Shown here one piece after another: positions 1-64,000 of a DNA stretch of 64,000 nucleotides; within the stretch, counting starts at the first letter, position 1, and every line of letters starts with the position of its first letter. A program made the position numbers and the translations under genes. The notes beneath the pieces were generated by a model, which was not told where the DNA came from, did no database searches, and saw only the letters and a program-made list of their open reading frames with translations. The stretch spans positions 248,001 to 312,000 of the forward strand of contig NZ_JAGWCB010000012.1 of NCBI RefSeq assembly GCF_020387415.1. Reading direction: 5' to 3'. The stretch comes from Ideonella benzenivorans (lineage in GTDB: Bacteria > Pseudomonadota > Gammaproteobacteria > Burkholderiales > Burkholderiaceae_C).

Positions 1-2
1 GG

Positions 3-308
3 GCCGCCCGCTGGGTGGCCCAAGGGCGTGAAGCGACGGTGGCCGCCGTCCGCCAGCAGTTGAGCCAAGCGTTTGCCGACACGCCCTGGCCCTGGAACGA
101 CGCCACCGCCTCGCTGCAGGCCGTGCGGACCGAGAAACGGGCCACGTTTGCCTGCACCCCCGGTCTGCAGCGACCCGCGCCCACCCCCCTGCCCCGCCTG
201 GCGGTGGCCGGCGACCATGTCGCCGGGCCCTATCCCGCCACATTGGAGGGCGCGGTCCGCAGCGGAATCGCCGCGGTGCGGCATCTGTCAAGCCAGGAGG
301 GTCGTTGA
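3..308 (+). CDS. hpnE: HpnE-like FAD-dependent hydroxysqualene/phytoene desaturase, C-terminal fragment
   Basis: The reading frame is open from the first bases and stops at 306-308, so this is the 3' end of a gene that starts outside the window. About 101 residues are present. The tail carries the FAD-proximal pattern GDHVAGPYPATLEGAVRSG, typical of the C-terminus of amine-oxidase/phytoene-desaturase flavoproteins. The preceding EKRATFACTPGLQRP stretch is what I know from betaproteobacterial HpnE, which acts in squalene and hopanoid synthesis. A carotenoid desaturase is the main alternative, because the discriminating N-terminal part is missing. Confidence 0.7.
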   Translation, partial: AARWVAQGREATVAAVRQQLSQAFADTPWPWNDATASLQAVRTEKRATFACTPGLQRPAPTPLPRLAVAGDHVAGPYPATLEGAVRSGIAAVRHLSSQEGR

Positions 309-392
309 GCCCGGGCCCATTGCTGCAGCGCAACACATGGCCCCGGTGTCTTTTCGCCATGTAAAATGCAGCCTTCTCCTGGTCGGATTGCC

Positions 393-1178
393 ATGCAAAA
401 GAAAGACCCGCAAACGCCGAGCATCCAGGTCCTCGCACGTGCTTTCGCCCTGCTGGATGTCCTGGCGGCCCAACCGGACCCGGTCCCCCTGAAGGACCTG
501 AGCGAACGCACCGGGCTGCACCCGTCGACCGCCCACCGCATCCTGAACGATCTGGCCGCGGGCCGCCTTGTCGATCGCCCCGAAGCCGGCACCTACCGCC
601 TGGGCATGCGCCTGCTGGAGCTGGGCAATCTGGTGAAGGCCCGCCTCGACGTGCGTGAGGCCGCATTGGGCCCCATGCGAGAGCTCAACCGCCTGACCAA
701 CCAGCCAGTCAACCTGTCGGTGCGGCAAGGTGACGAGATCGTCTACATCGAGCGGACCTACAGCGAACGCTCGGGCATGCAGGTGGTGCGCGCCGTCGGC
801 GGCCGCGCCCCCTTGCACCTCACCTCCGTGGGCAAGCTGTTCCTGGCCTATGAAGAGCCTCAGCGCGTGCGCAGCTATGCCACACGCACCGGCCTCACCG
901 GCCACACCCGCAACAGCCTGACCACCCTGCCCGCGCTGGAGCGCGAGCTCTCACAGGTGCGACGCCAGGCCGTGGCGCGCGATGACGAGGAACTGGAGCT
1001 GGGCGTGCGCTGCATGGCCGCCGGCATCTTCGACGACCAGGGCAAGCTGGTGGCTGGGTTGTCGATCTCGGCCCCCAGCGACCGGCTGGAGGAATCGTGG
1101 ATGGAACGGGTGAAGTCCACCGCCAGCCAGATCTCCGCCGCGCTGGGCTACCGTGGGCCAGCGACACCGGTCGTCTGA
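393..1178 (+). CDS. IclR-family transcriptional regulator
   Basis: A 261-residue protein of normal IclR length. Residues about 8-60 form the winged helix-turn-helix (SIQVLARAFALLDVLA, then SERTGLHPSTAHRILNDL). Residues about 75-250 form the effector-binding IclR domain, with the conserved LHLTSVGKLFLA motif near the middle and GLSISAPSDRL near the end. I placed the start at MQKKDPQTP. A longer start at 366 is possible, but it sits inside a TAAAAT-like promoter element (366-370). The effector is unknown. The neighbours (desaturase end, PBP7) do not reveal a target operon. Confidence 0.85.
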   Translation: MQKKDPQTPSIQVLARAFALLDVLAAQPDPVPLKDLSERTGLHPSTAHRILNDLAAGRLVDRPEAGTYRLGMRLLELGNLVKARLDVREAALGPMRELNRLTNQPVNLSVRQGDEIVYIERTYSERSGMQVVRAVGGRAPLHLTSVGKLFLAYEEPQRVRSYATRTGLTGHTRNSLTTLPALERELSQVRRQAVARDDEELELGVRCMAAGIFDDQGKLVAGLSISAPSDRLEESWMERVKSTASQISAALGYRGPATPVV

Positions 1179-1218
1179 GACCGGGGCTCCAACGCGCGTT
1201 GGTCCCACCCCAAAAACA

Positions 1219-1246
1219 AAGGCAGCCTGTGGGCTGCCTTCTTTTT
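1219..1246. terminator. Bidirectional rho-independent terminator between the IclR gene and pbpG
   Basis: The arms AAGGCAGCC (1219-1227) and GGCTGCCTT (1232-1240) form a 9-bp stem with a 4-nt loop. It is followed by C then five T on the plus strand and is flanked by an A-rich run (1212-1220) that serves the minus strand. It lies between two convergent genes. Confidence 0.8.
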
Positions 1247-1271
1247 GATCCCGCGGGCGGCGGGATGACGC

Positions 1272-2426
1272 TCAGCTTGTCGGCTTGAGGCGGCTGTCCA
1301 GGGTACCGACCGGGGTCGGGTGGTTGGTCAACAACCACTTTCGGATGCGTTCGGCATCGGCGATGCGCGAGTACTTGCCGGCCGAATCCAGCAGCACCAG
1401 GATCAGCTTGCGGCCCGCCAGCTTGGCCTGCATGACCAGGCACTGGCCTGCTTCGGTGATGTAACCCGTTTTCTGCACCCCGATGTCCCAGTCTGGGCTC
1501 TTCACCAGGCGGTTGGTCGTGTGGTACTGCAGCTGCCGTGAGCCCACTTCCACCTGGTATTCCTGTGAGGTCGACAGCTGCCGGATCAGCGGCACCTGGG
1601 ATGCGGCCTTCACCAGCACCGCCAGATCCTGAGCGCTCGACTGGTTCTGACTCGACAGGCCCGTGGGTTCCACATAGCGGGTGTCGTGCATGCCCAGTTG
1701 GCGGGCCTTGGCATTCATCGCAGACACGAAGGCCGAGATGCCACCCGGGTAGTTGTGACCCAGCGCACTGGCGGCCCGGTTTTCGGAGGACATCAGCGCC
1801 AGGTGCAGCATCTGGCCCCGGGTCAGCTTGGTGCCCACGCGCAGACGCGAAGAGCTCATCTTCTCGGTGTCGACGTCGTCCTGCGTGATGGACAGCGTCT
1901 CGTCCATCGGCAGATGCGCCTCGGTCACCACCATCGCGGTCATCAGCTTGGTGATCGACGCGATCGGCAGCACGGCCTGGGAATTCTTGTTCAGCAGGAC
2001 CTCATTGGTGTCCTGGTCCAGCACGAAGGCCACGCTGCTGCGCAGCGACAGCGGATCGTCGGTCGAATGCAGGCCATACATCTGGCCGAAGGAGCGGGCC
2101 CCCGGCGCTGGCGTGAACGACGCGGGCTCCACCGGCTTGCGCTCCGGCGCCACGGCCTTGGCGGCATGCACCGGGCGCTGCGAGGAGGCCGAAGCGGTCC
2201 GGGTCCGCGGCTTGGCAGCCGCTGCCGTCTTGCGGGTCGAAGACGACTTGCTTGCGCTGCTCGACTTCTTGCTCTTGACACCGGAAGCCTTGCCGCTCGT
2301 CGACGCCTTGGCCGACGCACTGGCCTTGTGGTGCGAGCCCCCCTGGGCATCGGCCGCCCACGCGTGGGTTCCGGCCACCGAGGCCACCAAACAACACAGC
2401 GCCACCAAAGCCTTGTGAGATCTCAT
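1272..2426 (-). CDS. pbpG: D-alanyl-D-alanine endopeptidase, PBP7/8 type
   Basis: A serine peptidase of the S11 family that would act on periplasmic peptidoglycan. After a signal peptide (about residues 1-25, ending near THAWA) comes a long low-complexity Ser/Lys/Ala/Thr-rich segment to about residue 100. The catalytic domain follows, with the active-site tetrad in ASITKLMTAM (SxxK), SSENRAAS (SxN) and QKTGYITEAG (KTG). An ATG at 2432 also exists, but the GAAGG ribosome site at 2433-2437 touches it and is 6 bases from the ATG at 2426, so I chose 2426 (384 residues). A sigma-70-like promoter lies upstream at 2523-2551. Confidence 0.88.
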   Translation of the reverse strand: MRSHKALVALCCLVASVAGTHAWAADAQGGSHHKASASAKASTSGKASGVKSKKSSSASKSSSTRKTAAAAKPRTRTASASSQRPVHAAKAVAPERKPVEPASFTPAPGARSFGQMYGLHSTDDPLSLRSSVAFVLDQDTNEVLLNKNSQAVLPIASITKLMTAMVVTEAHLPMDETLSITQDDVDTEKMSSSRLRVGTKLTRGQMLHLALMSSENRAASALGHNYPGGISAFVSAMNAKARQLGMHDTRYVEPTGLSSQNQSSAQDLAVLVKAASQVPLIRQLSTSQEYQVEVGSRQLQYHTTNRLVKSPDWDIGVQKTGYITEAGQCLVMQAKLAGRKLILVLLDSAGKYSRIADAERIRKWLLTNHPTPVGTLDSRLKPTS

Positions 2427-2522
2427 CTTCATCCTTCGCGTCGTCTCTCGCAGTCAGGCAGCCCCTGCCGGTGTCACCCACCACACCGGGACGACTTTGT
2501 CGCCCTCTTGAAACACAGTTTC

Positions 2523-2551
2523 ATTATCGCCCCCTGAGTTCCCCATGGCAA
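2523..2551 (-). promoter_or_regulatory. Putative sigma-70 promoter of pbpG
   Basis: On the minus strand TTGCCA (2551-2546) is followed after exactly 17 bases by GATAAT (2528-2523). The start codon of pbpG lies about 97 bases further on. The match is by eye. Confidence 0.55.
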
Positions 2552-2553
2552 TG

Positions 2554-2582
2554 AAAAAAGACATGCAAGACATTGACTTGCA
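2554..2582 (-). terminator. Putative terminator after leuA
   Basis: On the minus strand TGCAAG (2582-2577) and CTTGCA (2569-2564) form a 6-bp hairpin with a 7-base loop. It is followed by TGTC and six T (to 2554), 28 bases beyond the leuA stop codon. The stem is short, so strength is uncertain. The same perfect inverted repeat could alternatively be an operator, being immediately upstream of the pbpG promoter. Confidence 0.5.
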
Positions 2583-2609
2583 CGTCCTTCCTCAAGTGCC
2601 AGGGTGTAC

Positions 2610-4151
2610 TCAGCCCTGGGCGGCCACACGCTCCACGCCGGCGTGCAGCTTGCTCAACGCAGACAGATAGGCTTTGGCTGACGCGACCACGATATCCGGA
2701 TCGGACCCCACGCCATTGACAATGCGCCCCCCCAGCTGCAGCCGGAAGGTCACCTCGCCCTGGGATTCTGTGCTGCCCGAGGTGATCGCATTGACGGAAT
2801 AAAGCACCATCTCCGCACCACTTTGGACCTTGGACTCGATGGCCTTGAGCGTGGCATCCACCGGACCATTGCCTTCGCTCTCGACCACCGTTTCCTGCCC
2901 GCCCATCGTAAGCACGACACGTGCCCGCGGACGCTCACCGGTCTCGGAATGCTGGGACAGAGACACGAACCGGTAGAAATCGGGCTCGGCGGCGCGCGAA
3001 CTGTCGCCCACCAGCGCAATGATGTCTTCGTCGAAGATCTCGCTCTTGCGGTCGGCCAGATCCTTGAAACGGGCGAAGGCGGCGTTCAGGTCCGCCTCCG
3101 AGGCCAGCTCCACCCCCAGCTCCTGCAGACGCTGCTTGAAGGCATTGCGCCCAGACAGCTTGCCCAGCACCAGCTTGTTGGCCGCCCAGCCCACGTCCTC
3201 GGCCCGCATGATCTCGTAGGTGTCACGCGCCTTCAGCACACCATCCTGGTGGATGCCGGAAGCGTGCGCAAAGGCGTTCGCTCCCACCACGGCCTTGTTG
3301 GGTTGCACCACGAAGCCAGTGGTCTGGCTGACCAGGCGGGAGGCCGGCACGATCTGGGTCGTGTCGATGCCCACCTCGAGACCGAAGTAGTCGCGGCGGG
3401 TCCTGACCGCCATCACCACCTCTTCCAGCGAGCAGTTGCCGGCGCGTTCACCCAGGCCGTTGATCGTGCACTCGACCTGCCGCGCCCCACCGATCTTCAC
3501 CCCGGCCAGGGAGTTGGCCACCGCCATGCCCAGGTCGTTGTGGCAGTGCACCGACCAGATGGCCTTGTCCGAATTGGGCACCCGCTCGCGCAGATGCTTG
3601 ATGAAGTTGCCGTAGAGCTCGGGGATGGCGTAGCCGACCGTATCGGGGATGTTGATGGTCGTCGCGCCTTCGGCGATGACCGCCTCCACCACCCGGGCCA
3701 GGAAATCCGGCTCCGAGCGGTAGCCGTCTTCGGCCGAGAACTCGATGTCCGCGCACAGGTTGCGGGCGAAACGCACCGACAACCGGGCCTGCTCCAGCAC
3801 CTCTTCCGGCGTCATCCGCAGCTTCTTTTCCATGTGCAGCGGGCTGGTCGCGATGAAGGTGTGGATGCGGCTGCGGGCCGCGCCGGCCAGCGCCTCGGCC
3901 GCCCGGCTGATGTCGCGGTCATTGGCGCGGGCCAGCGAGCAGACCGTGGAATCCTTGATCTGGTTGGCGATCGTGCGCACAGCCTCAAAGTCGCCGTTCG
4001 AGGCGGCGGCGAAACCTGCCTCGATCACATCCACGCGCAGACGCTCCAGTTGGCGCGCAATGCGCACCTTCTCTTCACGGGTCATGGAGGCCCCGGGGGA
4101 CTGCTCACCGTCACGCAACGTGGTGTCGAAAATGATGAGCTTGTCGGTCAT
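2610..4151 (-). CDS. leuA: 2-isopropylmalate synthase
   Basis: Condenses 2-ketoisovalerate with acetyl-CoA, the first committed step of leucine synthesis. The 513-residue length is normal. The N-terminal TIM barrel opens with [16 protein letters not shown] (metal-binding Asp and catalytic Arg) and contains the metal motif [16 protein letters not shown]. The C-terminal third is the LeuA allosteric (leucine feedback) domain with the acidic linker [14 protein letters not shown]. The ATG at 4151 has AGGAG 8 bases upstream. It is last in the minus-strand block ilvB-ilvH-ilvC-pssA-leuA and is preceded by its own leader peptide and attenuator-like hairpin, so leucine-dependent attenuation is likely. 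Confidence 0.96.
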
Positions 4152-4219
4152 GCGGAAATCTCCTGGAACGCTGCGGCGGCCTGGACGGCAACCCGGTGGG
4201 AACGGAAGGTGAAGGACAT
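4148..4219 (-). CDS. Possible 23-residue upstream ORF overlapping the leuA start
   Basis: The minus strand from ATG 4219 reads a 23-codon ORF (begins [12 protein letters not shown], ends AFQEISA). Its TGA overlaps the leuA ATG as ATGA. A GGAG ribosome site lies 6 bases before its start, so translation of this ORF could feed ribosomes into leuA by coupling. It lies downstream of the attenuator hairpin, so only read-through transcripts carry it. No family is recognised. It may be a real coupling peptide or a chance ORF; conservation in related genomes would decide. Confidence 0.35.
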
Positions 4220-4254
4220 GGACGTCTCCGGTGGAAATGCACGCAGCCGGAGGT

Positions 4255-4293
4255 CAAAGAAAAACGGCCCGCTGCGATGCGCTGGCGGGCCGT
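4255..4293 (-). promoter_or_regulatory. leuA transcription attenuator (terminator hairpin)
   Basis: On the minus strand ACGGCCCGC (4293-4285) pairs perfectly with GCGGGCCGT (4272-4264). It is followed by TTTTTCTTT (to 4256), a textbook intrinsic terminator placed before, not after, a biosynthetic gene. It lies 43 bases after the stop of the leucine-rich leader peptide and about 104 bases before leuA. The leader contains GCGGGC (4349-4344), a second copy of part of the 3' arm, which can pair with the 5' arm and so act as antiterminator. Family knowledge: attenuation by leader peptides is the standard control of leu operons in proteobacteria. Confidence 0.75.
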
Positions 4294-4336
4294 GATCCGA
4301 AAAAATGGTTCGGTGAACTTCGATGGACGTGTTCGA

Positions 4337-4405
4337 TCAGCGTGCCCGCAGACTGGCTAGGGGCAGCGATAGCAGCAGAGCGCAGGCCATCACGATCGAG
4401 TTCAT
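4337..4405 (-). CDS. leuL: Leucine-rich leader peptide of leuA (22 aa)
   Basis: A 22-codon ORF read from ATG 4405 to TGA 4337. Codons 10-16 encode Leu-Leu-Leu-Ser-Leu-Pro-Leu and codon 19 another Leu, so 6 of 22 residues are leucine, with Ile4 and Val5 too. Two of the Leu codons are CTA, rare in DNA this GC-rich, which fits a ribosome-stalling sensor. It is followed by the terminator at 4255-4293. There is no ribosome site. The TATACT element at 4413-4418 would put the transcript start at or one base before the A of ATG, so the peptide may be translated from a leaderless message. Confidence 0.72.
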   Translation of the reverse strand: MNSIVMACALLLSLPLASLRAR

Positions 4406-4412
4406 GTTTTCA

Positions 4413-4418
4413 AGTATA
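4413..4418 (-). promoter_or_regulatory. -10 element of the leuA leader promoter
   Basis: TATACT on the minus strand, one mismatch from the sigma-70 consensus, seven bases before the leader ATG and just after the pssA stop codon. No good -35 hexamer is seen 16-18 bases upstream (inside pssA), suggesting either activator dependence or a weak promoter. Confidence 0.5.
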
Positions 4419-4423
4419 GCGTC

Positions 4424-5269
4424 TCAGTGCAGACCACGCTCATCGGGTTCGTCCTTGGAGGTGGAAATCACGCTCACCGGACGCCCCTTCATGCGCTTGT
4501 AGCCGTACACCGCGTAGCCCGACACGCCATAAATGCAGAACAGGCCGAACAGCACGATGGGAGGGTGGATGTTGATGATGGCGATGCCCAGCGCGATCAG
4601 CACGATGACGATGAAGGGCACGCTGCGCTTCAGGCTGATGTCCTTGAAGCTGTAGAACGGCACGTTGGTGACCATCGTCAGCCCCGCGTACAGGGCGAAG
4701 GCAAAGGCCGTCCAGGTGAGCGCCGGGGAACCGACGACATTCTTGATGCCCTGGTCATCGACGACCCAGATGAAGCCGACCACCATGGCTGCCGCGGCCG
4801 GGCTGGGCATGCCCTGGAAGAAGCGCTTGTCGACGATGCCGATGTTGGTGTTGAAACGCGCCAGACGCAGCGCGGCGCACGCGCAGTAGACGAAGGCGGC
4901 GATCCAGCCGGCCTTGCCCAGGCCCTTGAGGGCCCATTCATAGACGATCAGGGCCGGCGCGGCGCCAAAGCACACCATGTCGGACAGGCTGTCCATCTGC
5001 TCGCCGAAGGCGCTCTGGGTGTGGGTCAGCCGGGCCACACGGCCATCCAGGCTGTCCAGCACGGCCGCGCAGAACACGCCGACGGCGGCCATGTCGAAGC
5101 GCCCGTTCATGGCCATCACTACTGCGTAGAAGCCGCCGAACAGGGCGCCCAGCGTGAACAGGTTCGGAAGTATGTAGATGCCACGACGCCGGCGACGCGG
5201 CGGCATGTCGTCCAGATCCTGGTCGTCATCATCCAGGGCATCCGGAACGTGCGGAGTCAAATCGGTCAT
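4424..5269 (-). CDS. pssA: CDP-diacylglycerol-serine O-phosphatidyltransferase
   Basis: Integral membrane enzyme making phosphatidylserine, the precursor of phosphatidylethanolamine. The CDP-alcohol phosphotransferase signature is complete: DGRVARLTHTQSAFGEQMDS continuing to LSD, with all the Asp/Gly/Arg residues of D-G-x2-A-R-x8-G-x3-D-x3-D. Several hydrophobic helices follow, and the N-terminus has an Arg-rich patch (PPRRRRRG) before the first one. The 281-residue length fits the type II membrane-bound Pss common in betaproteobacteria. It lies between ilvC (107-base gap) and the leuA leader, all on the minus strand. Confidence 0.93.
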   Translation of the reverse strand: MTDLTPHVPDALDDDDQDLDDMPPRRRRRGIYILPNLFTLGALFGGFYAVVMAMNGRFDMAAVGVFCAAVLDSLDGRVARLTHTQSAFGEQMDSLSDMVCFGAAPALIVYEWALKGLGKAGWIAAFVYCACAALRLARFNTNIGIVDKRFFQGMPSPAAAAMVVGFIWVVDDQGIKNVVGSPALTWTAFAFALYAGLTMVTNVPFYSFKDISLKRSVPFIVIVLIALGIAIINIHPPIVLFGLFCIYGVSGYAVYGYKRMKGRPVSVISTSKDEPDERGLH

Positions 5270-5319
5270 GGGAAAGAGGATACCTCAGCGTCCCGGGCCC
5301 CACCGGCCCGCCAACGCAA

Positions 5320-5341
5320 CGGGCCGCCCGCAGGCGGCCCG
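5320..5341 (-). terminator. GC-only hairpin between ilvC and pssA
   Basis: GGGCCGCC (5321-5328) and GGCGGCCC (5333-5340) form an 8-bp stem, extended by one C-G pair, with a 4-base loop. No T-run follows on the minus strand, so it may only pause polymerase or protect mRNA ends rather than fully separate ilvC from pssA. Confidence 0.4.
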
Positions 5342-5376
5342 CTGGACAGAGGGCAGCCAGAGGCCGCCCGTCTGCA

Positions 5377-6447
<1,071 letters not shown>

Positions 6448-6939
6448 TCAGACGCGCAGGATGCGCTCGCCGCGACCGATCCCGCTGGAGCCGGTGCGCA
6501 CGGTTTCGAGGATGGCGGTGCGGTCGATCGCCTCGATGAAGGCGTCGAGCTTGCCTGCGTCCCCGGTCAGTTCGATGGTGTAGCTCTTCTCGGTCACGTC
6601 GATGATGCGGCCACGGAAGATGTCGGCCATGCGCTTCATCTCCTCGCGTTCCTTGCCCACGGCACGGACCTTGATCAGCATGAGCTCACGCTCGGTGTAG
6701 TGGCCTTCGGTCAGGTCAACGACCTTGACCACGTCGACCAGCCGGTTCAGGTGCTTGGTGATCTGCTCGATCACCTCGTCCGAACCGTTGGTGACGACCG
6801 TCATGCGCGACAGCGACGGATCTTCCGTCGGCGCCACGGTCAGGCTCTCGATGTTGTAGCCGCGGGCGGAAAACAGGGCCACCACACGGGACAGGGCGCC
6901 GGGCTCGTTCTCGAGCAGCACCGCGATGATGTGTTTCAT
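6448..6939 (-). CDS. ilvH: Acetolactate synthase small (regulatory) subunit
   Basis: A 163-residue regulatory partner of IlvB conferring valine feedback. The N-terminal ACT domain begins MKHIIAVLLENEPGALSRVVALFSARGYNIESL. The C-terminal half (LMLIKVRAVGKEREEMKRMADIF) is the second regulatory domain. An in-frame ATG two codons upstream (6945) lies one base from the AGGAG ribosome site, whereas the ATG at 6939 is 7 bases away, so 6939 is the likely start. It lies 164 bases after ilvB and 54 before ilvC. Confidence 0.95.
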   Translation of the reverse strand: MKHIIAVLLENEPGALSRVVALFSARGYNIESLTVAPTEDPSLSRMTVVTNGSDEVIEQITKHLNRLVDVVKVVDLTEGHYTERELMLIKVRAVGKEREEMKRMADIFRGRIIDVTEKSYTIELTGDAGKLDAFIEAIDRTAILETVRTGSSGIGRGERILRV

Positions 6940-7103
6940 GTGCATTCTCCTGGCGCGCTCTTCAGGATGACGGCGGTAACCGCCATCCCTTGGCCACGCC
7001 GCATTGGCACGGTTGGGACAATCTCAGCCTCGGCTGCGGGAACCCCCTGAGCCAGCGCAGTCGGCGGCGCGGTAACGCCATCGCCCCGCCAGCCCGAAGG
7101 CGC

Positions 7104-8909
7104 TCACAGGTCCTCGGCGCCGAGCAGCATCTCCGAGAGACCCTTGCCCGCCTTGACCATGGGCCAGACGTTCTCGGTCGGGTCGGTGCGCACGTCCAGG
7201 AAGACGGTGCGGTCCTTCAGACGCATCATCTCCTTCAGGGCCGGTTCGATCTCCGAGGGCTTCTCGATCTTGATGCCGACGTGGCCATAGGCCTCGGCCA
7301 GCTTCACGAAGTCCGGCAACGCATCCATGTAGCTGCTGGAGTAGCGGCCTTCGTAGTCAATCTCCTGCCACTGCCGCACCATGCCCAGGTAGCGGTTGTT
7401 CAAGGCGATGATCTTGACCGGCGTCTTGTACTGCTGGCAGGTCGACAGTTCCTGGATGCACATCTGGATCGAGCCTTCGCCGGTGATGCAGAACACATCC
7501 GACTGCGGCTTGGCCAGCTTGATGCCCATGGCATACGGCAGGCCCACGCCCATCGTGCCCAGGCCGCCGGAGTTGATCCAGCGGCGCGGCTCGTCAAAGC
7601 GGTAGTACTGGGCGGCCCACATCTGGTGCTGCCCCACGTCCGAGGTGATGTAGGTGTCGGTGCCGCGGGTCATCTCCCACAGCGCCTCGATCACCTGCTG
7701 CGGCTTGATCACATCCGGGCTGCGCCGATAGGCCAGGCACTCGCGGCGGCGCCATTCATTGATCTGGCTCCACCACTGGGAGATCACCGCGGTGTCGGGC
7801 TTCTGCTGCGCTTCCTTGATCTGGGCGATCAGTTCCTGCAGCACGTCCTTCACGTCCCCGACGATGGGGATGTCCACCTTGACCCGCTTCGAGATCGACG
7901 AGGGGTCGATGTCGATGTGGATGATCTTGCGCTCCACCGAAGCGAAGTGCTTGGGGTTGCCGATCACCCGGTCGTCAAAACGTGCGCCCACGGCCAGCAG
8001 CACATCGCAGTTCTGCATGGTCATGTTGGCTTCGTAGGTACCGTGCATGCCGGGCATGCCCAGGAACTTCGGGTCCGAGGCCGGTGTGGCGCCCAGGCCC
8101 ATCAGCGTGTTGGTGACCGGGAAGCCCAGCAGATCGGACAGCTGGCGCAGTTCGGTCGAGGCGTTGCCCAGGATGACCCCACCGCCCGAATAGATATAGG
8201 GGCGCTTGGCATTCAGCAGCAGCTGCACCGCCTTGCGAATCTGCCCTCCATGCCCCTTCTTCACCGGGTTGTACGAGCGCATCTCGACGTGCTCGGGGTA
8301 GTGGAAGGGGGCCGTCTTCAGCGAGACGTCCTTGGGAATGTCCACCACCACCGGGCCGGGACGGCCGGTGCGGGCAATGTGGAAGGCCTTCTTGATCGTG
8401 GCCGCCAGGTCGCGCACATCCTTGACCAGGAAGTTGTGCTTGACCACCGGGCGCGTGATGCCCACGGTGTCGCATTCCTGGAAGGCATCCAGGCCAATGG
8501 CGGTGGTCGGCACCTGGCCGGTGATCACCACCAGCGGGATCGAATCCATGTAGGCGGTGGCAATGCCGGTCACGGCATTCGTCACCCCGGGGCCGGAGGT
8601 GACCAGGGCCACCCCGACGTCGCCGGTCGCACGGGCATAGCCGTCGGCGGCATGGACTGCGGCCTGCTCATGACGCACCAGCACGTGCTGGATGCTGTCC
8701 TGCTGGTACAGCGCGTCGTAAATGTAGAGAACCGAGCCACCCGGGTAACCCCAGATGTGCTTGACACCCTCGGCCTGCAGACAGCGCACGAGGATCTGGG
8801 AGCCATTGAGCTCCTTGGGGGAAGCGGAAGACGTGGAGGAAGCGTTCGGAGAGATGGCGCGCCCTTCGGAAGGGGCGGCCCGCTTGACGTCCGCGGCAGA
8901 CATGTTCAT
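7104..8909 (-). CDS. ilvB: Acetolactate synthase large (catalytic) subunit, biosynthetic type
   Basis: Thiamine-diphosphate enzyme condensing two pyruvates (or pyruvate with 2-ketobutyrate). It has 601 residues with a 35-residue low-complexity N-terminal extension. The catalytic Glu sits in [19 protein letters not shown]. The TPP/Mg motif is [14 protein letters not shown] ending in [10 protein letters not shown] (GEGS in place of the commoner GDGS). The start at 8909 has AGAGG 6 bases upstream. First gene of the minus-strand ilv block, divergent from the sigma factor gene. The 260-base gap holds no leucine/valine/isoleucine-rich leader ORF that I could find, in contrast to leuA. Confidence 0.96.
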
Positions 8910-9169
8910 TTCGAACCTCTGTGAATTTCTCTGACGAAAAACCTTCGGTGCCCCTCCCCGCGCCCTCGTGAGGCGGGATTGGAACCTGCGCGGTCAACAA
9001 TCGCCGGCACCCGCGGTCGGGGCGGCCTGAGGACCTGTTCGCAATAGTGCGAGCGGGCATTATGACATCACTCGGAACCGCCGACCGCGCCGCGCCATGC
9101 TGCAATGACATAATCCGCCTTCCCCAGACCGGTCCACCCGCCGTTTGTATCGGGTGGATTTCGCAGCTC

Positions 9170-9742
9170 GTGGCTTCCGACAAAGAACTTACCGACTTCC
9201 TGAAAAGCATCGACAAGCGCGCCTTCAAGCGGACGGTCTACACCGTGCGCGATGAGGATGCCGCCTTGGACATCGTTCAGGACGCCATGATCCGCCTGGC
9301 CGAGAAATACGCCGACCGCCCTGCGGCGGAGCTGCCCCTGCTGTTCCAGCGCATCCTCTCCAATGCCACGATGGACTGGTTTCGTCGCCGCAAAGTGCGT
9401 CAGGCGGTGGAACAGAGCCTGTCCGACTTCGACGGACCGGATGGCAGCGACGGCGGCGACTTCGACCTGCTGGAACTGCTCGAGACCGCCGAAGGCAGCC
9501 TGGGCTCGGAAAGCGCCGCCGACACGGTGGGGCGGGAACAGATCCTGCTCGCGATCGAACAGGAGGTGGCCCAGTTGCCCACCCGTCAACGGGAGGCCTT
9601 CCTGCTGCGTTACTGGGAAGAACTCGATGTGGCTGAAACCGCCAGTGTGATGGGGTGCTCGGAAGGCAGTGTCAAGACGCACTGCTCCCGGGCCGTGCAT
9701 GCACTGGCGAAGTCACTCAAAGCCAAGGGGATTGCGCCGTGA
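9170..9742 (+). CDS. RNA polymerase sigma-70 family (ECF-type) sigma factor
   Basis: About 190 residues. Region 2 spans roughly residues 8-75 (KRAFKRTVYTVRDEDAALDIVQDAMIRLAEKY, then TMDWFRRRK). Region 4 is near the end (LPTRQREAFLLRYWEELDVAETASVMGCSEGSVKTHCSRAVHAL), with a recognisable helix-turn-helix. Between them lies an acidic Asp/Gly-rich linker (DGPDGSDGGDFD). I chose GTG 9170 (MASDKELTDFLKS) because homologues I know start there; upstream in-frame codons are not protein-like. Its TGA overlaps the next start as GTGA. The adjacent membrane-anchored DUF3619 protein is a candidate regulator. Confidence 0.85.
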   Translation: MASDKELTDFLKSIDKRAFKRTVYTVRDEDAALDIVQDAMIRLAEKYADRPAAELPLLFQRILSNATMDWFRRRKVRQAVEQSLSDFDGPDGSDGGDFDLLELLETAEGSLGSESAADTVGREQILLAIEQEVAQLPTRQREAFLLRYWEELDVAETASVMGCSEGSVKTHCSRAVHALAKSLKAKGIAP

Positions 9743-10221
9743 ACACCCGTCCAATGACTTCTCGTCTGCTGCCACAGGAAGTGAGCACCCTGGAGGCACG
9801 TTTCGGCCTGCGTGTGGGGGCCGCCCTGACCGAGCGCAGCGCCCTGCCGCAACATGACATCGCCGAGCGGCTGCGCGTGGCCCGCGAGCAGGCCCTGGCC
9901 CGGGCGCGCAGCGCGCGCACCGCGGGATCGGTCGTGCAGACTGCCGCCGAGACACAAGGGGTCATGGCCCATGCGAACGGCACCTTGTCGCTGGGTCGTG
10001 CGGGCGGCGATCCCTTCCAGGGGGGGCGCTGGGCCCTGCTGGCCTCGTTCCTGCCTTTGCTGTTGCTGGTGCTGGGCCTGGTCCTGATCGACACCTGGCA
10101 CGATCGCGTGCAATCCGCCACGGTGGCCGAGGTCGACACAGCCTTGCTGGCCGACGACCTGCCGCCCGACGCCTACACCGACCCCGGTTTCACCGAGTAC
10201 CTGAAGACCGGCCAACCCTGA
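9739..10221 (+). CDS. DUF3619 family membrane protein (possible anti-sigma factor)
   Basis: A 160-residue protein starting at a GTG that overlaps the sigma-factor stop. The N-terminal half is a soluble helical region (TLEARFGLRVGAALTER, then IAERLRVAREQALARAR). One membrane helix lies near residues 97-118 (WALLASFLPLLLLVLGLVLI), followed by an acidic C-terminal tail. A cytoplasmic N-domain plus one helix, coupled to an ECF sigma gene, is the layout of anti-sigma factors. No zinc-binding HxxxCxxC motif is present, and the family has no established function, so this role is inference. Confidence 0.7.
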   Translation: MNTRPMTSRLLPQEVSTLEARFGLRVGAALTERSALPQHDIAERLRVAREQALARARSARTAGSVVQTAAETQGVMAHANGTLSLGRAGGDPFQGGRWALLASFLPLLLLVLGLVLIDTWHDRVQSATVAEVDTALLADDLPPDAYTDPGFTEYLKTGQP

Positions 10222-10225
10222 TGCC

Positions 10226-10990
10226 ATGTCGATGACCGCTCCTTCTGTCTGCCGATGGCTGAGCCTGCCTGTGCTGGGCTTGGTGCTCGCGCTGGCTGGC
10301 ACCCCTGTCTGGGCGCAGGCCAGCCAAGCCGGCCCGGCGAGCCAAGCCGCCAGCGCAGGCACCCCCTGGGAGAGCCTGAGCCCCGCCCAGCAGAAGGCGC
10401 TGGCGCCACTGGCCAAGGACTGGAACCAGTTGCCCGAGGAGCGCCGGCACAAGTGGGAAGAAGTGGCCGAGCGTTTCGACCGCATGTCCCCGGTGCAGCG
10501 CCAACGTGTGCAGCGGCGCATGACCGAATGGGCCCGCATGAGCCCCCAGGAACGGGATCGCGCCCGCCTCAACTACCAGAAGGCCCAGCAGCTTTCCGCC
10601 AAAGAACGCGAAGCGCGTTGGCAGGCCTACCAGGCGCTCAGCCCCGAACAACGCCACGCGTTGGCCGCCAAGGCCCGTCCGGCCTCCACCTCAGCCGAAG
10701 GCAACAGCCTGCGCGCCCTGCGCCGCGCACCGGTGGACGCCCAGGCCCCCAAGTCGAACATCGTGCGCCCCCCCCAGGGGCCAGGCACGGCACCCAAGTC
10801 GGTGTCGCCGGTGCTGGTCCAGGGGCGGCCGGGCGCCAGCACCTCGCTGATCAACCAGCGCATGCAACCACCGGTGCACCAGCGCGCGGGACAGCCGAAG
10901 ATCACCGTGTCGCCGGCCGAGGTGAACCCCAACACCCTGCTGCCCCGCCAACGCCCGCCTGCGCCGCCGGCCTCCGGAGCGGCCCGGTGA
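10226..10990 (+). CDS. DUF3106 domain-containing secreted protein
   Basis: 254 residues. A signal peptide (about 1-35) is followed by the DUF3106 region (about 45-145). That region is built of repeated short helices around WESLSPAQQKALAPLAKDW, WEEVAERFDRMSPVQRQRVQ and LNYQKAQQLSAKEREARWQAY. The pattern recalls periplasmic helical stress sensors, but no function is known. The C-terminal third is Pro/Ala/Gln-rich and probably disordered. It starts 5 bases after the DUF3619 stop and its own TGA overlaps the next GTG, so it is part of the sigma-factor operon. Confidence 0.8.
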   Translation: MSMTAPSVCRWLSLPVLGLVLALAGTPVWAQASQAGPASQAASAGTPWESLSPAQQKALAPLAKDWNQLPEERRHKWEEVAERFDRMSPVQRQRVQRRMTEWARMSPQERDRARLNYQKAQQLSAKEREARWQAYQALSPEQRHALAAKARPASTSAEGNSLRALRRAPVDAQAPKSNIVRPPQGPGTAPKSVSPVLVQGRPGASTSLINQRMQPPVHQRAGQPKITVSPAEVNPNTLLPRQRPPAPPASGAAR

Positions 10991-11523
10991 GCGGCGCGGT
11001 TTCCGCCGCGCCCGGCACCCCCGATCCCGCCCCCCTGCCCACCCCGGCCCTCGGCCGGCGGCTGGCGGCCTTCCTGTATGAGGGGGTGCTGCTGTTCGGC
11101 GTGATGTTCATCTCGGGCTGGCTGTACTCCACCCTCACCCAACTCAAGGATCCGGACCATCAGGGCACCCTGGGCCTGCAGCTGTTTCTGTTGCTGGTGT
11201 TGGCCGTGTACTTCTGCTGGTTTTGGACCCACGGCGGCCAGACGGTGGCCATGAAGGCCTGGCACATCCGCCTGGTGGACCGCGCCGGGCAGCCGGTCAC
11301 CCCGGGCCGTGCCCTGGCACGCTTCGCCCTGGCCTGGCTCTGGTTCGTCCCCGCGCTGTTGACCGCCAAGCTGGCCGGCCTGCATGGCGGTGCCTTGTTC
11401 GGCCTGATGCTGGTGGGCGTGGGCGCCTATGCCGCGCTGGCCCGCCTGCACCCCGATCGCCAGTTCTGGCACGACGCGGTGTGTGGCACCCGTCTGGTGG
11501 ACTGGCGCCCCACCCGCCCCTGA
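10987..11523 (+). CDS. RDD family membrane protein
   Basis: 178 residues from a GTG overlapping the DUF3106 stop (GTGA). RDD proteins are small multi-helix membrane proteins. Here the Arg of the signature is in LGRRLAAFLYEGVLLFGVMF, and the later motif is GQTVAMKAWHIRLVDRAGQP. About four hydrophobic helices are visible. Function is not settled: some RDD proteins act in sodium-ion tolerance or exchange. It is the last overlapping gene of the sigma-DUF3619-DUF3106-RDD set, with dgkA 43 bases downstream. Confidence 0.85.
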   Translation: MSGAVSAAPGTPDPAPLPTPALGRRLAAFLYEGVLLFGVMFISGWLYSTLTQLKDPDHQGTLGLQLFLLLVLAVYFCWFWTHGGQTVAMKAWHIRLVDRAGQPVTPGRALARFALAWLWFVPALLTAKLAGLHGGALFGLMLVGVGAYAALARLHPDRQFWHDAVCGTRLVDWRPTRP

Positions 11524-11566
11524 CCTGCGCCATCGCACCCCAGGCATCGGCGACAATCCCGACCCG

Positions 11567-11956
11567 ATGACACCTCCGTTCCCTCGCCGCACCGGCCTGT
11601 CCCGCATCCTCCACGCCTTCGGCTATTCCCTGGCCGGCCTGCGTTCCGCCCTGCTTGGCGAAAGCGCCTTCCGTCAGGAAGCGGTGCTTGCCGTTGTGCT
11701 GCTGCCCGCCTCGTTCTGGCTGGGCGACGGCTGGGTGGAGGTGGGCCTGCTGGCCGGCTCCGTGATCCTGGTGCTGGTGGTGGAACTGCTCAACACCGCG
11801 GTGGAATCCACCATCGACCGCATCGGCCCAGAGCGGCACGAACTGTCCGGCCGGGCCAAGGACCTGGGCAGCGCGGCCGTGCTGCTGAGCCTCCTGCTCG
11901 CGGCCGGCCTCTGGGCCGGGGCCTTCTGGCAACACTTCATGAGATCAGGCGCATGA
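11567..11956 (+). CDS. dgkA: Diacylglycerol kinase (prokaryotic DgkA type)
   Basis: 129 residues, three-helix membrane enzyme that phosphorylates diacylglycerol to phosphatidic acid in the inner membrane. The signature [15 protein letters not shown], with the catalytic/metal Glu residues, is intact, preceded by a hydrophobic helix ([15 protein letters not shown]). I chose ATG 11567, since the longer in-frame extension overlaps the RDD gene in another frame. Its TGA overlaps the ATG of the LOG gene (ATGA). Confidence 0.92.
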
Positions 11957-12552
11957 GCCAACGACCGTTTTCTGTCTGTGTGTACTGCGGCTCCCGTCCG
12001 GGCAGCCAAGCCCTCTATGCCGAATCCGCGGCCCGGCTGGGCCAGGAAATCGCGCGCCGGGGTTGGCGGCTGGTCTATGGCGGCGGCCATGTCGGCCTGA
12101 TGGGCATCGTGGCCGACGCGGCGCTCTCGGCCGGCGCCCCGGTGATCGGCATCATCCCCGAGCGCCTGCAGTCACGCGAAGTCGGCCACCGCGGCCTGAC
12201 GGAACTGGTGGTCGTGTCCAACATGCACCAGCGCAAGCAGCGCATGGCCGAGGAAGCCGATGCTTTTCTGTCCATGCCCGGCGGGCTGGGCACCTTCGAA
12301 GAGTTGTTCGAGGTCTGGACCTGGCACCACCTGGGCTACCACAGCAAGCCCATCGGCCTCTTGAACGTGGCGGGTTTCTACCAGCCGCTGCTGGACTACA
12401 TGGGCTTTGCCCATGAGCAGGGCTTTGTCGACGCCAGCCAGCAGCAGGCGCTGACGGTGGACGAGGTGCCGGGCCGTCTGCTGGACCGGCTGGCCGCCCG
12501 TGCCGGCCACAAGGCCCTCAACGCCAGCCCGACCGACTACTCGGCCATCTGA
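11953..12552 (+). CDS. LOG family protein (TIGR00730), cytokinin-riboside-monophosphate phosphoribohydrolase-like
   Basis: 199 residues. The nucleotide-binding motif [16 protein letters not shown] (PGGxGTxxE) is complete, and the N-terminus [19 protein letters not shown] begins the Rossmann-like fold. Family members hydrolyse nucleoside 5'-monophosphates to base plus ribose 5-phosphate. In bacteria the physiological substrate is often AMP or another nucleotide. Translationally coupled to dgkA. Confidence 0.9.
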
Positions 12553-12576
12553 ACGTCCCGGGCCCGCGGGCGCGGC

Positions 12577-12959
<383 letters not shown>

Positions 12960-12963
12960 GAAT

Positions 12964-14664
12964 TTAAGCACGGAACTTCGAAGTGATCGGATAGCGCCAA
13001 TCCCGCCCGAACGCACGGTGGGTGATTCGGATCCCGACCGGTGCCTGGCGGCGTTTGTACTCGTTGAGCTTGATGAGCCGCGTCACCTTCTCGACATCGG
13101 CCCGCGCGAAGCCCGCGGCGACGATTTCGTCGATGCCCTGGTCCTCTTCCATGTAGCGGGCCAGGATGGCGTCCAGCACCTCGTACGGGGGCAGACTGTC
13201 CTGGTCGGTCTGGTCGGGACGCAGTTCGGCCGAAGGCGGCCGGGTGATGATGCGCTCGGGAATCACCGGCCCGATGCTGCCGTCGGCGCGGCGGCTCGGC
13301 TGCCGGTTCTTCCACTCGGCCAGGCGGTAGACCAGGGTCTTGGCCACGTCCTTGATGACCGCAAAGCCACCCGCCATGTCGCCGTAGAGCGTGCAGTAGC
13401 CGGTGGCCATCTCGCTCTTGTTGCCGGTGGTCAGCACGATGGCGCCGGTCTTGTTGGACAGCGCCATCAGCAGCGTACCGCGGATGCGGGCCTGGATGTT
13501 TTCTTCGGTCGTGTCTTCCGGCAAACCGGCGAACTGGGGGGCCAGCGCCTGCTTGAAGCCCTCGAACACCGGGGCAATGCCGATCTCGTCGTAGCGCACG
13601 CCCAGCCGGGCCGCCATGTCGCGCGCATCCAGCCAGGAGATGTCCGCCGTGTAGGGCGAGGGCATCATCACCGCCCGCACCCGGTCCGCCCCCAAAGCAT
13701 CCACCGCCACCGCCAGCACCAGGGCCGAATCAATGCCGCCGGACAGGCCGATGAGTGCCCCCGGGAAGCCGTTCTTGCCGACGTAGTCGCGCACGCCCAT
13801 CACCAGTGCGTGCCAAGCCTGCCCCTCCAGCGGGGGCAAGGGCGCGACCGGGCCACGGACATGGCCATCGGCCCCCACTTCCAACATCAGCGTGGCGGGC
13901 TCGAAGCTGGGGGCGCGGGCGCCGACCAGCCCCTGGGCATCCAGGGCGAACGAGGCGCCATCGAACACCACCTCGTCCTGCCCGCCCACCAGGTGGGCAT
14001 ACAGCAGTGGCAGCCCGACGGCCCGCGCCCGGGCCGCCATGCGGGCCTCGCGCTCACCGTGCTTGTCCAGATGGAAGGGGGAGGCGTTGAGCACGCACAG
14101 CACCTCGGCCCCCGCGGCCTTGGCAGCCTCGGCCGGTTCGTCAAACCAGGCGTCCTCGCAGATCAGCAGACCACAGCGCAGGCCGCCCACCTCGAACACC
14201 ACGGCGCCCCGCCCGGCATCCCGCCCCGAGGCGAAATAGCGTCGCTCATCGAACACCTGGTAATTGGGCAGCTCGCGCTTGCAGTAGGTGGCCAGCACCT
14301 GCCCCCCCGCCAGCACCGAGGCCGCGTTGAAGCGTCGCGGCAGGGAATAGGACTTGGACCTAAGATCGGCGCCATCGTCCCAGTCCTGGGGATGGCCCAC
14401 CACCACATGCAGCCCGGCACAGTCGGCCAATTCGGCCGCCAGTTCCTGCAGGGTCCGCTGGCAGGCGGCCATGAAGGCTGGGCGCAGCAACAGATCCTCG
14501 GGCGGATAGCCGGTCAGCGCCAGTTCCGGCGCCAGCACCAGCTGGGCGCCCTGGGCGTGGGCCGCGCGGGCCGCCTGGGCGATGAGACGGGCATTGCCGG
14601 CCAGGTCGCCCACGGTGGCGTTGATCTGGGCCAGGGCGACGGAGAGGGTGACCGGACTGGACAT
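12964..14664 (-). CDS. nadE: Glutamine-dependent NAD+ synthetase
   Basis: 566 residues with two domains. Residues about 1-265 form a nitrilase-type glutaminase with the Glu-Lys-Cys triad visible in LVLAPELALTGYPPEDLL, YCKRELPNYQVF and GLLICEDAWFDEP. Residues about 290-566 form the synthetase with the PP-loop GLSGGIDSALVLAVAVDALG and the nicotinate-adenine-dinucleotide site around TTGNKSEMATGYCTLYGDMAGGF. It amidates deamido-NAD using glutamine-derived ammonia. Upstream of glnB and divergent from the FemAB-like gene, whose possible first ATG (14663) overlaps its start. Confidence 0.96.
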   Translation of the reverse strand: MSSPVTLSVALAQINATVGDLAGNARLIAQAARAAHAQGAQLVLAPELALTGYPPEDLLLRPAFMAACQRTLQELAAELADCAGLHVVVGHPQDWDDGADLRSKSYSLPRRFNAASVLAGGQVLATYCKRELPNYQVFDERRYFASGRDAGRGAVVFEVGGLRCGLLICEDAWFDEPAEAAKAAGAEVLCVLNASPFHLDKHGEREARMAARARAVGLPLLYAHLVGGQDEVVFDGASFALDAQGLVGARAPSFEPATLMLEVGADGHVRGPVAPLPPLEGQAWHALVMGVRDYVGKNGFPGALIGLSGGIDSALVLAVAVDALGADRVRAVMMPSPYTADISWLDARDMAARLGVRYDEIGIAPVFEGFKQALAPQFAGLPEDTTEENIQARIRGTLLMALSNKTGAIVLTTGNKSEMATGYCTLYGDMAGGFAVIKDVAKTLVYRLAEWKNRQPSRRADGSIGPVIPERIITRPPSAELRPDQTDQDSLPPYEVLDAILARYMEEDQGIDEIVAAGFARADVEKVTRLIKLNEYKRRQAPVGIRITHRAFGRDWRYPITSKFRA

Positions 14665-14686
14665 GGCAGAGGAGAACAGGAAGGCG

Positions 14687-15847
14687 ATGGATTATCACAT
14701 CGGGGTCCATGCCCACCCGGGCGAGCTGGATGCGGCCGCCTGGGACGCCCTGCTCGCCCGCCAGGCCCAGCCCACTCCGTTCATGCGCCACGCCTACCTG
14801 AGCGCCCTGGTCGATTCCGGCAGTGCGACGCCCGAGACCGGCTGGGCCCCGGCCTGGTTCAGCGTCACGCAGGGCGGCCGTCTGGTGGGCGCCACCACGG
14901 CCTGGCTCAAATCCCATTCTTACGGCGAGTACGTGTTCGACTGGGCCTGGGCCGATGCCTACGCCCGGCACGGGCTGGCCTACTACCCCAAGCTGCTGGA
15001 TGCCGTGCCCTTCACCCCGGTGCCGGGCAGCCGGCTGCTGGCCGAGGACGACGCGGTGCGGCAGCGGCTGCTGCGCCAGCTGCGGGACTGGGCCGATCAA
15101 GGCGGGCTGTCGTCGGCCCACCTGCTGTTCCTGGACGAGGCCGAGCAAGCCGCCGCGGCCGCACAAGGCTACCTGCTGCGCCACGGTGTGCAGTTCCATT
15201 GGCAGAACCGCCCCGGCCAGCCCTATGCCGACTTCGCCGACTTTCTGGCCACCTTGCAGCGTGACAAGCGCAAGAAGATCCAGCAGGAACGCCGCAAGGT
15301 CGAAGCAGCGGGTGTGCGCTTTCGGGCGCTGGAAGGGGCCGACATCACCGCAGCCGACTGGGACTTCTTCCACCGCTGCTACGAGGGGACCTACCGCGCC
15401 CACCAGTCCACGCCCTACCTGACACGCGATTTCTTCACCCGGGTCGCCCGCGACCTGGCACCGCACTGGCTGCTGTTCATCGCCGAACGGGCGGGCCAAC
15501 CGGTGGCGGCCTCGCTGCTGGCCATCGACCGCGCCCAACGCGTCGCCTGGGGCCGCTACTGGGGCGCCACCGAGCCGATCGACTGTCTGCACTTCGAAGC
15601 CTGCTACTACCAACCCCTGGCCTGGTGCATCGCCCAGGGCTTCGAGCGCTTTGAAGGCGGCGCCCAGGGCGAACACAAGATGGCCCGCGGCCTGATGCCG
15701 GTGCGCACCACCTCCGCCCACTGGCTGGCCCACCCCCAGTTCGCCCGAGCGGTGGAGGACTTCCTCGCCCGCGAGGGCGCGGGAATCCACGGTTATCTGG
15801 ACGAGTTGCACGAGCACAGCCCGTTCAAGCGCCCCGCGCCGGCATGA
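14687..15847 (+). CDS. FemAB-like GNAT acyltransferase (DUF482 / PF04339)
   Basis: 386 residues. Recognisable family segments are FMRHAYLSALVDSGSATPETGWAP near the N-terminus, then the double-GNAT-like core, with YWGATEPIDCLHFEACYYQP and FEGGAQGEHKMARGLMP in the C-terminal half. These proteins resemble FemA/B peptidyl-glycine transferases and are called peptidogalycan biosynthesis proteins in genomes; the substrate is unknown. An ATG at 14663 is possible, but AGGAAGG stands just before 14687. Confidence 0.85.
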   Translation: MDYHIGVHAHPGELDAAAWDALLARQAQPTPFMRHAYLSALVDSGSATPETGWAPAWFSVTQGGRLVGATTAWLKSHSYGEYVFDWAWADAYARHGLAYYPKLLDAVPFTPVPGSRLLAEDDAVRQRLLRQLRDWADQGGLSSAHLLFLDEAEQAAAAAQGYLLRHGVQFHWQNRPGQPYADFADFLATLQRDKRKKIQQERRKVEAAGVRFRALEGADITAADWDFFHRCYEGTYRAHQSTPYLTRDFFTRVARDLAPHWLLFIAERAGQPVAASLLAIDRAQRVAWGRYWGATEPIDCLHFEACYYQPLAWCIAQGFERFEGGAQGEHKMARGLMPVRTTSAHWLAHPQFARAVEDFLAREGAGIHGYLDELHEHSPFKRPAPA

Positions 15848-15881
15848 AAAAAGCCGCCGGGGTCCCCCCTGGCGGCTTTCT
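15848..15881. terminator. Terminator between the FemAB-like gene and ppa
   Basis: AAGCCGCC (15851-15858) pairs with GGCGGCTT (15871-15878), extended inward by GGGG/CCCC pairing. On the minus strand it ends in six T (ppa side). On the plus strand only TTTC follows. It serves two convergent genes. Confidence 0.75.
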
Positions 15882-15907
15882 GGCCGGATCCCGGAACCGT
15901 CAGGCCA

Positions 15908-16441
15908 TCAGGCCTTCTCGGCGTGGCGCTTCAGGCCATCGGTGATTTCCTGCTTGGCCGCGGCCACATCGGCCCAGCCTTCCACCTTCACCCACTTGCC
16001 CTTTTCCAGGTCCTTGTAGTGCTCGAAGAAGTGCTGGATCTGCTTGAGCACCAACTCATTCAGGTCTTCCAGCTTGGTGATGTGGGCGTGGCTGGGCAGC
16101 AGCTTCTCGGTCGGCAGCGCCAGCAGCTTGGCGTCGCCGCCGGCCTCGTCGGTCATGTTCAGCATGCCGATGGCGCGGCAGGTCACGACCGAGCCTGCGA
16201 CCAGCGGGAAGGGGGTGATCACCAGCACGTCGACCGGGTCACCGTCGGCGGCCAGGGTCTGCGGGATGAAGCCGTAGTTGCACGGATAGTGCATGGCCGT
16301 GCCCATGAAGCGGTCCACGAACAACGCGCCGGATTCCTTGTCCACCTCGTACTTGACGGGGTCGGCATTGGCCGGGATCTCGATGATGACGTTGAACTGT
16401 TCCGGGATCTTGGCGCCCGGGGTCACGTTGAGCAGGCTCAT
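15908..16441 (-). CDS. ppa: Inorganic pyrophosphatase (family I)
   Basis: 177 residues, cytosolic hexameric enzyme hydrolysing pyrophosphate. The active-site signature [15 protein letters not shown] (three metal-binding Asp) is intact, as are the early [18 protein letters not shown] segment and the [12 protein letters not shown] segment. The open frame extends far upstream without a stop, but the family start MSLLNVTPG at 16441 is clear. Divergent from aat. Confidence 0.97.
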
Positions 16442-16540
16442 GGTTGTCTCGTAGGTGTCGGTGGAGGGTTTGGAACCGGCGCACATTCTACGGATGCCAG
16501 CCAACGCCAGTCTGACCAGGTGGCGCGTTATCCTGGCCGC

Positions 16541-17308
16541 ATGACGCTGCCCTGGCTTGGCGAGCACAGCCCCTTCCCCCCCACGCAGCAGGCGCTGGGG
16601 GCCGACAGCGACGCGCCCGGCCTGCTGGCGGCCGGCGGCGGGCTGGCTGTGCCGCGCCTGCGCGAAGCCTACCGCCACGGCATCTTTCCCTGGTATGGCG
16701 AAGGGCAGCCGGTGCTCTGGTGGACCCCCGATCCGCGGATGGTGCTGCCGGTGGCCGAATTCCGGCTCGCCCGCTCGCTGCGCAAGACGCTGCAGAAGTT
16801 CCTCGCCACCCCGGGCTGCGAGATCCGCTTCGACCACGGTTTCCGCGAAGTGATCACCGCCTGTGCAACCACGCCGCGCGAGGGCCAGCCCGGCACCTGG
16901 ATCGTGCCGGAGATGATCGAGGCCTATGTGCGCCTGCACCAGGCCGGTCTGGCCCACAGCGTCGAAACCTGGATCGACGGCGTACGGGTCGGCGGGCTCT
17001 ACGGCATCGGCCTGGGCCGGATGTTCTTCGGCGAATCGATGTTCGCCCACCGGACCGACGCCTCCAAGATCGCCCTGGCCGCGCTGGTGGCCTTCTGCCG
17101 CGCCGAGGGCATTGGTGTGATCGACTGCCAGCAGCACACGCGCCACCTGGCCAGCCTGGGCGCCCGGCAGATCGACCGTCCCCAGTTTGAAGCCCACCTC
17201 GCGGCCACCGTGGACCTGCCCGGCCCGGCACGCTGGTCCTATGATCCAGCCCATTGGGCCCGCCTGGGCATTGCCAGCCCGCCCCCTCCGGTTCCGCCTG
17301 CGCCGTGA
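16541..17308 (+). CDS. aat: Leucyl/phenylalanyl-tRNA-protein transferase
   Basis: 255 residues. Transfers Leu or Phe from tRNA to proteins with N-terminal Arg or Lys, marking them for ClpAP. The family motifs [40 protein letters not shown] and [12 protein letters not shown] are present (each cited only in part as key residues: GIFPW, WWTPDPR, GESMF), and [13 protein letters not shown] lies near the end. Its stop overlaps the next start as GTGA, coupling it to bpt, the other bacterial N-degron transferase. Confidence 0.95.
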
Positions 17309-18066
17309 CACACCCGAAAGAGTTCCCGTTCTCCTCGCTGCAGTTCTACGCCACGGCGCCCTATCCGTGCAGCTACCTGCCCGAGCGCACGGCCCGCTCG
17401 CAGGTGGCCACGCCCAGCCACATGATCCACGCCGAGGCCTACTCGGCCCTGGTCGCCAGTGGCTTCCGGCGCAGCGGCCTGTTCACCTACCGGCCTTACT
17501 GCGATGACTGCCGGGCCTGCGTACCGCTGCGCCTGCCGGTGGACCGTTTTCAGCCCGACCGCAGCCAGCGCCGTGCCCGTGCCGCCCATCAGCACCTGCG
17601 CAGCCGGGTGATGCGGCTGGGCTTCGTCGCGGAGCACTACCAGCTGTACCTGCGCTATCAGTCGACCCGCCACGCCGGCGGCGGCATGGACCAGGACAGC
17701 GTGGACCAGTACACCCAGTTCCTGTTGCAAAGCAGGGTCAACTCCCGGCTGGTGGAGTTCCGCGAGCCGGCCGCTGACGGCCCCGGCCTGCTGCGCATGG
17801 TGTCCATCGTCGACATCCTGGCCGACGGGCTGTCGGCCGTCTACACCTTCTACGATCCGGCGGCCAAGGGCAGCTATGGCACCTATGGCGTGCTCTGGCA
17901 GATCGAGCAGACCCGCCAGCTCAAGCTGCCCTATCTGTACCTGGGCTACTGGATCGCGGAAAGCCCCAAGATGGCCTACAAGACGCGTTTTCATCCCTAC
18001 CAAGTGCTGCAGGGCGAACGCTGGGTCGAACCGGCCGACGACCACGCGCCATCCAGCCACGGCTGA
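17305..18066 (+). CDS. bpt: Aspartate/glutamate leucyltransferase
   Basis: 253 residues starting at a GTG that overlaps the aat stop. It is related to eukaryotic arginyltransferase ATE1 but in proteobacteria transfers leucine to N-terminal Asp/Glu. The cysteine cluster [16 protein letters not shown] near the N-terminus and the C-terminal [20 protein letters not shown] with [19 protein letters not shown] are diagnostic. With aat it gives a complete two-branch N-degron tagging pair. Clp components are not in the window. Confidence 0.93.
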
Positions 18067-18164
18067 GGTTCGTCGGCCCTGGCAGCCGTCTGTCGCACAC
18101 CTCGGGCAAGGCCGCAGCCTCCCGGCTAGCCTGTGGCCCTTGTCCTGTCCACACGGAACCCCGC

Positions 18165-18917
18165 ATGCTCCCCCAACGCCGCACCCTGCTCCTCACCCCG
18201 TTGCTGCTGGCCGGCGCGGCGCTTTCCGCCCCTGCCCAGGCCTGGGAACTGCCCCTGGGGCTGCCCATCCAGGGCTCGGGCCAGTTGGTATCGCAGGACC
18301 GCTCGGTCCCATCCTTCACCCGCCTGCAAGCCGATGGCCCCTTCGAAGTGACGGTGCGACCGGGCACGACCCGTCGTGTCCGGGTGCGCACCGACGACAA
18401 CCTGCAGTCCTTGGTGGACACCCATGTCGAAAACGACACGCTGGTGATCGCCCCCACCCGGCAGACCGGCTGGCACAGCCGCGAGAAGATCCAGGTGACA
18501 GTGGAGACCCCAGCCCTGGCTGCGGCCAGCCTGCGCGGCAGCGGCCGACTGAGCTTGGAACGGCTTCAGGGCGGCCCCTTTGCGCTGGCGCTCAGCGGAT
18601 CGGGGGAGATCCGCCTGGCCGATGCCCGCCTGACGCGACTGAACGTGCAGTTGGCCGGCTCAGGCGACATCTGGCTGCAGGGCCAGGCCGATGAGGCACG
18701 CTACGAGCTGGCCGGCTCAGGAGGCGTCCACGCCGACCCAATGCGGGCCCGCCAGCTCAGCGTGAGCGTGGCGGGCAGTGGCGACGCGGTCGTCCGGGCA
18801 CAGGATGACCTGACGGTCCGCATCGCCGGCTCGGGCAACGTGCGCTATGCCGGCACGCCCCGCGTGCGGCAGCAGGTGGCCGGCTCAGGTCGCGTCAGCG
18901 CGCTGCAGGAACCTTGA
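18165..18917 (+). CDS. Head GIN domain (DUF2807) secreted protein
   Basis: 250 residues. A signal peptide (about 1-26, ending SAPAQA) is followed by a right-handed beta-helix-like repeat domain. Short turns of the type SGSGEIRLADA, AGSGDIWLQG, AGSGGVHADP, AGSGDAVVRA and AGSGNVRYAG recur about every 20-23 residues, each with a Gly-Ser-Gly. These GIN-domain proteins are often labelled putative auto-transporter adhesins, but no autotransporter barrel is present here. Probably periplasmic; function unknown. Confidence 0.8.
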   Translation: MLPQRRTLLLTPLLLAGAALSAPAQAWELPLGLPIQGSGQLVSQDRSVPSFTRLQADGPFEVTVRPGTTRRVRVRTDDNLQSLVDTHVENDTLVIAPTRQTGWHSREKIQVTVETPALAAASLRGSGRLSLERLQGGPFALALSGSGEIRLADARLTRLNVQLAGSGDIWLQGQADEARYELAGSGGVHADPMRARQLSVSVAGSGDAVVRAQDDLTVRIAGSGNVRYAGTPRVRQQVAGSGRVSALQEP

Positions 18918-19003
18918 TCCCGCGGCCCCTGTCCCGACATCCGCTGGGCCACAATGCAGTTCCCTTGACTGGCCGGAGCGGCTTGCCGTTCCTGTGCATT
19001 GCC

Positions 19004-19354
19004 ATGAACTGCCTCCGTTCGCTCCCCTCCCTGCTCCTGTCCCTGGCGCTGATCGGGGGATTGGGCGCCTGCACGGCGCCTGTCGCCCATGTCCGCGTGG
19101 TCTTCCAGGTCGATGACGGTGGCCAGTGCCGGATGAACGGCCAGGCGGTACCCTGCCCGCAGGCCGGTGCCGACGCCATCGGGCGCTGGGCGGTGGACCA
19201 GATCCATGCCGTGCTGCTGCCGTCTCCGCATGCCCCCCAAGCCGCCGTCCAGGCCCTGGACGAAAGCCTGCGCGAGGCCCACATCGCCCATGTCCAGTTC
19301 GGGGATCCCAGTACCTTCAAGTACGACCCGAACGAACACGGCTTCCACATCTGA
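19004..19354 (+). CDS. Small hypothetical lipoprotein
   Basis: 116 residues from ATG 19004. A hydrophobic signal (LPSLLLSLALIGGLGAC) ends in a lipobox LGAC, so the mature protein would begin with a lipidated Cys. The remainder (about 95 residues) has two further Cys (QCRMNGQAVPC) that could form a disulfide, and it resembles no family I recognise. It follows the GIN-domain gene by 86 bases in the same direction. The frame is open further upstream, but those codons overlap the previous gene. Confidence 0.6.
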   Translation: MNCLRSLPSLLLSLALIGGLGACTAPVAHVRVVFQVDDGGQCRMNGQAVPCPQAGADAIGRWAVDQIHAVLLPSPHAPQAAVQALDESLREAHIAHVQFGDPSTFKYDPNEHGFHI

Positions 19355-19396
19355 CCCGACGCCGCGGGCCCCGCAGGGGCACGGCGGCCGCCCTTC

Positions 19397-20917
19397 ATGA
19401 AGAAATTGAAAGAGCTCCGTGTCCGGCGCGTGGGCATCGACACCTGGCGTGAGAACGTCGCCTACCTGCACCGCAACTGCGCGGCCGTGCGGGCCGCCGG
19501 CTTCCAGGCCCTGGCCAAGGTGCTGGTGCGCGCCAATGGCGCGGCCATCAACGCCGTGCTCAACGTCGTCGACGACGACTGCATCGTGCAGCCCGACGAG
19601 CTCGGCCTGTCCGAGGACGCCTTCGCCCGCCTGAACGTCGAGGCCGGCCATCCCGTGCATGTGTGGCCGGCCGAGCCGCCGCTCTCCCAGCCCGCCCTGC
19701 GCAGCAAGATCGCCGGAGAGCGACTCGGGCGGGAGGACTGGCACGCCATCATCCGGGACGTGGCCCAGGCCCGCTATTCCAAGATCGAGCTGGCCGCCTT
19801 CGTCGTGGCCACCAACGGCTACGACCTGGAACGCGAGGAAGTGCTGTACCTGACCGACGCGATGATCGACGTCGGCCGCCGGCTGGACTGGCAACACTCG
19901 GTGCGCGGCGGCCCGGTGGTGGACAAGCATTGCATCGGTGGCATTCCGGGCAACCGCACGTCCATGTTGGTGGTGCCCATCGTCACCGCCCACGGCATGC
20001 TGTGCCCCAAGACCAGTTCGCGCGCCATCACCTCCCCCGCCGGCACGGCCGACACGATGGAGGTGCTCGCGCAGGTCGAGCTGCCGCTGGAGCGCCTGCG
20101 CGAGATCGTGCGCGACACGAACGGCTGCCTGGCCTGGGGCGGCACCGCCGGGCTCTCGCCCGCCGATGACATCCTGATCTCGGTCGAGCGCCCCCTGGCC
20201 ATCGATTCGCCCGGTCAGATGGTCGCCTCCATCCTGAGCAAGAAGATCTCGGCCGGCTCCACCCACCTGGTGCTGGACATCCCGGTGGGCCCGACCGCCA
20301 AGGTGCGCACGATGGCTGCGGCGCAACGGCTGCGCAAGCTGTTCGAGTACGTCGCCGGGGCCCTCAACCTGCACCTGGAGGTGATGATCACCGATGGCAG
20401 CCAGCCGATCGGCCGGGGCATCGGCCCGGTGCTGGAAGCACGCGATGTGATGCAGGTGCTGCACAACGAGCCCGACGCCCCCGCCGACCTGCGCGAGAAG
20501 GCCCTGCGGCTGGCCGGCCGCGTGATCGAGTTCGACCCCGACGTGCGTGGCGGCGACGGTTGGCGCATCGCCCGCGACATCCTGGAGTCGGGTCGGGCGC
20601 TGACCCAGATGGAAGCCATCATCGACGCCCAGGGCCGTCGCGCCGACCCGCCCACGCTGGGCACGCTGACCCACGAGGTCTGCGCCCCGCGCGACGGCAT
20701 CGTGCGGGCGATCGACAACCTGCAACTGGCCCAGGTGGCCCGTCTGGCCGGCGCGCCACAGGTGCCCGGCGCCGGCGTGGACCTGCTGTGCAAGGTGGGC
20801 GATCCGGTGCTGCAGGGCGTGCCGCTCTACCGCATCCACGCCCAGTACCCGGCCGATCTGAACTTTGCCCGCGATCGCTCGGCCCGCGACAGCGGCTACA
20901 CCGTGGAGGCGGCATGA
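19397..20917 (+). CDS. Archaeal-type AMP/thymidine phosphorylase family protein (TIGR02645-like)
   Basis: 506 residues, longer than bacterial DeoA (about 440) because of an N-terminal domain of about 85 residues ([38 protein letters not shown]) as in archaeal AMP phosphorylase. The core has the pyrimidine phosphorylase signature [18 protein letters not shown] and the phosphate/nucleotide segment [17 protein letters not shown]. Archaeal homologues convert NMP plus phosphate to base plus ribose 1,5-bisphosphate. Activity on thymidine is the alternative. Its TGA overlaps the start of a PRPP synthetase-like gene, which supports a role in nucleotide salvage. Confidence 0.85.
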
Positions 20918-21825
20918 CCCCCCCTTGGCCCGCCCTCAGCCTGGTCCTGGCCTTCGACGACGAGGCCACCGAAGCCGAGGCCCTGGCCCGGCAGCTGGCA
21001 TGCCCCCTGGCGCTGGTGGTCCGGCACCGCTTTCCGGACGGCGAGCTGAAGCTGACCCTGCCAACGCCACTGCAGGGCACGGTGCTGCTCTACCGGGGGC
21101 TGCACCAGCCCAACGAGAAGCTGGTCGAGCTGATGATCACCGCCCCGGCCGCCCGGGCACTGGGGGCCGAGCGGCTGCTGCTGGTCTGCCCCTACTTGGC
21201 CTACATGCGGCAGGACATCGCCTTCCACCCCGGTGAAGCGGTCAGCCAGCGCCACATCGCCGGTCTGCTGGCCAGCCGGTTCGACGGACTGGTCACGGTC
21301 GATCCGCACCTGCACCGCATCGCCTCGCTGGACGAGGTGATGCCGGGCTGCCGCGCGCTGTCGCTGTCCGCTGCCGGCCTGCTCGGCCGCTGGGTGGCCC
21401 AGCAGGTGCCCCAGCCGCTGCTGCTGGGCCCCGACGGCGAAGCCGAGCAATGGGTGCGCGAAGCGGCCCAGGCCAGCGGCAGCGCAGGCGCCTGGTGCCT
21501 GAAGGAACGCCATGGCGACCGCGAGGTCGCGGTGAAGCTGCCGCCCGCGGTCGATTTCCGGGGCCGGGCGGTGGTGCTGATCGACGACGTGGCCAGCACC
21601 GGCCGCACCCTGGTGGCCGCGGCCCAACTGGCGCTGGCCGCGGGCGCGGCGTCGGTGGATGTGGCGGTGACGCACGGCCTGTTCGTGGGCGATGCGCTGG
21701 TGACGCTGCAGGCGGCCGGCATCCGCCACATCTGGAGCAGCGACTGTGTGCCCCATCCCAGCAATGCCATTCCGGTGGCCCCGCTGCTGACCGAGGGCGT
21801 GCGCCGGGTGATGGCAGGCACCTGA
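20914..21825 (+). CDS. Ribose-phosphate pyrophosphokinase (PRPP synthetase)-like, archaeal type
   Basis: 303 residues, coupled (ATGA) to the AMP phosphorylase-like gene. Visible motifs: RFPDGELKL (substrate loop), [28 protein letters not shown], and the PRPP loop [17 protein letters not shown]. The PYLAY-RQD-F-PGEA version is the one I associate with archaeal (class III) enzymes rather than with the housekeeping bacterial Prs (GYARQDR). It is therefore probably a second, specialised Prs. Either it makes PRPP from ribose 5-phosphate or it acts on a product of its neighbour; the exact reaction is not shown by sequence. Confidence 0.82.
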
Positions 21826-21845
21826 GCCCCGGCGAACCGCCAAAG

Positions 21846-21880
21846 AAAAACCCCGTGCGCCAGAAGCGGACGGGGTTTTT
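21846..21880. terminator. Bidirectional terminator after the PRPP synthetase-like gene
   Basis: AAAAACCCCGT (21846-21856) and ACGGGGTTTTT (21870-21880) form an 11-bp stem with T-runs on both strands. It ends the plus-strand operon and the minus-strand tRNA-Val transcripts. Confidence 0.9.
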
Positions 21881-21888
21881 GCAGGTCT

Positions 21889-21963
21889 TGGTGGGCGGTG
21901 CAGGGTTCGAACCTGCGACCCCTGCCGTGTGAAGGCAGTGCTCTACCACTGAGCTAACCGCCC
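21889..21963 (-). tRNA. tRNA-Val (anticodon CAC), copy 2
   Basis: 75 bases including an encoded CCA (21891-21889). The acceptor stem GGGCGGT/ACCGCCC, D stem GCTC/GAGC, anticodon stem CTGCC/GGCAG with loop TTCACAC (anticodon CAC, reads GTG) and T arm GCAGG-TTCGAAC-CCTGC all pair perfectly. Identical to the copy at 21991-22065, with 27 bases between them. Confidence 0.96.
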
Positions 21964-21990
21964 GGTCTTCGGGTCAGGCTGAAGCGAATC

Positions 21991-22065
21991 TGGTGGGCGG
22001 TGCAGGGTTCGAACCTGCGACCCCTGCCGTGTGAAGGCAGTGCTCTACCACTGAGCTAACCGCCC
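21991..22065 (-). tRNA. tRNA-Val (anticodon CAC), copy 1
   Basis: Identical in sequence to the copy at 21889-21963, with encoded CCA and anticodon CAC. On the minus strand this copy is transcribed first. The two copies are presumably one transcript processed by RNases, ended by the hairpin at 21846-21880. dnaQ lies 87 bases upstream. Confidence 0.96.
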
Positions 22066-22152
22066 GGCTGCTTTCTGTGGGCCTGTAGAAACAGGCCCTT
22101 CAGTCAGCGAACAACTGCCTCAGCAAGAAGTCGTTCCCGGGAAAGTCTGCCA

Positions 22153-22860
22153 TTATGCCATTGCCTTTTCCCATTGGGCAAGCACCTCGCCGGTCTTGTC
22201 GATCGATTTCAGCAATTCCTCGTGCGCGGCCCGCTCCGCCTCGCTGACGGCCACCGTGGGCAGGATGAAGGCGGAGAAATCCACCTTCTGGACCTGCAGC
22301 GCCGGCCCGTGAGCCGACTCGCCGCTGTCGATCACCAGGCTGTCCTGGCCGCGAGTCATGCGGATGTAGACCTCGGCCAGCAGTTCCGCATCCAGCAGGG
22401 CGCCGTGCAGGGTCCGGCTGGAGTTGTCCACCTCCAGGCGCTTGCACAAGGCATCCAGCGAATTGCTCTTGCCCGGGAACATGTCCCGCGCCATCAGCAA
22501 CGAATCCGTCACCGAAGCCACATGGGCATGGAACAGCGGCTTGCCGATGTGCTTGAGCTCGGCGTCCAGAAAGCCCACGTCGAAGGCCGCGTTGTGGATC
22601 ACGACCTCCGCACCGGCCCAGTACGCGATCAGGTCATCCGCCACCGCCGAGAACAGCGGCTTGTCGGCCAGGAACTCGTCGGTCAGGCCGTGCACCCGCA
22701 CCGCCTCTTCGCTGCTCTTGCGTTCTGGGTTCAGGTAGAAGTGACGGTTGTTGCCGGTCAGACGCCGGTTGACCATCTCGACGCAACCGATTTCGACCAC
22801 GCGGTCGCCCGTCTCGGGCGACAGGCCGGTGGTTTCCGTGTCCAGGAAGATCTGTCTCAT
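22153..22860 (-). CDS. dnaQ: DNA polymerase III epsilon subunit (3'-5' proofreading exonuclease)
   Basis: 235 residues. DEDDh exonuclease with Exo[22 protein letters not shown], Exo[16 protein letters not shown] and Exo[17 protein letters not shown], where the catalytic His and Asp are present. The C-terminal tail (about residues 180-235) would bind the alpha subunit. The ATG at 22860 overlaps the lgt stop (ATGA), so the two genes are coupled, lgt first. Confidence 0.95.
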
Positions 22861-23693
22861 GCGCGGGCCTCCTCGGCACCGATGGGTCGGGCCCGGCGCG
22901 TGGCCCAGGCCCAGATCAGCGCGCCACCGACGATCATCGGCACGCACAGCCACTGGCCCATGCTCATGTTGAGCGCCAGCAGTCCCAGGAAGGAATCCGG
23001 CTCGCGGAAGTACTCGGCAATGAAACGGAAGCTGCCGTAACCCATCAGGAAGGCCCCGGACACCTGACCGGCCCAGCGCGGCTTGCTGCCATACCACCAC
23101 AGCAGCCCGAACAGCAGCAGACCCTCCATGCCGAACTCATAGAGCTGCGAGGGATGGCGCGGCAACGGCGAGCCCGACTGCGGGAACACCATGCCCCAGG
23201 GCAGCGAAGGGTCGGCGAAACGGCCCCACAGCTCACCGTTGATGAAGTTGCCGACGCGCCCGCTGGCCAGACCGGTGGGCACGCAGGGGGCGATCAGGTC
23301 GGTCACTTCCCAGAACGAGCGCTTGCGCAGCCAGCCGAACACCGCCATCGCGGTGATCACGCCCAGCAGCCCACCGTGGAAGGACATGCCGCCCTTCCAG
23401 ACCGAGAAGACCTCCAGCGGGTTGGCCAGGTAGTAGCCGGGCTTGTAGAACAGCACATAGCCCAGGCGCCCGCCCAGCACCACGCCCAGCACGCCGAAGA
23501 ACAGCAGGTCCTCCACATCGCGCGCCGTCCAGCCGGCCTCGGTGAACCAGGGTTTGCGCACCCGCAGACGCGCCAGCCACAGGAACAGGCCAAAGGCCAC
23601 CAGGTAGGTGATGCCGTACCAATGGATCTGGATCGGGATGCCGAAGCGCGTCAGATCGAGCGCAATCGGGTTGAACTGCGGGTGGATCAGCAT
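22857..23693 (-). CDS. lgt: Prolipoprotein diacylglyceryl transferase
   Basis: 278 residues, multi-pass inner-membrane enzyme that adds diacylglycerol to the lipobox cysteine of prolipoproteins. The Lgt signature [14 protein letters not shown] is complete, and the early [11 protein letters not shown] segment (His-Trp-Tyr-Gly) is typical. Around seven hydrophobic helices can be drawn. Upstream of and coupled to dnaQ; divergent from ilvD (108-base gap). Confidence 0.96.
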
Positions 23694-23801
23694 GGGGCGG
23701 CATCATAAGCGCCCTGGCTGCGCGAAAATAAGACGCTTGCGGGCAGCCCTGCCCGCAGCAGGACCGTTTCGCCCCCTACACGCCGCAGCGCGTCACAACA
23801 C

Positions 23802-25649
23802 ATGCCCGCCTACCGCTCCAAGACTTCCACCGCTGGTCGCAACATGGCCGGTGCCCGCGCCCTCTGGCGCGCCACCGGCATGAAGGATGGTGACTTCAGC
23901 AAGCCCATCATCGCGATCGCCAACTCCTTCACCCAGTTCGTGCCGGGCCATGTGCACCTGAAGGACCTGGGCCAGCTGGTCGCCCGCGAGATCGAAGCCG
24001 CCGGTGGCGTGGCCAAGGAATTCAACACCATCGCCGTGGACGATGGCATCGCGATGGGCCATGACGGCATGCTGTACTCGCTGCCCAGCCGCGACATCAT
24101 CGCGGACTCGGTCGAGTACATGGTCAACGCCCATTGCGCCGACGCGCTGGTGTGCATCTCCAACTGCGACAAGATCACCCCGGGCATGCTGATGGCCGCG
24201 ATGCGGCTGAACATCCCGGTGATCTTCGTCTCCGGTGGCCCGATGGAGGCCGGCAAGACCCGCCTGGCCGGCAGCATCGAGATCAAGAAGCTCGACCTGA
24301 TCGACGCCATGGTGATGGCCGCCGATCCCAAGGTGTCGGACGAGACCGTGGCCGAAGTCGAACGCTCGGCCTGCCCGACCTGCGGCTCCTGCTCGGGCAT
24401 GTTCACCGCCAATTCGATGAACTGCCTGACCGAGGCGCTGGGCCTGTCGCTGCCGGGCAATGGCACGGTGCTGGCCACCCATGCCGACCGCGAGCAGCTG
24501 TTCAAGCAGGCCGGCCACCTGATCGTGGAACTGGCCCGCCGCTACTACGAGCAGGACGATGCGAGCGTGCTGCCGCGCGCCGTGGGCGTCAAGGCCTTCG
24601 AGAACGCGATGACGCTGGACATCGCGATGGGCGGCTCGACCAACACCATCCTGCACCTGCTGGCCATCGCCCAGGAGGCCGGCATCGACTTCACGATGAC
24701 CGACATCGACCGCCTCTCGCGCAGCGTGCCGCAGCTGTGCAAGGTGGCGCCCAACACGCAGAAGTACCACATTGAGGATGTGCACCGCGCGGGCGGCATC
24801 ATGGGCATCCTGGGTGAACTGGACCGGGCCGGCAAGCTGCACACCGACGTGCCCACCGTCCACAGTGCCACGCTGAAGGACGCGCTGGACCGTTGGGACA
24901 TCATGCGCCAGCCCAGCGAGGCGGTGCAGACCTTCTACATGGCCGGCCCGGCCGGCATCCCGACCCAGGAGGCCTTCAGCCAGAACACCCGCTGGCCCAG
25001 CCTGGACAACGACCGGGCCGAAGGCTGCATCCGCTCGATCGACCATGCCTTCTCGAAGGAAGGCGGCCTGGCCGTGCTGACCGGCAACATCGCCCTGAAT
25101 GGCTGCGTGGTGAAGACCGCCGGCGTGGACGACAGCCTGCTGGTGTTCGAAGGCCCGGCCCATGTGGTGGAGAGCCAGGACGAGGCGGTCGAGCACATCC
25201 TGAACGACCAGGTGAAGGCCGGTGACGTGGTGATCGTGCGCTACGAAGGTCCCAAGGGCGGGCCGGGCATGCAGGAAATGCTCTACCCGACCAGCTACAT
25301 CAAGTCCAAGGGCCTGGGCAAGGCCTGCGCCCTGCTGACCGATGGCCGCTTCTCGGGTGGCACCTCCGGCCTGTCGATCGGCCACTGCTCGCCCGAAGCG
25401 GCAGCCGGCGGCACCATCGGCCTGGTGAAGAACGGCGACCGCATCCGCATCGACATCCCGGCGCGCTCGATCAACGTGCTGGTGAGCGACGAGGAACTGG
25501 CGCGACGCCGCGCCGAGCAGGACGCCAAGGGCTGGAAGCCGGCCTTGCCGCGTCCGCGCAAGGTCTCGGCCGCGCTGAAGGCCTACGCGCTGCTGGCCAC
25601 CTCGGCCGACAAGGGCGCGGTGCGCGATCTGTCCCAGCTGGGCGATTGA
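23802..25649 (+). CDS. ilvD: Dihydroxy-acid dehydratase
   Basis: 615 residues, normal length. An iron-sulfur enzyme forming the 2-oxo acids of valine and isoleucine synthesis. Cluster cysteines lie in [11 protein letters not shown] and [19 protein letters not shown]. The C-terminal motif [17 protein letters not shown] is present. It is monocistronic here, apart from the ilvBHC block at 5.4-8.9 kb. Confidence 0.97.
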
Positions 25650-25652
25650 TCC

Positions 25653-25687
25653 CAGCGCTGGCCATCCGTCCCGGGTGGCCAGCGCTG
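25653..25687. terminator. Long perfect hairpin between ilvD and the Trp-rich gene
   Basis: CAGCGCTGGCCA (25653-25664) and TGGCCAGCGCTG (25676-25687) form a perfect 12-bp stem with an 11-base loop, 4 bases after the ilvD stop and between convergent genes. There is no T-run on either side, so termination may depend on Rho or the element may protect 3' ends. Confidence 0.6.
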
Positions 25688-25694
25688 CGCGCCC

Positions 25695-25943
25695 TCACTT
25701 GCGGCGCGGATCCTTCGCGCCCAGGCCCAGCGCCTCGACATTGCGCCGGCGGCGCTCCTCCTTGCGTTCAGCGTCCTTCTCCATGGCCCGGCGGCGGGTC
25801 AGGCCGCTGGCATCGGACCAGCCCCACCAAGCCAACGCCAGCCCGAAGGGCAGCAACACCGCCCACCAGGCCCAATCGGCCACAGGCCCCCAGCCGGCGA
25901 GTTTCATCACCAGCAACAGCACGCCGAGCGCCACAAACACCAT
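25695..25943 (-). CDS. TIGR04438 family Trp-rich small membrane protein
   Basis: 82 residues. One or two hydrophobic helices (MVFVALGVLLLVMKLAGW, then WAWWAVLLPFGLALAWWGW) are followed by a strongly basic, Arg/Glu-rich tail (RRRAMEKDAERKEERRRR). Six or more tryptophans cluster in residues 18-42. This matches a small protein family I know from Burkholderiales genomes; its function is unknown. Confidence 0.8.
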   Translation of the reverse strand: MVFVALGVLLLVMKLAGWGPVADWAWWAVLLPFGLALAWWGWSDASGLTRRRAMEKDAERKEERRRRNVEALGLGAKDPRRK

Positions 25944-26062
25944 TGGTCTCTCCTCGCCCGTCCGGATCCTGCGCGGCTCCCACGGGTTTCCCTAGAATCG
26001 GTCGGCCCCACTGTAATTCACCCACGCCACGCAAGCCACCGGGCTTGCCGCAAAGGCTTGCC

Positions 26063-26374
26063 ATGACACGACTGCTGCTCTCCTTGCTACTGCTGGCGAC
26101 CGGCCCGGCCGCCCTGGCCGCCCCGGCGGGGGCCGAGCTGGCCACGCGCAAGAACTGCCTGGCCTGCCATGCGGTGGACCGCAAGCTGGTCGGCCCGTCC
26201 TACCAGGATGTGGCGGCCCGCTATGCCGGCCAGAAGGACGTGGTCAGCCGCCTGGCCGAGAAGATCCAGAAGGGCGGCGCCGGTGCCTGGGGCCCGGTGC
26301 CCATGCCCGCCAACCCGGTCACACCGGAAGAGGCCAAGGCCCTGGCCACCTGGGTGCTGTCGCACAAGAAGTGA
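26063..26374 (+). CDS. c-type cytochrome (c551/c552-like)
   Basis: 103 residues with a signal peptide (about 1-20, ending ALAAPA), so periplasmic. The heme motif CLACH follows ATRKN, and the distal Met ligand is probably in GPVPMPANPVTPEEAKALA, giving a class I His/Met cytochrome. The size matches soluble electron carriers to terminal oxidases or nitrite reductase; no partner gene is adjacent. A TAGAAT -10 element lies at 25993-25998. Confidence 0.88.
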   Translation: MTRLLLSLLLLATGPAALAAPAGAELATRKNCLACHAVDRKLVGPSYQDVAARYAGQKDVVSRLAEKIQKGGAGAWGPVPMPANPVTPEEAKALATWVLSHKK

Positions 26375-26393
26375 ATCCGCCGGCCCCATGAAG

Positions 26394-26421
26394 AAAGCCC
26401 CGCAGTGCGGGGCTTTTTGCG
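26394..26421. terminator. Bidirectional terminator between the cytochrome c gene and acs
   Basis: AAAGCCCCGC (26394-26403) and GCGGGGCTTT (26407-26416) form a 10-bp stem with a 3-base loop and T5 on the plus strand. On the minus strand the run after the stem is TTCTTCAT. Confidence 0.85.
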
Positions 26422-26433
26422 GGGTGCGTCAGA

Positions 26434-28401
26434 TCAGTTGTTCTGCGACAGCTGGTCCAGGATGGCCGGGTTCTCCAGCGTGGAGGTGTCCTGGGTGATG
26501 GCCTCGCCCTTGGCGATCGAGCGCAGCAGGCGGCGCATGATCTTGCCCGAGCGGGTCTTGGGCAGGTTGTCGCCGAAGCGGATGTCCTTGGGCTTGGCAA
26601 TCGGGCCGATCTCCTTGCCCACATGGTCGCGCAACTGCTTGGCGATGGCCTTGGCCTCGTCGCCGGTGGGGCGCGGACGCTTGAGCACGACGAAGGCACA
26701 GATGGCCTCGCCGGTCGTGTCGTCCGGCCGGCCCACCACCGCAGCCTCCGCCACCAGCTCGGTGCAGCTCACCAGGGCCGATTCGATTTCCATCGTGCCC
26801 ATGCGGTGGCCCGAGACGTTCAGCACGTCATCGATGCGGCCGGTGATGGTGAAGTAGCCGGTCTTGGGGTCGCGGATCGCGCCATCGCCCGCCAGGTAGT
26901 ACTTGCCCTGGAAGTCGGCCGGGTAGTAACTTTTCTTGAAGCGCTCCGGGTCGCCCCAGATGTTGCGGATCATCGAAGGCCAGGGGCGCTTGACCACCAG
27001 GATGCCGCCCTGGCCCCAGGGCACGTCCTTGCCGGTCTCGTCCACCACCGCGGCCTGGATGCCCGGGAAGGGCAGCGTGCAGGAGCCCGGCACCAGCGGC
27101 GTGGCGCCCGGCAGCGGGGTGATCATGTGGCCGCCGGTCTCGGTCTGCCAGAAGGTGTCCACGATGGGGCAGCGGCCGCCGCCCACATGCCGGTGGTACC
27201 ACTCCCAGGCGGCCGGGTTGATCGGCTCGCCCACCGAGCCCAGGATGCGCAGGCTGGACAGGTCGTAGCTCTTGGGGTGCACGGCGTCGTTGGCCTCGGC
27301 CGCCTTGATCAGGCTGCGGATGGCCGTCGGCGCGGTGTAGAAGATGCTGACCTTGTGGTCCTGGATCATCTTCCAGAAGCGGCCGGCGTCCGGGTAGGTG
27401 GGCACGCCTTCGAAGACGATCTCGGTGCCGCCCAGGGCCAGCGGGCCGTAGGTGATGTAGGTGTGGCCGGTGACCCAGCCGATGTCGGCCGTGCACCAGA
27501 AGACATCGTCCTCGCGCAGGTCGAAGGTCCAGGCGGTGGTGAGCGCGGCATGCAACAGGTAGCCGCCGGTGCTGTGCTGCACCCCCTTGGGCTTGCCGGT
27601 GGAGCCGCTGGTGTAGAGCAGGAACAGCGGGTGCTCGGCCTCGACCCATTCGGGCTCGCAGCTGTCGGGCAGGCCGGCAATGGCATCGGCCATCCACAGA
27701 TCGCGGCCCGCCTTCATCGGCACGGCGCCGCCGGAGCGCTTGACCACCAGCACCTTTTCGATGGCACCGCAGCCATCCAGCGCCAGCGCCTCGTCCACGA
27801 TGGCCTTGAGCGGCAGGTGCTTGCCGCCCCGCACCTGTTCATCGGCGGTGATGATCAGCTTGGCGCCGGTGTCCTCGATGCGGTCGCGCAGCGACTGGGC
27901 CGAGAAACCGCCGAACACCACCGAGTGGGTGGCGCCAATGCGGGCACAGGCCTGCATCGCGGCCACGCCATCGATCGACATGGCGATGTAGATGATGACG
28001 CGGTCACCCTTGCGGATGCCCTGCGCCTTCAGCGCATTGGCGATGCGGCAGGTGCGCGCCAGCAACTCGCTGTAGCTGACCTTGGTGACTTCGCCGCCAT
28101 CGGCTTCGAAGATCAGCGCGGTTTTGTCGCCCAGGCCGCGTTCGATGTTGCGGTCCAGGCAGTTGTAGGAGGCGTTGAGCGTGCCATCGGCGAACCACTT
28201 GAAGAACGGCGCCTCGCTCTCGTCGAGCACCTGGGTGAACGGGGTCTTCCAACTGATCAGCTCGCGGGCCCGCTTGGCCCAGAAACCCTCGTAGTCGGTT
28301 TCCGCTTCCTTGCAGAGGGCCTCGTAGGCGGCCATGCCCGAGACGCGGGCCTTGGCGGCCACGGCAGGATCAGGCGCGTAGATCTTCAGCTCGTCGCTCA
28401 T
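26434..28401 (-). CDS. acs: Acetyl-CoA synthetase
   Basis: 655 residues. Activates acetate to acetyl-CoA through acetyl-AMP. The AMP-binding P-loop [15 protein letters not shown] and the C-terminal [14 protein letters not shown] are intact; the latter contains the lysine whose acetylation typically switches Acs off. The start [11 protein letters not shown] at 28401 has AAAGGAG 8 bases upstream; a longer open frame to 28455 lacks a ribosome site. Divergent from the UPF0114 gene. A 15-bp palindrome lies in the intergenic region. Confidence 0.96.
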
Positions 28402-28496
28402 CGTGATGTCTCCTTTGTTCTCGATCTGAGTGCTTGGATGCACTTTCCGGCGCAACTGTGGGCCCCCGGTCTGACGAATGGCTTACTCGAAACAGG

Positions 28497-28511
28497 TGCT
28501 GCAATGCAGCA
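28497..28511. promoter_or_regulatory. 15-bp palindrome in the acs / UPF0114 intergenic region
   Basis: TGCTGCA-A-TGCAGCA is a perfect inverted repeat with a one-base centre, flanked by a GGTG/CACC pair (28495-28498 and 28517-28520). It is placed about 95 bases upstream of acs and 115 upstream of the UPF0114 gene, as expected of an operator. The regulator is unknown. Confidence 0.35.
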
Positions 28512-28626
28512 AATTTCACCTCTGAAACAGCCCTTGAAACCGCTGCGATCCAAGGCCTTCGGGACAACCCTAGAATCCCGCCCATCCGCGACCTTCCGGC
28601 CCTTCACCGTGGCCACCCACGACCCG

Positions 28627-29238
28627 ATGAACTCCCCCCGAACTCCGGGGCCGCGCATGCGCCCCCTGCCCGCCCTGATCTTCGCCAGCCGCTGGCTGCA
28701 GCTGCCGCTGTACCTTGGGCTGATCCTGGCCCAGGCGGTCTACGTCTTTCATTTCTGGGTGGAACTCGTCCACCTGATCGAAGCGGCCTTCGGCAACCAG
28801 CAGGCCCTGGCGACCCTGGTGCAGAGCGTTGGCTATCTTCCCCCCACCGATGGCCAGGTCAAGCTCAACGAAACCCTGATCATGCTCGTGGTGCTGGGCC
28901 TGATCGACGTGGTGATGATCAGCAACCTGCTGATCATGGTCATCGTGGGCGGCTACGAGACCTTCGTCTCCCGCATGAACCTCGAAGGCCATCCGGACCA
29001 GCCGGAATGGCTGGACCATGTGAACGCCTCGGTGCTGAAAGTGAAACTGGCCACGGCCATCATCGGCATCAGCTCGATCCACCTGCTGAAGTCCTTCATC
29101 AGCGCGGCTAACATCGAACCCAAGACCCTGCTCTGGCAGACCCTGATTCACCTGACCTTCCTGGCCTCGGCCCTGGCCATTGCGGCCACCGATCGACTGC
29201 TGGGGCACAGCCACCCACCGTCAGCCGAAGAACACTGA
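28627..29238 (+). CDS. UPF0114 (YqhA/TIGR00645) family membrane protein
   Basis: 203 residues, three to four membrane helices. It aligns by eye with E. coli Yqh[53 protein letters not shown] and [20 protein letters not shown]. Function unknown. The start could also be the ATG at 28657 (MRPLPALIF), which is closer to the family N-terminus. A TAGAAT -10 element lies at 28571-28576. Confidence 0.82.
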
Positions 29239-29240
29239 GG

Positions 29241-30422
29241 TCAGCGGGCGCGCCGCGCCAGCAGCAGCGCGCCCAGCACGCCGGACAGCACCGAGCCACA
29301 CAGCACACCCAGCTTGACCGGCGTGTCGTGATCGCCCGGCAGGCCGACAAAGGCCAGGCCGCCGATGAACAGGCTCATCGTGAAGCCGATGCCGCACAGC
29401 ACGCTGACGCCGAAGATCTGCGACCAGTTGGCGCCGGCCGGCGCCGGAGCCCAGCCCAGGCGCACCATCGCCCACACGCAGCCGAACACGCCCAGGGTCT
29501 TGCCCACCAGCAAGCCGGCCGTGATGCCCAGCGATACGGGCTGCAGCAGATCCGACCAGCTCAGGCCCGCCAGCGAGACCCCGGCATTCGCGAACGCGAA
29601 CATCGGCAGCACGCCAAAGGCCACCCAGGGGTGCAGACCGTGCTCCAGCGCCTCGGCCGGGGAATGCCCTTTCTCACCCTCGGCCGGGATGAACAGCGCG
29701 GTGGCCACCCCGGCCAGCGTGGCATGCACGCCGGACTTGAGCACGCAGGTCCACAGCACCAGCCCGATCACAATGTAGACATCGACCCGCCGGACACCGG
29801 CCCGGTTGAGCAACGCCAGCGCCACCAGGCACCCCGCCGCCGCGGCCAGCATCGGCAAGGACAGCTGGGCCGTGTAGAAGACCGCGATCACCATGATCGC
29901 CCCCAGGTCGTCGATGATGGCCACCGCGGTCAGGAAGACCTTGAGCGAGGCTGGCACCCGCCGCCCCAGCAGCAGGACGATGCCGATCGCGAAGGCAATG
30001 TCGGTCGCCGCCGGAATGGCCCAACCGCGCAAGGCCACCGGGTCGCCCCAGTTGATGGCCGCATAGATCAGGGCCGGCAAGGCCATGCCGCCCAGCGCCG
30101 CCACCGCGGGCAGCGCCACCTGCGCCGGCCGCGAGAGCTCGCCGTGCACGAACTCGCGCTTGATCTCCAGCCCCACCAGAAAGAAGAACACCGCCATCCA
30201 CAGGTCGTTGACCCAGACCTGCAGCGGCTTGGACAGCACCAGCCAGTCGCCGCCGATCCGCACCTCACCCGGGATCTGGTCGAAGGCGGTGTAGAGAGGT
30301 GCCCAGGGCGAGTTGCTGAACAGCAGTGCCGCGACGGTGGCCAGCGCCAACACGATGCCCCCGGCCGTCGGGGCGGCGAAGAAGCGCCTGAGTCCGTTGA
30401 ACACGCTGGGTTGACTCCTCAT
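29241..30422 (-). CDS. nhaA: Na+/H+ antiporter NhaA
   Basis: About 393 residues, a 12-helix inner-membrane antiporter exporting Na+ or Li+ in exchange for protons. The ion-binding Asp pair is in AIIDDLGAIMVIAVFY, and DIAFAIGIVLLLG precedes it. The start could be 30467 (408 residues, MSEADGPGSQP) or 30422 (MRSQPSVFNGLRRFF); neither has a strong ribosome site. I prefer 30422 because homologues begin just before the LRRFF segment. Its stop is 3 bases from the UPF0114 stop (convergent). Confidence 0.93.
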   Translation of the reverse strand: MRSQPSVFNGLRRFFAAPTAGGIVLALATVAALLFSNSPWAPLYTAFDQIPGEVRIGGDWLVLSKPLQVWVNDLWMAVFFFLVGLEIKREFVHGELSRPAQVALPAVAALGGMALPALIYAAINWGDPVALRGWAIPAATDIAFAIGIVLLLGRRVPASLKVFLTAVAIIDDLGAIMVIAVFYTAQLSLPMLAAAAGCLVALALLNRAGVRRVDVYIVIGLVLWTCVLKSGVHATLAGVATALFIPAEGEKGHSPAEALEHGLHPWVAFGVLPMFAFANAGVSLAGLSWSDLLQPVSLGITAGLLVGKTLGVFGCVWAMVRLGWAPAPAGANWSQIFGVSVLCGIGFTMSLFIGGLAFVGLPGDHDTPVKLGVLCGSVLSGVLGALLLARRAR

Positions 30423-30531
30423 CGTTACACTGACGGGCTGCGACCCTGGCCCATCCGCTTCGGACATTGGACCATGGCCTGCCCGCCAGTCTGGCGGCCA
30501 TCATCGCAAAGACTCGACCGAGCCATCCACC

Positions 30532-32058
30532 ATGACCACCACCATCCGCTACCAAGATCTGGTCGACAGCGTCGCCGCCGCGCTGCAGTACATCAGCTAC
30601 TACCACCCGGCCGACTACATCGCCCATCTGGCGCGCGCCTACGAGCGGGAGGAATCCCCCGCCGCCAAGGACGCGATCGCCCAGATCCTGACCAACTCGC
30701 GCATGTGCGCCGAAGGCCACCGCCCGATCTGCCAGGACACCGGCATCGTCAACGTGTTCCTGAAGATCGGCATGGACGTGAAGTGGGAAGGCTTCTCCGG
30801 TTCCATCCAGGACGCCGTCAACGAAGGCGTGCGCCGCGGCTACCTGAACCCGGACAACAAGCTGCGCGCCTCCGTGCTGGCCGACCCGATCTTCGAGCGC
30901 AAGAACACCAAGGACAACACGCCGGCCGTGGTGTCGATGGAAGTGGTGCCCGGCGACAAGCTGGAAGTGACCGTCGCCGCCAAGGGTGGTGGCTCGGAAA
31001 ACAAGTCCAAGCTCTACATGCTCAACCCGTCGGACAGCATCGTCGACTGGGTGCTCAAGACCGTGCCGACCATGGGCGCCGGCTGGTGCCCGCCGGGCAT
31101 GCTGGGCATCGGCGTCGGTGGCACGATGGAAAAGGCCGCGCTGCTGGCCAAAGAGTCTTTGATGGACGACATCGACATGTACGAGCTGCTGGCCCGCGGC
31201 CCGCAGAACAAGCTCGAAGAGCTGCGCATCGAGCTCTATGAGAAGGTCAACGCGCTGGGCATCGGCGCCCAGGGCCTGGGCGGCCTGACCACCGTGCTGG
31301 ACGTCAAGATCAAGACCTACCCGACGCACGCGGCCTCCAAGCCCATCGCGATGATCCCGAACTGCGCGGCCACCCGCCACGCCCACTTCGTGATGGACGG
31401 CTCGGGCCCGGTCTACCTGGACCCGCCCAGCCTGGACCTGTGGCCCAACGTCCACTGGGCGCCGGACTACAACAAGTCCAAGCGCGTGGACCTGAACACG
31501 CTGACCAAGGAAGAGGTCGCCAGCTGGAAGCCCGGCCAGACCCTGCTGCTGAACGGCAAGATGCTGACCGGCCGCGATGCCGCCCACAAGCGCATCCAGG
31601 ACATGCTGGCCAAGGGCGAGCCGCTGCCGGTGGACTTCACCAACCGCGTCATCTACTACGTTGGCCCGGTGGACCCGGTGCGTGACGAGGTGGTCGGCCC
31701 GGCCGGCCCCACCACCGCCACCCGCATGGACAAGTTCACCCGCATGATGCTGGAGAAGACCGGCCTGATCGCGATGGTGGGCAAGGCCGAGCGTGGCCCG
31801 GTCGCCATCGAAGCGATCAAGGATGCCAAGAGCGCCTACCTGATGGCTGTGGGCGGCAGCGCCTACCTGGTGTCCAAGGCCATCAAGGCCGCCAAGGTGG
31901 TGGGCTTCGCCGACCTGGGCATGGAAGCCATCTACGAGTTCGACGTGGTCGACATGCCGGTGACGGTGGCGGTGGATGCCGGCGGCACCAGCGCCCACAT
32001 CGAAGGGCCCAAGACCTGGCAGGCCAAGATCGGCAAGATCCCCGTGGCCGTGGCCTGA
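30532..32058 (+). CDS. fumA: Fumarate hydratase, class I (iron-sulfur, oxygen-sensitive)
   Basis: 508 residues. It resembles the [4Fe-4S] class I fumarases: N-terminal alpha-like domain to about residue 330, with RPICQDTGIVNVFLKIGMD and GGTMEKAALLAKESLM, then the C-terminal beta-like domain with GQTLLLNGKMLTGRDAAHKR and PAGPTTATRMDKFT. Both halves are fused in one chain, as in E. coli FumA/B. Divergent from nhaA. It would serve the TCA cycle; no class II fumC is in the window. Confidence 0.94.
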   Translation: MTTTIRYQDLVDSVAAALQYISYYHPADYIAHLARAYEREESPAAKDAIAQILTNSRMCAEGHRPICQDTGIVNVFLKIGMDVKWEGFSGSIQDAVNEGVRRGYLNPDNKLRASVLADPIFERKNTKDNTPAVVSMEVVPGDKLEVTVAAKGGGSENKSKLYMLNPSDSIVDWVLKTVPTMGAGWCPPGMLGIGVGGTMEKAALLAKESLMDDIDMYELLARGPQNKLEELRIELYEKVNALGIGAQGLGGLTTVLDVKIKTYPTHAASKPIAMIPNCAATRHAHFVMDGSGPVYLDPPSLDLWPNVHWAPDYNKSKRVDLNTLTKEEVASWKPGQTLLLNGKMLTGRDAAHKRIQDMLAKGEPLPVDFTNRVIYYVGPVDPVRDEVVGPAGPTTATRMDKFTRMMLEKTGLIAMVGKAERGPVAIEAIKDAKSAYLMAVGGSAYLVSKAIKAAKVVGFADLGMEAIYEFDVVDMPVTVAVDAGGTSAHIEGPKTWQAKIGKIPVAVA

Positions 32059-32076
32059 GCAGCCTCACCCAACGGC

Positions 32077-32103
32077 AAAGCCCCGCCTCGGCGGGGCTTT
32101 TTC
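32077..32103. terminator. Bidirectional terminator between fumA and the MscS gene
   Basis: AAAGCCCCGCC (32078-32088) and GGCGGGGCTTT (32090-32100) form an 11-bp stem with a 1-2 base loop core and T5 on the plus strand. Confidence 0.85.
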
Positions 32104-32116
32104 ATGGCCGCAGGGC

Positions 32117-33409
32117 TCAGGCCGCCGGCGGTGTCGCCGAGGCTGGCAGCAGCTGCACCACCCGCTGCGGGAAGGGGATCTCCACCCCCAGCCGGTTCAG
32201 CAGCCGCCAGACGGCCAGGTTCACCTCGGAGCGCACACCGCCCTGGCCGTTTTCCGGGTCGATGATCCAGAAGGTGATGGTCAGCTCCAGCCCATCGGCG
32301 GCAAAGTTCGACAGCAGCACACCGGGCTTGGGGTCCTGCAGTACCCGCGGCACGCTCTTGACCGCCTCGATGATCTGCGGGAACAGCGCATCCAAGTCCG
32401 AGCCGTAGCCCACCTGCACCACGGTGGACACCAGCACCTTCGGATCGGCCAGCGAGCAGTTCTCCACCCGCTGGGTGATCAGCAGTTCATTGGGCACGAT
32501 GGCTTCGCGGCCATTGAGCGCGCGGATCACCGTGTAGCGGGTGGTGATCTTGGTGATCCGGCCCTCGAAGCCATCCACCAGCACCGTGTCGCCGATGCGC
32601 ACCGAGCGCTCGGCCAGGATCACGAAGCCCGACACATAGTTGGAGGCCAGTCGCTGCAGGCCGAAGCCCACGCCCACGCCGACCGCCCCGCCCAGCACCG
32701 ACAGTGCCGACAGGTCGATGCCCGCCGACGACAGCGCCAGCAACAGGCCGACGAAGGTCAGCAGGGTGCGCACCAGGTTCGCACCGACCATGCGCAGCGA
32801 AAGCTGATCGCCGGTGGCGCCCTTGAGCAGCTGGTTCTCCAGCGCGGCGGAGATCCACAGCGTGATCACCATCACCACGCCGACGCTCAGCGCCCCTTCC
32901 AGCAGCGAGCGCACCGAGACCACCGAGTTGCCCAGCTTCCAGCGGATGTCGTCCAACTCGTTGAGGATCTCCGGCAGCACGCCGGTGATCCAGCCCACCA
33001 CGGCCAGCCAGGCCAGCCAGGAAATGGTGCGTTCCACCAGGCGCACCACCCGCGATTCGGGGAAGGCGACGGTCAGCACCCGCACCGACAAGCGGATGCT
33101 GGCGAACGACATCAGCACCGGCAGGACGATCTTGAACATCGCCAGCGGCACGCCCCAGCCCAGCAGCAGCCGCCGAGCCAGGTAGGCCAGGCCCAGGGCC
33201 AGCATGGGGAACAGCACGCCATCGACGATGCGCCGCCCGTACCAGATCGAACGCTCGGGCGAAGCGGGCCCCCGCAGCACCCGCACCGCCAGCCAGGCCA
33301 GGGCCAGGCAGACCAGCACCACCCCGCTCTCAATCAGGGCGCTGGGGTGGGTCAGGGCGGAGAGAAACTCGTCGAGGGTGAGGACAGGAATGACGGGCGC
33401 TTGGGTCAT
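32117..33409 (-). CDS. MscS-family mechanosensitive ion channel
   Basis: 430 residues. About five membrane helices precede the pore helix, whose small-residue pattern GGAVGVGVGFGLQRLASNYVSG is the MscS TM3 signature. The cytoplasmic vestibule domain follows (GDTVLVDGFEGRITKITTR, IVPNELLITQRVENCS). Longer at the N-terminus than E. coli MscS (286 residues), so a medium-size MscS-like channel relieving osmotic pressure. Its ATG is 33 bases after the stop of the deacetylase-like gene, same strand. Confidence 0.92.
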   Translation of the reverse strand: MTQAPVIPVLTLDEFLSALTHPSALIESGVVLVCLALAWLAVRVLRGPASPERSIWYGRRIVDGVLFPMLALGLAYLARRLLLGWGVPLAMFKIVLPVLMSFASIRLSVRVLTVAFPESRVVRLVERTISWLAWLAVVGWITGVLPEILNELDDIRWKLGNSVVSVRSLLEGALSVGVVMVITLWISAALENQLLKGATGDQLSLRMVGANLVRTLLTFVGLLLALSSAGIDLSALSVLGGAVGVGVGFGLQRLASNYVSGFVILAERSVRIGDTVLVDGFEGRITKITTRYTVIRALNGREAIVPNELLITQRVENCSLADPKVLVSTVVQVGYGSDLDALFPQIIEAVKSVPRVLQDPKPGVLLSNFAADGLELTITFWIIDPENGQGGVRSEVNLAVWRLLNRLGVEIPFPQRVVQLLPASATPPAA

Positions 33410-33442
33410 GCGCCCGATTGTCGCCGCAGCGGATGACGCGCC

Positions 33443-34378
33443 TCAGACGTCGGCCAGCGCCCGCAGGTGGGCCACGACGCTGCGCGCCAGCGCGCTGAGC
33501 GAATAGCCGCCTTCCAGGCAGGAGACGATGCGCCCCTGGGCATGTTCTTGCGCAATGGCCACGATGCGCCGGGTGATCCACTCGAAGTCGGCCTCGACCA
33601 GACCCATGCGGCCCATGTCGTCCTCGCGGTGGGCGTCAAAGCCTGCCGAGATGAACAGCATCTCCGGCTTGAACGCCTCCAGGCGGGGCATCCAGTTGGC
33701 CTCGATCATCTCCCGGATCTCGCCGCCCCGGGTGTAGGGCGGCACCGGCAGGTTCACCATGTTCGAGCCCAGCGGCACCCCACCGCTGAAGGGGAAGAGC
33801 TGGTCCTGGAAGAAGCTGACCATCAGGATGCGCTCGTCGCCGGCCACGATGTCCTCGGTGCCATTGCCGTGGTGCACATCGAAGTCGACGATGGCCACCC
33901 GCTGCAGGCCCCGCACGTCCAGCGCATGGCGCGCCGCCACCGCAACGTTGTTGAAGAAGCAAAAGCCCATCGACTGCGAGCGCGTGGCGTGGTGACCGGG
34001 CGGCCGGATGGCGCAGAAGGCGTTCTCGGCCCGGCCATCGATGACGGCATCGGTTGCGGCCACCGCCGCGCCGGCGGAGCGCAGGGCCGCCTGCCAGGTG
34101 TGCGGGCCGACCAGGGTGTCCGGGTCCAGGGCGCGGTGCTCGCCGGTGTCGATGGCCTGCTGGATGAACTCCTTCAGCTCGGTCAGATAGCCTTCGCTGT
34201 GCGCCAGCAGCAGGTCGCTGTGCGCGACCAGCGGCACATCGAACCGGGTCAGCGCCACATCGACCCCCGAGGACAGCAACTGGTCCTCGATCGCATCCAG
34301 GCGCTGAGGGCACTCCGGATGCCCGGCCCCCATCTCATGCAGTCGGCAATCCGGGTGGGTGAAATAGGCAGTGGTCAT
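33443..34378 (-). CDS. Histone deacetylase family (class II-like) zinc hydrolase
   Basis: 311 residues. The deacetylase active site is intact: RPPGHHATRSQSMGFCFFNN (tandem His), VAIVDFDVHHGNGTEDI (zinc Asp/His) and SAGFDAHREDDMG (third zinc Asp). Bacterial members act on acetylpolyamines or acetoin-like compounds, or have unknown substrates. It probably forms an operon with the MscS channel gene downstream. Confidence 0.92.
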   Translation of the reverse strand: MTTAYFTHPDCRLHEMGAGHPECPQRLDAIEDQLLSSGVDVALTRFDVPLVAHSDLLLAHSEGYLTELKEFIQQAIDTGEHRALDPDTLVGPHTWQAALRSAGAAVAATDAVIDGRAENAFCAIRPPGHHATRSQSMGFCFFNNVAVAARHALDVRGLQRVAIVDFDVHHGNGTEDIVAGDERILMVSFFQDQLFPFSGGVPLGSNMVNLPVPPYTRGGEIREMIEANWMPRLEAFKPEMLFISAGFDAHREDDMGRMGLVEADFEWITRRIVAIAQEHAQGRIVSCLEGGYSLSALARSVVAHLRALADV

Positions 34379-34392
34379 CGGGATCTAGGGCT

Positions 34393-34406
34393 GGTGCGAT
34401 CGCACC
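34393..34406. promoter_or_regulatory. 14-bp perfect palindrome between the deacetylase-like gene and moxR
   Basis: GGTGCGATCGCACC is a perfect palindrome in the 77-base gap between two divergent genes, 15 bases upstream of the deacetylase-like start and 50 upstream of moxR. It may be an operator for either promoter. A TATCGT -10-like element at 34442-34447 lies before moxR. Confidence 0.3.
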
Positions 34407-34455
34407 CTCACAGCATGCCAGGAAAACCCGCATGGGTAGGCTATCGTAGACCCTC

Positions 34456-35385
<930 letters not shown>

Positions 35386-35398
35386 GCCCGCCCACGGC

Positions 35399-36406
35399 AT
35401 GGCCTTTTCGCTGCCCGCCTGGCCCGATCCGCTGGCCCCCGTGCGCCGCCGCTGGCGCCAGTGGTGGCTGGGCCGGCTGCGCGCCACGCCCCAGTGCACG
35501 CTGCAGCAGCGCAACCTCTACATCGTGCCCACCCGGGCCGGGCTGCTGTTCGGCCTCACGCTGATGGTGCTGCTGGTCGCCTCGATCAACTACCAGCTCA
35601 ACCTGGGCTATGCCCTCACCTTCCTGCTGGCCGGCAGCGCGCTGGTTTCGATGCACCTGACCCATGCGACGCTGCGCGGGCTGCAGCTGCACCTGGGGCC
35701 GCTGCTGCCCGCGTTCGCCGGGCAGCCCGTGACCCTGGACCTGCGGGTGGACAACCCGGGGGACACCCGCCACGGCATCGGCCTGTCGGTGCAGCCCGAC
35801 ACCGGCGCGCCGCAGCCCGTCTGGTTCGACGCCGCGGCGCAGGGCCAGACCCCGGTGACCCTGGCCTGGCTGGCGCCGGGGCGCGGCCACTGGCCCGTGC
35901 CACTGCTGCGCATCGAGACCCGCTTTCCCTTCGGCCTGTTCCGGGCCTGGGGCCTGTGGCGCCCCGAAGCCCGTGTCTGGGTCTATCCAGCGCCCGAGCG
36001 CCCGGCGCCGCCCCTGCCCCCCAGCCAGTCGGAGCCCGGCCACGGCGGTCTGCCCAGCCCCAGCCCCGCGGCCGAGTTCGACGGCATTCGCCCCTGGCGG
36101 CGCGGTGACAGCCTGCACCAGGTCGTCTGGAAGAAGGTGGCGCACAGCGGTGAACTGGTGAGCCGGGAGGCGGCCGGCGCCGTGCGACCGCCGCACCTCT
36201 GGCTGGACTGGCAGCAGGCCGGCCCTGGCACCGCGGAACCACGCCTGGCCCGCCTGACGGCCTGGGTGCTGACCGCGGAGGCCCGGCAGCAGCCCTTCAG
36301 CCTGCGCCTGCCCGGTCAGACCTGCCCCTGGCGCGAGAGCCCCACCCACCGCGACACCGTGCTGCAACAGCTGGCGCTGTGGCCCGCGGCCGGAGCGGGC
36401 CGATGA
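35399..36406 (+). CDS. DUF58 domain-containing protein
   Basis: 335 residues. Two membrane helices near the N-terminus (TRAGLLFGLTLMVLLVASIN, then LGYALTFLLAGSALVS). A beta-rich domain follows, and the DUF58 core is near residues 215-265 (GGLPSPSPAAEFDGIRPWRRGDSLHQVVWKK). The family is linked to MoxR ATPases and resembles VWA proteins. Its TGA overlaps the next ATG (ATGA). Confidence 0.9.
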   Translation: MAFSLPAWPDPLAPVRRRWRQWWLGRLRATPQCTLQQRNLYIVPTRAGLLFGLTLMVLLVASINYQLNLGYALTFLLAGSALVSMHLTHATLRGLQLHLGPLLPAFAGQPVTLDLRVDNPGDTRHGIGLSVQPDTGAPQPVWFDAAAQGQTPVTLAWLAPGRGHWPVPLLRIETRFPFGLFRAWGLWRPEARVWVYPAPERPAPPLPPSQSEPGHGGLPSPSPAAEFDGIRPWRRGDSLHQVVWKKVAHSGELVSREAAGAVRPPHLWLDWQQAGPGTAEPRLARLTAWVLTAEARQQPFSLRLPGQTCPWRESPTHRDTVLQQLALWPAAGAGR

Positions 36407-38448
36407 CGGCGGCCCGCCTGGGTGGCGGCGCCCTGCCACGCGAGGCGCGCGACACCTTTTTCCTGCTGGGCCTGATCGCCTGGACCGTTGCGCCACACCT
36501 GGCCCGGCTGCCGCTGGGCGTGGGTGGGCTGTGCCTGGGCCTGCTGGCCTGGCGCGGCTGGCTGGCCTGGCGCGACGGCCCCCTGCCCGGTCGCGGCCCC
36601 CTGCTGGCGGTGCTGCTGGCCGCGGCCGGGCTGACCTGGTGGGACCAGCACACGCTGGTGGGCAAGGAGGCTGGCATCACGCTGCTGGTGATGCTGATGG
36701 CGCTCAAGACCCTGGAGCTGCGCGCCCGGCGGGACGCAATGGTGGTCTTCTACCTGGGCTTCTTCCTGGTGCTGACCCAGTTCCTCTACTCGCAGTCGCT
36801 GCTGTCGGCGCTGGGCATGCTGCTGTCGGTCTGGGGCTGGCTGACGGCGCTCACCCTGGCTCACATGCCCGCCGGCCGGCCCCCGTTGCGGGAAGCCGCG
36901 GGCACGGCCGCCCGTGCGGCGTTGCTGGGCCTGCCGGTGATGCTGGCCCTGTTCCTGCTGTTTCCACGCATCCCGCCGCTGTGGGGCATGCCGGGCGACA
37001 GCGCCCGCACCGGCCTGTCGGACCAACTGCGACTGGGCGACGTGGCCGAGCTGGCCCAGGACGACAGCGTGGCGCTGCGCCTGCGCTTTGACGGCCCGCC
37101 GCCGCCGCTGGCCTCGCTCTACCTGCGCGGCCCGGTGCTGACCCGCTACGACGGCCGCACCTGGCTGGCGGACCCGTTGCCGCGCGGCAACCTGGCCGAG
37201 CTCCCGCCCCCCGCGCCGGCGGTGCCCCCGAGCGGCCGGCACTACGAACTCACGCTGGAGCCCCTGCGCATCGGCTGGTTGCCGCTGCTGGACTATGCCG
37301 TCATGCCCCCGCAGGCCGACCCACCGCTGGCCGGTCTGGTGGCGCCGCGCGACGACAGCCTGCAGTGGCGGCTGCGCAGCCCGCTGGGCGAACGGGCCCG
37401 CCTGAGCGCCTGGGCGGCAGACACCGCGCCGGCGGCCCACCTCGGCCGCTGGCAGCGGCTGCAACTGACCCAGCTGCCCGAGGGAGCGCACCCGCGCACC
37501 CGGGCCTGGGCCCGCGCACTGCGCCAGCAGCCCGGCCTGGCCCAGGCCGATGCCCGCACCCTGGCCGGCGCGGTGCTGCGCCACCTGCGTGAAGGCGGCT
37601 ATGGCTACACCCTCAGCCCCGGCCGCTATGAAGGGGACGCGGTGGACGAATTCTGGCTGGACCGCAAGCTGGGGTTCTGCGAGCACTACGCCAGCGCATT
37701 CGTGGTCGTGCTGCGCAGCCTGGGGGTGCCGGCCCGCATCGTCACCGGCTACCAGGGCGCCGACCCGCAGCCCCAGGATGGCTACTGGGTGGTGCGCCAG
37801 AGCCACGCCCACGCCTGGGCCGAGTACTGGGAGGACGGCGCGGGCTGGGTGCGGGCCGACCCCACCGCCGCCGTCGCCCCCGACCGCATCTTCCGCAGCA
37901 CCGCGCTGCAGGCCCCCCCTGGCCTGATGGCCGGCACACTGGACAACGTCAGCCCCGGGCTGCGCCAGCAGCTGCGCCGCTGGGTGGAGGCCTGGGACAA
38001 CCGCTGGAACCAATGGGTGCTGGGCTACGGGCGTCAGCAGCAGTTCCGGCTGCTGCGGGACTGGGGCTGGCCCGACGTGGATGCCGCGGCGCTGGCGCGG
38101 CTGCTGGTGCTGTGTCTGGCCGGCCTGGGCCTGGCCGGTGCGGCCTGGGCCTGGTGGGACGGCCACCGGCTCGCCCCCTGGCCACGGTTGCAGCGTCGCC
38201 TGCGGTCCACCCTGGCCCGCTGGCAGGTGCGCGTCTCGGACCACGACAGCCCGGGCGCCCTGGCCCAGCGACTGCAGGCCGGCCACGGCAGCCCGGCCGC
38301 CCCGCTGGTTGAAGCCCTGCACGCCCTGCAGGCGCTGCGCTACGCCCCCCAGGCCACGCCGCCCGATCTGGGCCGCTGGTGGCGCCAGTTCCGAACCCGC
38401 GAGCGGGCCTGCTGGCGTCAACGACAGGCCTCGGCCGGCCGCTCATAA
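36403..38448 (+). CDS. TgpA-like membrane transglutaminase (DUF3488-transglutaminase)
   Basis: 681 residues. The N-terminal DUF3488 part has about six membrane helices (to residue 195). A periplasmic transglutaminase core follows with the Cys in GFCEHYASAFVVVLRSLGVP, the His in QSHAHAWAEYWE and the Asp in WVRADPTAAV. One further helix lies near residue 565 (ALARLLVLCLAGLGLAGAAW), then a cytoplasmic tail. Pseudomonas TgpA of this layout is essential. The moxR-DUF58-tgpA operon suggests assembly of an envelope complex. Confidence 0.9.
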   Translation: MTAARLGGGALPREARDTFFLLGLIAWTVAPHLARLPLGVGGLCLGLLAWRGWLAWRDGPLPGRGPLLAVLLAAAGLTWWDQHTLVGKEAGITLLVMLMALKTLELRARRDAMVVFYLGFFLVLTQFLYSQSLLSALGMLLSVWGWLTALTLAHMPAGRPPLREAAGTAARAALLGLPVMLALFLLFPRIPPLWGMPGDSARTGLSDQLRLGDVAELAQDDSVALRLRFDGPPPPLASLYLRGPVLTRYDGRTWLADPLPRGNLAELPPPAPAVPPSGRHYELTLEPLRIGWLPLLDYAVMPPQADPPLAGLVAPRDDSLQWRLRSPLGERARLSAWAADTAPAAHLGRWQRLQLTQLPEGAHPRTRAWARALRQQPGLAQADARTLAGAVLRHLREGGYGYTLSPGRYEGDAVDEFWLDRKLGFCEHYASAFVVVLRSLGVPARIVTGYQGADPQPQDGYWVVRQSHAHAWAEYWEDGAGWVRADPTAAVAPDRIFRSTALQAPPGLMAGTLDNVSPGLRQQLRRWVEAWDNRWNQWVLGYGRQQQFRLLRDWGWPDVDAAALARLLVLCLAGLGLAGAAWAWWDGHRLAPWPRLQRRLRSTLARWQVRVSDHDSPGALAQRLQAGHGSPAAPLVEALHALQALRYAPQATPPDLGRWWRQFRTRERACWRQRQASAGRS

Positions 38449-38455
38449 TCGCCCC

Positions 38456-39592
38456 ATGAACCTGCTGCCCTCTGCCTTTCGCCTCTGCCCGACCGCCGCG
38501 CTGCTGCTGGGCCTGACCGGTCTCTGCGGCTCGGCCGCGCTGGCGGCGCCCGCAACGTCGACCGCGGCGACCGACACCACGCCCGTGCTCAGCGACGACG
38601 CCCCGGACGTGGTGATCTATGGCCAGCGCAATGACGTGGTGGCCTTCGGCCGACAACTGGCCATCGACAACCAGCTCGACCCCGACTGGGTGGTGGCCCA
38701 GCTGGCCCAGGCCCGCTACCAGCCGCGCGTGGCCAAGCTGGTGATGCCGCCGCCCGCCGGCACCGCGAAGAACTGGGCCGCCTACCGCGCCCGCTTCGTC
38801 GAACCCCAGCGCATCGGCGCCGGTCTGCGCTGGTGGCAGGACAACGCCGCCGCCCTGGACCGGGCCCAGGCCCGCTATGGCGTGCCGCCAGAGATCGTCA
38901 CCGCCATCGTCGGCGTCGAAACCTTCTACGGCCGCGTGACCGGCAACTTCAAGGTCATCGACGCGCTGGCCACCCTCTCCTTCGATTTCCCCAGCGGCCG
39001 CAGCGACCGCTCCACGTTCTACCGCGGTGAGCTGACGGCCTTCCTGCGCTGGTGCGCCGCCGAGAAGCGCGACCCGCAATCGGTGCTGGGCTCGTACGCC
39101 GGCGCCATCGGCCTGCCGCAGTTCATGCCCAGCAGCCTCCTAAAGTACGCGGTGGACTTCGACGGCGATGGCCGCATCGACCTGAACACCCACGGCGACG
39201 ACGTGGTGGGCAGCGTGGCCCACTACCTGGCCGAATTCGGCTGGCAGCGCGATTTGGTGCCCACGGTCGCGGTCACGCCGCCACTCGAAGTGCGCGAGAA
39301 GGCGCTGATGCTGGTCAACGACATCACCCCCAGCTACACCGCCAGCCAGATGCGCGAGCGCGGCGCGATGCTGGAGCCCAGCGTGACCGATGCCCTGGGC
39401 CCGCTGGCCCTGATCGAATTGCAGAACGGCGACAACGCGCCCAGCTACGTGGCCGGCACGCGCAACTTCTACGTGCTCACCCGCTACAACTGGTCGGCCT
39501 ACTACGCGATGGCGGTCGTGGATCTGGCGCGCGCCATCCGCACCATGCGGCCCGACGCCCCCAGCGCAGCCCCGTCTGCGCCGGCCCCCTGA
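38456..39592 (+). CDS. mltB: Lytic murein transglycosylase B
   Basis: 378 residues. A signal peptide (about 1-32, ending AALAAP) without a clear lipobox, so periplasmic rather than lipid-anchored. The MltB catalytic Glu is in VTAIVGVETFYGRVTGNF, and the downstream motif SYAGAIGLPQFMPSSLLKYAVDFDG is typical. It cleaves peptidoglycan to 1,6-anhydromuropeptides. It starts 8 bases after the transglutaminase stop, so it may be read through from the moxR operon. Confidence 0.94.
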   Translation: MNLLPSAFRLCPTAALLLGLTGLCGSAALAAPATSTAATDTTPVLSDDAPDVVIYGQRNDVVAFGRQLAIDNQLDPDWVVAQLAQARYQPRVAKLVMPPPAGTAKNWAAYRARFVEPQRIGAGLRWWQDNAAALDRAQARYGVPPEIVTAIVGVETFYGRVTGNFKVIDALATLSFDFPSGRSDRSTFYRGELTAFLRWCAAEKRDPQSVLGSYAGAIGLPQFMPSSLLKYAVDFDGDGRIDLNTHGDDVVGSVAHYLAEFGWQRDLVPTVAVTPPLEVREKALMLVNDITPSYTASQMRERGAMLEPSVTDALGPLALIELQNGDNAPSYVAGTRNFYVLTRYNWSAYYAMAVVDLARAIRTMRPDAPSAAPSAPAP

Positions 39593-39641
39593 CGCCCATG
39601 CCTACAATGGCGGCTTCCCTGCTCGTTTACCGCACTGGCCC

Positions 39642-39860
39642 ATGACCCGTCTGTCGGATCTTGCCGAGCGCATCGACCGCCTCGTGCTGCGGCATGAGGA
39701 ACTTGCACGTACCAATGCCCTGCTGAATCAGCAGGTGCAGGCCCTGCAGGCCGAACGCGACAGCCTCAAGTCCCGCCTCGCCGCGGCCCGCACCCGGGTG
39801 GAAGCCCTGCTCGACCGCCTCCCGCCCGACCCCGCGTCCGATGAAGGGGAGACGGCATGA
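39642..39860 (+). CDS. TIGR02449 / ZapB-like coiled-coil protein
   Basis: 72 residues, almost entirely coiled coil (RIDRLVLRHEELARTNALLN, then QVQALQAERDSLKSRLAAAR), ending in an acidic tail. Its TGA overlaps the zapA ATG. In many proteobacteria a short coiled-coil protein precedes zapA and is assumed to act at the division ring; this is inference from context and size. Confidence 0.8.
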   Translation: MTRLSDLAERIDRLVLRHEELARTNALLNQQVQALQAERDSLKSRLAAARTRVEALLDRLPPDPASDEGETA

Positions 39861-40171
39861 AGCAAATGGAAGTGACCATCCTGGGCCAGAGCTACCTGCT
39901 GGCCTGCCCCGAGGGTGGCGAAGAGCTGCTGCGCACCGCGGTGGCCCGGGTGGACCAGGAGATGAGCGCCATCCGCGATGCCGGCAAGGTCAAGGCCCGC
40001 GAACGCATGGCCGTGCTGGCGGCGCTGAACCTGGCCTACCAGCTGGCCGAGCAGCGCCCGAGCCAGGGTGCCGCCGCGCCGCGCGGCCCCGATCCCGAGG
40101 AAGAAGCGCTGATGGAGCGCCTGCTGGCCCGGCTGGATGCCACGCTGGGCGACGATGGCCGTTTGCTCTAG
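39857..40171 (+). CDS. zapA: Cell division protein ZapA
   Basis: 104 residues. The family opening MEVTILGQSYLLACPEGGEE and the helical segment ARERMAVLAALNLAYQLAEQ fit ZapA, which binds and bundles FtsZ filaments at the septum. Translationally coupled to the coiled-coil gene upstream. Followed by 6S RNA, an order conserved in many proteobacteria. Confidence 0.92.
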   Translation: MKQMEVTILGQSYLLACPEGGEELLRTAVARVDQEMSAIRDAGKVKARERMAVLAALNLAYQLAEQRPSQGAAAPRGPDPEEEALMERLLARLDATLGDDGRLL

Positions 40172-40250
40172 CACAAGGCTGCCCGGGTGGGTGGCCGGAT
40201 TCCGCACGCCCACCGAGGCCTTTGCCGCCCCAGGACGGCGGCGCTGGCCC

Positions 40251-40256
40251 TAGAAT
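40251..40256 (+). promoter_or_regulatory. -10 element of the 6S RNA promoter
   Basis: TAGAAT, placed so that the predicted transcript start (about 40262-40264) coincides with the 5' edge of the 6S closing stem. No convincing -35 element is seen at 16-18 bases. Confidence 0.5.
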
Positions 40257-40261
40257 GGCGT

Positions 40262-40442
40262 CGTCCGTCGCATCCGCGTGGGTTTTATATTTCCTTGAAC
40301 CGATGCTCTCGCGAGCCCGGGCTTGGAACATTGCCGGGCGGGCGTGATCGTCTCGCGTCAGACGAACCCGAAGCCCTGCTGACCTCGCCCACCTGAATCC
40401 CCTGGGTTCAGGAATGCGGCCCACGGTTTGCGATGGACACCC
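40262..40442 (+). ncRNA. ssrS: 6S RNA (ssrS)
   Basis: About 180 bases between zapA and the EVE gene, a conserved 6S location. The 5' segment GTCCGTCGCATCCGCGTGGG (40263-40282) pairs with the 3' segment CCCACGGTTTGCGATGGAC (40420-40438), giving a 10-bp outer stem (one G-U) and a 7-bp inner stem around a small bulge. The 3' half has CACCTGAATCCCCTGGGTTC (40390-40409), close to the CACCUUGAACCAAGGGUUC part of E. coli 6S RNA near the open bubble. 6S RNA binds the sigma-70 holoenzyme in stationary phase. Ends are inferred from pairing. Confidence 0.78.
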
Positions 40443-40460
40443 TCTTCCCCCTGCACGCCC

Positions 40461-40934
40461 ATGCCCCAGTACTGGCTGATGAAGATCGAGCCGTCGGAGT
40501 GTTCGATCGACGATCTGGCGCGCCGGCCGCACCAGACCGTGCCCTGGACCGGGGTGCGCAACCACCAGGCCCGCAACTTCATGCGTGACGCGATGCGGGT
40601 GGGGGACGGCGTGCTGTACTACCACTCGTCCTGCGCCGAACCGGGCGTGGCCGGTCTGGCTGAGGTGGCCAGCACCGCCTATCCGGATGCCACCCAGTTC
40701 GATCCGGCCAGCCCCTACCACGACCCCCGATCCTCACCGGACGCGCCGCGTTGGTTGAATGTGGATGTGCGCCTGGTGCGCAAGACCCGGCTGCTGCCAC
40801 TGCGTGAGCTGCGCCGCCAACCGGCGCTGGCCGACATGCTGCTGCTGCGCCCCGGCAGCCGGCTGTCCATCACCCCCGTGACACCGGCCGAATGGCAGGC
40901 GGTGCAGGCGTTGCTGGAGACACCGGCCCCATGA
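40461..40934 (+). CDS. EVE domain-containing protein
   Basis: 157 residues. The EVE fold (PUA-like, binds modified bases) is recognised by YWLMKIEPSECSIDDLAR, VPWTGVRNHQARNFMRD and DGVLYYHSSCAEPGVAGLAE. Its cellular role is undefined; EVE proteins are proposed readers of modified nucleic acids. It starts about 20 bases after the 6S RNA, and its TGA overlaps the next ATG. Confidence 0.92.
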   Translation: MPQYWLMKIEPSECSIDDLARRPHQTVPWTGVRNHQARNFMRDAMRVGDGVLYYHSSCAEPGVAGLAEVASTAYPDATQFDPASPYHDPRSSPDAPRWLNVDVRLVRKTRLLPLRELRRQPALADMLLLRPGSRLSITPVTPAEWQAVQALLETPAP

Positions 40935-41740
40935 CCCCGGGACTGGTCCTCGAACTGCTGTGCCTGGGCACCTTTGGCGGCTTTCTGGCCGGCCTGCTGG
41001 GCATTGGCGGCGGCATGGTGCTGGTGCCCTTCATGACCATCATCCTGTCCCAGCGCGGTGTGAGCGGCGGCATGGCGGTCAAGATGGCGATTGCCACCTC
41101 GATGGCGACCATCCTGTTCACCTCGCTGTCGAGCATGCGGGCCCACCACAAGCGAGGCGCGGTGCGCTGGCAAGTGGTGGCCGGCATCGCGCCGGGCATC
41201 CTGATCGGTGGTCTGCTGGCCGGCGCCGGTGCGTTCTCGCTGCTCAAGGGACAGGCGCTGGCGACCATCTTCGCGCTGTTCGTCGGCTTTTCGGCCACCC
41301 AGATGCTGCGCAACCGCCAGCCCCGCCCGGGACGCGAGCTGCCCGGGCCCGTCGGCCAGGCGGCTGCCGGTACCGGCATCGGCTTCGTCTCGGGCCTGGT
41401 GGGCGCGGGCGGCGGCTTCATGAGCGTGCCCTTCATGACCTGGTGCAACGTGCCGATCCACAACGCGGTGGCCACCAGCGCCGCGCTGGGTTTTCCGATC
41501 GCGCTGTCCAGCACCCTGGGCTATCTGGTCGGCGGCTGGAACCTGCCGGCCGCCTTGCCCGGCGCAGTGGGCTACCTGTACCTCCCCGCCTTGGGGGTGA
41601 TCGCACTGGCCAGTGTCAGCACCGCGCCGCTGGGTGCGCGGGCCGCCCACGCGATGAACGTGGCCCAACTCAAGCGGGTGTTCGCGCTGGTGCTGTACGG
41701 GCTGGCCGGCTACATGCTGTGGAAAGCCTTCCACACTTGA
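40931..41740 (+). CDS. TauE/SafE family sulfite/organosulfonate exporter-like permease
   Basis: 269 residues, about eight membrane helices in two internally similar halves. Each half opens with a glycine-rich turn: FLAGLLGIGGGMVLVPFM and FVSGLVGAGGGFMSVPFM. The substrate is unknown; the family covers sulfite, sulfoacetate and other anions. Coupled to the EVE gene by ATGA. Confidence 0.9.
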   Translation: MTPGLVLELLCLGTFGGFLAGLLGIGGGMVLVPFMTIILSQRGVSGGMAVKMAIATSMATILFTSLSSMRAHHKRGAVRWQVVAGIAPGILIGGLLAGAGAFSLLKGQALATIFALFVGFSATQMLRNRQPRPGRELPGPVGQAAAGTGIGFVSGLVGAGGGFMSVPFMTWCNVPIHNAVATSAALGFPIALSSTLGYLVGGWNLPAALPGAVGYLYLPALGVIALASVSTAPLGARAAHAMNVAQLKRVFALVLYGLAGYMLWKAFHT

Positions 41741-41753
41741 CGCCGCGCCATTT

Positions 41754-41782
41754 TTGCATTTGCGCGGCAAGCAAGCTAGAAT
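41754..41782 (+). promoter_or_regulatory. Sigma-70 promoter of rpsU
   Basis: TTGCAT (41754-41759), 17-base spacer, TAGAAT (41777-41782): a good match to the consensus in both hexamers. The resulting leader before rpsU is about 120 bases. Confidence 0.7.
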
Positions 41783-41911
41783 CTCCTGCTTTGCTAGCAA
41801 CCAACCGCGTGTCGATCCGGTGGACGGGACTTCCGGAGCCAGCCTGCACCCAGGTGCCAGGCGACGTCCATGACGGACACCGAGCGCAACTCACCGAAGG
41901 ATTCTTCGCTC

Positions 41912-42124
41912 ATGACCACCATCCGAGTCAAGGAAAACGAGCCGTTCGACGTGGCCCTGCGCCGCTTCAAGCGCACCATTGAAAAGCTGGGGCTGCTGAC
42001 CGAACTGCGCGCCCGCGAGTTCTACGAGAAGCCGACTGCCGAGCGCAAGCGCAAGAAGGCCGCCGCCGTGAAGCGCCACTACAAGCGTGTGCGCAGCATG
42101 CAGCTGCCCAAGAAGCTGTACTGA
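41912..42124 (+). CDS. rpsU: 30S ribosomal protein S21
   Basis: 70 residues, exactly the family length. The sequence starts [20 protein letters not shown] and ends with the basic tail [17 protein letters not shown]. An in-frame ATG at 41870 is not used by the family. It has its own promoter (41754-41782) and a strong terminator (42151-42189), so it is monocistronic. Confidence 0.97.
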
Positions 42125-42150
42125 TCGAACGACCGTCCTCGGACGTCGCA

Positions 42151-42189
42151 CAAAAAGCCCGCGCGGGACGCCGCTGCGGGCTTTTTTGT
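42151..42189. terminator. Rho-independent terminator after rpsU
   Basis: CAAAAAGCCCGC (42151-42162) pairs with GCGGGCTTTTTTG (42176-42188), with six T on the plus strand and an A-run giving a T-run on the minus strand for the convergent lysR. Confidence 0.9.
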
Positions 42190-42204
42190 TTGGGGCCCTC
42201 GCCC

Positions 42205-43131
42205 TCAGGCCTCGTCCCCCCCGGCCGGCAAGCGCTGGCGCAATGCGTCCACCGCCGCCTGCAGCGCCCGGGTGAAATCCTCCCGCAGCGGATGCGCCGC
42301 CCGCCATTGCGGCCGCACCAGGGCCAGGTGGAACGGAATGGCCGCCGTGAACGGCCGCACCAGCAGCTCGCCCTGCCCCGCCATCTCCAGCGCACTGAGC
42401 GGGTTGACGATGGCCACGCCCAGGCCCTGACGCACCAGGGCACAGACCGAGATCGCGCTGGGCGTCTCCAGCCGCAGCTGGCGCGTGACACCCGCCCGCG
42501 CGAACACCGCATCGACCTGCTGGCGGTAGGGATCGGTCGGCGCCAGGCTGATGAAGGCCTCGCCGGCCAGGTCCTGCGGTGACACCTGATGGCGCGCCGC
42601 CAGGGCATGGCCAGCCGGCAGCACACAGACTTCATCGGCCACCAGCAAGGTCTCCAGCAGGCACCCTGGCGGCGCCTCGCGTTGCTCGGTCAGGCCCAGG
42701 TCATGGCGCTGTTCCGTCAGGGCGGTCTCCAGCTGGGGCGATTCCAGCGGCACCAGGCTCACCGCCGCCTCCGGATGCCGCCGCAGATACCCCGCGACGG
42801 CCTGGGGCAGCAGCGCATGGGCCAGCGCGGGCAGGCAGGCCACCTGCAGGCGGCCCAGCCCGTCGCCGCGCAGGGCCTCGGCGGTGGCCGCCACCCGCTG
42901 CAACCCCTCGTAGGAACGCTCCACCTCCTCCATCAGCGCCTGCGCGCGCGCGGTGGGGCGCAGCCGGCCGCGCACCCGCTCGAACAGGGCATAGCCCAGC
43001 AGCTGCTCCAGCCGTGCCAGCTCCCGGCTGACGGTGGGCTGCGAGGTGTGCAGCCATTCGGCCGCCCGGGTGACATGCCCGGTGTGCATCACGGCCCGGA
43101 ACACCTCGATCAGTCGATGGGTCAGTTCCAT
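42205..43131 (-). CDS. lysR: LysR-family transcriptional regulator, probable activator of lysA
   Basis: 308 residues. The N-terminal helix-turn-helix is LIEVFRAVMHTGHVTRAAEWLHTSQPTVSRELARLEQLL, cited here by its key residues T-R-A-A and S-Q-P-T-V-S-R. The rest is the effector domain. It is divergent from an E. coli-type lysA with a 70-base shared gap, the same arrangement as E. coli lysR/lysA, where LysR activates lysA with diaminopimelate as signal. The assignment as LysR itself rests mainly on this context. Confidence 0.85.
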   Translation of the reverse strand: MELTHRLIEVFRAVMHTGHVTRAAEWLHTSQPTVSRELARLEQLLGYALFERVRGRLRPTARAQALMEEVERSYEGLQRVAATAEALRGDGLGRLQVACLPALAHALLPQAVAGYLRRHPEAAVSLVPLESPQLETALTEQRHDLGLTEQREAPPGCLLETLLVADEVCVLPAGHALAARHQVSPQDLAGEAFISLAPTDPYRQQVDAVFARAGVTRQLRLETPSAISVCALVRQGLGVAIVNPLSALEMAGQGELLVRPFTAAIPFHLALVRPQWRAAHPLREDFTRALQAAVDALRQRLPAGGDEA

Positions 43132-43152
43132 ATCACCAGCAAATCAATCTGA

Positions 43153-43169
43153 GAAAAATAAGTATTTTC
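43153..43169. promoter_or_regulatory. AT-rich inverted repeat in the lysR-lysA gap (candidate LysR site)
   Basis: GAAAA-ATAAGTA-TTTTC is an inverted repeat with 5-base arms and a 7-base centre, lying 22 bases from the lysR start and 33 from lysA, in an AT-rich patch of otherwise GC-rich DNA. Its size and position fit a LysR-type operator. Confidence 0.45.
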
Positions 43170-43201
43170 CAATATGGATTGTGGCGTGCATCATGCGCGG
43201 C

Positions 43202-44440
43202 ATGAACCCGTTTGCCCCCGACCTGCTCCGCACTCTGGCCCAGACGCATGGCACCCCGCTGTGGGTCTATGACGCGGCCACCATCCGTCAGCGCATTGCC
43301 GAGCTGCGTGAATTCGACACCATCCGCTATGCGCAGAAGGCCAACTCCAACACCCATCTGCTGCGCCTGATGCGCGACGCCGGGGTGGTGGTGGATGCGG
43401 TGTCGCGCGGCGAGATCGAGCGCGCGCTGGCCGCCGGTTTCAGCCCGGAACCCGACGCGCAGGGCGCCGCCGGCCTGGTCTTCACCGCCGACGTGCTGGA
43501 CCGCGCGACGCTGGACACGGTGGTGTGGCACGGCGTGCCGGTCAATGCCGGCTCGATCGACATGCTCGACCAGTTGGGGGCGGCCTCGCCGGGGCACCGG
43601 GTGTGGCTGCGCATCAACCCCGGCTTCGGCCATGGCCACAGCAACAAGACCAACACCGGCGGCGAGCACAGCAAGCACGGCATCTGGCATGCCGACCTGC
43701 CGCAGGCCCTGGCCACGGTGGCCCGCCACCGGCTGCACCTGGTCGGCCTGCACATGCACATCGGCTCGGGCGTGGACTACGACCACCTGCGCGAGGTCTG
43801 CTCGGCCATGGTGGACCTGGTCAAGCGCGCCGGCGTGTCGGTGGAGGCCATCTCGGCCGGCGGCGGCCTGTCCGTGCCCTATCGGGCCGGTGAACCGCGC
43901 CTGGACACCCGGCACTACTTCGCGCTGTGGGACGCCGCACGGCGCGAGATCGCCAGCCACCTGGGCCATGCGGTGCACCTGGAACTGGAGCCCGGCCGCT
44001 ACCTGGTGGCCGAATCGGGCGTGCTGCTGGCCGAGGTGCGGGCCACCAAGTCGATGGGCCGCAACCACTTCACGCTGGTCGATGCCGGCTTCTCGGACCT
44101 GATGCGGCCGGCCATGTACGGCGCCTACCACGGCATGAGCCTGCTGCCCTCGGACGACACGCCGCGGGCCGAGCACGAGACGGTGGTCGCCGGCCCGCTG
44201 TGCGAATCGGGCGATGTGTTCACCCAGGCCGAAGGCGGCGTGGTGCTGACCCGCATGCTGCCGCAGGCCCGGGTGGGAGACCTGCTGGTGCTGCACGACG
44301 CCGGCGCCTACGGCGCCTCGATGTCGAGCAACTACAACACCCGGCCGCTGGCGCCCGAGGTGCTGGTCGAGGGTGACCACCACCGCCTGATCCGCCGCCG
44401 CCAGACGGTGGCGGAATTGCTCGCACTGGAAGCGGTCTGA
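43202..44440 (+). CDS. lysA: Diaminopimelate decarboxylase, enterobacterial type
   Basis: 412 residues. PLP enzyme for the last lysine step. The PLP-binding Lys is in FDTIRYAQKANSNTHLLRLM. Substrate and PLP segments NTGGEHSKHGIW, HMHIGSGVDY, EPGRYLVAESGVLL, GPLCESGDVF and GAYGASMSSNYN are intact. It follows E. coli LysA very closely, including motif spacing. The start could also be ATG 43193, three codons upstream; neither has a clear ribosome site. Divergent from lysR. Confidence 0.94.
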   Translation: MNPFAPDLLRTLAQTHGTPLWVYDAATIRQRIAELREFDTIRYAQKANSNTHLLRLMRDAGVVVDAVSRGEIERALAAGFSPEPDAQGAAGLVFTADVLDRATLDTVVWHGVPVNAGSIDMLDQLGAASPGHRVWLRINPGFGHGHSNKTNTGGEHSKHGIWHADLPQALATVARHRLHLVGLHMHIGSGVDYDHLREVCSAMVDLVKRAGVSVEAISAGGGLSVPYRAGEPRLDTRHYFALWDAARREIASHLGHAVHLELEPGRYLVAESGVLLAEVRATKSMGRNHFTLVDAGFSDLMRPAMYGAYHGMSLLPSDDTPRAEHETVVAGPLCESGDVFTQAEGGVVLTRMLPQARVGDLLVLHDAGAYGASMSSNYNTRPLAPEVLVEGDHHRLIRRRQTVAELLALEAV

Positions 44441-44485
44441 GCACGGCGGGAGGAGAATGCACACTTTGCTTCGTTGCACACCCCC

Positions 44486-44935
44486 ATGAGCACGCTGAAA
44501 GAACGCATCACCGAAGACATGAAGGCCGCCATGCGGGCCAAGGACATGGACCGCCTGGGCACCATCCGCCTGCTGCTGGCCGCCTGCAAGCAGAAGGAGG
44601 TGGATGAGCGCATCACGCTGGACGATGCGGCCGTGATCGCGCTGGTCGACAAGCTGATCAAGCAGCGCAAGGACTCGGTGAGCGCATACAGCCAGGCCGG
44701 TCGCACCGACCTGGCCGACAAGGAAAGCGCCGAGATCACCGTGCTGCAGGCCTACCTGCCGCAGCGCCTCTCGGAAGCCGAGATCGCCGATGCCGTGGCC
44801 GCCATCGTGGCTGAAGTGGGCGCCACCGGCCCGTCCGACATGGGCAAGGTCATGGGCGCGGTGAAGACCCGCCTGGCCGGCAAGGCCGACATGGGCCTGG
44901 TGTCCGCCGCGGTGAAGAAGGCCCTCAGCCACTGA
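44486..44935 (+). CDS. GatB/YqeY domain-containing protein
   Basis: 149 residues. YqeY-like helical protein: MSTLKERITEDMKAAMRAKD and a C-terminal GatB-tail-like domain (MGKVMGAVKTRLAGKADMG). The family is probably linked to tRNA-dependent amidation by similarity to the GatB tail, but its function is unproven. It lies 45 bases after lysA. Confidence 0.9.
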   Translation: MSTLKERITEDMKAAMRAKDMDRLGTIRLLLAACKQKEVDERITLDDAAVIALVDKLIKQRKDSVSAYSQAGRTDLADKESAEITVLQAYLPQRLSEAEIADAVAAIVAEVGATGPSDMGKVMGAVKTRLAGKADMGLVSAAVKKALSH

Positions 44936-44973
44936 CTCTCCCACTGACTCTCCCCCTGCCCACAGGAGCCCTC

Positions 44974-45321
44974 ATGCACACCGAGCTGCCCCTCCAGTCG
45001 ATCGCCCCCGACGTCCACGTCGCCCCCCAGTTGACGCCCGAGGCGATGGCCGAGCTGGCCCGGCTGGGCTTCAAGGCGGTGATCAACAACCGGCCGGACT
45101 TCGAGGGCGGCCCGGAACAGCCGACCAGCGCGGCAGTGGAGGCGGCGGCCACGGCCGCCGGCCTGCTCTACCGCCATCTGCCGGTGCAGGGGGCCTACCA
45201 GTCACCCGAGCAGATCGCCGCCTTCGGCGCCCTGCTGGCCGAACTGCCGCGCCCGCTGCTGGCCTTCTGCCGCTCCGGCGCCCGCTCCACCAAGTTGTTC
45301 GTCGCCAGCACCACCCGCTGA
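44974..45321 (+). CDS. TIGR01244 (DUF442) family sulfurtransferase/phosphatase-like protein
   Basis: 115 residues. The phosphatase-like P-loop is LAFCRSGARSTKLF (CxxxxxR with Cys and Arg present). The N-terminal DVHVAPQLTPEAMAELARLG and INNRPDFEGGPEQP segments are typical of the Blh N-terminal domain. Family members are proposed to act on sulfide or persulfide with rhodanese-like or beta-lactamase-like partners; none is adjacent here. Confidence 0.87.
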   Translation: MHTELPLQSIAPDVHVAPQLTPEAMAELARLGFKAVINNRPDFEGGPEQPTSAAVEAAATAAGLLYRHLPVQGAYQSPEQIAAFGALLAELPRPLLAFCRSGARSTKLFVASTTR

Positions 45322-45329
45322 GCCCCGCG

Positions 45330-45348
45330 CCGCACCGCCCCGGTGCGG
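45330..45348 (+). terminator. Hairpin after the DUF442 gene
   Basis: CCGCACC (45330-45336) and GGTGCGG (45342-45348) form a 7-bp stem with a 5-base loop, 8 bases after the stop codon. No T-run follows. Confidence 0.35.
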
Positions 45349-45463
45349 CCACCTCCTAGGACTTTCCCGCAATTGGCCTCTGCCTTTGCTGCAGAGCGTC
45401 ATGACGCCCGTACAGTGCGGCGTTCACCGGCCCTGGCCGGTGTTGCTTTACCTAGGAGACACC

Positions 45464-46063
45464 GTGTCCGCACTGTTAGCCCTCTCTCGATGGATCGACC
45501 GACTCAATGAATGGGTCGGCCGCAGCGCCGCCTGGCTGGTCCTGGCCGCGGTGCTGATCAGCGCCCTCAATGCCATCGCCCGCAAGGCCTTCGATGTCGG
45601 GTCCAACGCCTTTCTGGAGATCCAGTGGTACCTGTTCGCCGGCGTGTTCCTGCTGGCCTCGGGCTACACCCTGCTGCGCCAGGAGCATGTGAAGATCGAC
45701 GTGGTGCTGAGCCGCTTCTCCAAGCGCACCCAGATCATCATCGAATCGGTCTGTATCGTCATCTTCCTGCTGCCCTTCTGCTTGGTGGTGATCGATCTGG
45801 TCATGCCCCTGGTCAGGCAGGCCTATGAGACGGGCGAGACCTCCAGCAATGCCGGCGGCCTGATCCGCTGGCCCGTCTATGCCCTGGTGCCCGTGGGCTT
45901 CAGCCTGCTGGCCCTGCAAGGTGTCTCCGAGCTGATCAAGCGCATCGCCTTCCTGATGGGCCTGATCGACGACCCGACCGAGAAGAAGCAGGAGAAGACT
46001 GCCGAGGAGGAACTGGCCGAAGCCATCCTGCGCGCCCGCAAGAGCCAGGAGGCCGCGCCATGA
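45464..46063 (+). CDS. TRAP transporter small permease (DctQ/TakQ-like)
   Basis: 199 residues, four membrane helices (AAWLVLAAVLISALNAIAR, then WYLFAGVFLLASGYTLLRQ, two more), ending in a charged cytoplasmic tail rich in Glu/Lys. The GTG start at 45464 has AGGAG 7 bases upstream and is preferred to upstream in-frame codons. Its TGA overlaps dctM (ATGA). Partner of the large permease and the convergent binding protein. Confidence 0.92.
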   Translation: MSALLALSRWIDRLNEWVGRSAAWLVLAAVLISALNAIARKAFDVGSNAFLEIQWYLFAGVFLLASGYTLLRQEHVKIDVVLSRFSKRTQIIIESVCIVIFLLPFCLVVIDLVMPLVRQAYETGETSSNAGGLIRWPVYALVPVGFSLLALQGVSELIKRIAFLMGLIDDPTEKKQEKTAEEELAEAILRARKSQEAAP

Positions 46064-47763
46064 CCGAGTTCCTGCACGCCAACATGGCCCCGGTGATGTT
46101 CGGGGGCCTGATCGTCTTTCTGCTGATCGGCTTCCCCGTCGCCTTCTCGCTGGCCGCGGCCGGCCTGATGTTCAGCTTCGTCGGCATCGAGTTCGGCATC
46201 CTGCCGTCCTCGCTGATGCAGGCGCTGCCGCTGCGCATCTTCGGCATCATGCAGAACGACACGCTGCTCGCGATCCCGTTCTTCACCTTCATGGGCCTGA
46301 TCCTGGAGCGATCCGGGATGGCCGAGGACCTGCTCGACACCATCGGCCAGCTCTTCGGCCCGATCCGAGGTGGCCTGGCCTTCGCGGTGATCCTGGTGGG
46401 CGCCATGCTCGCCGCCACCACGGGCGTGGTGGCCGCGTCGGTGATCTCGATGGGCCTGATCTCGCTGCCCATCATGCTGCGCTACGGCTATGACCGCCGC
46501 ATCGCCTCGGGCGTCATCGCCGCCTCCGGCACGCTCGCGCAGATCATCCCGCCCTCGCTGGTGCTGATCATCATGGCCGACCAACTCGGCCGCAGCGTGG
46601 GTGAGCTCTACAAGGGCGCGTTCATCCCGGGCTTTGTGCTGACGGCGATGTACACCGGCTTCATCATCCTGATCGCCATCTTCCGCAAGCACTGGGTGCC
46701 CGCCCTGCCGCCGGAAGCCCGCACCATCCGCGAAGACAACGGATCCTCCGGCCTGCCCTCGCTGGGCCTGCTGGCCCTGCTCTCGGTGGGTGCTGCCGTG
46801 GCCTTCGCCAAGAGCCGCCCGGCCGAGACCCCGACCGACGAGCTGATCGTGGTGTCGATGTGCGTGGGGGTGGGTGTGGCCTTCGTGCTGTCGGTGATCA
46901 ACAAGGTGTTCAAGCTGGGCCTGCTCTCGCGCATGGCCGAGCGGGTCACCTTCGTGCTGATCCCGCCGCTGGGCCTGATCTTCCTGGTGCTGGGCACCAT
47001 CTTCCTGGGGGTGGCCACGCCCACCGAGGGTGGCGCCATGGGCGCGGTGGGCGCACTGATCATGGCCTTGCTGCGCAAGCGCATCGACATGAAGCTGCTG
47101 CGCCAGGCCATGGACTCCACGATGAAGCTGTCCTGCTTCGTGCTGTTCATCCTGATGGGCTCGACGGTCTTCAGCCTGACCTTCCAGGGCGTGGACGGCC
47201 CGAAGTGGGTGGAGCACCTGCTGACCAGCCTGCCCGGCGGTCAGGTGGGCTTCCTCATCGTCGTGAACATCCTGGTCTTCGTGCTGGCCTTCTTCCTGGA
47301 CTTCTTCGAGCTGTCCTTCATCATCGTGCCGCTGCTCGGCCCCGTGGCCGAGAAGCTGGGCATCGATCTGGTCTGGTTCGGTGTGCTGCTGGCAGTCAAC
47401 ATGCAGACCTCCTTCATGCACCCGCCTTTTGGCTTCGCGCTGTTCTTCCTGCGCAGCGTGGCCCCCAACAAGGAGTACAAGGACCGTGTGACCGGCAAGC
47501 CGATCGCACCGGTGACCACCGGCCAGATCTACTGGGGCTCGGTGCCCTTCGTGCTCATCCAGATCATCATGGTGGGTCTGATCATCGCCTTCCCGGGCCT
47601 GGTATCGGGCGGGCTGGGGCCGAAGGAGAAGATCGACCTCGACAAGGTCCAGATCCAGATCCAGCCCGAGAACGACTACGGTGGCGACAGCAACCAGGAC
47701 ATGAACGCCCTGTTCGGGTTGCCGCCTGCGGCCAGCGAGGCCGCCTCCGGCACGGCGCCCTGA
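46060..47763 (+). CDS. TRAP transporter large permease (DctM/TakM-like)
   Basis: 567 residues. Longer than the usual 425-residue DctM by an inserted segment around residues 220-310 (IFRKHWVPALPPEARTIRED and two further helices). At least twelve helices can be drawn, with IPFFTFMGLILERSGMAEDL, AASGTLAQIIPPSLVLIIM and the late MQTSFMHPPFGFALFFLRSV typical of the long subtype. Na+-driven uptake, together with the small permease and the TakP-like binding protein. Confidence 0.93.
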   Translation: MTEFLHANMAPVMFGGLIVFLLIGFPVAFSLAAAGLMFSFVGIEFGILPSSLMQALPLRIFGIMQNDTLLAIPFFTFMGLILERSGMAEDLLDTIGQLFGPIRGGLAFAVILVGAMLAATTGVVAASVISMGLISLPIMLRYGYDRRIASGVIAASGTLAQIIPPSLVLIIMADQLGRSVGELYKGAFIPGFVLTAMYTGFIILIAIFRKHWVPALPPEARTIREDNGSSGLPSLGLLALLSVGAAVAFAKSRPAETPTDELIVVSMCVGVGVAFVLSVINKVFKLGLLSRMAERVTFVLIPPLGLIFLVLGTIFLGVATPTEGGAMGAVGALIMALLRKRIDMKLLRQAMDSTMKLSCFVLFILMGSTVFSLTFQGVDGPKWVEHLLTSLPGGQVGFLIVVNILVFVLAFFLDFFELSFIIVPLLGPVAEKLGIDLVWFGVLLAVNMQTSFMHPPFGFALFFLRSVAPNKEYKDRVTGKPIAPVTTGQIYWGSVPFVLIQIIMVGLIIAFPGLVSGGLGPKEKIDLDKVQIQIQPENDYGGDSNQDMNALFGLPPAASEAASGTAP

Positions 47764-47787
47764 GACGCCAGTCCGGTCCTCAAGCCC

Positions 47788-47814
47788 AGGCCTCCCTCGC
47801 GGAGGCCTTTTTTC
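47788..47814 (+). terminator. Rho-independent terminator after the TRAP permease
   Basis: AGGCCTCC (47788-47795) and GGAGGCCT (47801-47808) form an 8-bp stem followed by TTTTTT. Confidence 0.85.
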
Positions 47815-47842
47815 TGGCCACGTGTGAGACCCGTGCAGACAT

Positions 47843-47867
47843 GAAAAAGGCGCCCCGCGGGGCGCCT
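47843..47867 (-). terminator. Rho-independent terminator of the TRAP binding protein gene
   Basis: AGGCGCCCCGCGGGGCGCCT (47848-47867) is a perfect 20-base palindrome, followed on the minus strand by TTTTTCAT. It lies 25 bases after the gene's stop. Confidence 0.8.
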
Positions 47868-47892
47868 CGTCCTCTGCAGCAGCAGAGCGGGC

Positions 47893-48975
47893 TCAGAGCT
47901 TCTGGGCTTGCATGAAGTCGTCGAAGCTGGCTTCGGCGAAGCGGAACCACAGGTTCTCCTCGCGGCGGAAGTTGGCCATGTCGGTGTAGACCTTCTTCCA
48001 GCGCGGGTTCTTCGCGCTCAGTTCGCTGTAGAGCGCCATCGACTCCTTGAAGGCCAGTTCCATCACGTCCTTCGGGAAGCGGGCCAGCTTGGTGCCCGAG
48101 CCCACCAGCTGCTTGAGCGCCCCCGGGTTGCGGGCATCGTACTTGGCCTGCATGTCGATGTGCGCCACCGCGGCCGCAGCCTCGACCATGGCCTTGTACT
48201 CGGCCGACAGCCCGGCATAGGCCTTCTGGTTGATGAACAGGTCGATCTGCGGGCCGCCTTCCCACCAGCCGGGGTAGTAGTAGTGCGGCGCCACCTTGTT
48301 GAAGCCCAGCTTCAGGTCATCGTACGGGCCGATCCATTCGGCCGCGTCGATGGTGCCCTTCTCCAGCGCCTGGTAGATCTCGCCGCCCGGGATGTTCTGC
48401 GGCACCCCGCCCATGCGCTCGATCACCTTGCCGGCGAAGCCGCCCACGCGGAACTTCAGGCCCTTGATGTCGGCCGTGGACTTGATCTCCTTGCGGTACC
48501 AGCCGGCCATCTGCGCACCGGTGTTGCCGCACGGGAAGTTGATCATGTTGTAGCCGGCATAGAACTCGCGCATCAGCTTCAGACCATTGCCCTCGAACAT
48601 CCAGGCGGTCATCTGGCGCGAATTCAGGCCAAAGGGCACGGCCGCGCCCAGCGCGAAGGTCTCGTCCTTGCCAAAGAAGTAGTAGGGCACAGTGTGGCAG
48701 GCCTCGACGGTGCCGTTTTGCACCCCATCGACCACGCCGAACGCAGGCATCAGTTCACCCGCCGCGTGCACGGTGACCTGGAACTTGCCACCGGACAGTT
48801 CGCCCACTTTCTTGGCGAAGACCTCGGCAGCCCCATAGATGGTGTCCAGCGACTTCGGAAAGCTGGACGCGATGCGCCAGCGCACAGCCGCCTGCGCATG
48901 CACGATGGCCGGTGCCGCACCAGCCGCCAGCACGCCGGCGAGGCCAGCGCTTCTCACAAACGAACGACGTTCCAT
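47893..48975 (-). CDS. TRAP transporter substrate-binding protein, TakP-like (2-oxo acid type)
   Basis: 360 residues. A twin-arginine signal (MERRSFVRSAGLAGVLA) suggests Tat export. The mature part closely follows Rhodobacter TakP, a pyruvate/2-oxo acid binder: RIASSFPKSLDTIYGAAEVF, CHTVPYYFFGKDETFALGAA, FRVGGFAGKVIERMGGVPQ (ligand Arg) and EWIGPYDDLKLGF with PGWWEGGP. A longer frame to 49005 lacks signal features; AGGAG lies 9 bases before 48975. Convergent with the permease genes. Confidence 0.9.
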   Translation of the reverse strand: MERRSFVRSAGLAGVLAAGAAPAIVHAQAAVRWRIASSFPKSLDTIYGAAEVFAKKVGELSGGKFQVTVHAAGELMPAFGVVDGVQNGTVEACHTVPYYFFGKDETFALGAAVPFGLNSRQMTAWMFEGNGLKLMREFYAGYNMINFPCGNTGAQMAGWYRKEIKSTADIKGLKFRVGGFAGKVIERMGGVPQNIPGGEIYQALEKGTIDAAEWIGPYDDLKLGFNKVAPHYYYPGWWEGGPQIDLFINQKAYAGLSAEYKAMVEAAAAVAHIDMQAKYDARNPGALKQLVGSGTKLARFPKDVMELAFKESMALYSELSAKNPRWKKVYTDMANFRREENLWFRFAEASFDDFMQAQKL

Positions 48976-49102
48976 CAGCGTTGTCTCCTGTTGAGTGTTG
49001 CCCATTGAGGCAGACCATTCTCAAGGAGACCTCTCGCATGCGGCAGCCGGGGTATTACCACCCTCGGGGCCGTCTCCGCGTCAGCCTGTCGTCAGCCTGG
49101 AA

Positions 49103-50473
49103 TCAGCTGCCGGCCAGCTTCATGCGGTCGATCAGCATCGAGCCGACCGTCTTCGCGCCCAGCGTGTAGGCATCCGCCCCCACGGCCACGACCCCGCCCA
49201 GCATCTCGCGCAGGTGGCCGGCGATGGTGATCTCGTGCACAGGGAAGGCGATGCGGCCATCCTCCACCCAGTAGCCCGCCGCGCCGCGCGAGTAATCGCC
49301 GGTCACGTAATTGACGCCCTGCCCCATCAGCTCGGTGACGAACAGGCCGCGGTGCAGCTTGCGCAGCATCTCTTCCAGATGGTCGCCCGGCCGGGTCAGG
49401 CGGCTGGTCAGGCGCAGGTTCTGCGACCCCCCGGCGTGCCCGGTGGTCTGCATGCCCAGCTTGCGGGCCGAGTAGCTGGACAGGAAATAGCCCTGCACCA
49501 CGCCCGCATCCACCACGCGGCGTGCCCGGGTGCGCACGCCCTCGTCATCGAAGGGCGCGCTGCCCTTGCCGCCGATGATGTGCGGATCCTCCAGCACGTC
49601 GATGTGCTCGGCCCAGACCGGCTGCCCCAGGCTGTCCTGCAGGAAGCTGGCCTTGCGGTAGAGCGCGCCGCCGCTGGTGCCCTGCACATAGGCGCCCAGC
49701 AGGCCGGCCGCCACGGAGGACTCGAACAACACCGGCACCTCGCAGGTGGGCACCTTGCGTGATTTCAGGCGCGACAGCGCGCGCTCGGCCGCATAGCGGC
49801 CCACCGCCTCGGGCGAGGCCAGGTCCATCGCATTGCGCATGGAGCTGTACCAGTAGTCACGCTGCATGTCGCGGCCCTTGCCGGCGATCGGCGACACGGA
49901 CAGCGAATGGCGGGAACTGGCGTAGCCGCCCCGGAAGCCGCGGCTGTTGCCGGCCCAGAAGTGCGACTGCTGGGCCGATACCGAGCCGCCCTCGGAATTG
50001 GTGATGCGCTTGTCAACGGCGAACGCAGCGGCCTCGGCGCGCCGCGCCAGCTCGGCCGCCTCCTCGGCGGTCACGTCCCAGGGGTGGAAGAGATCCAGCG
50101 GCTGGGCCGCCTCCTCGGGCGTGGCCAGATCTTCGACCTCCGGCAGGCCGGCCGCCGGGTCCTCGGCGGTGAAGCGGGCGATGTCGAAGGCCGCGCGCAC
50201 CGTCTGTTCCAGGGCCGTCGGAGAAAAGTCGGAGGTGCTGGCGTTGCCGCGGCGCTGCCCCAGGTAGACCGAGACGCCCACCGACTTGTCGCGGTTGCGC
50301 TCGACGTTCTCCACCTCGCCCTTGCGCACCGAGACGCTCAGGCCACTGCCTTCCGACACCTCGACCCCCGCATCGGAGGCCCCCAGGGTCTGGGCCATGG
50401 ACAGCACGTCCTCGACGATCTGCTGGAACTGCTCACGGGAATGGCTGAAACCTTGGCTGGCGGATGAGGTCAT
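49103..50473 (-). CDS. pmbA: Metalloprotease PmbA/TldE
   Basis: 456 residues. The TldD/E family forms a heterodimeric peptidase that matures peptides and degrades unfolded proteins; PmbA is the subunit without the HExxxH zinc motif. Indeed no HExxxH is seen. Family segments: SVSVRKGEVENVERNRDKS, GQRRGNASTSDFSPTALEQT and ASFLQDSLGQPVWAEHIDVL. I chose ATG 50473 (MTSSASQGF); a frame to 50509 exists. Divergent from darP, a conserved pairing. Confidence 0.93.
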   Translation of the reverse strand: MTSSASQGFSHSREQFQQIVEDVLSMAQTLGASDAGVEVSEGSGLSVSVRKGEVENVERNRDKSVGVSVYLGQRRGNASTSDFSPTALEQTVRAAFDIARFTAEDPAAGLPEVEDLATPEEAAQPLDLFHPWDVTAEEAAELARRAEAAAFAVDKRITNSEGGSVSAQQSHFWAGNSRGFRGGYASSRHSLSVSPIAGKGRDMQRDYWYSSMRNAMDLASPEAVGRYAAERALSRLKSRKVPTCEVPVLFESSVAAGLLGAYVQGTSGGALYRKASFLQDSLGQPVWAEHIDVLEDPHIIGGKGSAPFDDEGVRTRARRVVDAGVVQGYFLSSYSARKLGMQTTGHAGGSQNLRLTSRLTRPGDHLEEMLRKLHRGLFVTELMGQGVNYVTGDYSRGAAGYWVEDGRIAFPVHEITIAGHLREMLGGVVAVGADAYTLGAKTVGSMLIDRMKLAGS

Positions 50474-50547
50474 GGAAGCATGGTTGGGGAGAGGATGCGG
50501 GACAATCATAGCGACCCCCCGATCTCCGCCGATTCAAGTCTCCTTCC

Positions 50548-51156
50548 ATGCGCGCTGCACCGTCCCGTTCTGAACCCACCGAATCCGCCGACGCCTTTGA
50601 CGCCGACGGCCGGCCCAGCAAGTCCGCCCTCAAGCGCCAGATGCATGAATTGCAGGCGTTGGGCTTGGCGCTGGCCGAGCTGCCGACCTCCCGCAGCGGC
50701 AAGCTCGACCTGCCCGAGGTGCTGCGCGATGCGCTGGCCGAATACCACCGCACCCGCTCGCACGAGGGCCGGCGGCGCCAGCTGCAGTACCTGGGCAAGC
50801 TGATGCGCCAGGTCGACCCAGAGCCCATCCGCGAGGCCGTGGCCGCGTTCAAGCTGGGCAGCGCGAGCGACACGCTGGCCCTGCACGAAGCCGAGCGCTG
50901 GCGCGAGGAGTTGCTGGCCAGCGACGATGCGGTGACCCGCTGGATGCAAGCCCACCCGGATACCGATGCCCAGCAGCTGCGCAGCTTGGTGCGCGCCGCC
51001 CGCAAGGACGCCGGCAAGGCCACGCCCGCCGATGGCCTGGGCCAGCGTCACGGCCGGGCCTACCGCGACCTGTTCCAGCTGGTGAAGTCGACGCTGACGC
51101 CGGGAGCGTCTTCGCCCGCCGACGCGGCGGATGCCGCGGAGGCTGACGATGTCTGA
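50548..51156 (+). CDS. darP: Ribosome-associated protein DarP (YjgA, DUF615)
   Basis: 202 residues. The characteristic opening PSKSALKRQMHELQALGLAL with LPEVLRDALAEYHRTRSHEG and RQLQYLGKLMRQVDPEPIRE identifies the DUF615 family, which binds the 50S subunit in late assembly. It overlaps the mogA start by 8 bases. Confidence 0.94.
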   Translation: MRAAPSRSEPTESADAFDADGRPSKSALKRQMHELQALGLALAELPTSRSGKLDLPEVLRDALAEYHRTRSHEGRRRQLQYLGKLMRQVDPEPIREAVAAFKLGSASDTLALHEAERWREELLASDDAVTRWMQAHPDTDAQQLRSLVRAARKDAGKATPADGLGQRHGRAYRDLFQLVKSTLTPGASSPADAADAAEADDV

Positions 51157-51742
51157 ACCATTGGAGCCGGTGCGCATCGGCGTGGTGTCCATCAGCGACC
51201 GCGCCTCCAGTGGCGTCTACGAGGACAAGGGCATCCCGGCGCTGCAGGACTGGCTGGGGCGCGCGCTGCGCAACCCCATCACCTGGGAGACCCGGCTGAT
51301 CCCCGACGAGCAGGACGGCATCAGCGCCACGCTGCGCGTGCTGGTGGACGAGGCGGGCTGCCATCTGGTGCTCACCACCGGTGGCACCGGCCCGGCGCGA
51401 CGCGACGTGACCCCCGAGGCCACGTTGGCCGTGGCCGACAAGGTGATGCCGGGCTTTGGCGAGCAGATGCGCGCGATCAGCCTGAACTTCGTGCCCACCG
51501 CGATCCTGTCCCGCCAGGTGGCCGTGATCCGCGGCCAGGCGCTGATCATCAACCTGCCCGGCCAGCCCAAGTCGATTGCCGAAACCCTGCAGGGCTTGCC
51601 GCAGGCGACGCCGCCGGTGCACGGCATCTTTGCCGCCGTGCCTTACTGCATCGACCTGATCGGCGGGCCCTACCTGGAAACCGACCCGGCCCTGTGCCAG
51701 GCCTTCCGCCCCAAGTCGGCCCAGCGCCCGCCCCGAGGCTGA
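51149..51742 (+). CDS. mogA: Molybdopterin adenylyltransferase
   Basis: 197 residues. It activates molybdopterin with ATP for Mo insertion. The family motifs IGVVSISDRASSGVYEDKG and HLVLTTGGTGPARRDVTPEAT (TTGGTG) are intact, as is INLPGQPKSIAETLQGL. Relevant to the fdhD and selABC genes later in the window, since formate dehydrogenase needs molybdopterin. Confidence 0.94.
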   Translation: MSEPLEPVRIGVVSISDRASSGVYEDKGIPALQDWLGRALRNPITWETRLIPDEQDGISATLRVLVDEAGCHLVLTTGGTGPARRDVTPEATLAVADKVMPGFGEQMRAISLNFVPTAILSRQVAVIRGQALIINLPGQPKSIAETLQGLPQATPPVHGIFAAVPYCIDLIGGPYLETDPALCQAFRPKSAQRPPRG

Positions 51743-51749
51743 ACCCACC

Positions 51750-53378
51750 ATGCGCCTGTTCCTCCTGCCCGCCCTGCTCGCCGGCCTGATCCCCTCGCTG
51801 GCGATGGCCGCCTCCGAGCCGATGGTGTCCTACACCGTGCAAGCCGACGACACGCTGTGGCAGCTCAGCGGACAGTGGTTCCGCCGGCCGGCCAGCTGGC
51901 CCGAAGTGGCCCGGCTGAACCACCTGGCGAACCCGAACCGCCTCACCCCCGGCCAGACGCTGAAGCTGCCGCTGCGCCTGCTCAAGCCGGAGAACGTGCC
52001 GGCCACGCTGAGCCTGGTCGAAGGCCAGGTCCTGCTGGACGGCCAACCCGCCGTGGCCGGCACGCCCGTCCGTGCCGGGCAGAAGGTCCAGGCCGAAGCG
52101 AACAGCTCCGCCGTGGTCCGGCTGGGCGATGGCTCGCGTGCCAGCCTGCCCCCCGACAGCACGCTGGAGCTGGCCCAGCACCAGCGCTACCAGTTGCGCG
52201 CGGCCCAGCCGGCCGACGACGGGAACAGCCTCTACGCCGCCACGCTGCGCCTGCTGCGCGGCACGCTGGAGGTGCTGGCCACCAAGGTGCAGCGCGCCAA
52301 GCCGCTGGAGGTGACCACCCCCACCGCAGTGATCGGCGTGCGCGGCACGCGCTACCGCGTGCATGCGGATGCCACCCAGCCCCGCACCCAGACGGAAGTG
52401 CTGGAGGGCCGGGTGTGGGCCCAGACCCAGGCCCAACCGCCTGCACAGGCCGAGTTGGCCGCCGGCCAGGGGGCCGTGCTGCGCAACGGCAGCCCCGTCC
52501 AGCCCCGCCCGCTGGCACCTGCCCCCGATCTGTCCACGGTGCCGGCACGCTTCGAGCGGCCGCTGCTGCGGTTCACGGTGCCCGACACCGGCGCACCGCT
52601 GCGCGTGCAGATCGCCGCCGATGGCGACTTCCTGCGCATCGTGCGCGATGTCACGGTGCCGGCCGGCACCGAGGCCCGCATCGCCGGTCTGGACGATGGC
52701 GCCTGGTTCCTGCGTGCCCGCCAAGTGGCCGAAGACGGGCTGGAAGGCCTGGACGCCACCCACCCCTTCCAGCTGAAGGCCCGGCCGGAGCCGCCGCCCA
52801 GCACCACGCCGCGCCCGGCCGCCCGGCTGAGCGTGGGCACGGTCGCCCTGGCCTGGCTGCGCAACCCGGACGCCGCCCGCTACCACGTGCAGCTGGCCCG
52901 CGACAATGGCTTCACGCAGATCATGGCCCAGCAGGACACGCTGACCGACACCGGGCTGACGCTGGCCCTGGACACCCCGGGCCGCTACCACTGGCGCCTG
53001 GCCAGCGAGCGTGCCGATGGCGACCGCGGCCCCTGGGGCGATGCCCAGAGCTTCGAGCTGCGTCCACTGCCCGAACCGCCCAGCGTGCTCACCGGCGAGG
53101 ACGGCCAGATCCACCTGAGCTGGAGCGCCCGCCCGGACGAGCGGCAAGAGGTGCAACTGGCGCGGGATGCGCAGTTCGGCTCGCTGGTCACCAGCGCCGA
53201 GCTGCAGGGGGGTGAATGGACGCTGCCGGCCCTGCCGGTGCCGGGCACCTACTACTTCCGCTACCGCTATGTGGACGACCAGGGCTTCGTTTCGCCCTGG
53301 ACGGCCCCGCTGGGTGTGGACGTGCCGGTGGACTGGCACATGCTGCTGCTGGGCGTGCCGCTGCTGCTGACGCTCTGA
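51750..53378 (+). CDS. LysM and FecR domain protein with C-terminal fibronectin-like repeats
   Basis: 542 residues. Signal peptide (about 1-22), LysM domain (about 27-72; YTVQADDTLWQLSGQWFRR, LNPNRLTPGQTLKLPL-like ending) that binds peptidoglycan. A FecR-like domain (about 95-205; SSAVVRLGDGSRASLPPDST, then TPTAVIGVRGTRYRVHA) follows. Two beta-sandwich repeats (about 275-520; RIAGLDDGAWFLRAR and PGRYHWRLASERADGDRGPW) come next. It ends in a short hydrophobic stretch (LLLGVPLLLTL). Family members often accompany adenylate cyclase/CHASE2 genes; none is seen here. Confidence 0.85.
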   Translation: MRLFLLPALLAGLIPSLAMAASEPMVSYTVQADDTLWQLSGQWFRRPASWPEVARLNHLANPNRLTPGQTLKLPLRLLKPENVPATLSLVEGQVLLDGQPAVAGTPVRAGQKVQAEANSSAVVRLGDGSRASLPPDSTLELAQHQRYQLRAAQPADDGNSLYAATLRLLRGTLEVLATKVQRAKPLEVTTPTAVIGVRGTRYRVHADATQPRTQTEVLEGRVWAQTQAQPPAQAELAAGQGAVLRNGSPVQPRPLAPAPDLSTVPARFERPLLRFTVPDTGAPLRVQIAADGDFLRIVRDVTVPAGTEARIAGLDDGAWFLRARQVAEDGLEGLDATHPFQLKARPEPPPSTTPRPAARLSVGTVALAWLRNPDAARYHVQLARDNGFTQIMAQQDTLTDTGLTLALDTPGRYHWRLASERADGDRGPWGDAQSFELRPLPEPPSVLTGEDGQIHLSWSARPDERQEVQLARDAQFGSLVTSAELQGGEWTLPALPVPGTYYFRYRYVDDQGFVSPWTAPLGVDVPVDWHMLLLGVPLLLTL

Positions 53379-53385
53379 GCAGTGC

Positions 53386-53408
53386 CCGGGGCCGGAAGGC
53401 GGCCCCGG
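53386..53408. terminator. GC-rich hairpin between the FecR gene and cysE
   Basis: CCGGGGCC (53386-53393) and GGCCCCGG (53401-53408) form a perfect 8-bp stem with a 7-base loop between convergent genes; no T-run. Confidence 0.5.
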
Positions 53409-53415
53409 CGCGGCC

Positions 53416-54195
53416 TCACTTCACCAGGCGGTTGAGACGCTCGGCGTCGAACTGCTCGGTGGTCCGGGCCTCCTGCGGCACGCAGGGGGCGGCAGGCAGC
53501 TCCCGCGACTGCACGGCCAGCTTCTCGATGGCCTGCCACAGCAGCGCGATCTGGTGCTCGTGCGAGGACGCGTTGTCGATCAGGCCCTTCATCGCCTGGG
53601 CCACCGGGTCGTCGCCACTGGTCAGGCCATAGGCCGAGAAGCCCATGCGCGCGGCCGCGGCCTCGCGCTTGGCATCCGCCTCGGCCTGGATGATGCGGGC
53701 GGGGTTGCCCACCGCCGTCGCACCGGCCGGCACCGGCTTGGTCACCACTGCGCCGGAACCGACGCGCGCCCCGGCCCCGACGGTGAAGCCGCCCAGCACC
53801 GCCGCGTTGGCGCCAACGATCACGCCCGCTTCCAGCGTCGGGTGGCGCTTGGCCCCCTTGACCAGCGAGGTGCCGCCCAGGGTCACGCCCTGGTAGATCG
53901 TGCAGTCGTCGCCGATCTCGGCCATCTCGCCGATCACGACGCCCATGCCGTGGTCAATGAAGACCCGGCGGCCGATGGTGGCGCCGGGGTGGATCTCAAT
54001 GCCGGTCAGCCAGCGGGTGGTGTGCGAGATGAAGCGGCCGGCCCAGCGCAGGCCGTGGGTCCAGCACCAGTGGGCGCCGCGGTGCAGCGTCAAGGCGTGC
54101 AGGCCGGGGTAACAGGTCAGCACCTCCCAGCGGGTTCGCGCGGCCGGGTCGCGCTCCAATATGCAGGCAATGTCTTCGCGCAGGCGGGAGAACAT
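53416..54195 (-). CDS. cysE: Serine O-acetyltransferase
   Basis: 259 residues. Left-handed beta-helix acetyltransferase that makes O-acetylserine for cysteine. Hexapeptide repeats run from GIEIHPGATIGRRVFIDHGM through VGANAAVLGGFTVGAGARVG, with the catalytic His in the FIDHG and KRHPT segments. The C-terminal tail (about residue 195 on) is longer than in short EpsC-type enzymes. The start at 54195 has GGAG about 6 bases upstream. Gene order cysE-trmJ-suhB is typical of Burkholderiales. Confidence 0.93.
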   Translation of the reverse strand: MFSRLREDIACILERDPAARTRWEVLTCYPGLHALTLHRGAHWCWTHGLRWAGRFISHTTRWLTGIEIHPGATIGRRVFIDHGMGVVIGEMAEIGDDCTIYQGVTLGGTSLVKGAKRHPTLEAGVIVGANAAVLGGFTVGAGARVGSGAVVTKPVPAGATAVGNPARIIQAEADAKREAAAARMGFSAYGLTSGDDPVAQAMKGLIDNASSHEHQIALLWQAIEKLAVQSRELPAAPCVPQEARTTEQFDAERLNRLVK

Positions 54196-54274
54196 GGCGG
54201 CTCCGTGGGTCGATGGATTCGGAAAACGAAAAAGCAAAGTCAGTGTAGCCGTCCGGCCCGGAACCCGACTCGGA

Positions 54275-55075
54275 TCAGGGCTCTTTGCCCTGCTGCGAGG
54301 CGAGCTTCTGCATCGCCCGCGCGATGCCGCGCAGGATGTGCACCTCTTCCTGGGTCAGCAGCGCGCGGTTGGCCAATTGGTTCAAGCGCGGCACCAGCTT
54401 CTTGGGCGCGGCCGGGTCCAGAAAGCCCACGTCCACCAGCGCCTGCTGCCAGTGCGTCAGCAGACCCTGCACCGCCGCACCATCCGCCCAGTGCACGGGC
54501 GGTGTGCGTGGCTGCACGCCAAAGCCCCCCAGCGCCTGGCGCCAGTCGTAGGCCAGCACCTGCACCGCCTGGGCCAGGTTGAGCGAGCCGTAGGACGGAT
54601 CGGTGGGAATGGACAGGCAGGCATGGCAGCGGTAGACATCCTCGTTGCCCAGGCCGAAGCGCTCGCTGCCGAACACGAAGGCCACGCGGTGCCCCTGCGG
54701 CGCCAGCTCGGCGAAGTGGGCCCGTGGCGCGAAGGTCGGCGGGCCGAAATCACGCGGGGTCATGGCCGTGGCACAGGCCCAGGTGATGCCATCCAGCGCC
54801 TCTGCCAGCGTCGGCACGATGCGGGCCTGCGCCAGCACATCGGTCGCCCCGCTGGCCAGCGCCAGCGTGTCCTCGTGCTGCAGCACGTCGGCGTAGCGTG
54901 GGGCCACCAGCACCAAGTCGGAGAAGCCCATCACCTTCATCGCCCGGGCAGTGGCCCCGACGTTGCCGGGATGGCTGGTGCGCACCAGCACGAAGCGGGT
55001 GCGATTGGCGCCGGGCGCCGGGGGCGTGTGAACTTGTGCCGGGGCGGCTTGAGAGACATCGGAGGTAGAGGACAT
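54275..55075 (-). CDS. trmJ: tRNA (cytidine/uridine-2'-O-)-methyltransferase TrmJ
   Basis: 266 residues. SPOUT methyltransferase modifying position 32 of tRNA. The fold opens FVLVRTSHPGNVGATARAMK, and the knotted SAM site is FVFGSERFGLGNEDVYRC plus IPTDPSYGSLNLAQAVQVLA. An Ala/Pro-rich N-terminal leader of about 25 residues precedes the core. Divergent from suhB, whose promoter overlaps this start codon. Confidence 0.93.
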   Translation of the reverse strand: MSSTSDVSQAAPAQVHTPPAPGANRTRFVLVRTSHPGNVGATARAMKVMGFSDLVLVAPRYADVLQHEDTLALASGATDVLAQARIVPTLAEALDGITWACATAMTPRDFGPPTFAPRAHFAELAPQGHRVAFVFGSERFGLGNEDVYRCHACLSIPTDPSYGSLNLAQAVQVLAYDWRQALGGFGVQPRTPPVHWADGAAVQGLLTHWQQALVDVGFLDPAAPKKLVPRLNQLANRALLTQEEVHILRGIARAMQKLASQQGKEP

Positions 55076-55102
55076 TGCCAACACTGCGCTGCGCGCTAGA
55101 AT
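55075..55102 (+). promoter_or_regulatory. Sigma-70 promoter of suhB
   Basis: TTGCCA (55075-55080), 16-base spacer, TAGAAT (55097-55102). It predicts a leader of about 155 bases before the suhB ATG at 55265. Confidence 0.65.
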
Positions 55103-55264
55103 TGCGGGTTTTCCGCAGTGGGCACCATTGTCGCTGCGTTGCTCTTTGTCCATCGCCAAGATCCTCCCTGCCCGCGCTGCTCTATCCTTGCAGATTGGCA
55201 TGCCCTCGCCCCGACCCACGGTCGCGCAGGCTGCCCGCAGTCTCATCCCTTCACAGGTTGAACC

Positions 55265-56239
55265 ATGACCCAGACCCTCCATCCCATGCTCAACATCGCC
55301 GTGAAGGCCGCCCGTGCCGCAGGGGCGATCATCAACCGGGGATCGATGGACCTGGATCTGCTGAAGATCAACACCAAGAGCCCCAACGACTTCGTCACCG
55401 AAGTCGACCAGCTGGCCGAAGAGGCCATCATCGACACCCTGCTGCAGGCCTACCCGAGCCATGGCATCCTGGCCGAGGAATCGGGCCGCGAGCGCGGCAA
55501 CAAGAACAGTGACTTCGTCTGGATCATCGATCCGCTGGACGGCACGACCAACTTCATCCACGGCTTTCCGGTCTACTGCGTCTCGATCGCCCTGACCTTC
55601 CGGGGCAAGGTGGAACAGGCGGTGGTCTACGACCCCTGCCGCAACGACCTCTTCGTGGCCTCGCGCGGCCGCGGCGCCTACCTGAACGACAAGCGGCTGC
55701 GCGTCTCGCGCCGCACCCGCCTGCAGGACTGCCTGATCGGCACCGGCTTCCCCTTCCGCCGCGGCGACAACTTCCAGCGCTACATGAAGATGTTCGAGAC
55801 GCTGATGCCGCTGTGCGCCGGCCTGCGCCGCCCTGGTTCGGCCGCGCTGGACCTGTGCTACGTGGCCGCCGGCTACTACGACGCCTTCTTCGAGACCGGC
55901 CTGAGCCCCTGGGACATCGCCGCGGGCTCGCTGATCATCACCGAGGCCGGTGGCCTGGTGGGCAACTTCACCGGTGAACCCGACTTCCTGAACCAGCGCG
56001 AGATCCTGGCCGGTTCACCCCGGATCTACGGCCAACTGGTGCCGCTGCTGAGCCCCTTCACCCGTGTGATCCAGGAAGAAACGGCCCCTGCCGAGACTGC
56101 GCCGGCCGACCCGGCGGCCGCTGACGCCACCGCCGAAGCTGCCCCCAAGGTCCGCAAGCCGCTGCGCCTGCGCAAGAAGGATGTCGAGGGTGACGGCGCC
56201 GCACCGGCGGCCGGCCCGGCCGAAGACGCCCCGTTCTGA
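55265..56239 (+). CDS. suhB: Inositol monophosphatase family protein SuhB
   Basis: 324 residues. The metal/phosphate motifs are intact: ILAEESG (Glu), [17 protein letters not shown] (Asp-Pro-Leu-Asp-Gly-Thr) and [17 protein letters not shown]. SuhB also takes part in rRNA antitermination in E. coli. Compared with about 265 residues for E. coli SuhB, it carries a C-terminal tail of about 60 residues rich in Ala, Pro and Glu, with a basic patch ([12 protein letters not shown]); the tail's role is unknown. Confidence 0.94.
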
Positions 56240-56246
56240 TCGGGCC

Positions 56247-57152
56247 TCAGCCCGCGGGCGTGTAGCGCACGGCCCGCGGTGGGCGGCACAGCCCCCACAG
56301 ACACAGGCCGGCGGCCTGCGCGGCCCGCACCCCCAGCGCCGTCGGGGCCGACACCGTGGCCAATGCGGCCAGCCCGACCCGGGCGCACTTGGCCACCAGT
56401 TCGTGGCTGGCCCGGCTGGACATCAGCACCACGCCGGGCGCCCCCAGCTGGCCCTGCCGTGCCAGCACGCCAATGAGCTTGTCCAGCGCGTTGTGGCGCC
56501 CGACATCTTCACGCGCCCAGTGCAGCTGGCCCGCCAGGTCGGCCCAGGCGGCCACATGGAGGGCACCGGCCTGGGCATTGAGCGGCTGCGCCGAGCGCAA
56601 TTGCGGCATCACCCGGGCCAGCAGCGCGGCATCCACCTGGCCCAGCCAGTCGGGGGCCGGCCGTGGAGCCGGCAGCAGTTCCAGGGCCTGCAGGCTCTCG
56701 ATGCCGCAGACGCCACAGCCGGTGCGCCCGGCCAACGTGCGGCGGCGCTGCTTGAGCCCCTCCAGCCGGCGCGGTGAAATCTCCAGCTGCACCTCCCAGG
56801 CAGCCGGCGCGCCCGGCGCCTGACAGGCGGCGGGTCGCACCTCCAGGTCGCGCACCTCGTCGACCGAGGCCACGATGCCTTCGCTGAGGGCGAAGCCCAG
56901 CGCGAAGTCCTCCAGGTCCAGCGGCGAGGCCATCATCACGGCGTGCGAGATGCCGTTGAAGACCATGGCCACCGGCACCTCGTCGGCCAGCCAGTCCTCC
57001 ACCGCCTCGGTGACGCCCGCCACCGCCCGCAGCACCGGCAGGCGCACCAGGCCGGCCGGCGCGTTGTCAGACGAGGAAGGGGCGAGAGCATCAGGCTGCC
57101 GGGGCATGGTGGCGGCCATTATCGGCGGCCCACCCGGCCCCTGCCGCCTCAC
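56247..57152 (-). CDS. fdhD: Formate dehydrogenase accessory sulfurtransferase FdhD
   Basis: 301 residues from the GTG at 57152, which overlaps the previous TGA (GTGA); ATG 57119 or 57107 are alternatives, and no clear ribosome site decides. FdhD passes sulfur from IscS to the Mo/W-bis-PGD cofactor of formate dehydrogenase. Its catalytic cysteine pair is seen in GRTGCGVCGIESLQAL. Other motifs are VFNGISHAVMMASPLDLEDF, REDVGRHNALDKLIG and MSSRASHELVAKCARVG. It is the last gene of the minus-strand cluster beginning with selA. Confidence 0.93.
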   Translation of the reverse strand: MRRQGPGGPPIMAATMPRQPDALAPSSSDNAPAGLVRLPVLRAVAGVTEAVEDWLADEVPVAMVFNGISHAVMMASPLDLEDFALGFALSEGIVASVDEVRDLEVRPAACQAPGAPAAWEVQLEISPRRLEGLKQRRRTLAGRTGCGVCGIESLQALELLPAPRPAPDWLGQVDAALLARVMPQLRSAQPLNAQAGALHVAAWADLAGQLHWAREDVGRHNALDKLIGVLARQGQLGAPGVVLMSSRASHELVAKCARVGLAALATVSAPTALGVRAAQAAGLCLWGLCRPPRAVRYTPAG

Positions 57153-58381
57153 ATGAAATTGCGCGTGTGCAGCGCCGCCAGGCGCTCGGCCTGCTCGGCC
57201 GTGAACCCCAGCCGGACCAGCTTGGTGTAGCGGCCATCGGCCATGTCGCGCATGAGCTGCTGGACCTGCGCATACCCCTGGGCCACCTGGGCTGGTGCCA
57301 AGCCGCCGGCGGCGATCAGGATCAGCGCGTCGAACACCTCCTCGTTCAGCCCCGAGGTGCCGGCCAAGGCGTCAAAGCGCTGCTCGACGGCCGAGGCCAG
57401 CCGGTACCGGAAGTCTGGCTCCCGCTGCAAGCGGTACAGCAGATGCGACATGCCCAGCGCCACGTGCCGGGCCTCGTCCCGCGCCGCCAGCCGGGCGATC
57501 TGGCGCGTCAACGGGTCGGGCGCCTGGGTCTGCAGAAACTGCAGCAGGTTGACGAAGGTGCCTTCGCCCAGCACGGACAGCAGAAAGCTCGCGACCGAAA
57601 AATCCGGCTCGTCCAGCAGGCTTTTGAGGGAGGCCTGCCCGCCGGCGGTGGACAGGGCCGGCGCCGAGCCGCCGTGGCGGATGCGGCGGGTGAACACCTC
57701 GATGTGGCGGGCTTCGTCGCAGACCTGCATGGCCAGCGCGGCCTGCATCTCGCGGAAATGCGGATGCAGCTGCCCGAGAAAGCGCGCCGGCACCAGCAGG
57801 GCCGCGTTCTCGTTCTCGATCATGTAGGTCATGACCTGGACAATGGCCTGTTCGACCGGTGCGGGCAGGTCCACCGGCTGCGACCAGTCGATGGCCTGGT
57901 CCGGGTTCCACTGGGCCGCCACCGCCTGGGCATACAGGTCGGCCGCACTGTCGCTCCAGGCCTCGTCCTTGTGCGTCAACCGGAAGTGGTACACGGGCGC
58001 CCCCGCCTCCACCGTGGCGCCCCGCGCAGCCAGGCCCCAGTGCGGCCGGGCCTCCTCGGCCACCGCGCCCGTTTCGGCGGGGTCGATCGCGCCAGTGGAC
58101 TCGGCGCCACGCCAGCGGCCGCTCTGCAAGCCCCCCCGCGTGACCCGCGCCTCACCGGAGGCATCCCCGGGCGCCTCAAAGCCGTGACCCTGGCTGCGGC
58201 ACCAGTCCGCCAGCTGGATGGCCCAGGCCGGCGAGGCGCCCCGCACCCCGAGCACCCCGCCCACCGGCAGCGACGCCAGGGCGTGCTTGACCAGCAGATG
58301 CGCGCCGGCGTCGAAGCCCAGGGCCTCAATAGCGATATGCCGGCTCGGTGATGTGGCCTTGATCGTCATAGAAGTGCTCAT
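57149..58381 (-). CDS. TusA-like domain fused to a diiron ferritin-like domain
   Basis: 410 residues. Residues about 14-70 align with the sulfur carrier TusA (ALGFDAGAHLLVKHALASLP, then ADWCRSQGHGF), but the CPxP of TusA is replaced by Ala-Gly-Ala, so the sulfur-carrying Cys is absent. Residues about 125-330 form a four-helix ferritin-like domain with a full set of candidate diiron ligands: Glu189/Glu191, Glu223 and His226 (DEARH), Glu273 (GEGTF), Glu303 and His306 (DEARH). That points to an oxygen-using diiron enzyme or oxidase. It overlaps the upstream PhnD-like gene by 56 bases and couples to fdhD. No described family name is recognised. Confidence 0.7.
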   Translation of the reverse strand: MSTSMTIKATSPSRHIAIEALGFDAGAHLLVKHALASLPVGGVLGVRGASPAWAIQLADWCRSQGHGFEAPGDASGEARVTRGGLQSGRWRGAESTGAIDPAETGAVAEEARPHWGLAARGATVEAGAPVYHFRLTHKDEAWSDSAADLYAQAVAAQWNPDQAIDWSQPVDLPAPVEQAIVQVMTYMIENENAALLVPARFLGQLHPHFREMQAALAMQVCDEARHIEVFTRRIRHGGSAPALSTAGGQASLKSLLDEPDFSVASFLLSVLGEGTFVNLLQFLQTQAPDPLTRQIARLAARDEARHVALGMSHLLYRLQREPDFRYRLASAVEQRFDALAGTSGLNEEVFDALILIAAGGLAPAQVAQGYAQVQQLMRDMADGRYTKLVRLGFTAEQAERLAALHTRNFM

Positions 58382-59192
58382 CGCTCACCGCCCGTTCGAG
58401 CAGGGCGTAGCCGCTGGTGCGGCCCGGGTGCCAGGCCTTCAGACCTTCGAGCTCCAGCAGCGGCCGCACGGCCGGGTCGTTCCAGTCCATGCCCAGCAGG
58501 ATCTCGCCGAAGCGCCGAGCGACGTCGGCCGGCACGCCCGGGCTGACGGTCATGTTGCAGTGGTCGAACAGCCCGGTGCTGGCCACGATGCGGCTGCCGC
58601 CGGCGGGCAGCGTCCCCTCGTGCGCAAAGGCCCGCTGGTTGCCCGCGATCATCCAGGCCGCGTCGATCTCGCCCTTCATCAGCGCCAGCGCCGCGTCGCG
58701 CTCGCCGCCGATGTGGTCGCCATGCTTGCCGCCCAGCACATCGAAGCGACGGGCGCTGTAATCGCGCCCGGCCACCAAGTCGGCCTGGTGGCGCAGGTGG
58801 TCCAGCGGGATCAGCGTGGCCTGGGGCGAGTCGATCGCGCCGAAGCCGATGGTCTTGCCGCGCAGATCGGCCAGGTCTTGCACCGGGCTTTCGCTGCGCA
58901 CCACCAGCACGGAGGCCAGGTCCATGTCGCTGTCGCGCATGGCCAGGGCCTGCACCTGCTGGCCACGCGCGCGCGCCATGCGCTCGGCCCGCACCCAGGC
59001 CAGCGGCGAGTTCCAGGCAAAGGCGACGTCGCCCTTGAACTGGGCCTCGACCTGGGTCTCGTAGTTGGAATAGAGCAGGTAGTCGAAGGCGAAGCCGCGC
59101 TCGGCGAAGTAGGCCTTGAAGCCTTCCCAGATGGTGACCACCTTGGGCGCATAGGCCACGGCCCCCAGCATCCACGGTTGTGCTTGCGTCAT
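58326..59192 (-). CDS. PhnD-like (phosphonate-binding fold) protein without signal peptide
   Basis: 288 residues. It matches PF12974-type binding proteins of phosphate/phosphonate ABC transporters (VVRSESPVQDLADLRGKTIG, then MKGEIDAAWMIAGNQ), with a LGAVAYAPKVVTIWEGFKAY opening. There is no signal peptide or lipobox at the N-terminus (MTQAQPWMLGAVAYAP), and no ABC permease or ATPase is adjacent, so it is probably cytosolic. GGAGGA lies 8 bases before ATG 59192, which is 16 bases after the flavoprotein stop. Binding-fold proteins without transporters can be enzymes (MqnA, THI5); the ligand is unknown. Confidence 0.75.
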   Translation of the reverse strand: MTQAQPWMLGAVAYAPKVVTIWEGFKAYFAERGFAFDYLLYSNYETQVEAQFKGDVAFAWNSPLAWVRAERMARARGQQVQALAMRDSDMDLASVLVVRSESPVQDLADLRGKTIGFGAIDSPQATLIPLDHLRHQADLVAGRDYSARRFDVLGGKHGDHIGGERDAALALMKGEIDAAWMIAGNQRAFAHEGTLPAGGSRIVASTGLFDHCNMTVSPGVPADVARRFGEILLGMDWNDPAVRPLLELEGLKAWHPGRTSGYALLERAVSDEHFYDDQGHITEPAYRY

Positions 59193-59208
59193 GTCGGGTG
59201 TCCTCCGT

Positions 59209-60324
59209 TCAGGCCAGCGGCAGGCCACACAGGGCCCGACCGATGAAGTCGTAGAGCACGTCCGAGGTCGGCGCCATCACCGAGGCCGCGCGGGCATCCC
59301 GGAACAGGCGCTCGATCCCCACGTCCTTGCGGAAGGCGGCGCCGCCCCCGATGCGCATCGCGGTGTCGGTCACTTCCAGTGCGGCCTCGGCGGCCGAGGC
59401 CTTGACCTCCAGCACACGCAGCATCGCATCCGGCCGCCCCGCCGCCAGGGCCGCGACGGTGTCATCGCGCAGCAGCCGGGCCTGGTCCACGCGGATGCGT
59501 GCACGGGCCAGATAGGCGCGGATGGTGGGCAGATCGGCCAGCGAGCTGTTGCTCTCGGCAAAGCGGGTGCGCGTCAGATGGGTGGTCACACGCGCCAGCG
59601 CGCCCTCCATCAGGCCGATGGAGGCCGAGGCGATCAGGGTGGCAAACACCGGCAACTCCTCGCCATTCATGATGTCGGCACCGGCGCCGTCCGGCCCCAG
59701 CATGGCGTCCGCCGCGACCACCACGCCCTGCGCCGTCACCGGTGCCGAAGCATTGCCGCGCAGGCCCAGGCCGTCGTAACGGGCCGGGATGCTCAGGCCC
59801 TCGGCCCGGCTGCTGACCAGCCACAGCGTGCTGGCGCCTTCGGCGGCCGCCGGCTGCGAAGACCAGACATAGGAGTCGGCCTCACCCGCCGAGGTGACCA
59901 TGCTCTTTTGTCCGTCAAGCTGGTAGCCATCGGCCAGGCGCTTGGCCATCCCCACCGGGGCCCAGAAATGGCTGCGCGAGCCCACTTCGGACCAGGCCAG
60001 CGTCGTCACGTGACGACCCGCCGCAATCTCACGGCGCACGGCTTGCGTGCCGTGCTTTTCGATCAGGACGGTGCCCGCATAGTGCATGCACACCACCATC
60101 GCGGTGGACGGACAGTCCTGCGCAATGCGCTCCACCACCGCTGCGGCTTCACGGAGACCACCGCCCAGGCCACCCACGGACCGGTCGCTGACCAGGCCCA
60201 GCAGCCCTGCCTGCCCCAGGGCCTGCAACGCGGCGCGGGGGAAGCGCCCCTCTCGGTCCGTCTCCAGCGCGGCGGGCGCAATGGTGTTCTGGACGATGGG
60301 TTCCAACAGGGCAAGGTGGCTCAT
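59209..60324 (-). CDS. Acyl-CoA dehydrogenase-fold flavoprotein lacking the catalytic Glu (SfnB/DszC-like)
   Basis: 371 residues. The acyl-CoA dehydrogenase fold is clear: ALGQAGLLGLVSDRSVGGLG, TTLAWSEVGSRSHFWAP (flavin site) and MRIGGGAAFRKDVGIERLFRDARAASVM. Where dehydrogenases carry the catalytic base in YEGT, this protein reads MAPTSD, so the Glu is missing, as in flavin monooxygenases of the DszC/SfnB group. An oxidase or monooxygenase on an organosulfur or other small compound is therefore more likely than fatty-acid oxidation. It is first of the three genes between selC and fdhD; the start 60324 has GGAG 9 bases upstream. Confidence 0.78.
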   Translation of the reverse strand: MSHLALLEPIVQNTIAPAALETDREGRFPRAALQALGQAGLLGLVSDRSVGGLGGGLREAAAVVERIAQDCPSTAMVVCMHYAGTVLIEKHGTQAVRREIAAGRHVTTLAWSEVGSRSHFWAPVGMAKRLADGYQLDGQKSMVTSAGEADSYVWSSQPAAAEGASTLWLVSSRAEGLSIPARYDGLGLRGNASAPVTAQGVVVAADAMLGPDGAGADIMNGEELPVFATLIASASIGLMEGALARVTTHLTRTRFAESNSSLADLPTIRAYLARARIRVDQARLLRDDTVAALAAGRPDAMLRVLEVKASAAEAALEVTDTAMRIGGGAAFRKDVGIERLFRDARAASVMAPTSDVLYDFIGRALCGLPLA

Positions 60325-60481
60325 GTGATGCGACTCCGGGGGTGGGCCGCCGGCGGGCCATGCATCGGCATGCCCTCTCCCGTGGCGTTGGGCCCAGGCC
60401 CTGAAGCGACGTCGGGTGCAGACCTGCAACACGCCCTGCCTGGCGGCAGATGAAGGGTCAAGACGACAAGGTCATGGCCCC

Positions 60482-60500
60482 ATGCAAATCATTATTGCAC
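60482..60500. promoter_or_regulatory. AT-rich inverted repeat between tRNA-Sec and the flavoprotein gene
   Basis: TGCAA-ATCATTA-TTGCA (60483-60499) is an inverted repeat in an otherwise GC-rich gap. On the minus strand it contains AATAAT, usable as a -10 element for the flavoprotein/PhnD-like/diiron/fdhD genes, without a good -35. It may be promoter plus operator. Confidence 0.35.
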
Positions 60501-60538
60501 CGGGTGTCGGTGAAGAACGCATGACGGCGCCAAGGGGG

Positions 60539-60631
60539 CGGAAGGCAGCCGGAGTCGAACCGACCAGGGAGCGGCTGACGCCCCCTACCGGGTTTGAAGC
60601 CCGGGCGCACCACCGGATGCGTTTGCCTTCC
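60539..60631 (-). tRNA. selC: tRNA-Sec (anticodon TCA)
   Basis: 93 bases. An 8-bp acceptor stem GGAAGGCA/TGCCTTCC, as in bacterial selenocysteine tRNAs. Anticodon arm CCGGGCTTCAAACCCGG with loop anticodon TCA (reads UGA), a long variable arm (AGGGGGCGTCAGCCGCTCCCT) and T arm with GGTTCGACTCC. Discriminator G. The 3' CCA is not encoded (the next bases are CCC). It lies 13 bases after selB, completing selA-selB-selC. Confidence 0.95.
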
Positions 60632-60644
60632 GAAAGCGCCCCTG

Positions 60645-62612
60645 TCACGGGGCCGGCGCGGATTGTAGGGGGGGCTCTTCCACCTGTTGGGGATGGGGCC
60701 AACCCGGCTCGGCCCGCAGCACATGGGCGTCCCGCACCCGCCGGGTGTAACCCACCCGGTCGAAGAACTCCAGCACCTGGATGGCCCGCTTGCGGCCCAG
60801 ACCGGTGTGGTCGCGAAACTGCCGGGCCTCCACCTCGCCCCGCTCGGCGTGCGTGGACAACCATCCCAGCAGCCCGGACAGCAGCTGCACCTGCGATGCG
60901 GTGTAGAACAAGTCCTTGACCACCTGGAACAGCTGCCCCTGACGGGCCAGCTTGCGCATCAGCTGGCGCACCACCTCCTCGGGCGCGCCAGCCCGTCCGG
61001 CCAGGTCGCGCACCCAGGGTGGGTCGAAGCCGCCTTCCTCCACCCAAGGCAGCAGGCGTTCGGCCAGCGCGCGTTCGCTGTCGCTGAGGCTGACCTCGTG
61101 GTCCGGCAGGTGCAGCCAGGCGCCGCTGGCGGCGATGGCGCCGTCACGCAGCAGGACGTCCAGCAGCGCCCGCCACAGGGCATCGTGCTGCGGCTGGGCC
61201 TGGCCCGGCAGGGCCATGCGGCGCAGGCGGGCGGCATTGACGCCGGGCTCGTCGGGCGTGCGCTCGTGGAAGCGCGCCAGCGCCGCCAGCACCTGTTCGC
61301 GCCAGCGCTGCCAGACGGCCTCGGTCAGCAGCAGGGCATCGTCCGGCCCGCTGGGCAGTGGCACCAGCCCGGTATCGGCCAGCGCCAGTGCCTCGGGCGG
61401 CCGCCCCATCAGCAGGGCCAGGCGGCTGCGCAGCAGGCCGGTGGGCGACTGGGCCACCAGGTCGGCCAGCCGACCACCGGCCAGCGCCGCTTCCAGCGCG
61501 TCCAGATAGGCTTGGCGCTCCGGGCTGCGGCGCTTGCGTTCGGGCGCGAAGGGGTCGATCACTGCCCCGCCGCCGATGGTGCAACTGGCCTGGGCGTTGC
61601 GCAGGATGAAGCGGTCGCCCGGCAGCACGAAGACCGGCTGCGCGAAGACCAGTTGCACCCGGGCCTCGCGGCCGGGCGCCAGCGCCACGTCATCCAGCAG
61701 GGCCACATGGGCCGTCTGGTGGGTGGTGCCCGCATGCACATGCACCGGCGCCCACTGGGCCAGGGCCGGTGCGTCCGGCAGCAACTGCAGGCGCACATCC
61801 ATGCGGGTGCTGGCCTGCAGGGCGCGGGGGTCGGCGATCCAGTCGCCGCGGCGGATGGCCTCGCGTTCGATGCCCACCAGGTTCAGCGCGCAACGCTGCC
61901 CGGCCACGCCGCGGGGCGCTGCCTGGTTCTGGGCATGGATGGAGCGCACCCGCACCCGCTGGCCGCTGGCGGAATGGGCCACGGTGTCGCCCACCGCCAC
62001 CTGGCCGCCGAACACCGTGCCGGTGACCACCGTGCCCTGCCCGGCCAGCGTGAAGACGCGGTCCACCGCCAGGCGGAACAGGCCATCCTGGCGGCGCTGG
62101 GCATGGTGCTCGGCCAGAGCCCACAGATGGGCCCGCAGCGCCGCCACGCCAGGATCGCCTTCGGCCGTGGCGGCCGTTGCGAACACAGGGGCTTGGGCCA
62201 GCGGCGTGCCGGCCAGCAGCGCGGCCAGCTCGGCCCGCACCTCGGCCACCCGGGCCGCTTCGGTGCGGTCCACCTTGGTCAGGGCCACCGTGCCTTCGCG
62301 CACGCCCAGCAGGCCGAGGATGGCCAGGTGCTCGCGGGTCTGCGGCATCACGCCGTCATCGGCGGCCACCACCAGCAGGGCATGGTCCACCCCCACGGCC
62401 CCGGCGGCCATGGTGTGGACGAACTTCTCGTGGCCGGGCACGTCGATGAAGCCCAGCACCTCACCGCTGGCCAGCGGCGCATAGGCGTAGCCCAGCTCGA
62501 TGGAGATGCCGCGGGCCTTCTCTTCCTTCAGGCGATCGGTGTCCACGCCGGTGAGCGCGCGCACCAGCGTGGTCTTGCCGTGGTCGATGTGGCCGGCGGT
62601 GCCGATGATCAT
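60645..62612 (-). CDS. selB: Selenocysteine-specific elongation factor SelB
   Basis: 655 residues. Special EF-Tu-like GTPase that brings Sec-tRNA to UGA codons. The G domain begins [20 protein letters not shown], with [15 protein letters not shown] and ALTKVD. EF-Tu-like domains 2-3 follow ([16 protein letters not shown]). The C-terminal half consists of winged-helix repeats that bind the SECIS hairpin ([20 protein letters not shown] and the final [20 protein letters not shown]). The open frame continues upstream, but the family start at 62612 overlaps the selA stop (ATGA). Confidence 0.97.
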
Positions 62613-64000
62613 CGCGCGCGGTCCTCCGCCAGCGCCTGCTGCAAGGCGCCGAACTGGGCCGCGAAAGCGGCTTCGTCGCGCTCGTCCAGGCAGCGCAGGT
62701 CCAGCCACAGCGCGTTGTCGCCGATGCGGCCGATCACCGGCCTCGCCAGGCCACGCCAGGCGGCTTCCAGCCGCGACAGGGCCCGGCCGGCCCGTTTCGC
62801 CTCGGTCGGCTCGATGCGCAGGCCCGCGCTGGGCAGGGTGTTGACCGGCAGCGCGCCGCTGCCGATCTGGCTGAACATGGGTGCCAGGGACACCTGGTAG
62901 GCGCTGCCCAGCGCGGCCTGCAGCGGCGCCAGCAGGCGCTGGGCCTGAGCCTGCATGGCCGCCTGCGGGCGGGTGAACAGGCGCAGCGCCGGCAGGCGCT
63001 CGGCCAGGAATTCCGGCGCCTGGTACAGACGCAGCACCGGCTCCAGCGCGGCCAGGGTGAGCTTGCCCACCCGCAGCGCGCGCTTGAGCGGGTTCTTCTT
63101 GATCTTGGCGATCAGGTCCTTGCGGCCGACGATCAAGCCGGCCTGCGGGCCGCCCAGCAGCTTGTCGCCGCTGAAGCTCACCACGTCGACCCCGGCGGTC
63201 ACCACGTCGCGCACGGTGGGCTCGTGCGGCAGGCCCCAGTCGGCCAGGTCGATCAGGGTGCCGCTGCCCAGGTCCACCGCCAGCGGCAGGTCCTGGGCGT
63301 GGGCGATGCGGGCGACCTCGCTCTCGGCCACGCTGGCAGTGAAGCCGGTGACCGCGTAGTTGCTGCAGTGCACCTTCATCAGCAGCCCGGTCTTGGGCGT
63401 GATGGCGCCTTCGTAGTCGCGGGCATGGGTGCGGTTGGTGGTGCCCACCTCCACCAGCCGGGCGCCGGCGCGGGCCATGATGTCCGGGATGCGGAAGGCC
63501 CCGCCGATCTCCACCAGCTCGCCACGGGAGACGATGACCTCCTTGCGCGCGGCCAGGGCGTTGAGCATCAGCAGCACCGCCGCGGCGTTGTTGTTGACCA
63601 CGGTGGCGGCTTCGGCCCCGGTCAGCTCGCACAGCAGGTCGCTGACCAGGTCGTCACGGTCCCCCCGGCCGCCGGTGGCCAGGTCGTATTCCAGGTTGGC
63701 CGGGCTCGTCAGGGCCTGGACCACGGCCTGCACCGCCTCGTCGGGCAGCAGGGCCCGGCCCAGGTTGGTGTGCAGCACGGTGCCGGTGAGGTTGAACACC
63801 GCCCGCAGACGAGGCGCCCGCTGGCGCTGCAGATCGGCCTCGACGGCCTGGGCCAGGGCGGCGGGCGAGCCGGCCTCGGTCGCCAGCACCTCGCCCGCGC
63901 GCAGGCGGCTGCGCAGCGCCTCCAGCTGCCGCCGCACGGCCGCGGTGACCAGGCTGAGCCCATGCTCCCTCAGTGCGGGCTGGAGTGCGGCACTGGCCAG
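62609..64000 (-). CDS. selA: L-seryl-tRNA(Sec) selenium transferase SelA (5' end outside window)
   Basis: The minus-strand frame stays open to base 64000, so the N-terminus is cut; about 463 residues are present. The upstream [18 protein letters not shown] matches the SelA N-domain, so the true start is beyond the edge rather than at the GTG 63937. PLP-enzyme motifs are intact: [45 protein letters not shown], and the PLP-Lys in [18 protein letters not shown]. It converts Ser-tRNA(Sec) to Sec-tRNA(Sec) with selenophosphate. Coupled to selB. Confidence 0.96.

Follow-up and report, generated by a model that had tools for sequence, protein, structure and literature searches.

A cysteine-less TusA-like domain joined to a predicted diiron domain in a conserved three-gene neighborhood linked to selenium utilization

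Gene neighborhood of the TusA-diiron fusion

The window analyzed here, a 64,000-nucleotide stretch of the Ideonella benzenivorans genome, contains a gene for a 410-residue protein (P0001; 57149..58381), in which a TusA-like domain (approximately residues 14-81) is followed by a low-confidence linker (approximately residues 90-145) and a predicted ferritin-like diiron domain (approximately residues 146-390). Its ORF shares an overlap of 56 nucleotides with that of a 288-residue Rv1680-related cytosolic SBP-like protein (58326..59192), and next to the latter lies the gene for a 371-residue Rv1679/FadE16-related ACAD-like flavoprotein (P0003; 59209..60324). On one side of these genes is fdhD, coding for the formate dehydrogenase accessory sulfurtransferase (56247..57119, with the start at 57119 inferred; PF02634, 217.5 bits). 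On the other side are selC, the tRNA-Sec gene (60537..60631, predicted by ARAGORN and matched by Rfam RF01852 at 60540-60631 with 76.5 bits), selB, coding for the Sec-specific elongation factor (60645..62612, with an ATG at 62612; named by its match to selB-like queries and its neighbors) and selA (62609..63937 for the ORF as listed; TIGR00474, 607.2 bits), whose family match (G000:C13:310651-312024) extends beyond the window end. All these features lie on the minus strand of the window and form part of a longer run on one strand of the genome, fdoG-fdoH-fdoI-fdhE-selA-selB-selC-ACAD-SBP-TusA-diiron-fdhD, in which fdoG, past the window, has an in-frame TGA at position 197. A promoter scan found none. 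Counterparts of the TusA-diiron protein in two Ideonella genomes are 90% and 88% identical to it.

Domain architecture of the TusA-diiron protein

The AlphaFold2 model of P0001 (mean pLDDT 77.8, pTM 0.79) shows a strand-helix-strand-helix-strand-strand arrangement in residues 15-81, with block pLDDT values of 80-92 for residues 11-80, whereas residues 113-142 of the linker fall below 50. This is the order of strands and helices typical of TusA, and profile-profile alignment agrees with it. The Pfam TusA model (PF01206) recovers residues 29-78 of P0001 at a sub-threshold level (18.6 bits against a cut-off of 28.6, E 0.0017), and reaches 21.7 bits in a six-frame search. Similar sub-threshold matches were recovered near the N-termini of divergent diiron relatives (L158, 15.0 bits; L161, 15.6 bits) and of radical SAM proteins described below (P0005, 17.3; L171, 16.3; L154, 14.5 bits), while no PF01206 match was seen in L155, L139 or L140. 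In HHalign comparisons three overlapping profiles of the diiron protein N-terminus matched TusA with a probability of 95-96% and scores of 44-47, in alignments beginning at the first helix, just past the cysteine loop, and a profile of two near-identical radical SAM sequences did so with a probability of 97% and a score of 54. The TusA reference comprised ten TusA-family sequences, namely L001, which exceeds the PF01206 cut-off, and nine plasmid matches, seven annotated as TusA, one lying within a CoA-disulfide reductase and one unannotated. Column shuffling (100 per profile) gave a best score of 18.7, 0/100 shuffles reached the real score, and a chance assignment was rejected on this basis. 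A profile search of solved structures with P0001 returned only the diiron match and no TusA chain.

No cysteine is found at residues 15-34, where the carrier cysteine of the CPxP motif would be expected, in any of the 25 rows of our first alignment (A1; one actinobacterial MAG, the rest mostly betaproteobacterial) or in the 16 rows covering this region of a second alignment (A3; 18 sequences from both phyla, down to 38% identity, two of which lack coverage here); the first cysteine of P0001 is C61. The original prediction had read this site as Ala-Gly-Ala. The missing loop cysteine is borne out, but the exact letters are one possible reading, because the cysteine position shifts with the register and aligns with either D24 or A25. 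In its place A1 displays an invariant GxDxGAH motif, and D24, G26, A27 and H28 are unchanged in all 25 rows, but not in the actinobacterial rows, A3 members from that phylum having a different glycine-rich loop. The invariance of this motif in A1 suggests that the site has been remodeled rather than merely lost. Thus, the N-terminal domain is confirmed, at the level of sequence profiles and predicted structure, as a TusA fold without the carrier cysteine, and a carrier role by the known cysteine mechanism would be impossible for it. If it carries no chalcogen in this way, docking would be its simplest role.

Searches with the Pfam AurF model (PF11583) place P0001 just short of its threshold (29.2 bits against a cut-off of 29.6, E 6.5e-7). 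Foldseek comparisons of the helical bundle recovered 18 matches at E <= 0.001, the best being VlmB (6d9f) and aldehyde-deformylating oxygenases, and also group it with the R2-like oxidases and PaaA, with low identities of 14-23% in the alignments. The bundle has the ligand pattern E, ExxH, E, ExxH of this type of diiron oxygenase. The corresponding residues, E191, E223, H226, E273, E303 and H306, are unchanged in 18/18 rows of A3 and also across A1, that is, in two phyla. Glu189, additionally named as a candidate ligand in the original prediction, is replaced by Ser in three and by Gln in one of the 18 A3 sequences, and is hence rejected, while the other six residues named there are invariant. 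These observations confirm the C-terminal domain as a predicted ferritin-like diiron domain related to VlmB, the aldehyde-deformylating oxygenases and AurF. The extreme C-terminus (residues 404-410) is an invariant LHTxNxM motif that ends every alignment row. A Pfam match to DUF2857 (E 0.017) was taken as chance, and no NCBIfam model exceeded its cut-off for this protein. On the evidence of profiles, model and ligand conservation, the proposed fusion of a cysteine-less TusA fold with a diiron oxygenase domain was right; the conserved three-gene module and its tie to selenium had been missed.

A conserved triad linked to selenium genes

Analysis of gene neighborhoods indicates that the TusA-diiron gene belongs to a conserved triad with the ACAD and SBP genes. 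All three occur together at 31/34 distinct diiron loci, in the order ACAD-SBP-TusA-diiron in 29 and TusA-diiron-ACAD-SBP in two (L156, L159). Three loci depart from this: L021 is cut by a contig end and begins within the gene, L033 is likewise at the end of a contig and holds a decayed copy, and L014 has a full ACAD downstream but only a fragment of one upstream. L014 also shows a weak radical SAM match (25% identity, 6e-7). At E <= 1e-5 the TusA-diiron query found matches in 7/300 Burkholderiales, six being the diiron protein (including the window genome and a decayed copy in G084) and one a distant ferritin-like protein (G059). Zero matches to the diiron form were recovered at the same threshold from 72,556 plasmid records, and plasmid-borne spread of this form was rejected.

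No leader peptide is visible in the sequence of the SBP-like protein. It has a GKHGD motif and a His-Cys pair (H211-C212), both retained in 14/14 in-frame members and also in the L135 protein when read in the correct frame. Its fold neighbors are PtxB, PhnD, ArrX and AioX, the first two being supported by profile as well; a thiamine-related role was rejected, as Thi5 ranks below all four in the fold comparison. The window protein scores below the cut-offs of both the Rv1680 NCBIfam model (212 bits, cut-off 400) and TIGR04553, a putative selenate SBP (45.7 bits, cut-off 250), and two generic phosphonate models outscore the latter, although TIGR04553 is the second NCBIfam model after Rv1680 in 3/3 SBPs scanned from the actinobacterial sample. 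P0003 likewise falls below the cut-off of the Rv1679 model (355 bits, cut-off 600). In 16/16 rows of its family the catalytic Glu of the ACADs (SCAD-type YEGTSE motif) is replaced by Ala, as in P0003, or once by Ser (MAPT/MSPT), while S112-E113 is invariant. It may thus differ from an ordinary dehydrogenase, but the missing Glu leaves the reaction unsettled because 7p98, called a short-chain acyl-CoA dehydrogenase, also lacks it and has Thr at the same position.

Genes for selenium utilization lie in the stretch read at 9/34 diiron loci, drawn from six lineages and two phyla: three of Ideonella and one of Hylemonella (selA-selB), two of Lampropedia (selD), one each of Xenophilus and Ramlibacter (selD and mnmH) and that of the actinobacterium G793 (selB-selA-selD). 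Family scans back the sel genes at L010, L012 and L021 and selA at L161. At the other 25 loci the stretch read contains no sel gene, though some of these contigs are short. The chance of such adjacency is 2e-10 (9/34) or 2e-7 (6/22), rough values resting on an assumed rate of 1.2% and an assumed lineage count. SelD itself is present in 33 of the 34 distinct diiron-bearing genomes as against 217/300 in the order (about 72%; binomial 2e-4). These 34 comprise 29 listed genomes (28 SelD-positive) minus one duplicate (G037 and G689 share identical coordinates) plus six actinobacterial ones, and include the decayed G084 copy. The one genome without SelD is a Delftia MAG in which SelA and MnmH matches are missing too. 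In a second Delftia, SelA and MnmH were both found, and SelD as well by way of the same-coordinate genome G133. In random samples SelD accompanies 13/13 diiron proteins against a background of 385/533 (p 0.024), a weak test that counts the window genome and G692 among the 13 and, for the actinobacterial sample, used the SBP rather than the diiron protein as query; SelD was found in 181/246 genomes of that sample (162 over the cut-off). Given the high background frequency of SelD and the relatedness of the genomes, co-occurrence is by itself of moderate weight, but neighborhood and co-occurrence together make the predicted triad-selenium link well supported. SelA was found in 18/30 and MnmH in 25/30 of the diiron genomes searched. 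The triad thus tracks the shared step, SelD, and not Sec alone, which puts it no later than selenophosphate in the pathway.

The third component of the module appears to be exchangeable. An Rv1680-type SBP is present at E <= 1e-40 in 11/246 actinobacterial genomes, seven of which have the diiron protein and are all SelD-positive. Among the others, G843 and G892 have an Rv1681-type radical SAM protein and G920 a MetE-like protein followed by OsmC, all three lacking a SelD match, while G735 is SelD-positive and has no diiron, radical SAM or MetE-like match nearby. In the proteobacteria G507 and G492, again without a SelD match, the convergent neighbor is a protein with a cysteine-less TusA-like domain followed by a radical SAM domain; P0005, of this type, exceeds the cut-off of NF049973 (498.6 bits, cut-off 380). 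Thus, five SelD-less genomes (G843, G892, G920, G507 and G492) combine the ACAD-SBP pair with a radical SAM (four) or MetE-like (one) protein, and none has a diiron protein at E <= 1e-5. The TusA-like domain is detectable, weakly by Pfam, in three of the four radical SAM proteins (G507, G492, G843), but not in that of G892 or of a Mycolicibacterium plasmid. A Miltoncostaea plasmid encodes selB-selA-selD together with an Rv1681-like radical SAM protein, in which no TusA match was found, the ACAD and the SBP. SelD therefore accompanies the diiron form in 33/34 cases versus 0/5 for the other third components (Fisher 1e-5), or versus 2/7 (Fisher 1.6e-4) when the two SelD-positive contexts without the diiron protein are added, namely G735 and the Miltoncostaea plasmid, of which the plasmid record alone was searched. 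The radical SAM and MetE-like forms in SelD-less genomes imply that the core ACAD-SBP pair is not restricted to selenium. Either a diiron or a radical SAM domain can follow the cysteine-less TusA domain, which would therefore carry different catalytic domains, and this equivalent arrangement beside the ACAD-SBP pair strengthens the earlier proposal that the TusA fold serves docking or an allosteric purpose, with which the sequence data would fit.

Functional implications

While the architecture, the invariant ligands, the triad and the selenium linkage can be read from the sequences themselves, the function has to be approached through them. An oxygenase combined with a flavoprotein and a capture protein suggests the opening of an organic selenium compound. 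We tentatively propose, with a confidence that approaches even chances but does not reach them, that the triad is a dedicated, O2-dependent selenium-supply module acting upstream of SelD, in which the TusA-diiron protein would be the oxygenase component alongside the flavoprotein and the SBP-like protein. By analogy the most likely activity of the module would be to free selenium for SelD from an organic or a methylated source. The SBP-like protein might act in the cytosol to capture a small selenium compound, either organic or methylated, and the diiron domain, acting with or fed by the flavoprotein, might oxidatively cleave its C-Se bond, in a dealkylation modeled on known reactions of this kind. 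Selenide, or an oxidized form that can be reduced, would then pass to SelD. The cysteine-less TusA domain, carrying neither sulfur nor selenium, could dock to a TusA partner or to the partners from its own operon. The interchange of diiron, radical SAM and MetE-like proteins would fit three alternative dealkylations of one kind of substrate. A broader formulation, about which we are rather doubtful, makes the cysteine-less TusA domain an adaptor bringing a diiron or radical SAM domain to the ACAD-SBP core, for O2-dependent organoselenium acquisition feeding SelD and elsewhere possibly for organoarsenic, with the MetE-like form of one genome dispensing with TusA.

Other contextual associations allow different interpretations. 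TIGR04282 and GT2 genes, which NCBIfam names as or relates to glycosyltransferases of arsenosugar biosynthesis, accompany the radical SAM and MetE-like forms (L162, L155, L171, L166), and at some of these loci MTAP-like and ArsM-like genes are present as well. The triad might accordingly produce a small metabolite, or an intermediate of one, that contains selenium or arsenic; SelD would supply the selenophosphate, and a C-H bond would be functionalized by the diiron or the radical SAM domain. In keeping with this, the nearest solved relatives of the diiron domain include the azoxy synthase VlmB, and the AurF family is related to it as well. Yet TIGR04282 exceeds its cut-off only in L162 and L171 and falls below it in L140/L166 and L155, the GT2 matches (48-58 bits) are far under the TIGR04283 cut-off of 182, at E <= 1e-6 neither transferase query found a match at any proteobacterial diiron locus, and the flanking genes scanned there are sel, fdh or apparently unrelated genes; we regard this possibility as unlikely. 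Arsenic also enters through the SBP-like protein, whose fold neighbors include the arsenate- and arsenite-binding ArrX and AioX and whose His-Cys pair is conserved, and through the Mycolicibacterium plasmid, where the radical SAM copy lies near redox genes and TrsS-like and arsenite-methyltransferase-like genes. These might speak for a detoxification or oxidative-stress module directed against selenium or metalloid species, SelD co-occurrence reflecting exposure. That the nine sel-adjacent diiron loci adjoin genes for selenoprotein or selenouridine biosynthesis, and that no named resistance gene appeared among the flanking genes scanned at diiron loci (a minority of those present), renders it improbable.

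The position of the triad directly before fdhD within the fdo-sel run of Ideonella, and the presence of fdhD near both Lampropedia loci, raise the further possibility that it matures or repairs formate dehydrogenase as a partner of FdhD in the transfer of sulfur to the molybdenum cofactor, the TusA-like domain being the site at which FdhD docks. However, in the stretch read at the Hylemonella, Xenophilus, Ramlibacter and G793 loci there are sel genes but no fdhD, and in ten distinct genomes (eleven listed: G678, G681-G684, G687, G688, G689 = G037, G257 and G084) SelD and MnmH are found while SelA gives no match, so that these probably have no Sec formate dehydrogenase, although several of them are MAGs. 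Such a role is accordingly very improbable, and as a general one is rejected.

The selenium-supply reading can be set beside several known systems. The N-terminal domain shares the fold order and profile of the TusA/SirA carriers (PF01206), but P0001 lacks their loop cysteine and is fused to an oxygenase. Similarly, it shares with AurF, VlmB and the aldehyde-deformylating oxygenases, its best sequence and fold matches, a common ferritin-like site of four Glu and two His, but has an additional TusA domain and low identity to them (14-23% in the fold alignments). The families of Rv1679-Rv1680-Rv1681 (NF049984, NF049985, NF049973), which follow the gene order of M. tuberculosis, where the name MoeX is also in use, likewise unite an ACAD, an SBP-like protein and a third catalytic protein; in G507, G492 and G843 the Rv1681-type protein also carries a TusA-like domain as P0001 does, but its catalytic domain is of the radical SAM type, in SelD-less genomes, rather than diiron. 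YedF, in which SirA-like and DsrE-like domains are combined, and P0001 are both TusA-fold fusions linked to SelD by genome context (PMC2432076, PMC5322559), but YedF retains the CPxP motif and has a DsrE-like domain with CGxC (PMC5322559), while P0001 has no loop cysteine and a diiron domain. SdmABC, a corrinoid methyltransferase system of methanogenic archaea set beside the triad here by its description alone, resembles it in the proposed outcome, selenium from methylated sources; Se depletion in M. maripaludis raises the transcripts of an SdmABC-like operon and of TusAD, and methyl-selenide demethylation in methanogens shows that methylated Se sources are used (PMC11097638).

NCBIfam has names for the Rv1679, Rv1680 and Rv1681 families, but in the open-access literature we found no description of the TusA-diiron fusion or of the module, nor under Rv1679, Rv1680 or moeX. 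Earlier surveys list YedE, YedF, DUF3343 and a LysR-like factor (Lin et al. 2015) or SirA-like, HP1 and HP2 (Zhang et al. 2008) as selenium-linked; the terms acyl-CoA and ferritin are absent from the main texts of both, as is phosphonate from that of Lin et al. 2015. The protein domains of the module belong to known superfamilies. According to two reviews, prokaryotes have no known high-affinity system specific for the transport of selenium (PMC9312934, PMC13188914). The triad often lies beside selenium-use genes and therefore may serve selenium acquisition or handling; it may thus belong to the means by which aerobic bacteria obtain or handle this element. In this respect the module is a concrete, genetically testable candidate for a missing selenium-supply step in aerobes, and gives a possible functional context for the uncharacterized operons of the Rv1679-Rv1681 type, in addition to pointing to a carrier-protein fold that, though cysteine-less, is reused to scaffold different catalytic domains.

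Variant and decayed arrangements of the triad

In both Lampropedia loci (L012, 1866-10440; L014, 8253-10451) a second gene for the acyl-CoA-dehydrogenase-like flavoprotein (ACAD) separates selD from the TusA-diiron gene; a taurine-type ABC transporter lies upstream in L012. At two actinobacterial-sample loci (L156 and L159) the TusA-diiron gene precedes the genes for ACAD and the substrate-binding-protein-like component (SBP) instead of following them. The triad is decayed in the SelD-positive genome G084 (L033/L172), with the SBP gene split into two pieces and the TusA-diiron gene cut down, with a stop.

Other partners of the ACAD-SBP pair

In L135 (7735-8811, minus strand) and L171 (9073-10146, minus strand) a cysteine-less TusA-like domain is fused to a radical SAM domain (Rv1681 family) in a protein encoded convergently with the ACAD-SBP genes; no SelD match was recovered in either of these two genomes. 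The ACAD-SBP-radical SAM genes of a Mycolicibacterium vanbaalenii plasmid (L139) lie near genes for a deiodinase-like protein, glutaredoxin, CcdA, a TrsS-like radical SAM protein and an arsenite-methyltransferase-like protein. In L162 (1424-10550, including upstream genes) the pair is followed by MetE-like methyltransferase and OsmC genes and preceded by MTAP-like, ArsM-like, radical SAM, GT2 and TIGR04282 genes.

Neighboring selenium-use genes

On a Miltoncostaea oceani plasmid (L166, 4693-17015) selB-selA-selD adjoin radical SAM, GT2, DUF2064, ACAD and SBP genes. Phosphonate-type ABC transporter genes in L138 of genome G049 (3034-15797) include a selenate-type SBP (TIGR04553, 355 bits against a cut-off of 250); egtD adjoins them and selD lies ~8 kb away. 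Past the window end, a formate dehydrogenase alpha subunit gene (L183, 3159-6227, minus strand) contains an in-frame TGA (Sec), with fdoH-fdoI-fdhE-selA downstream.
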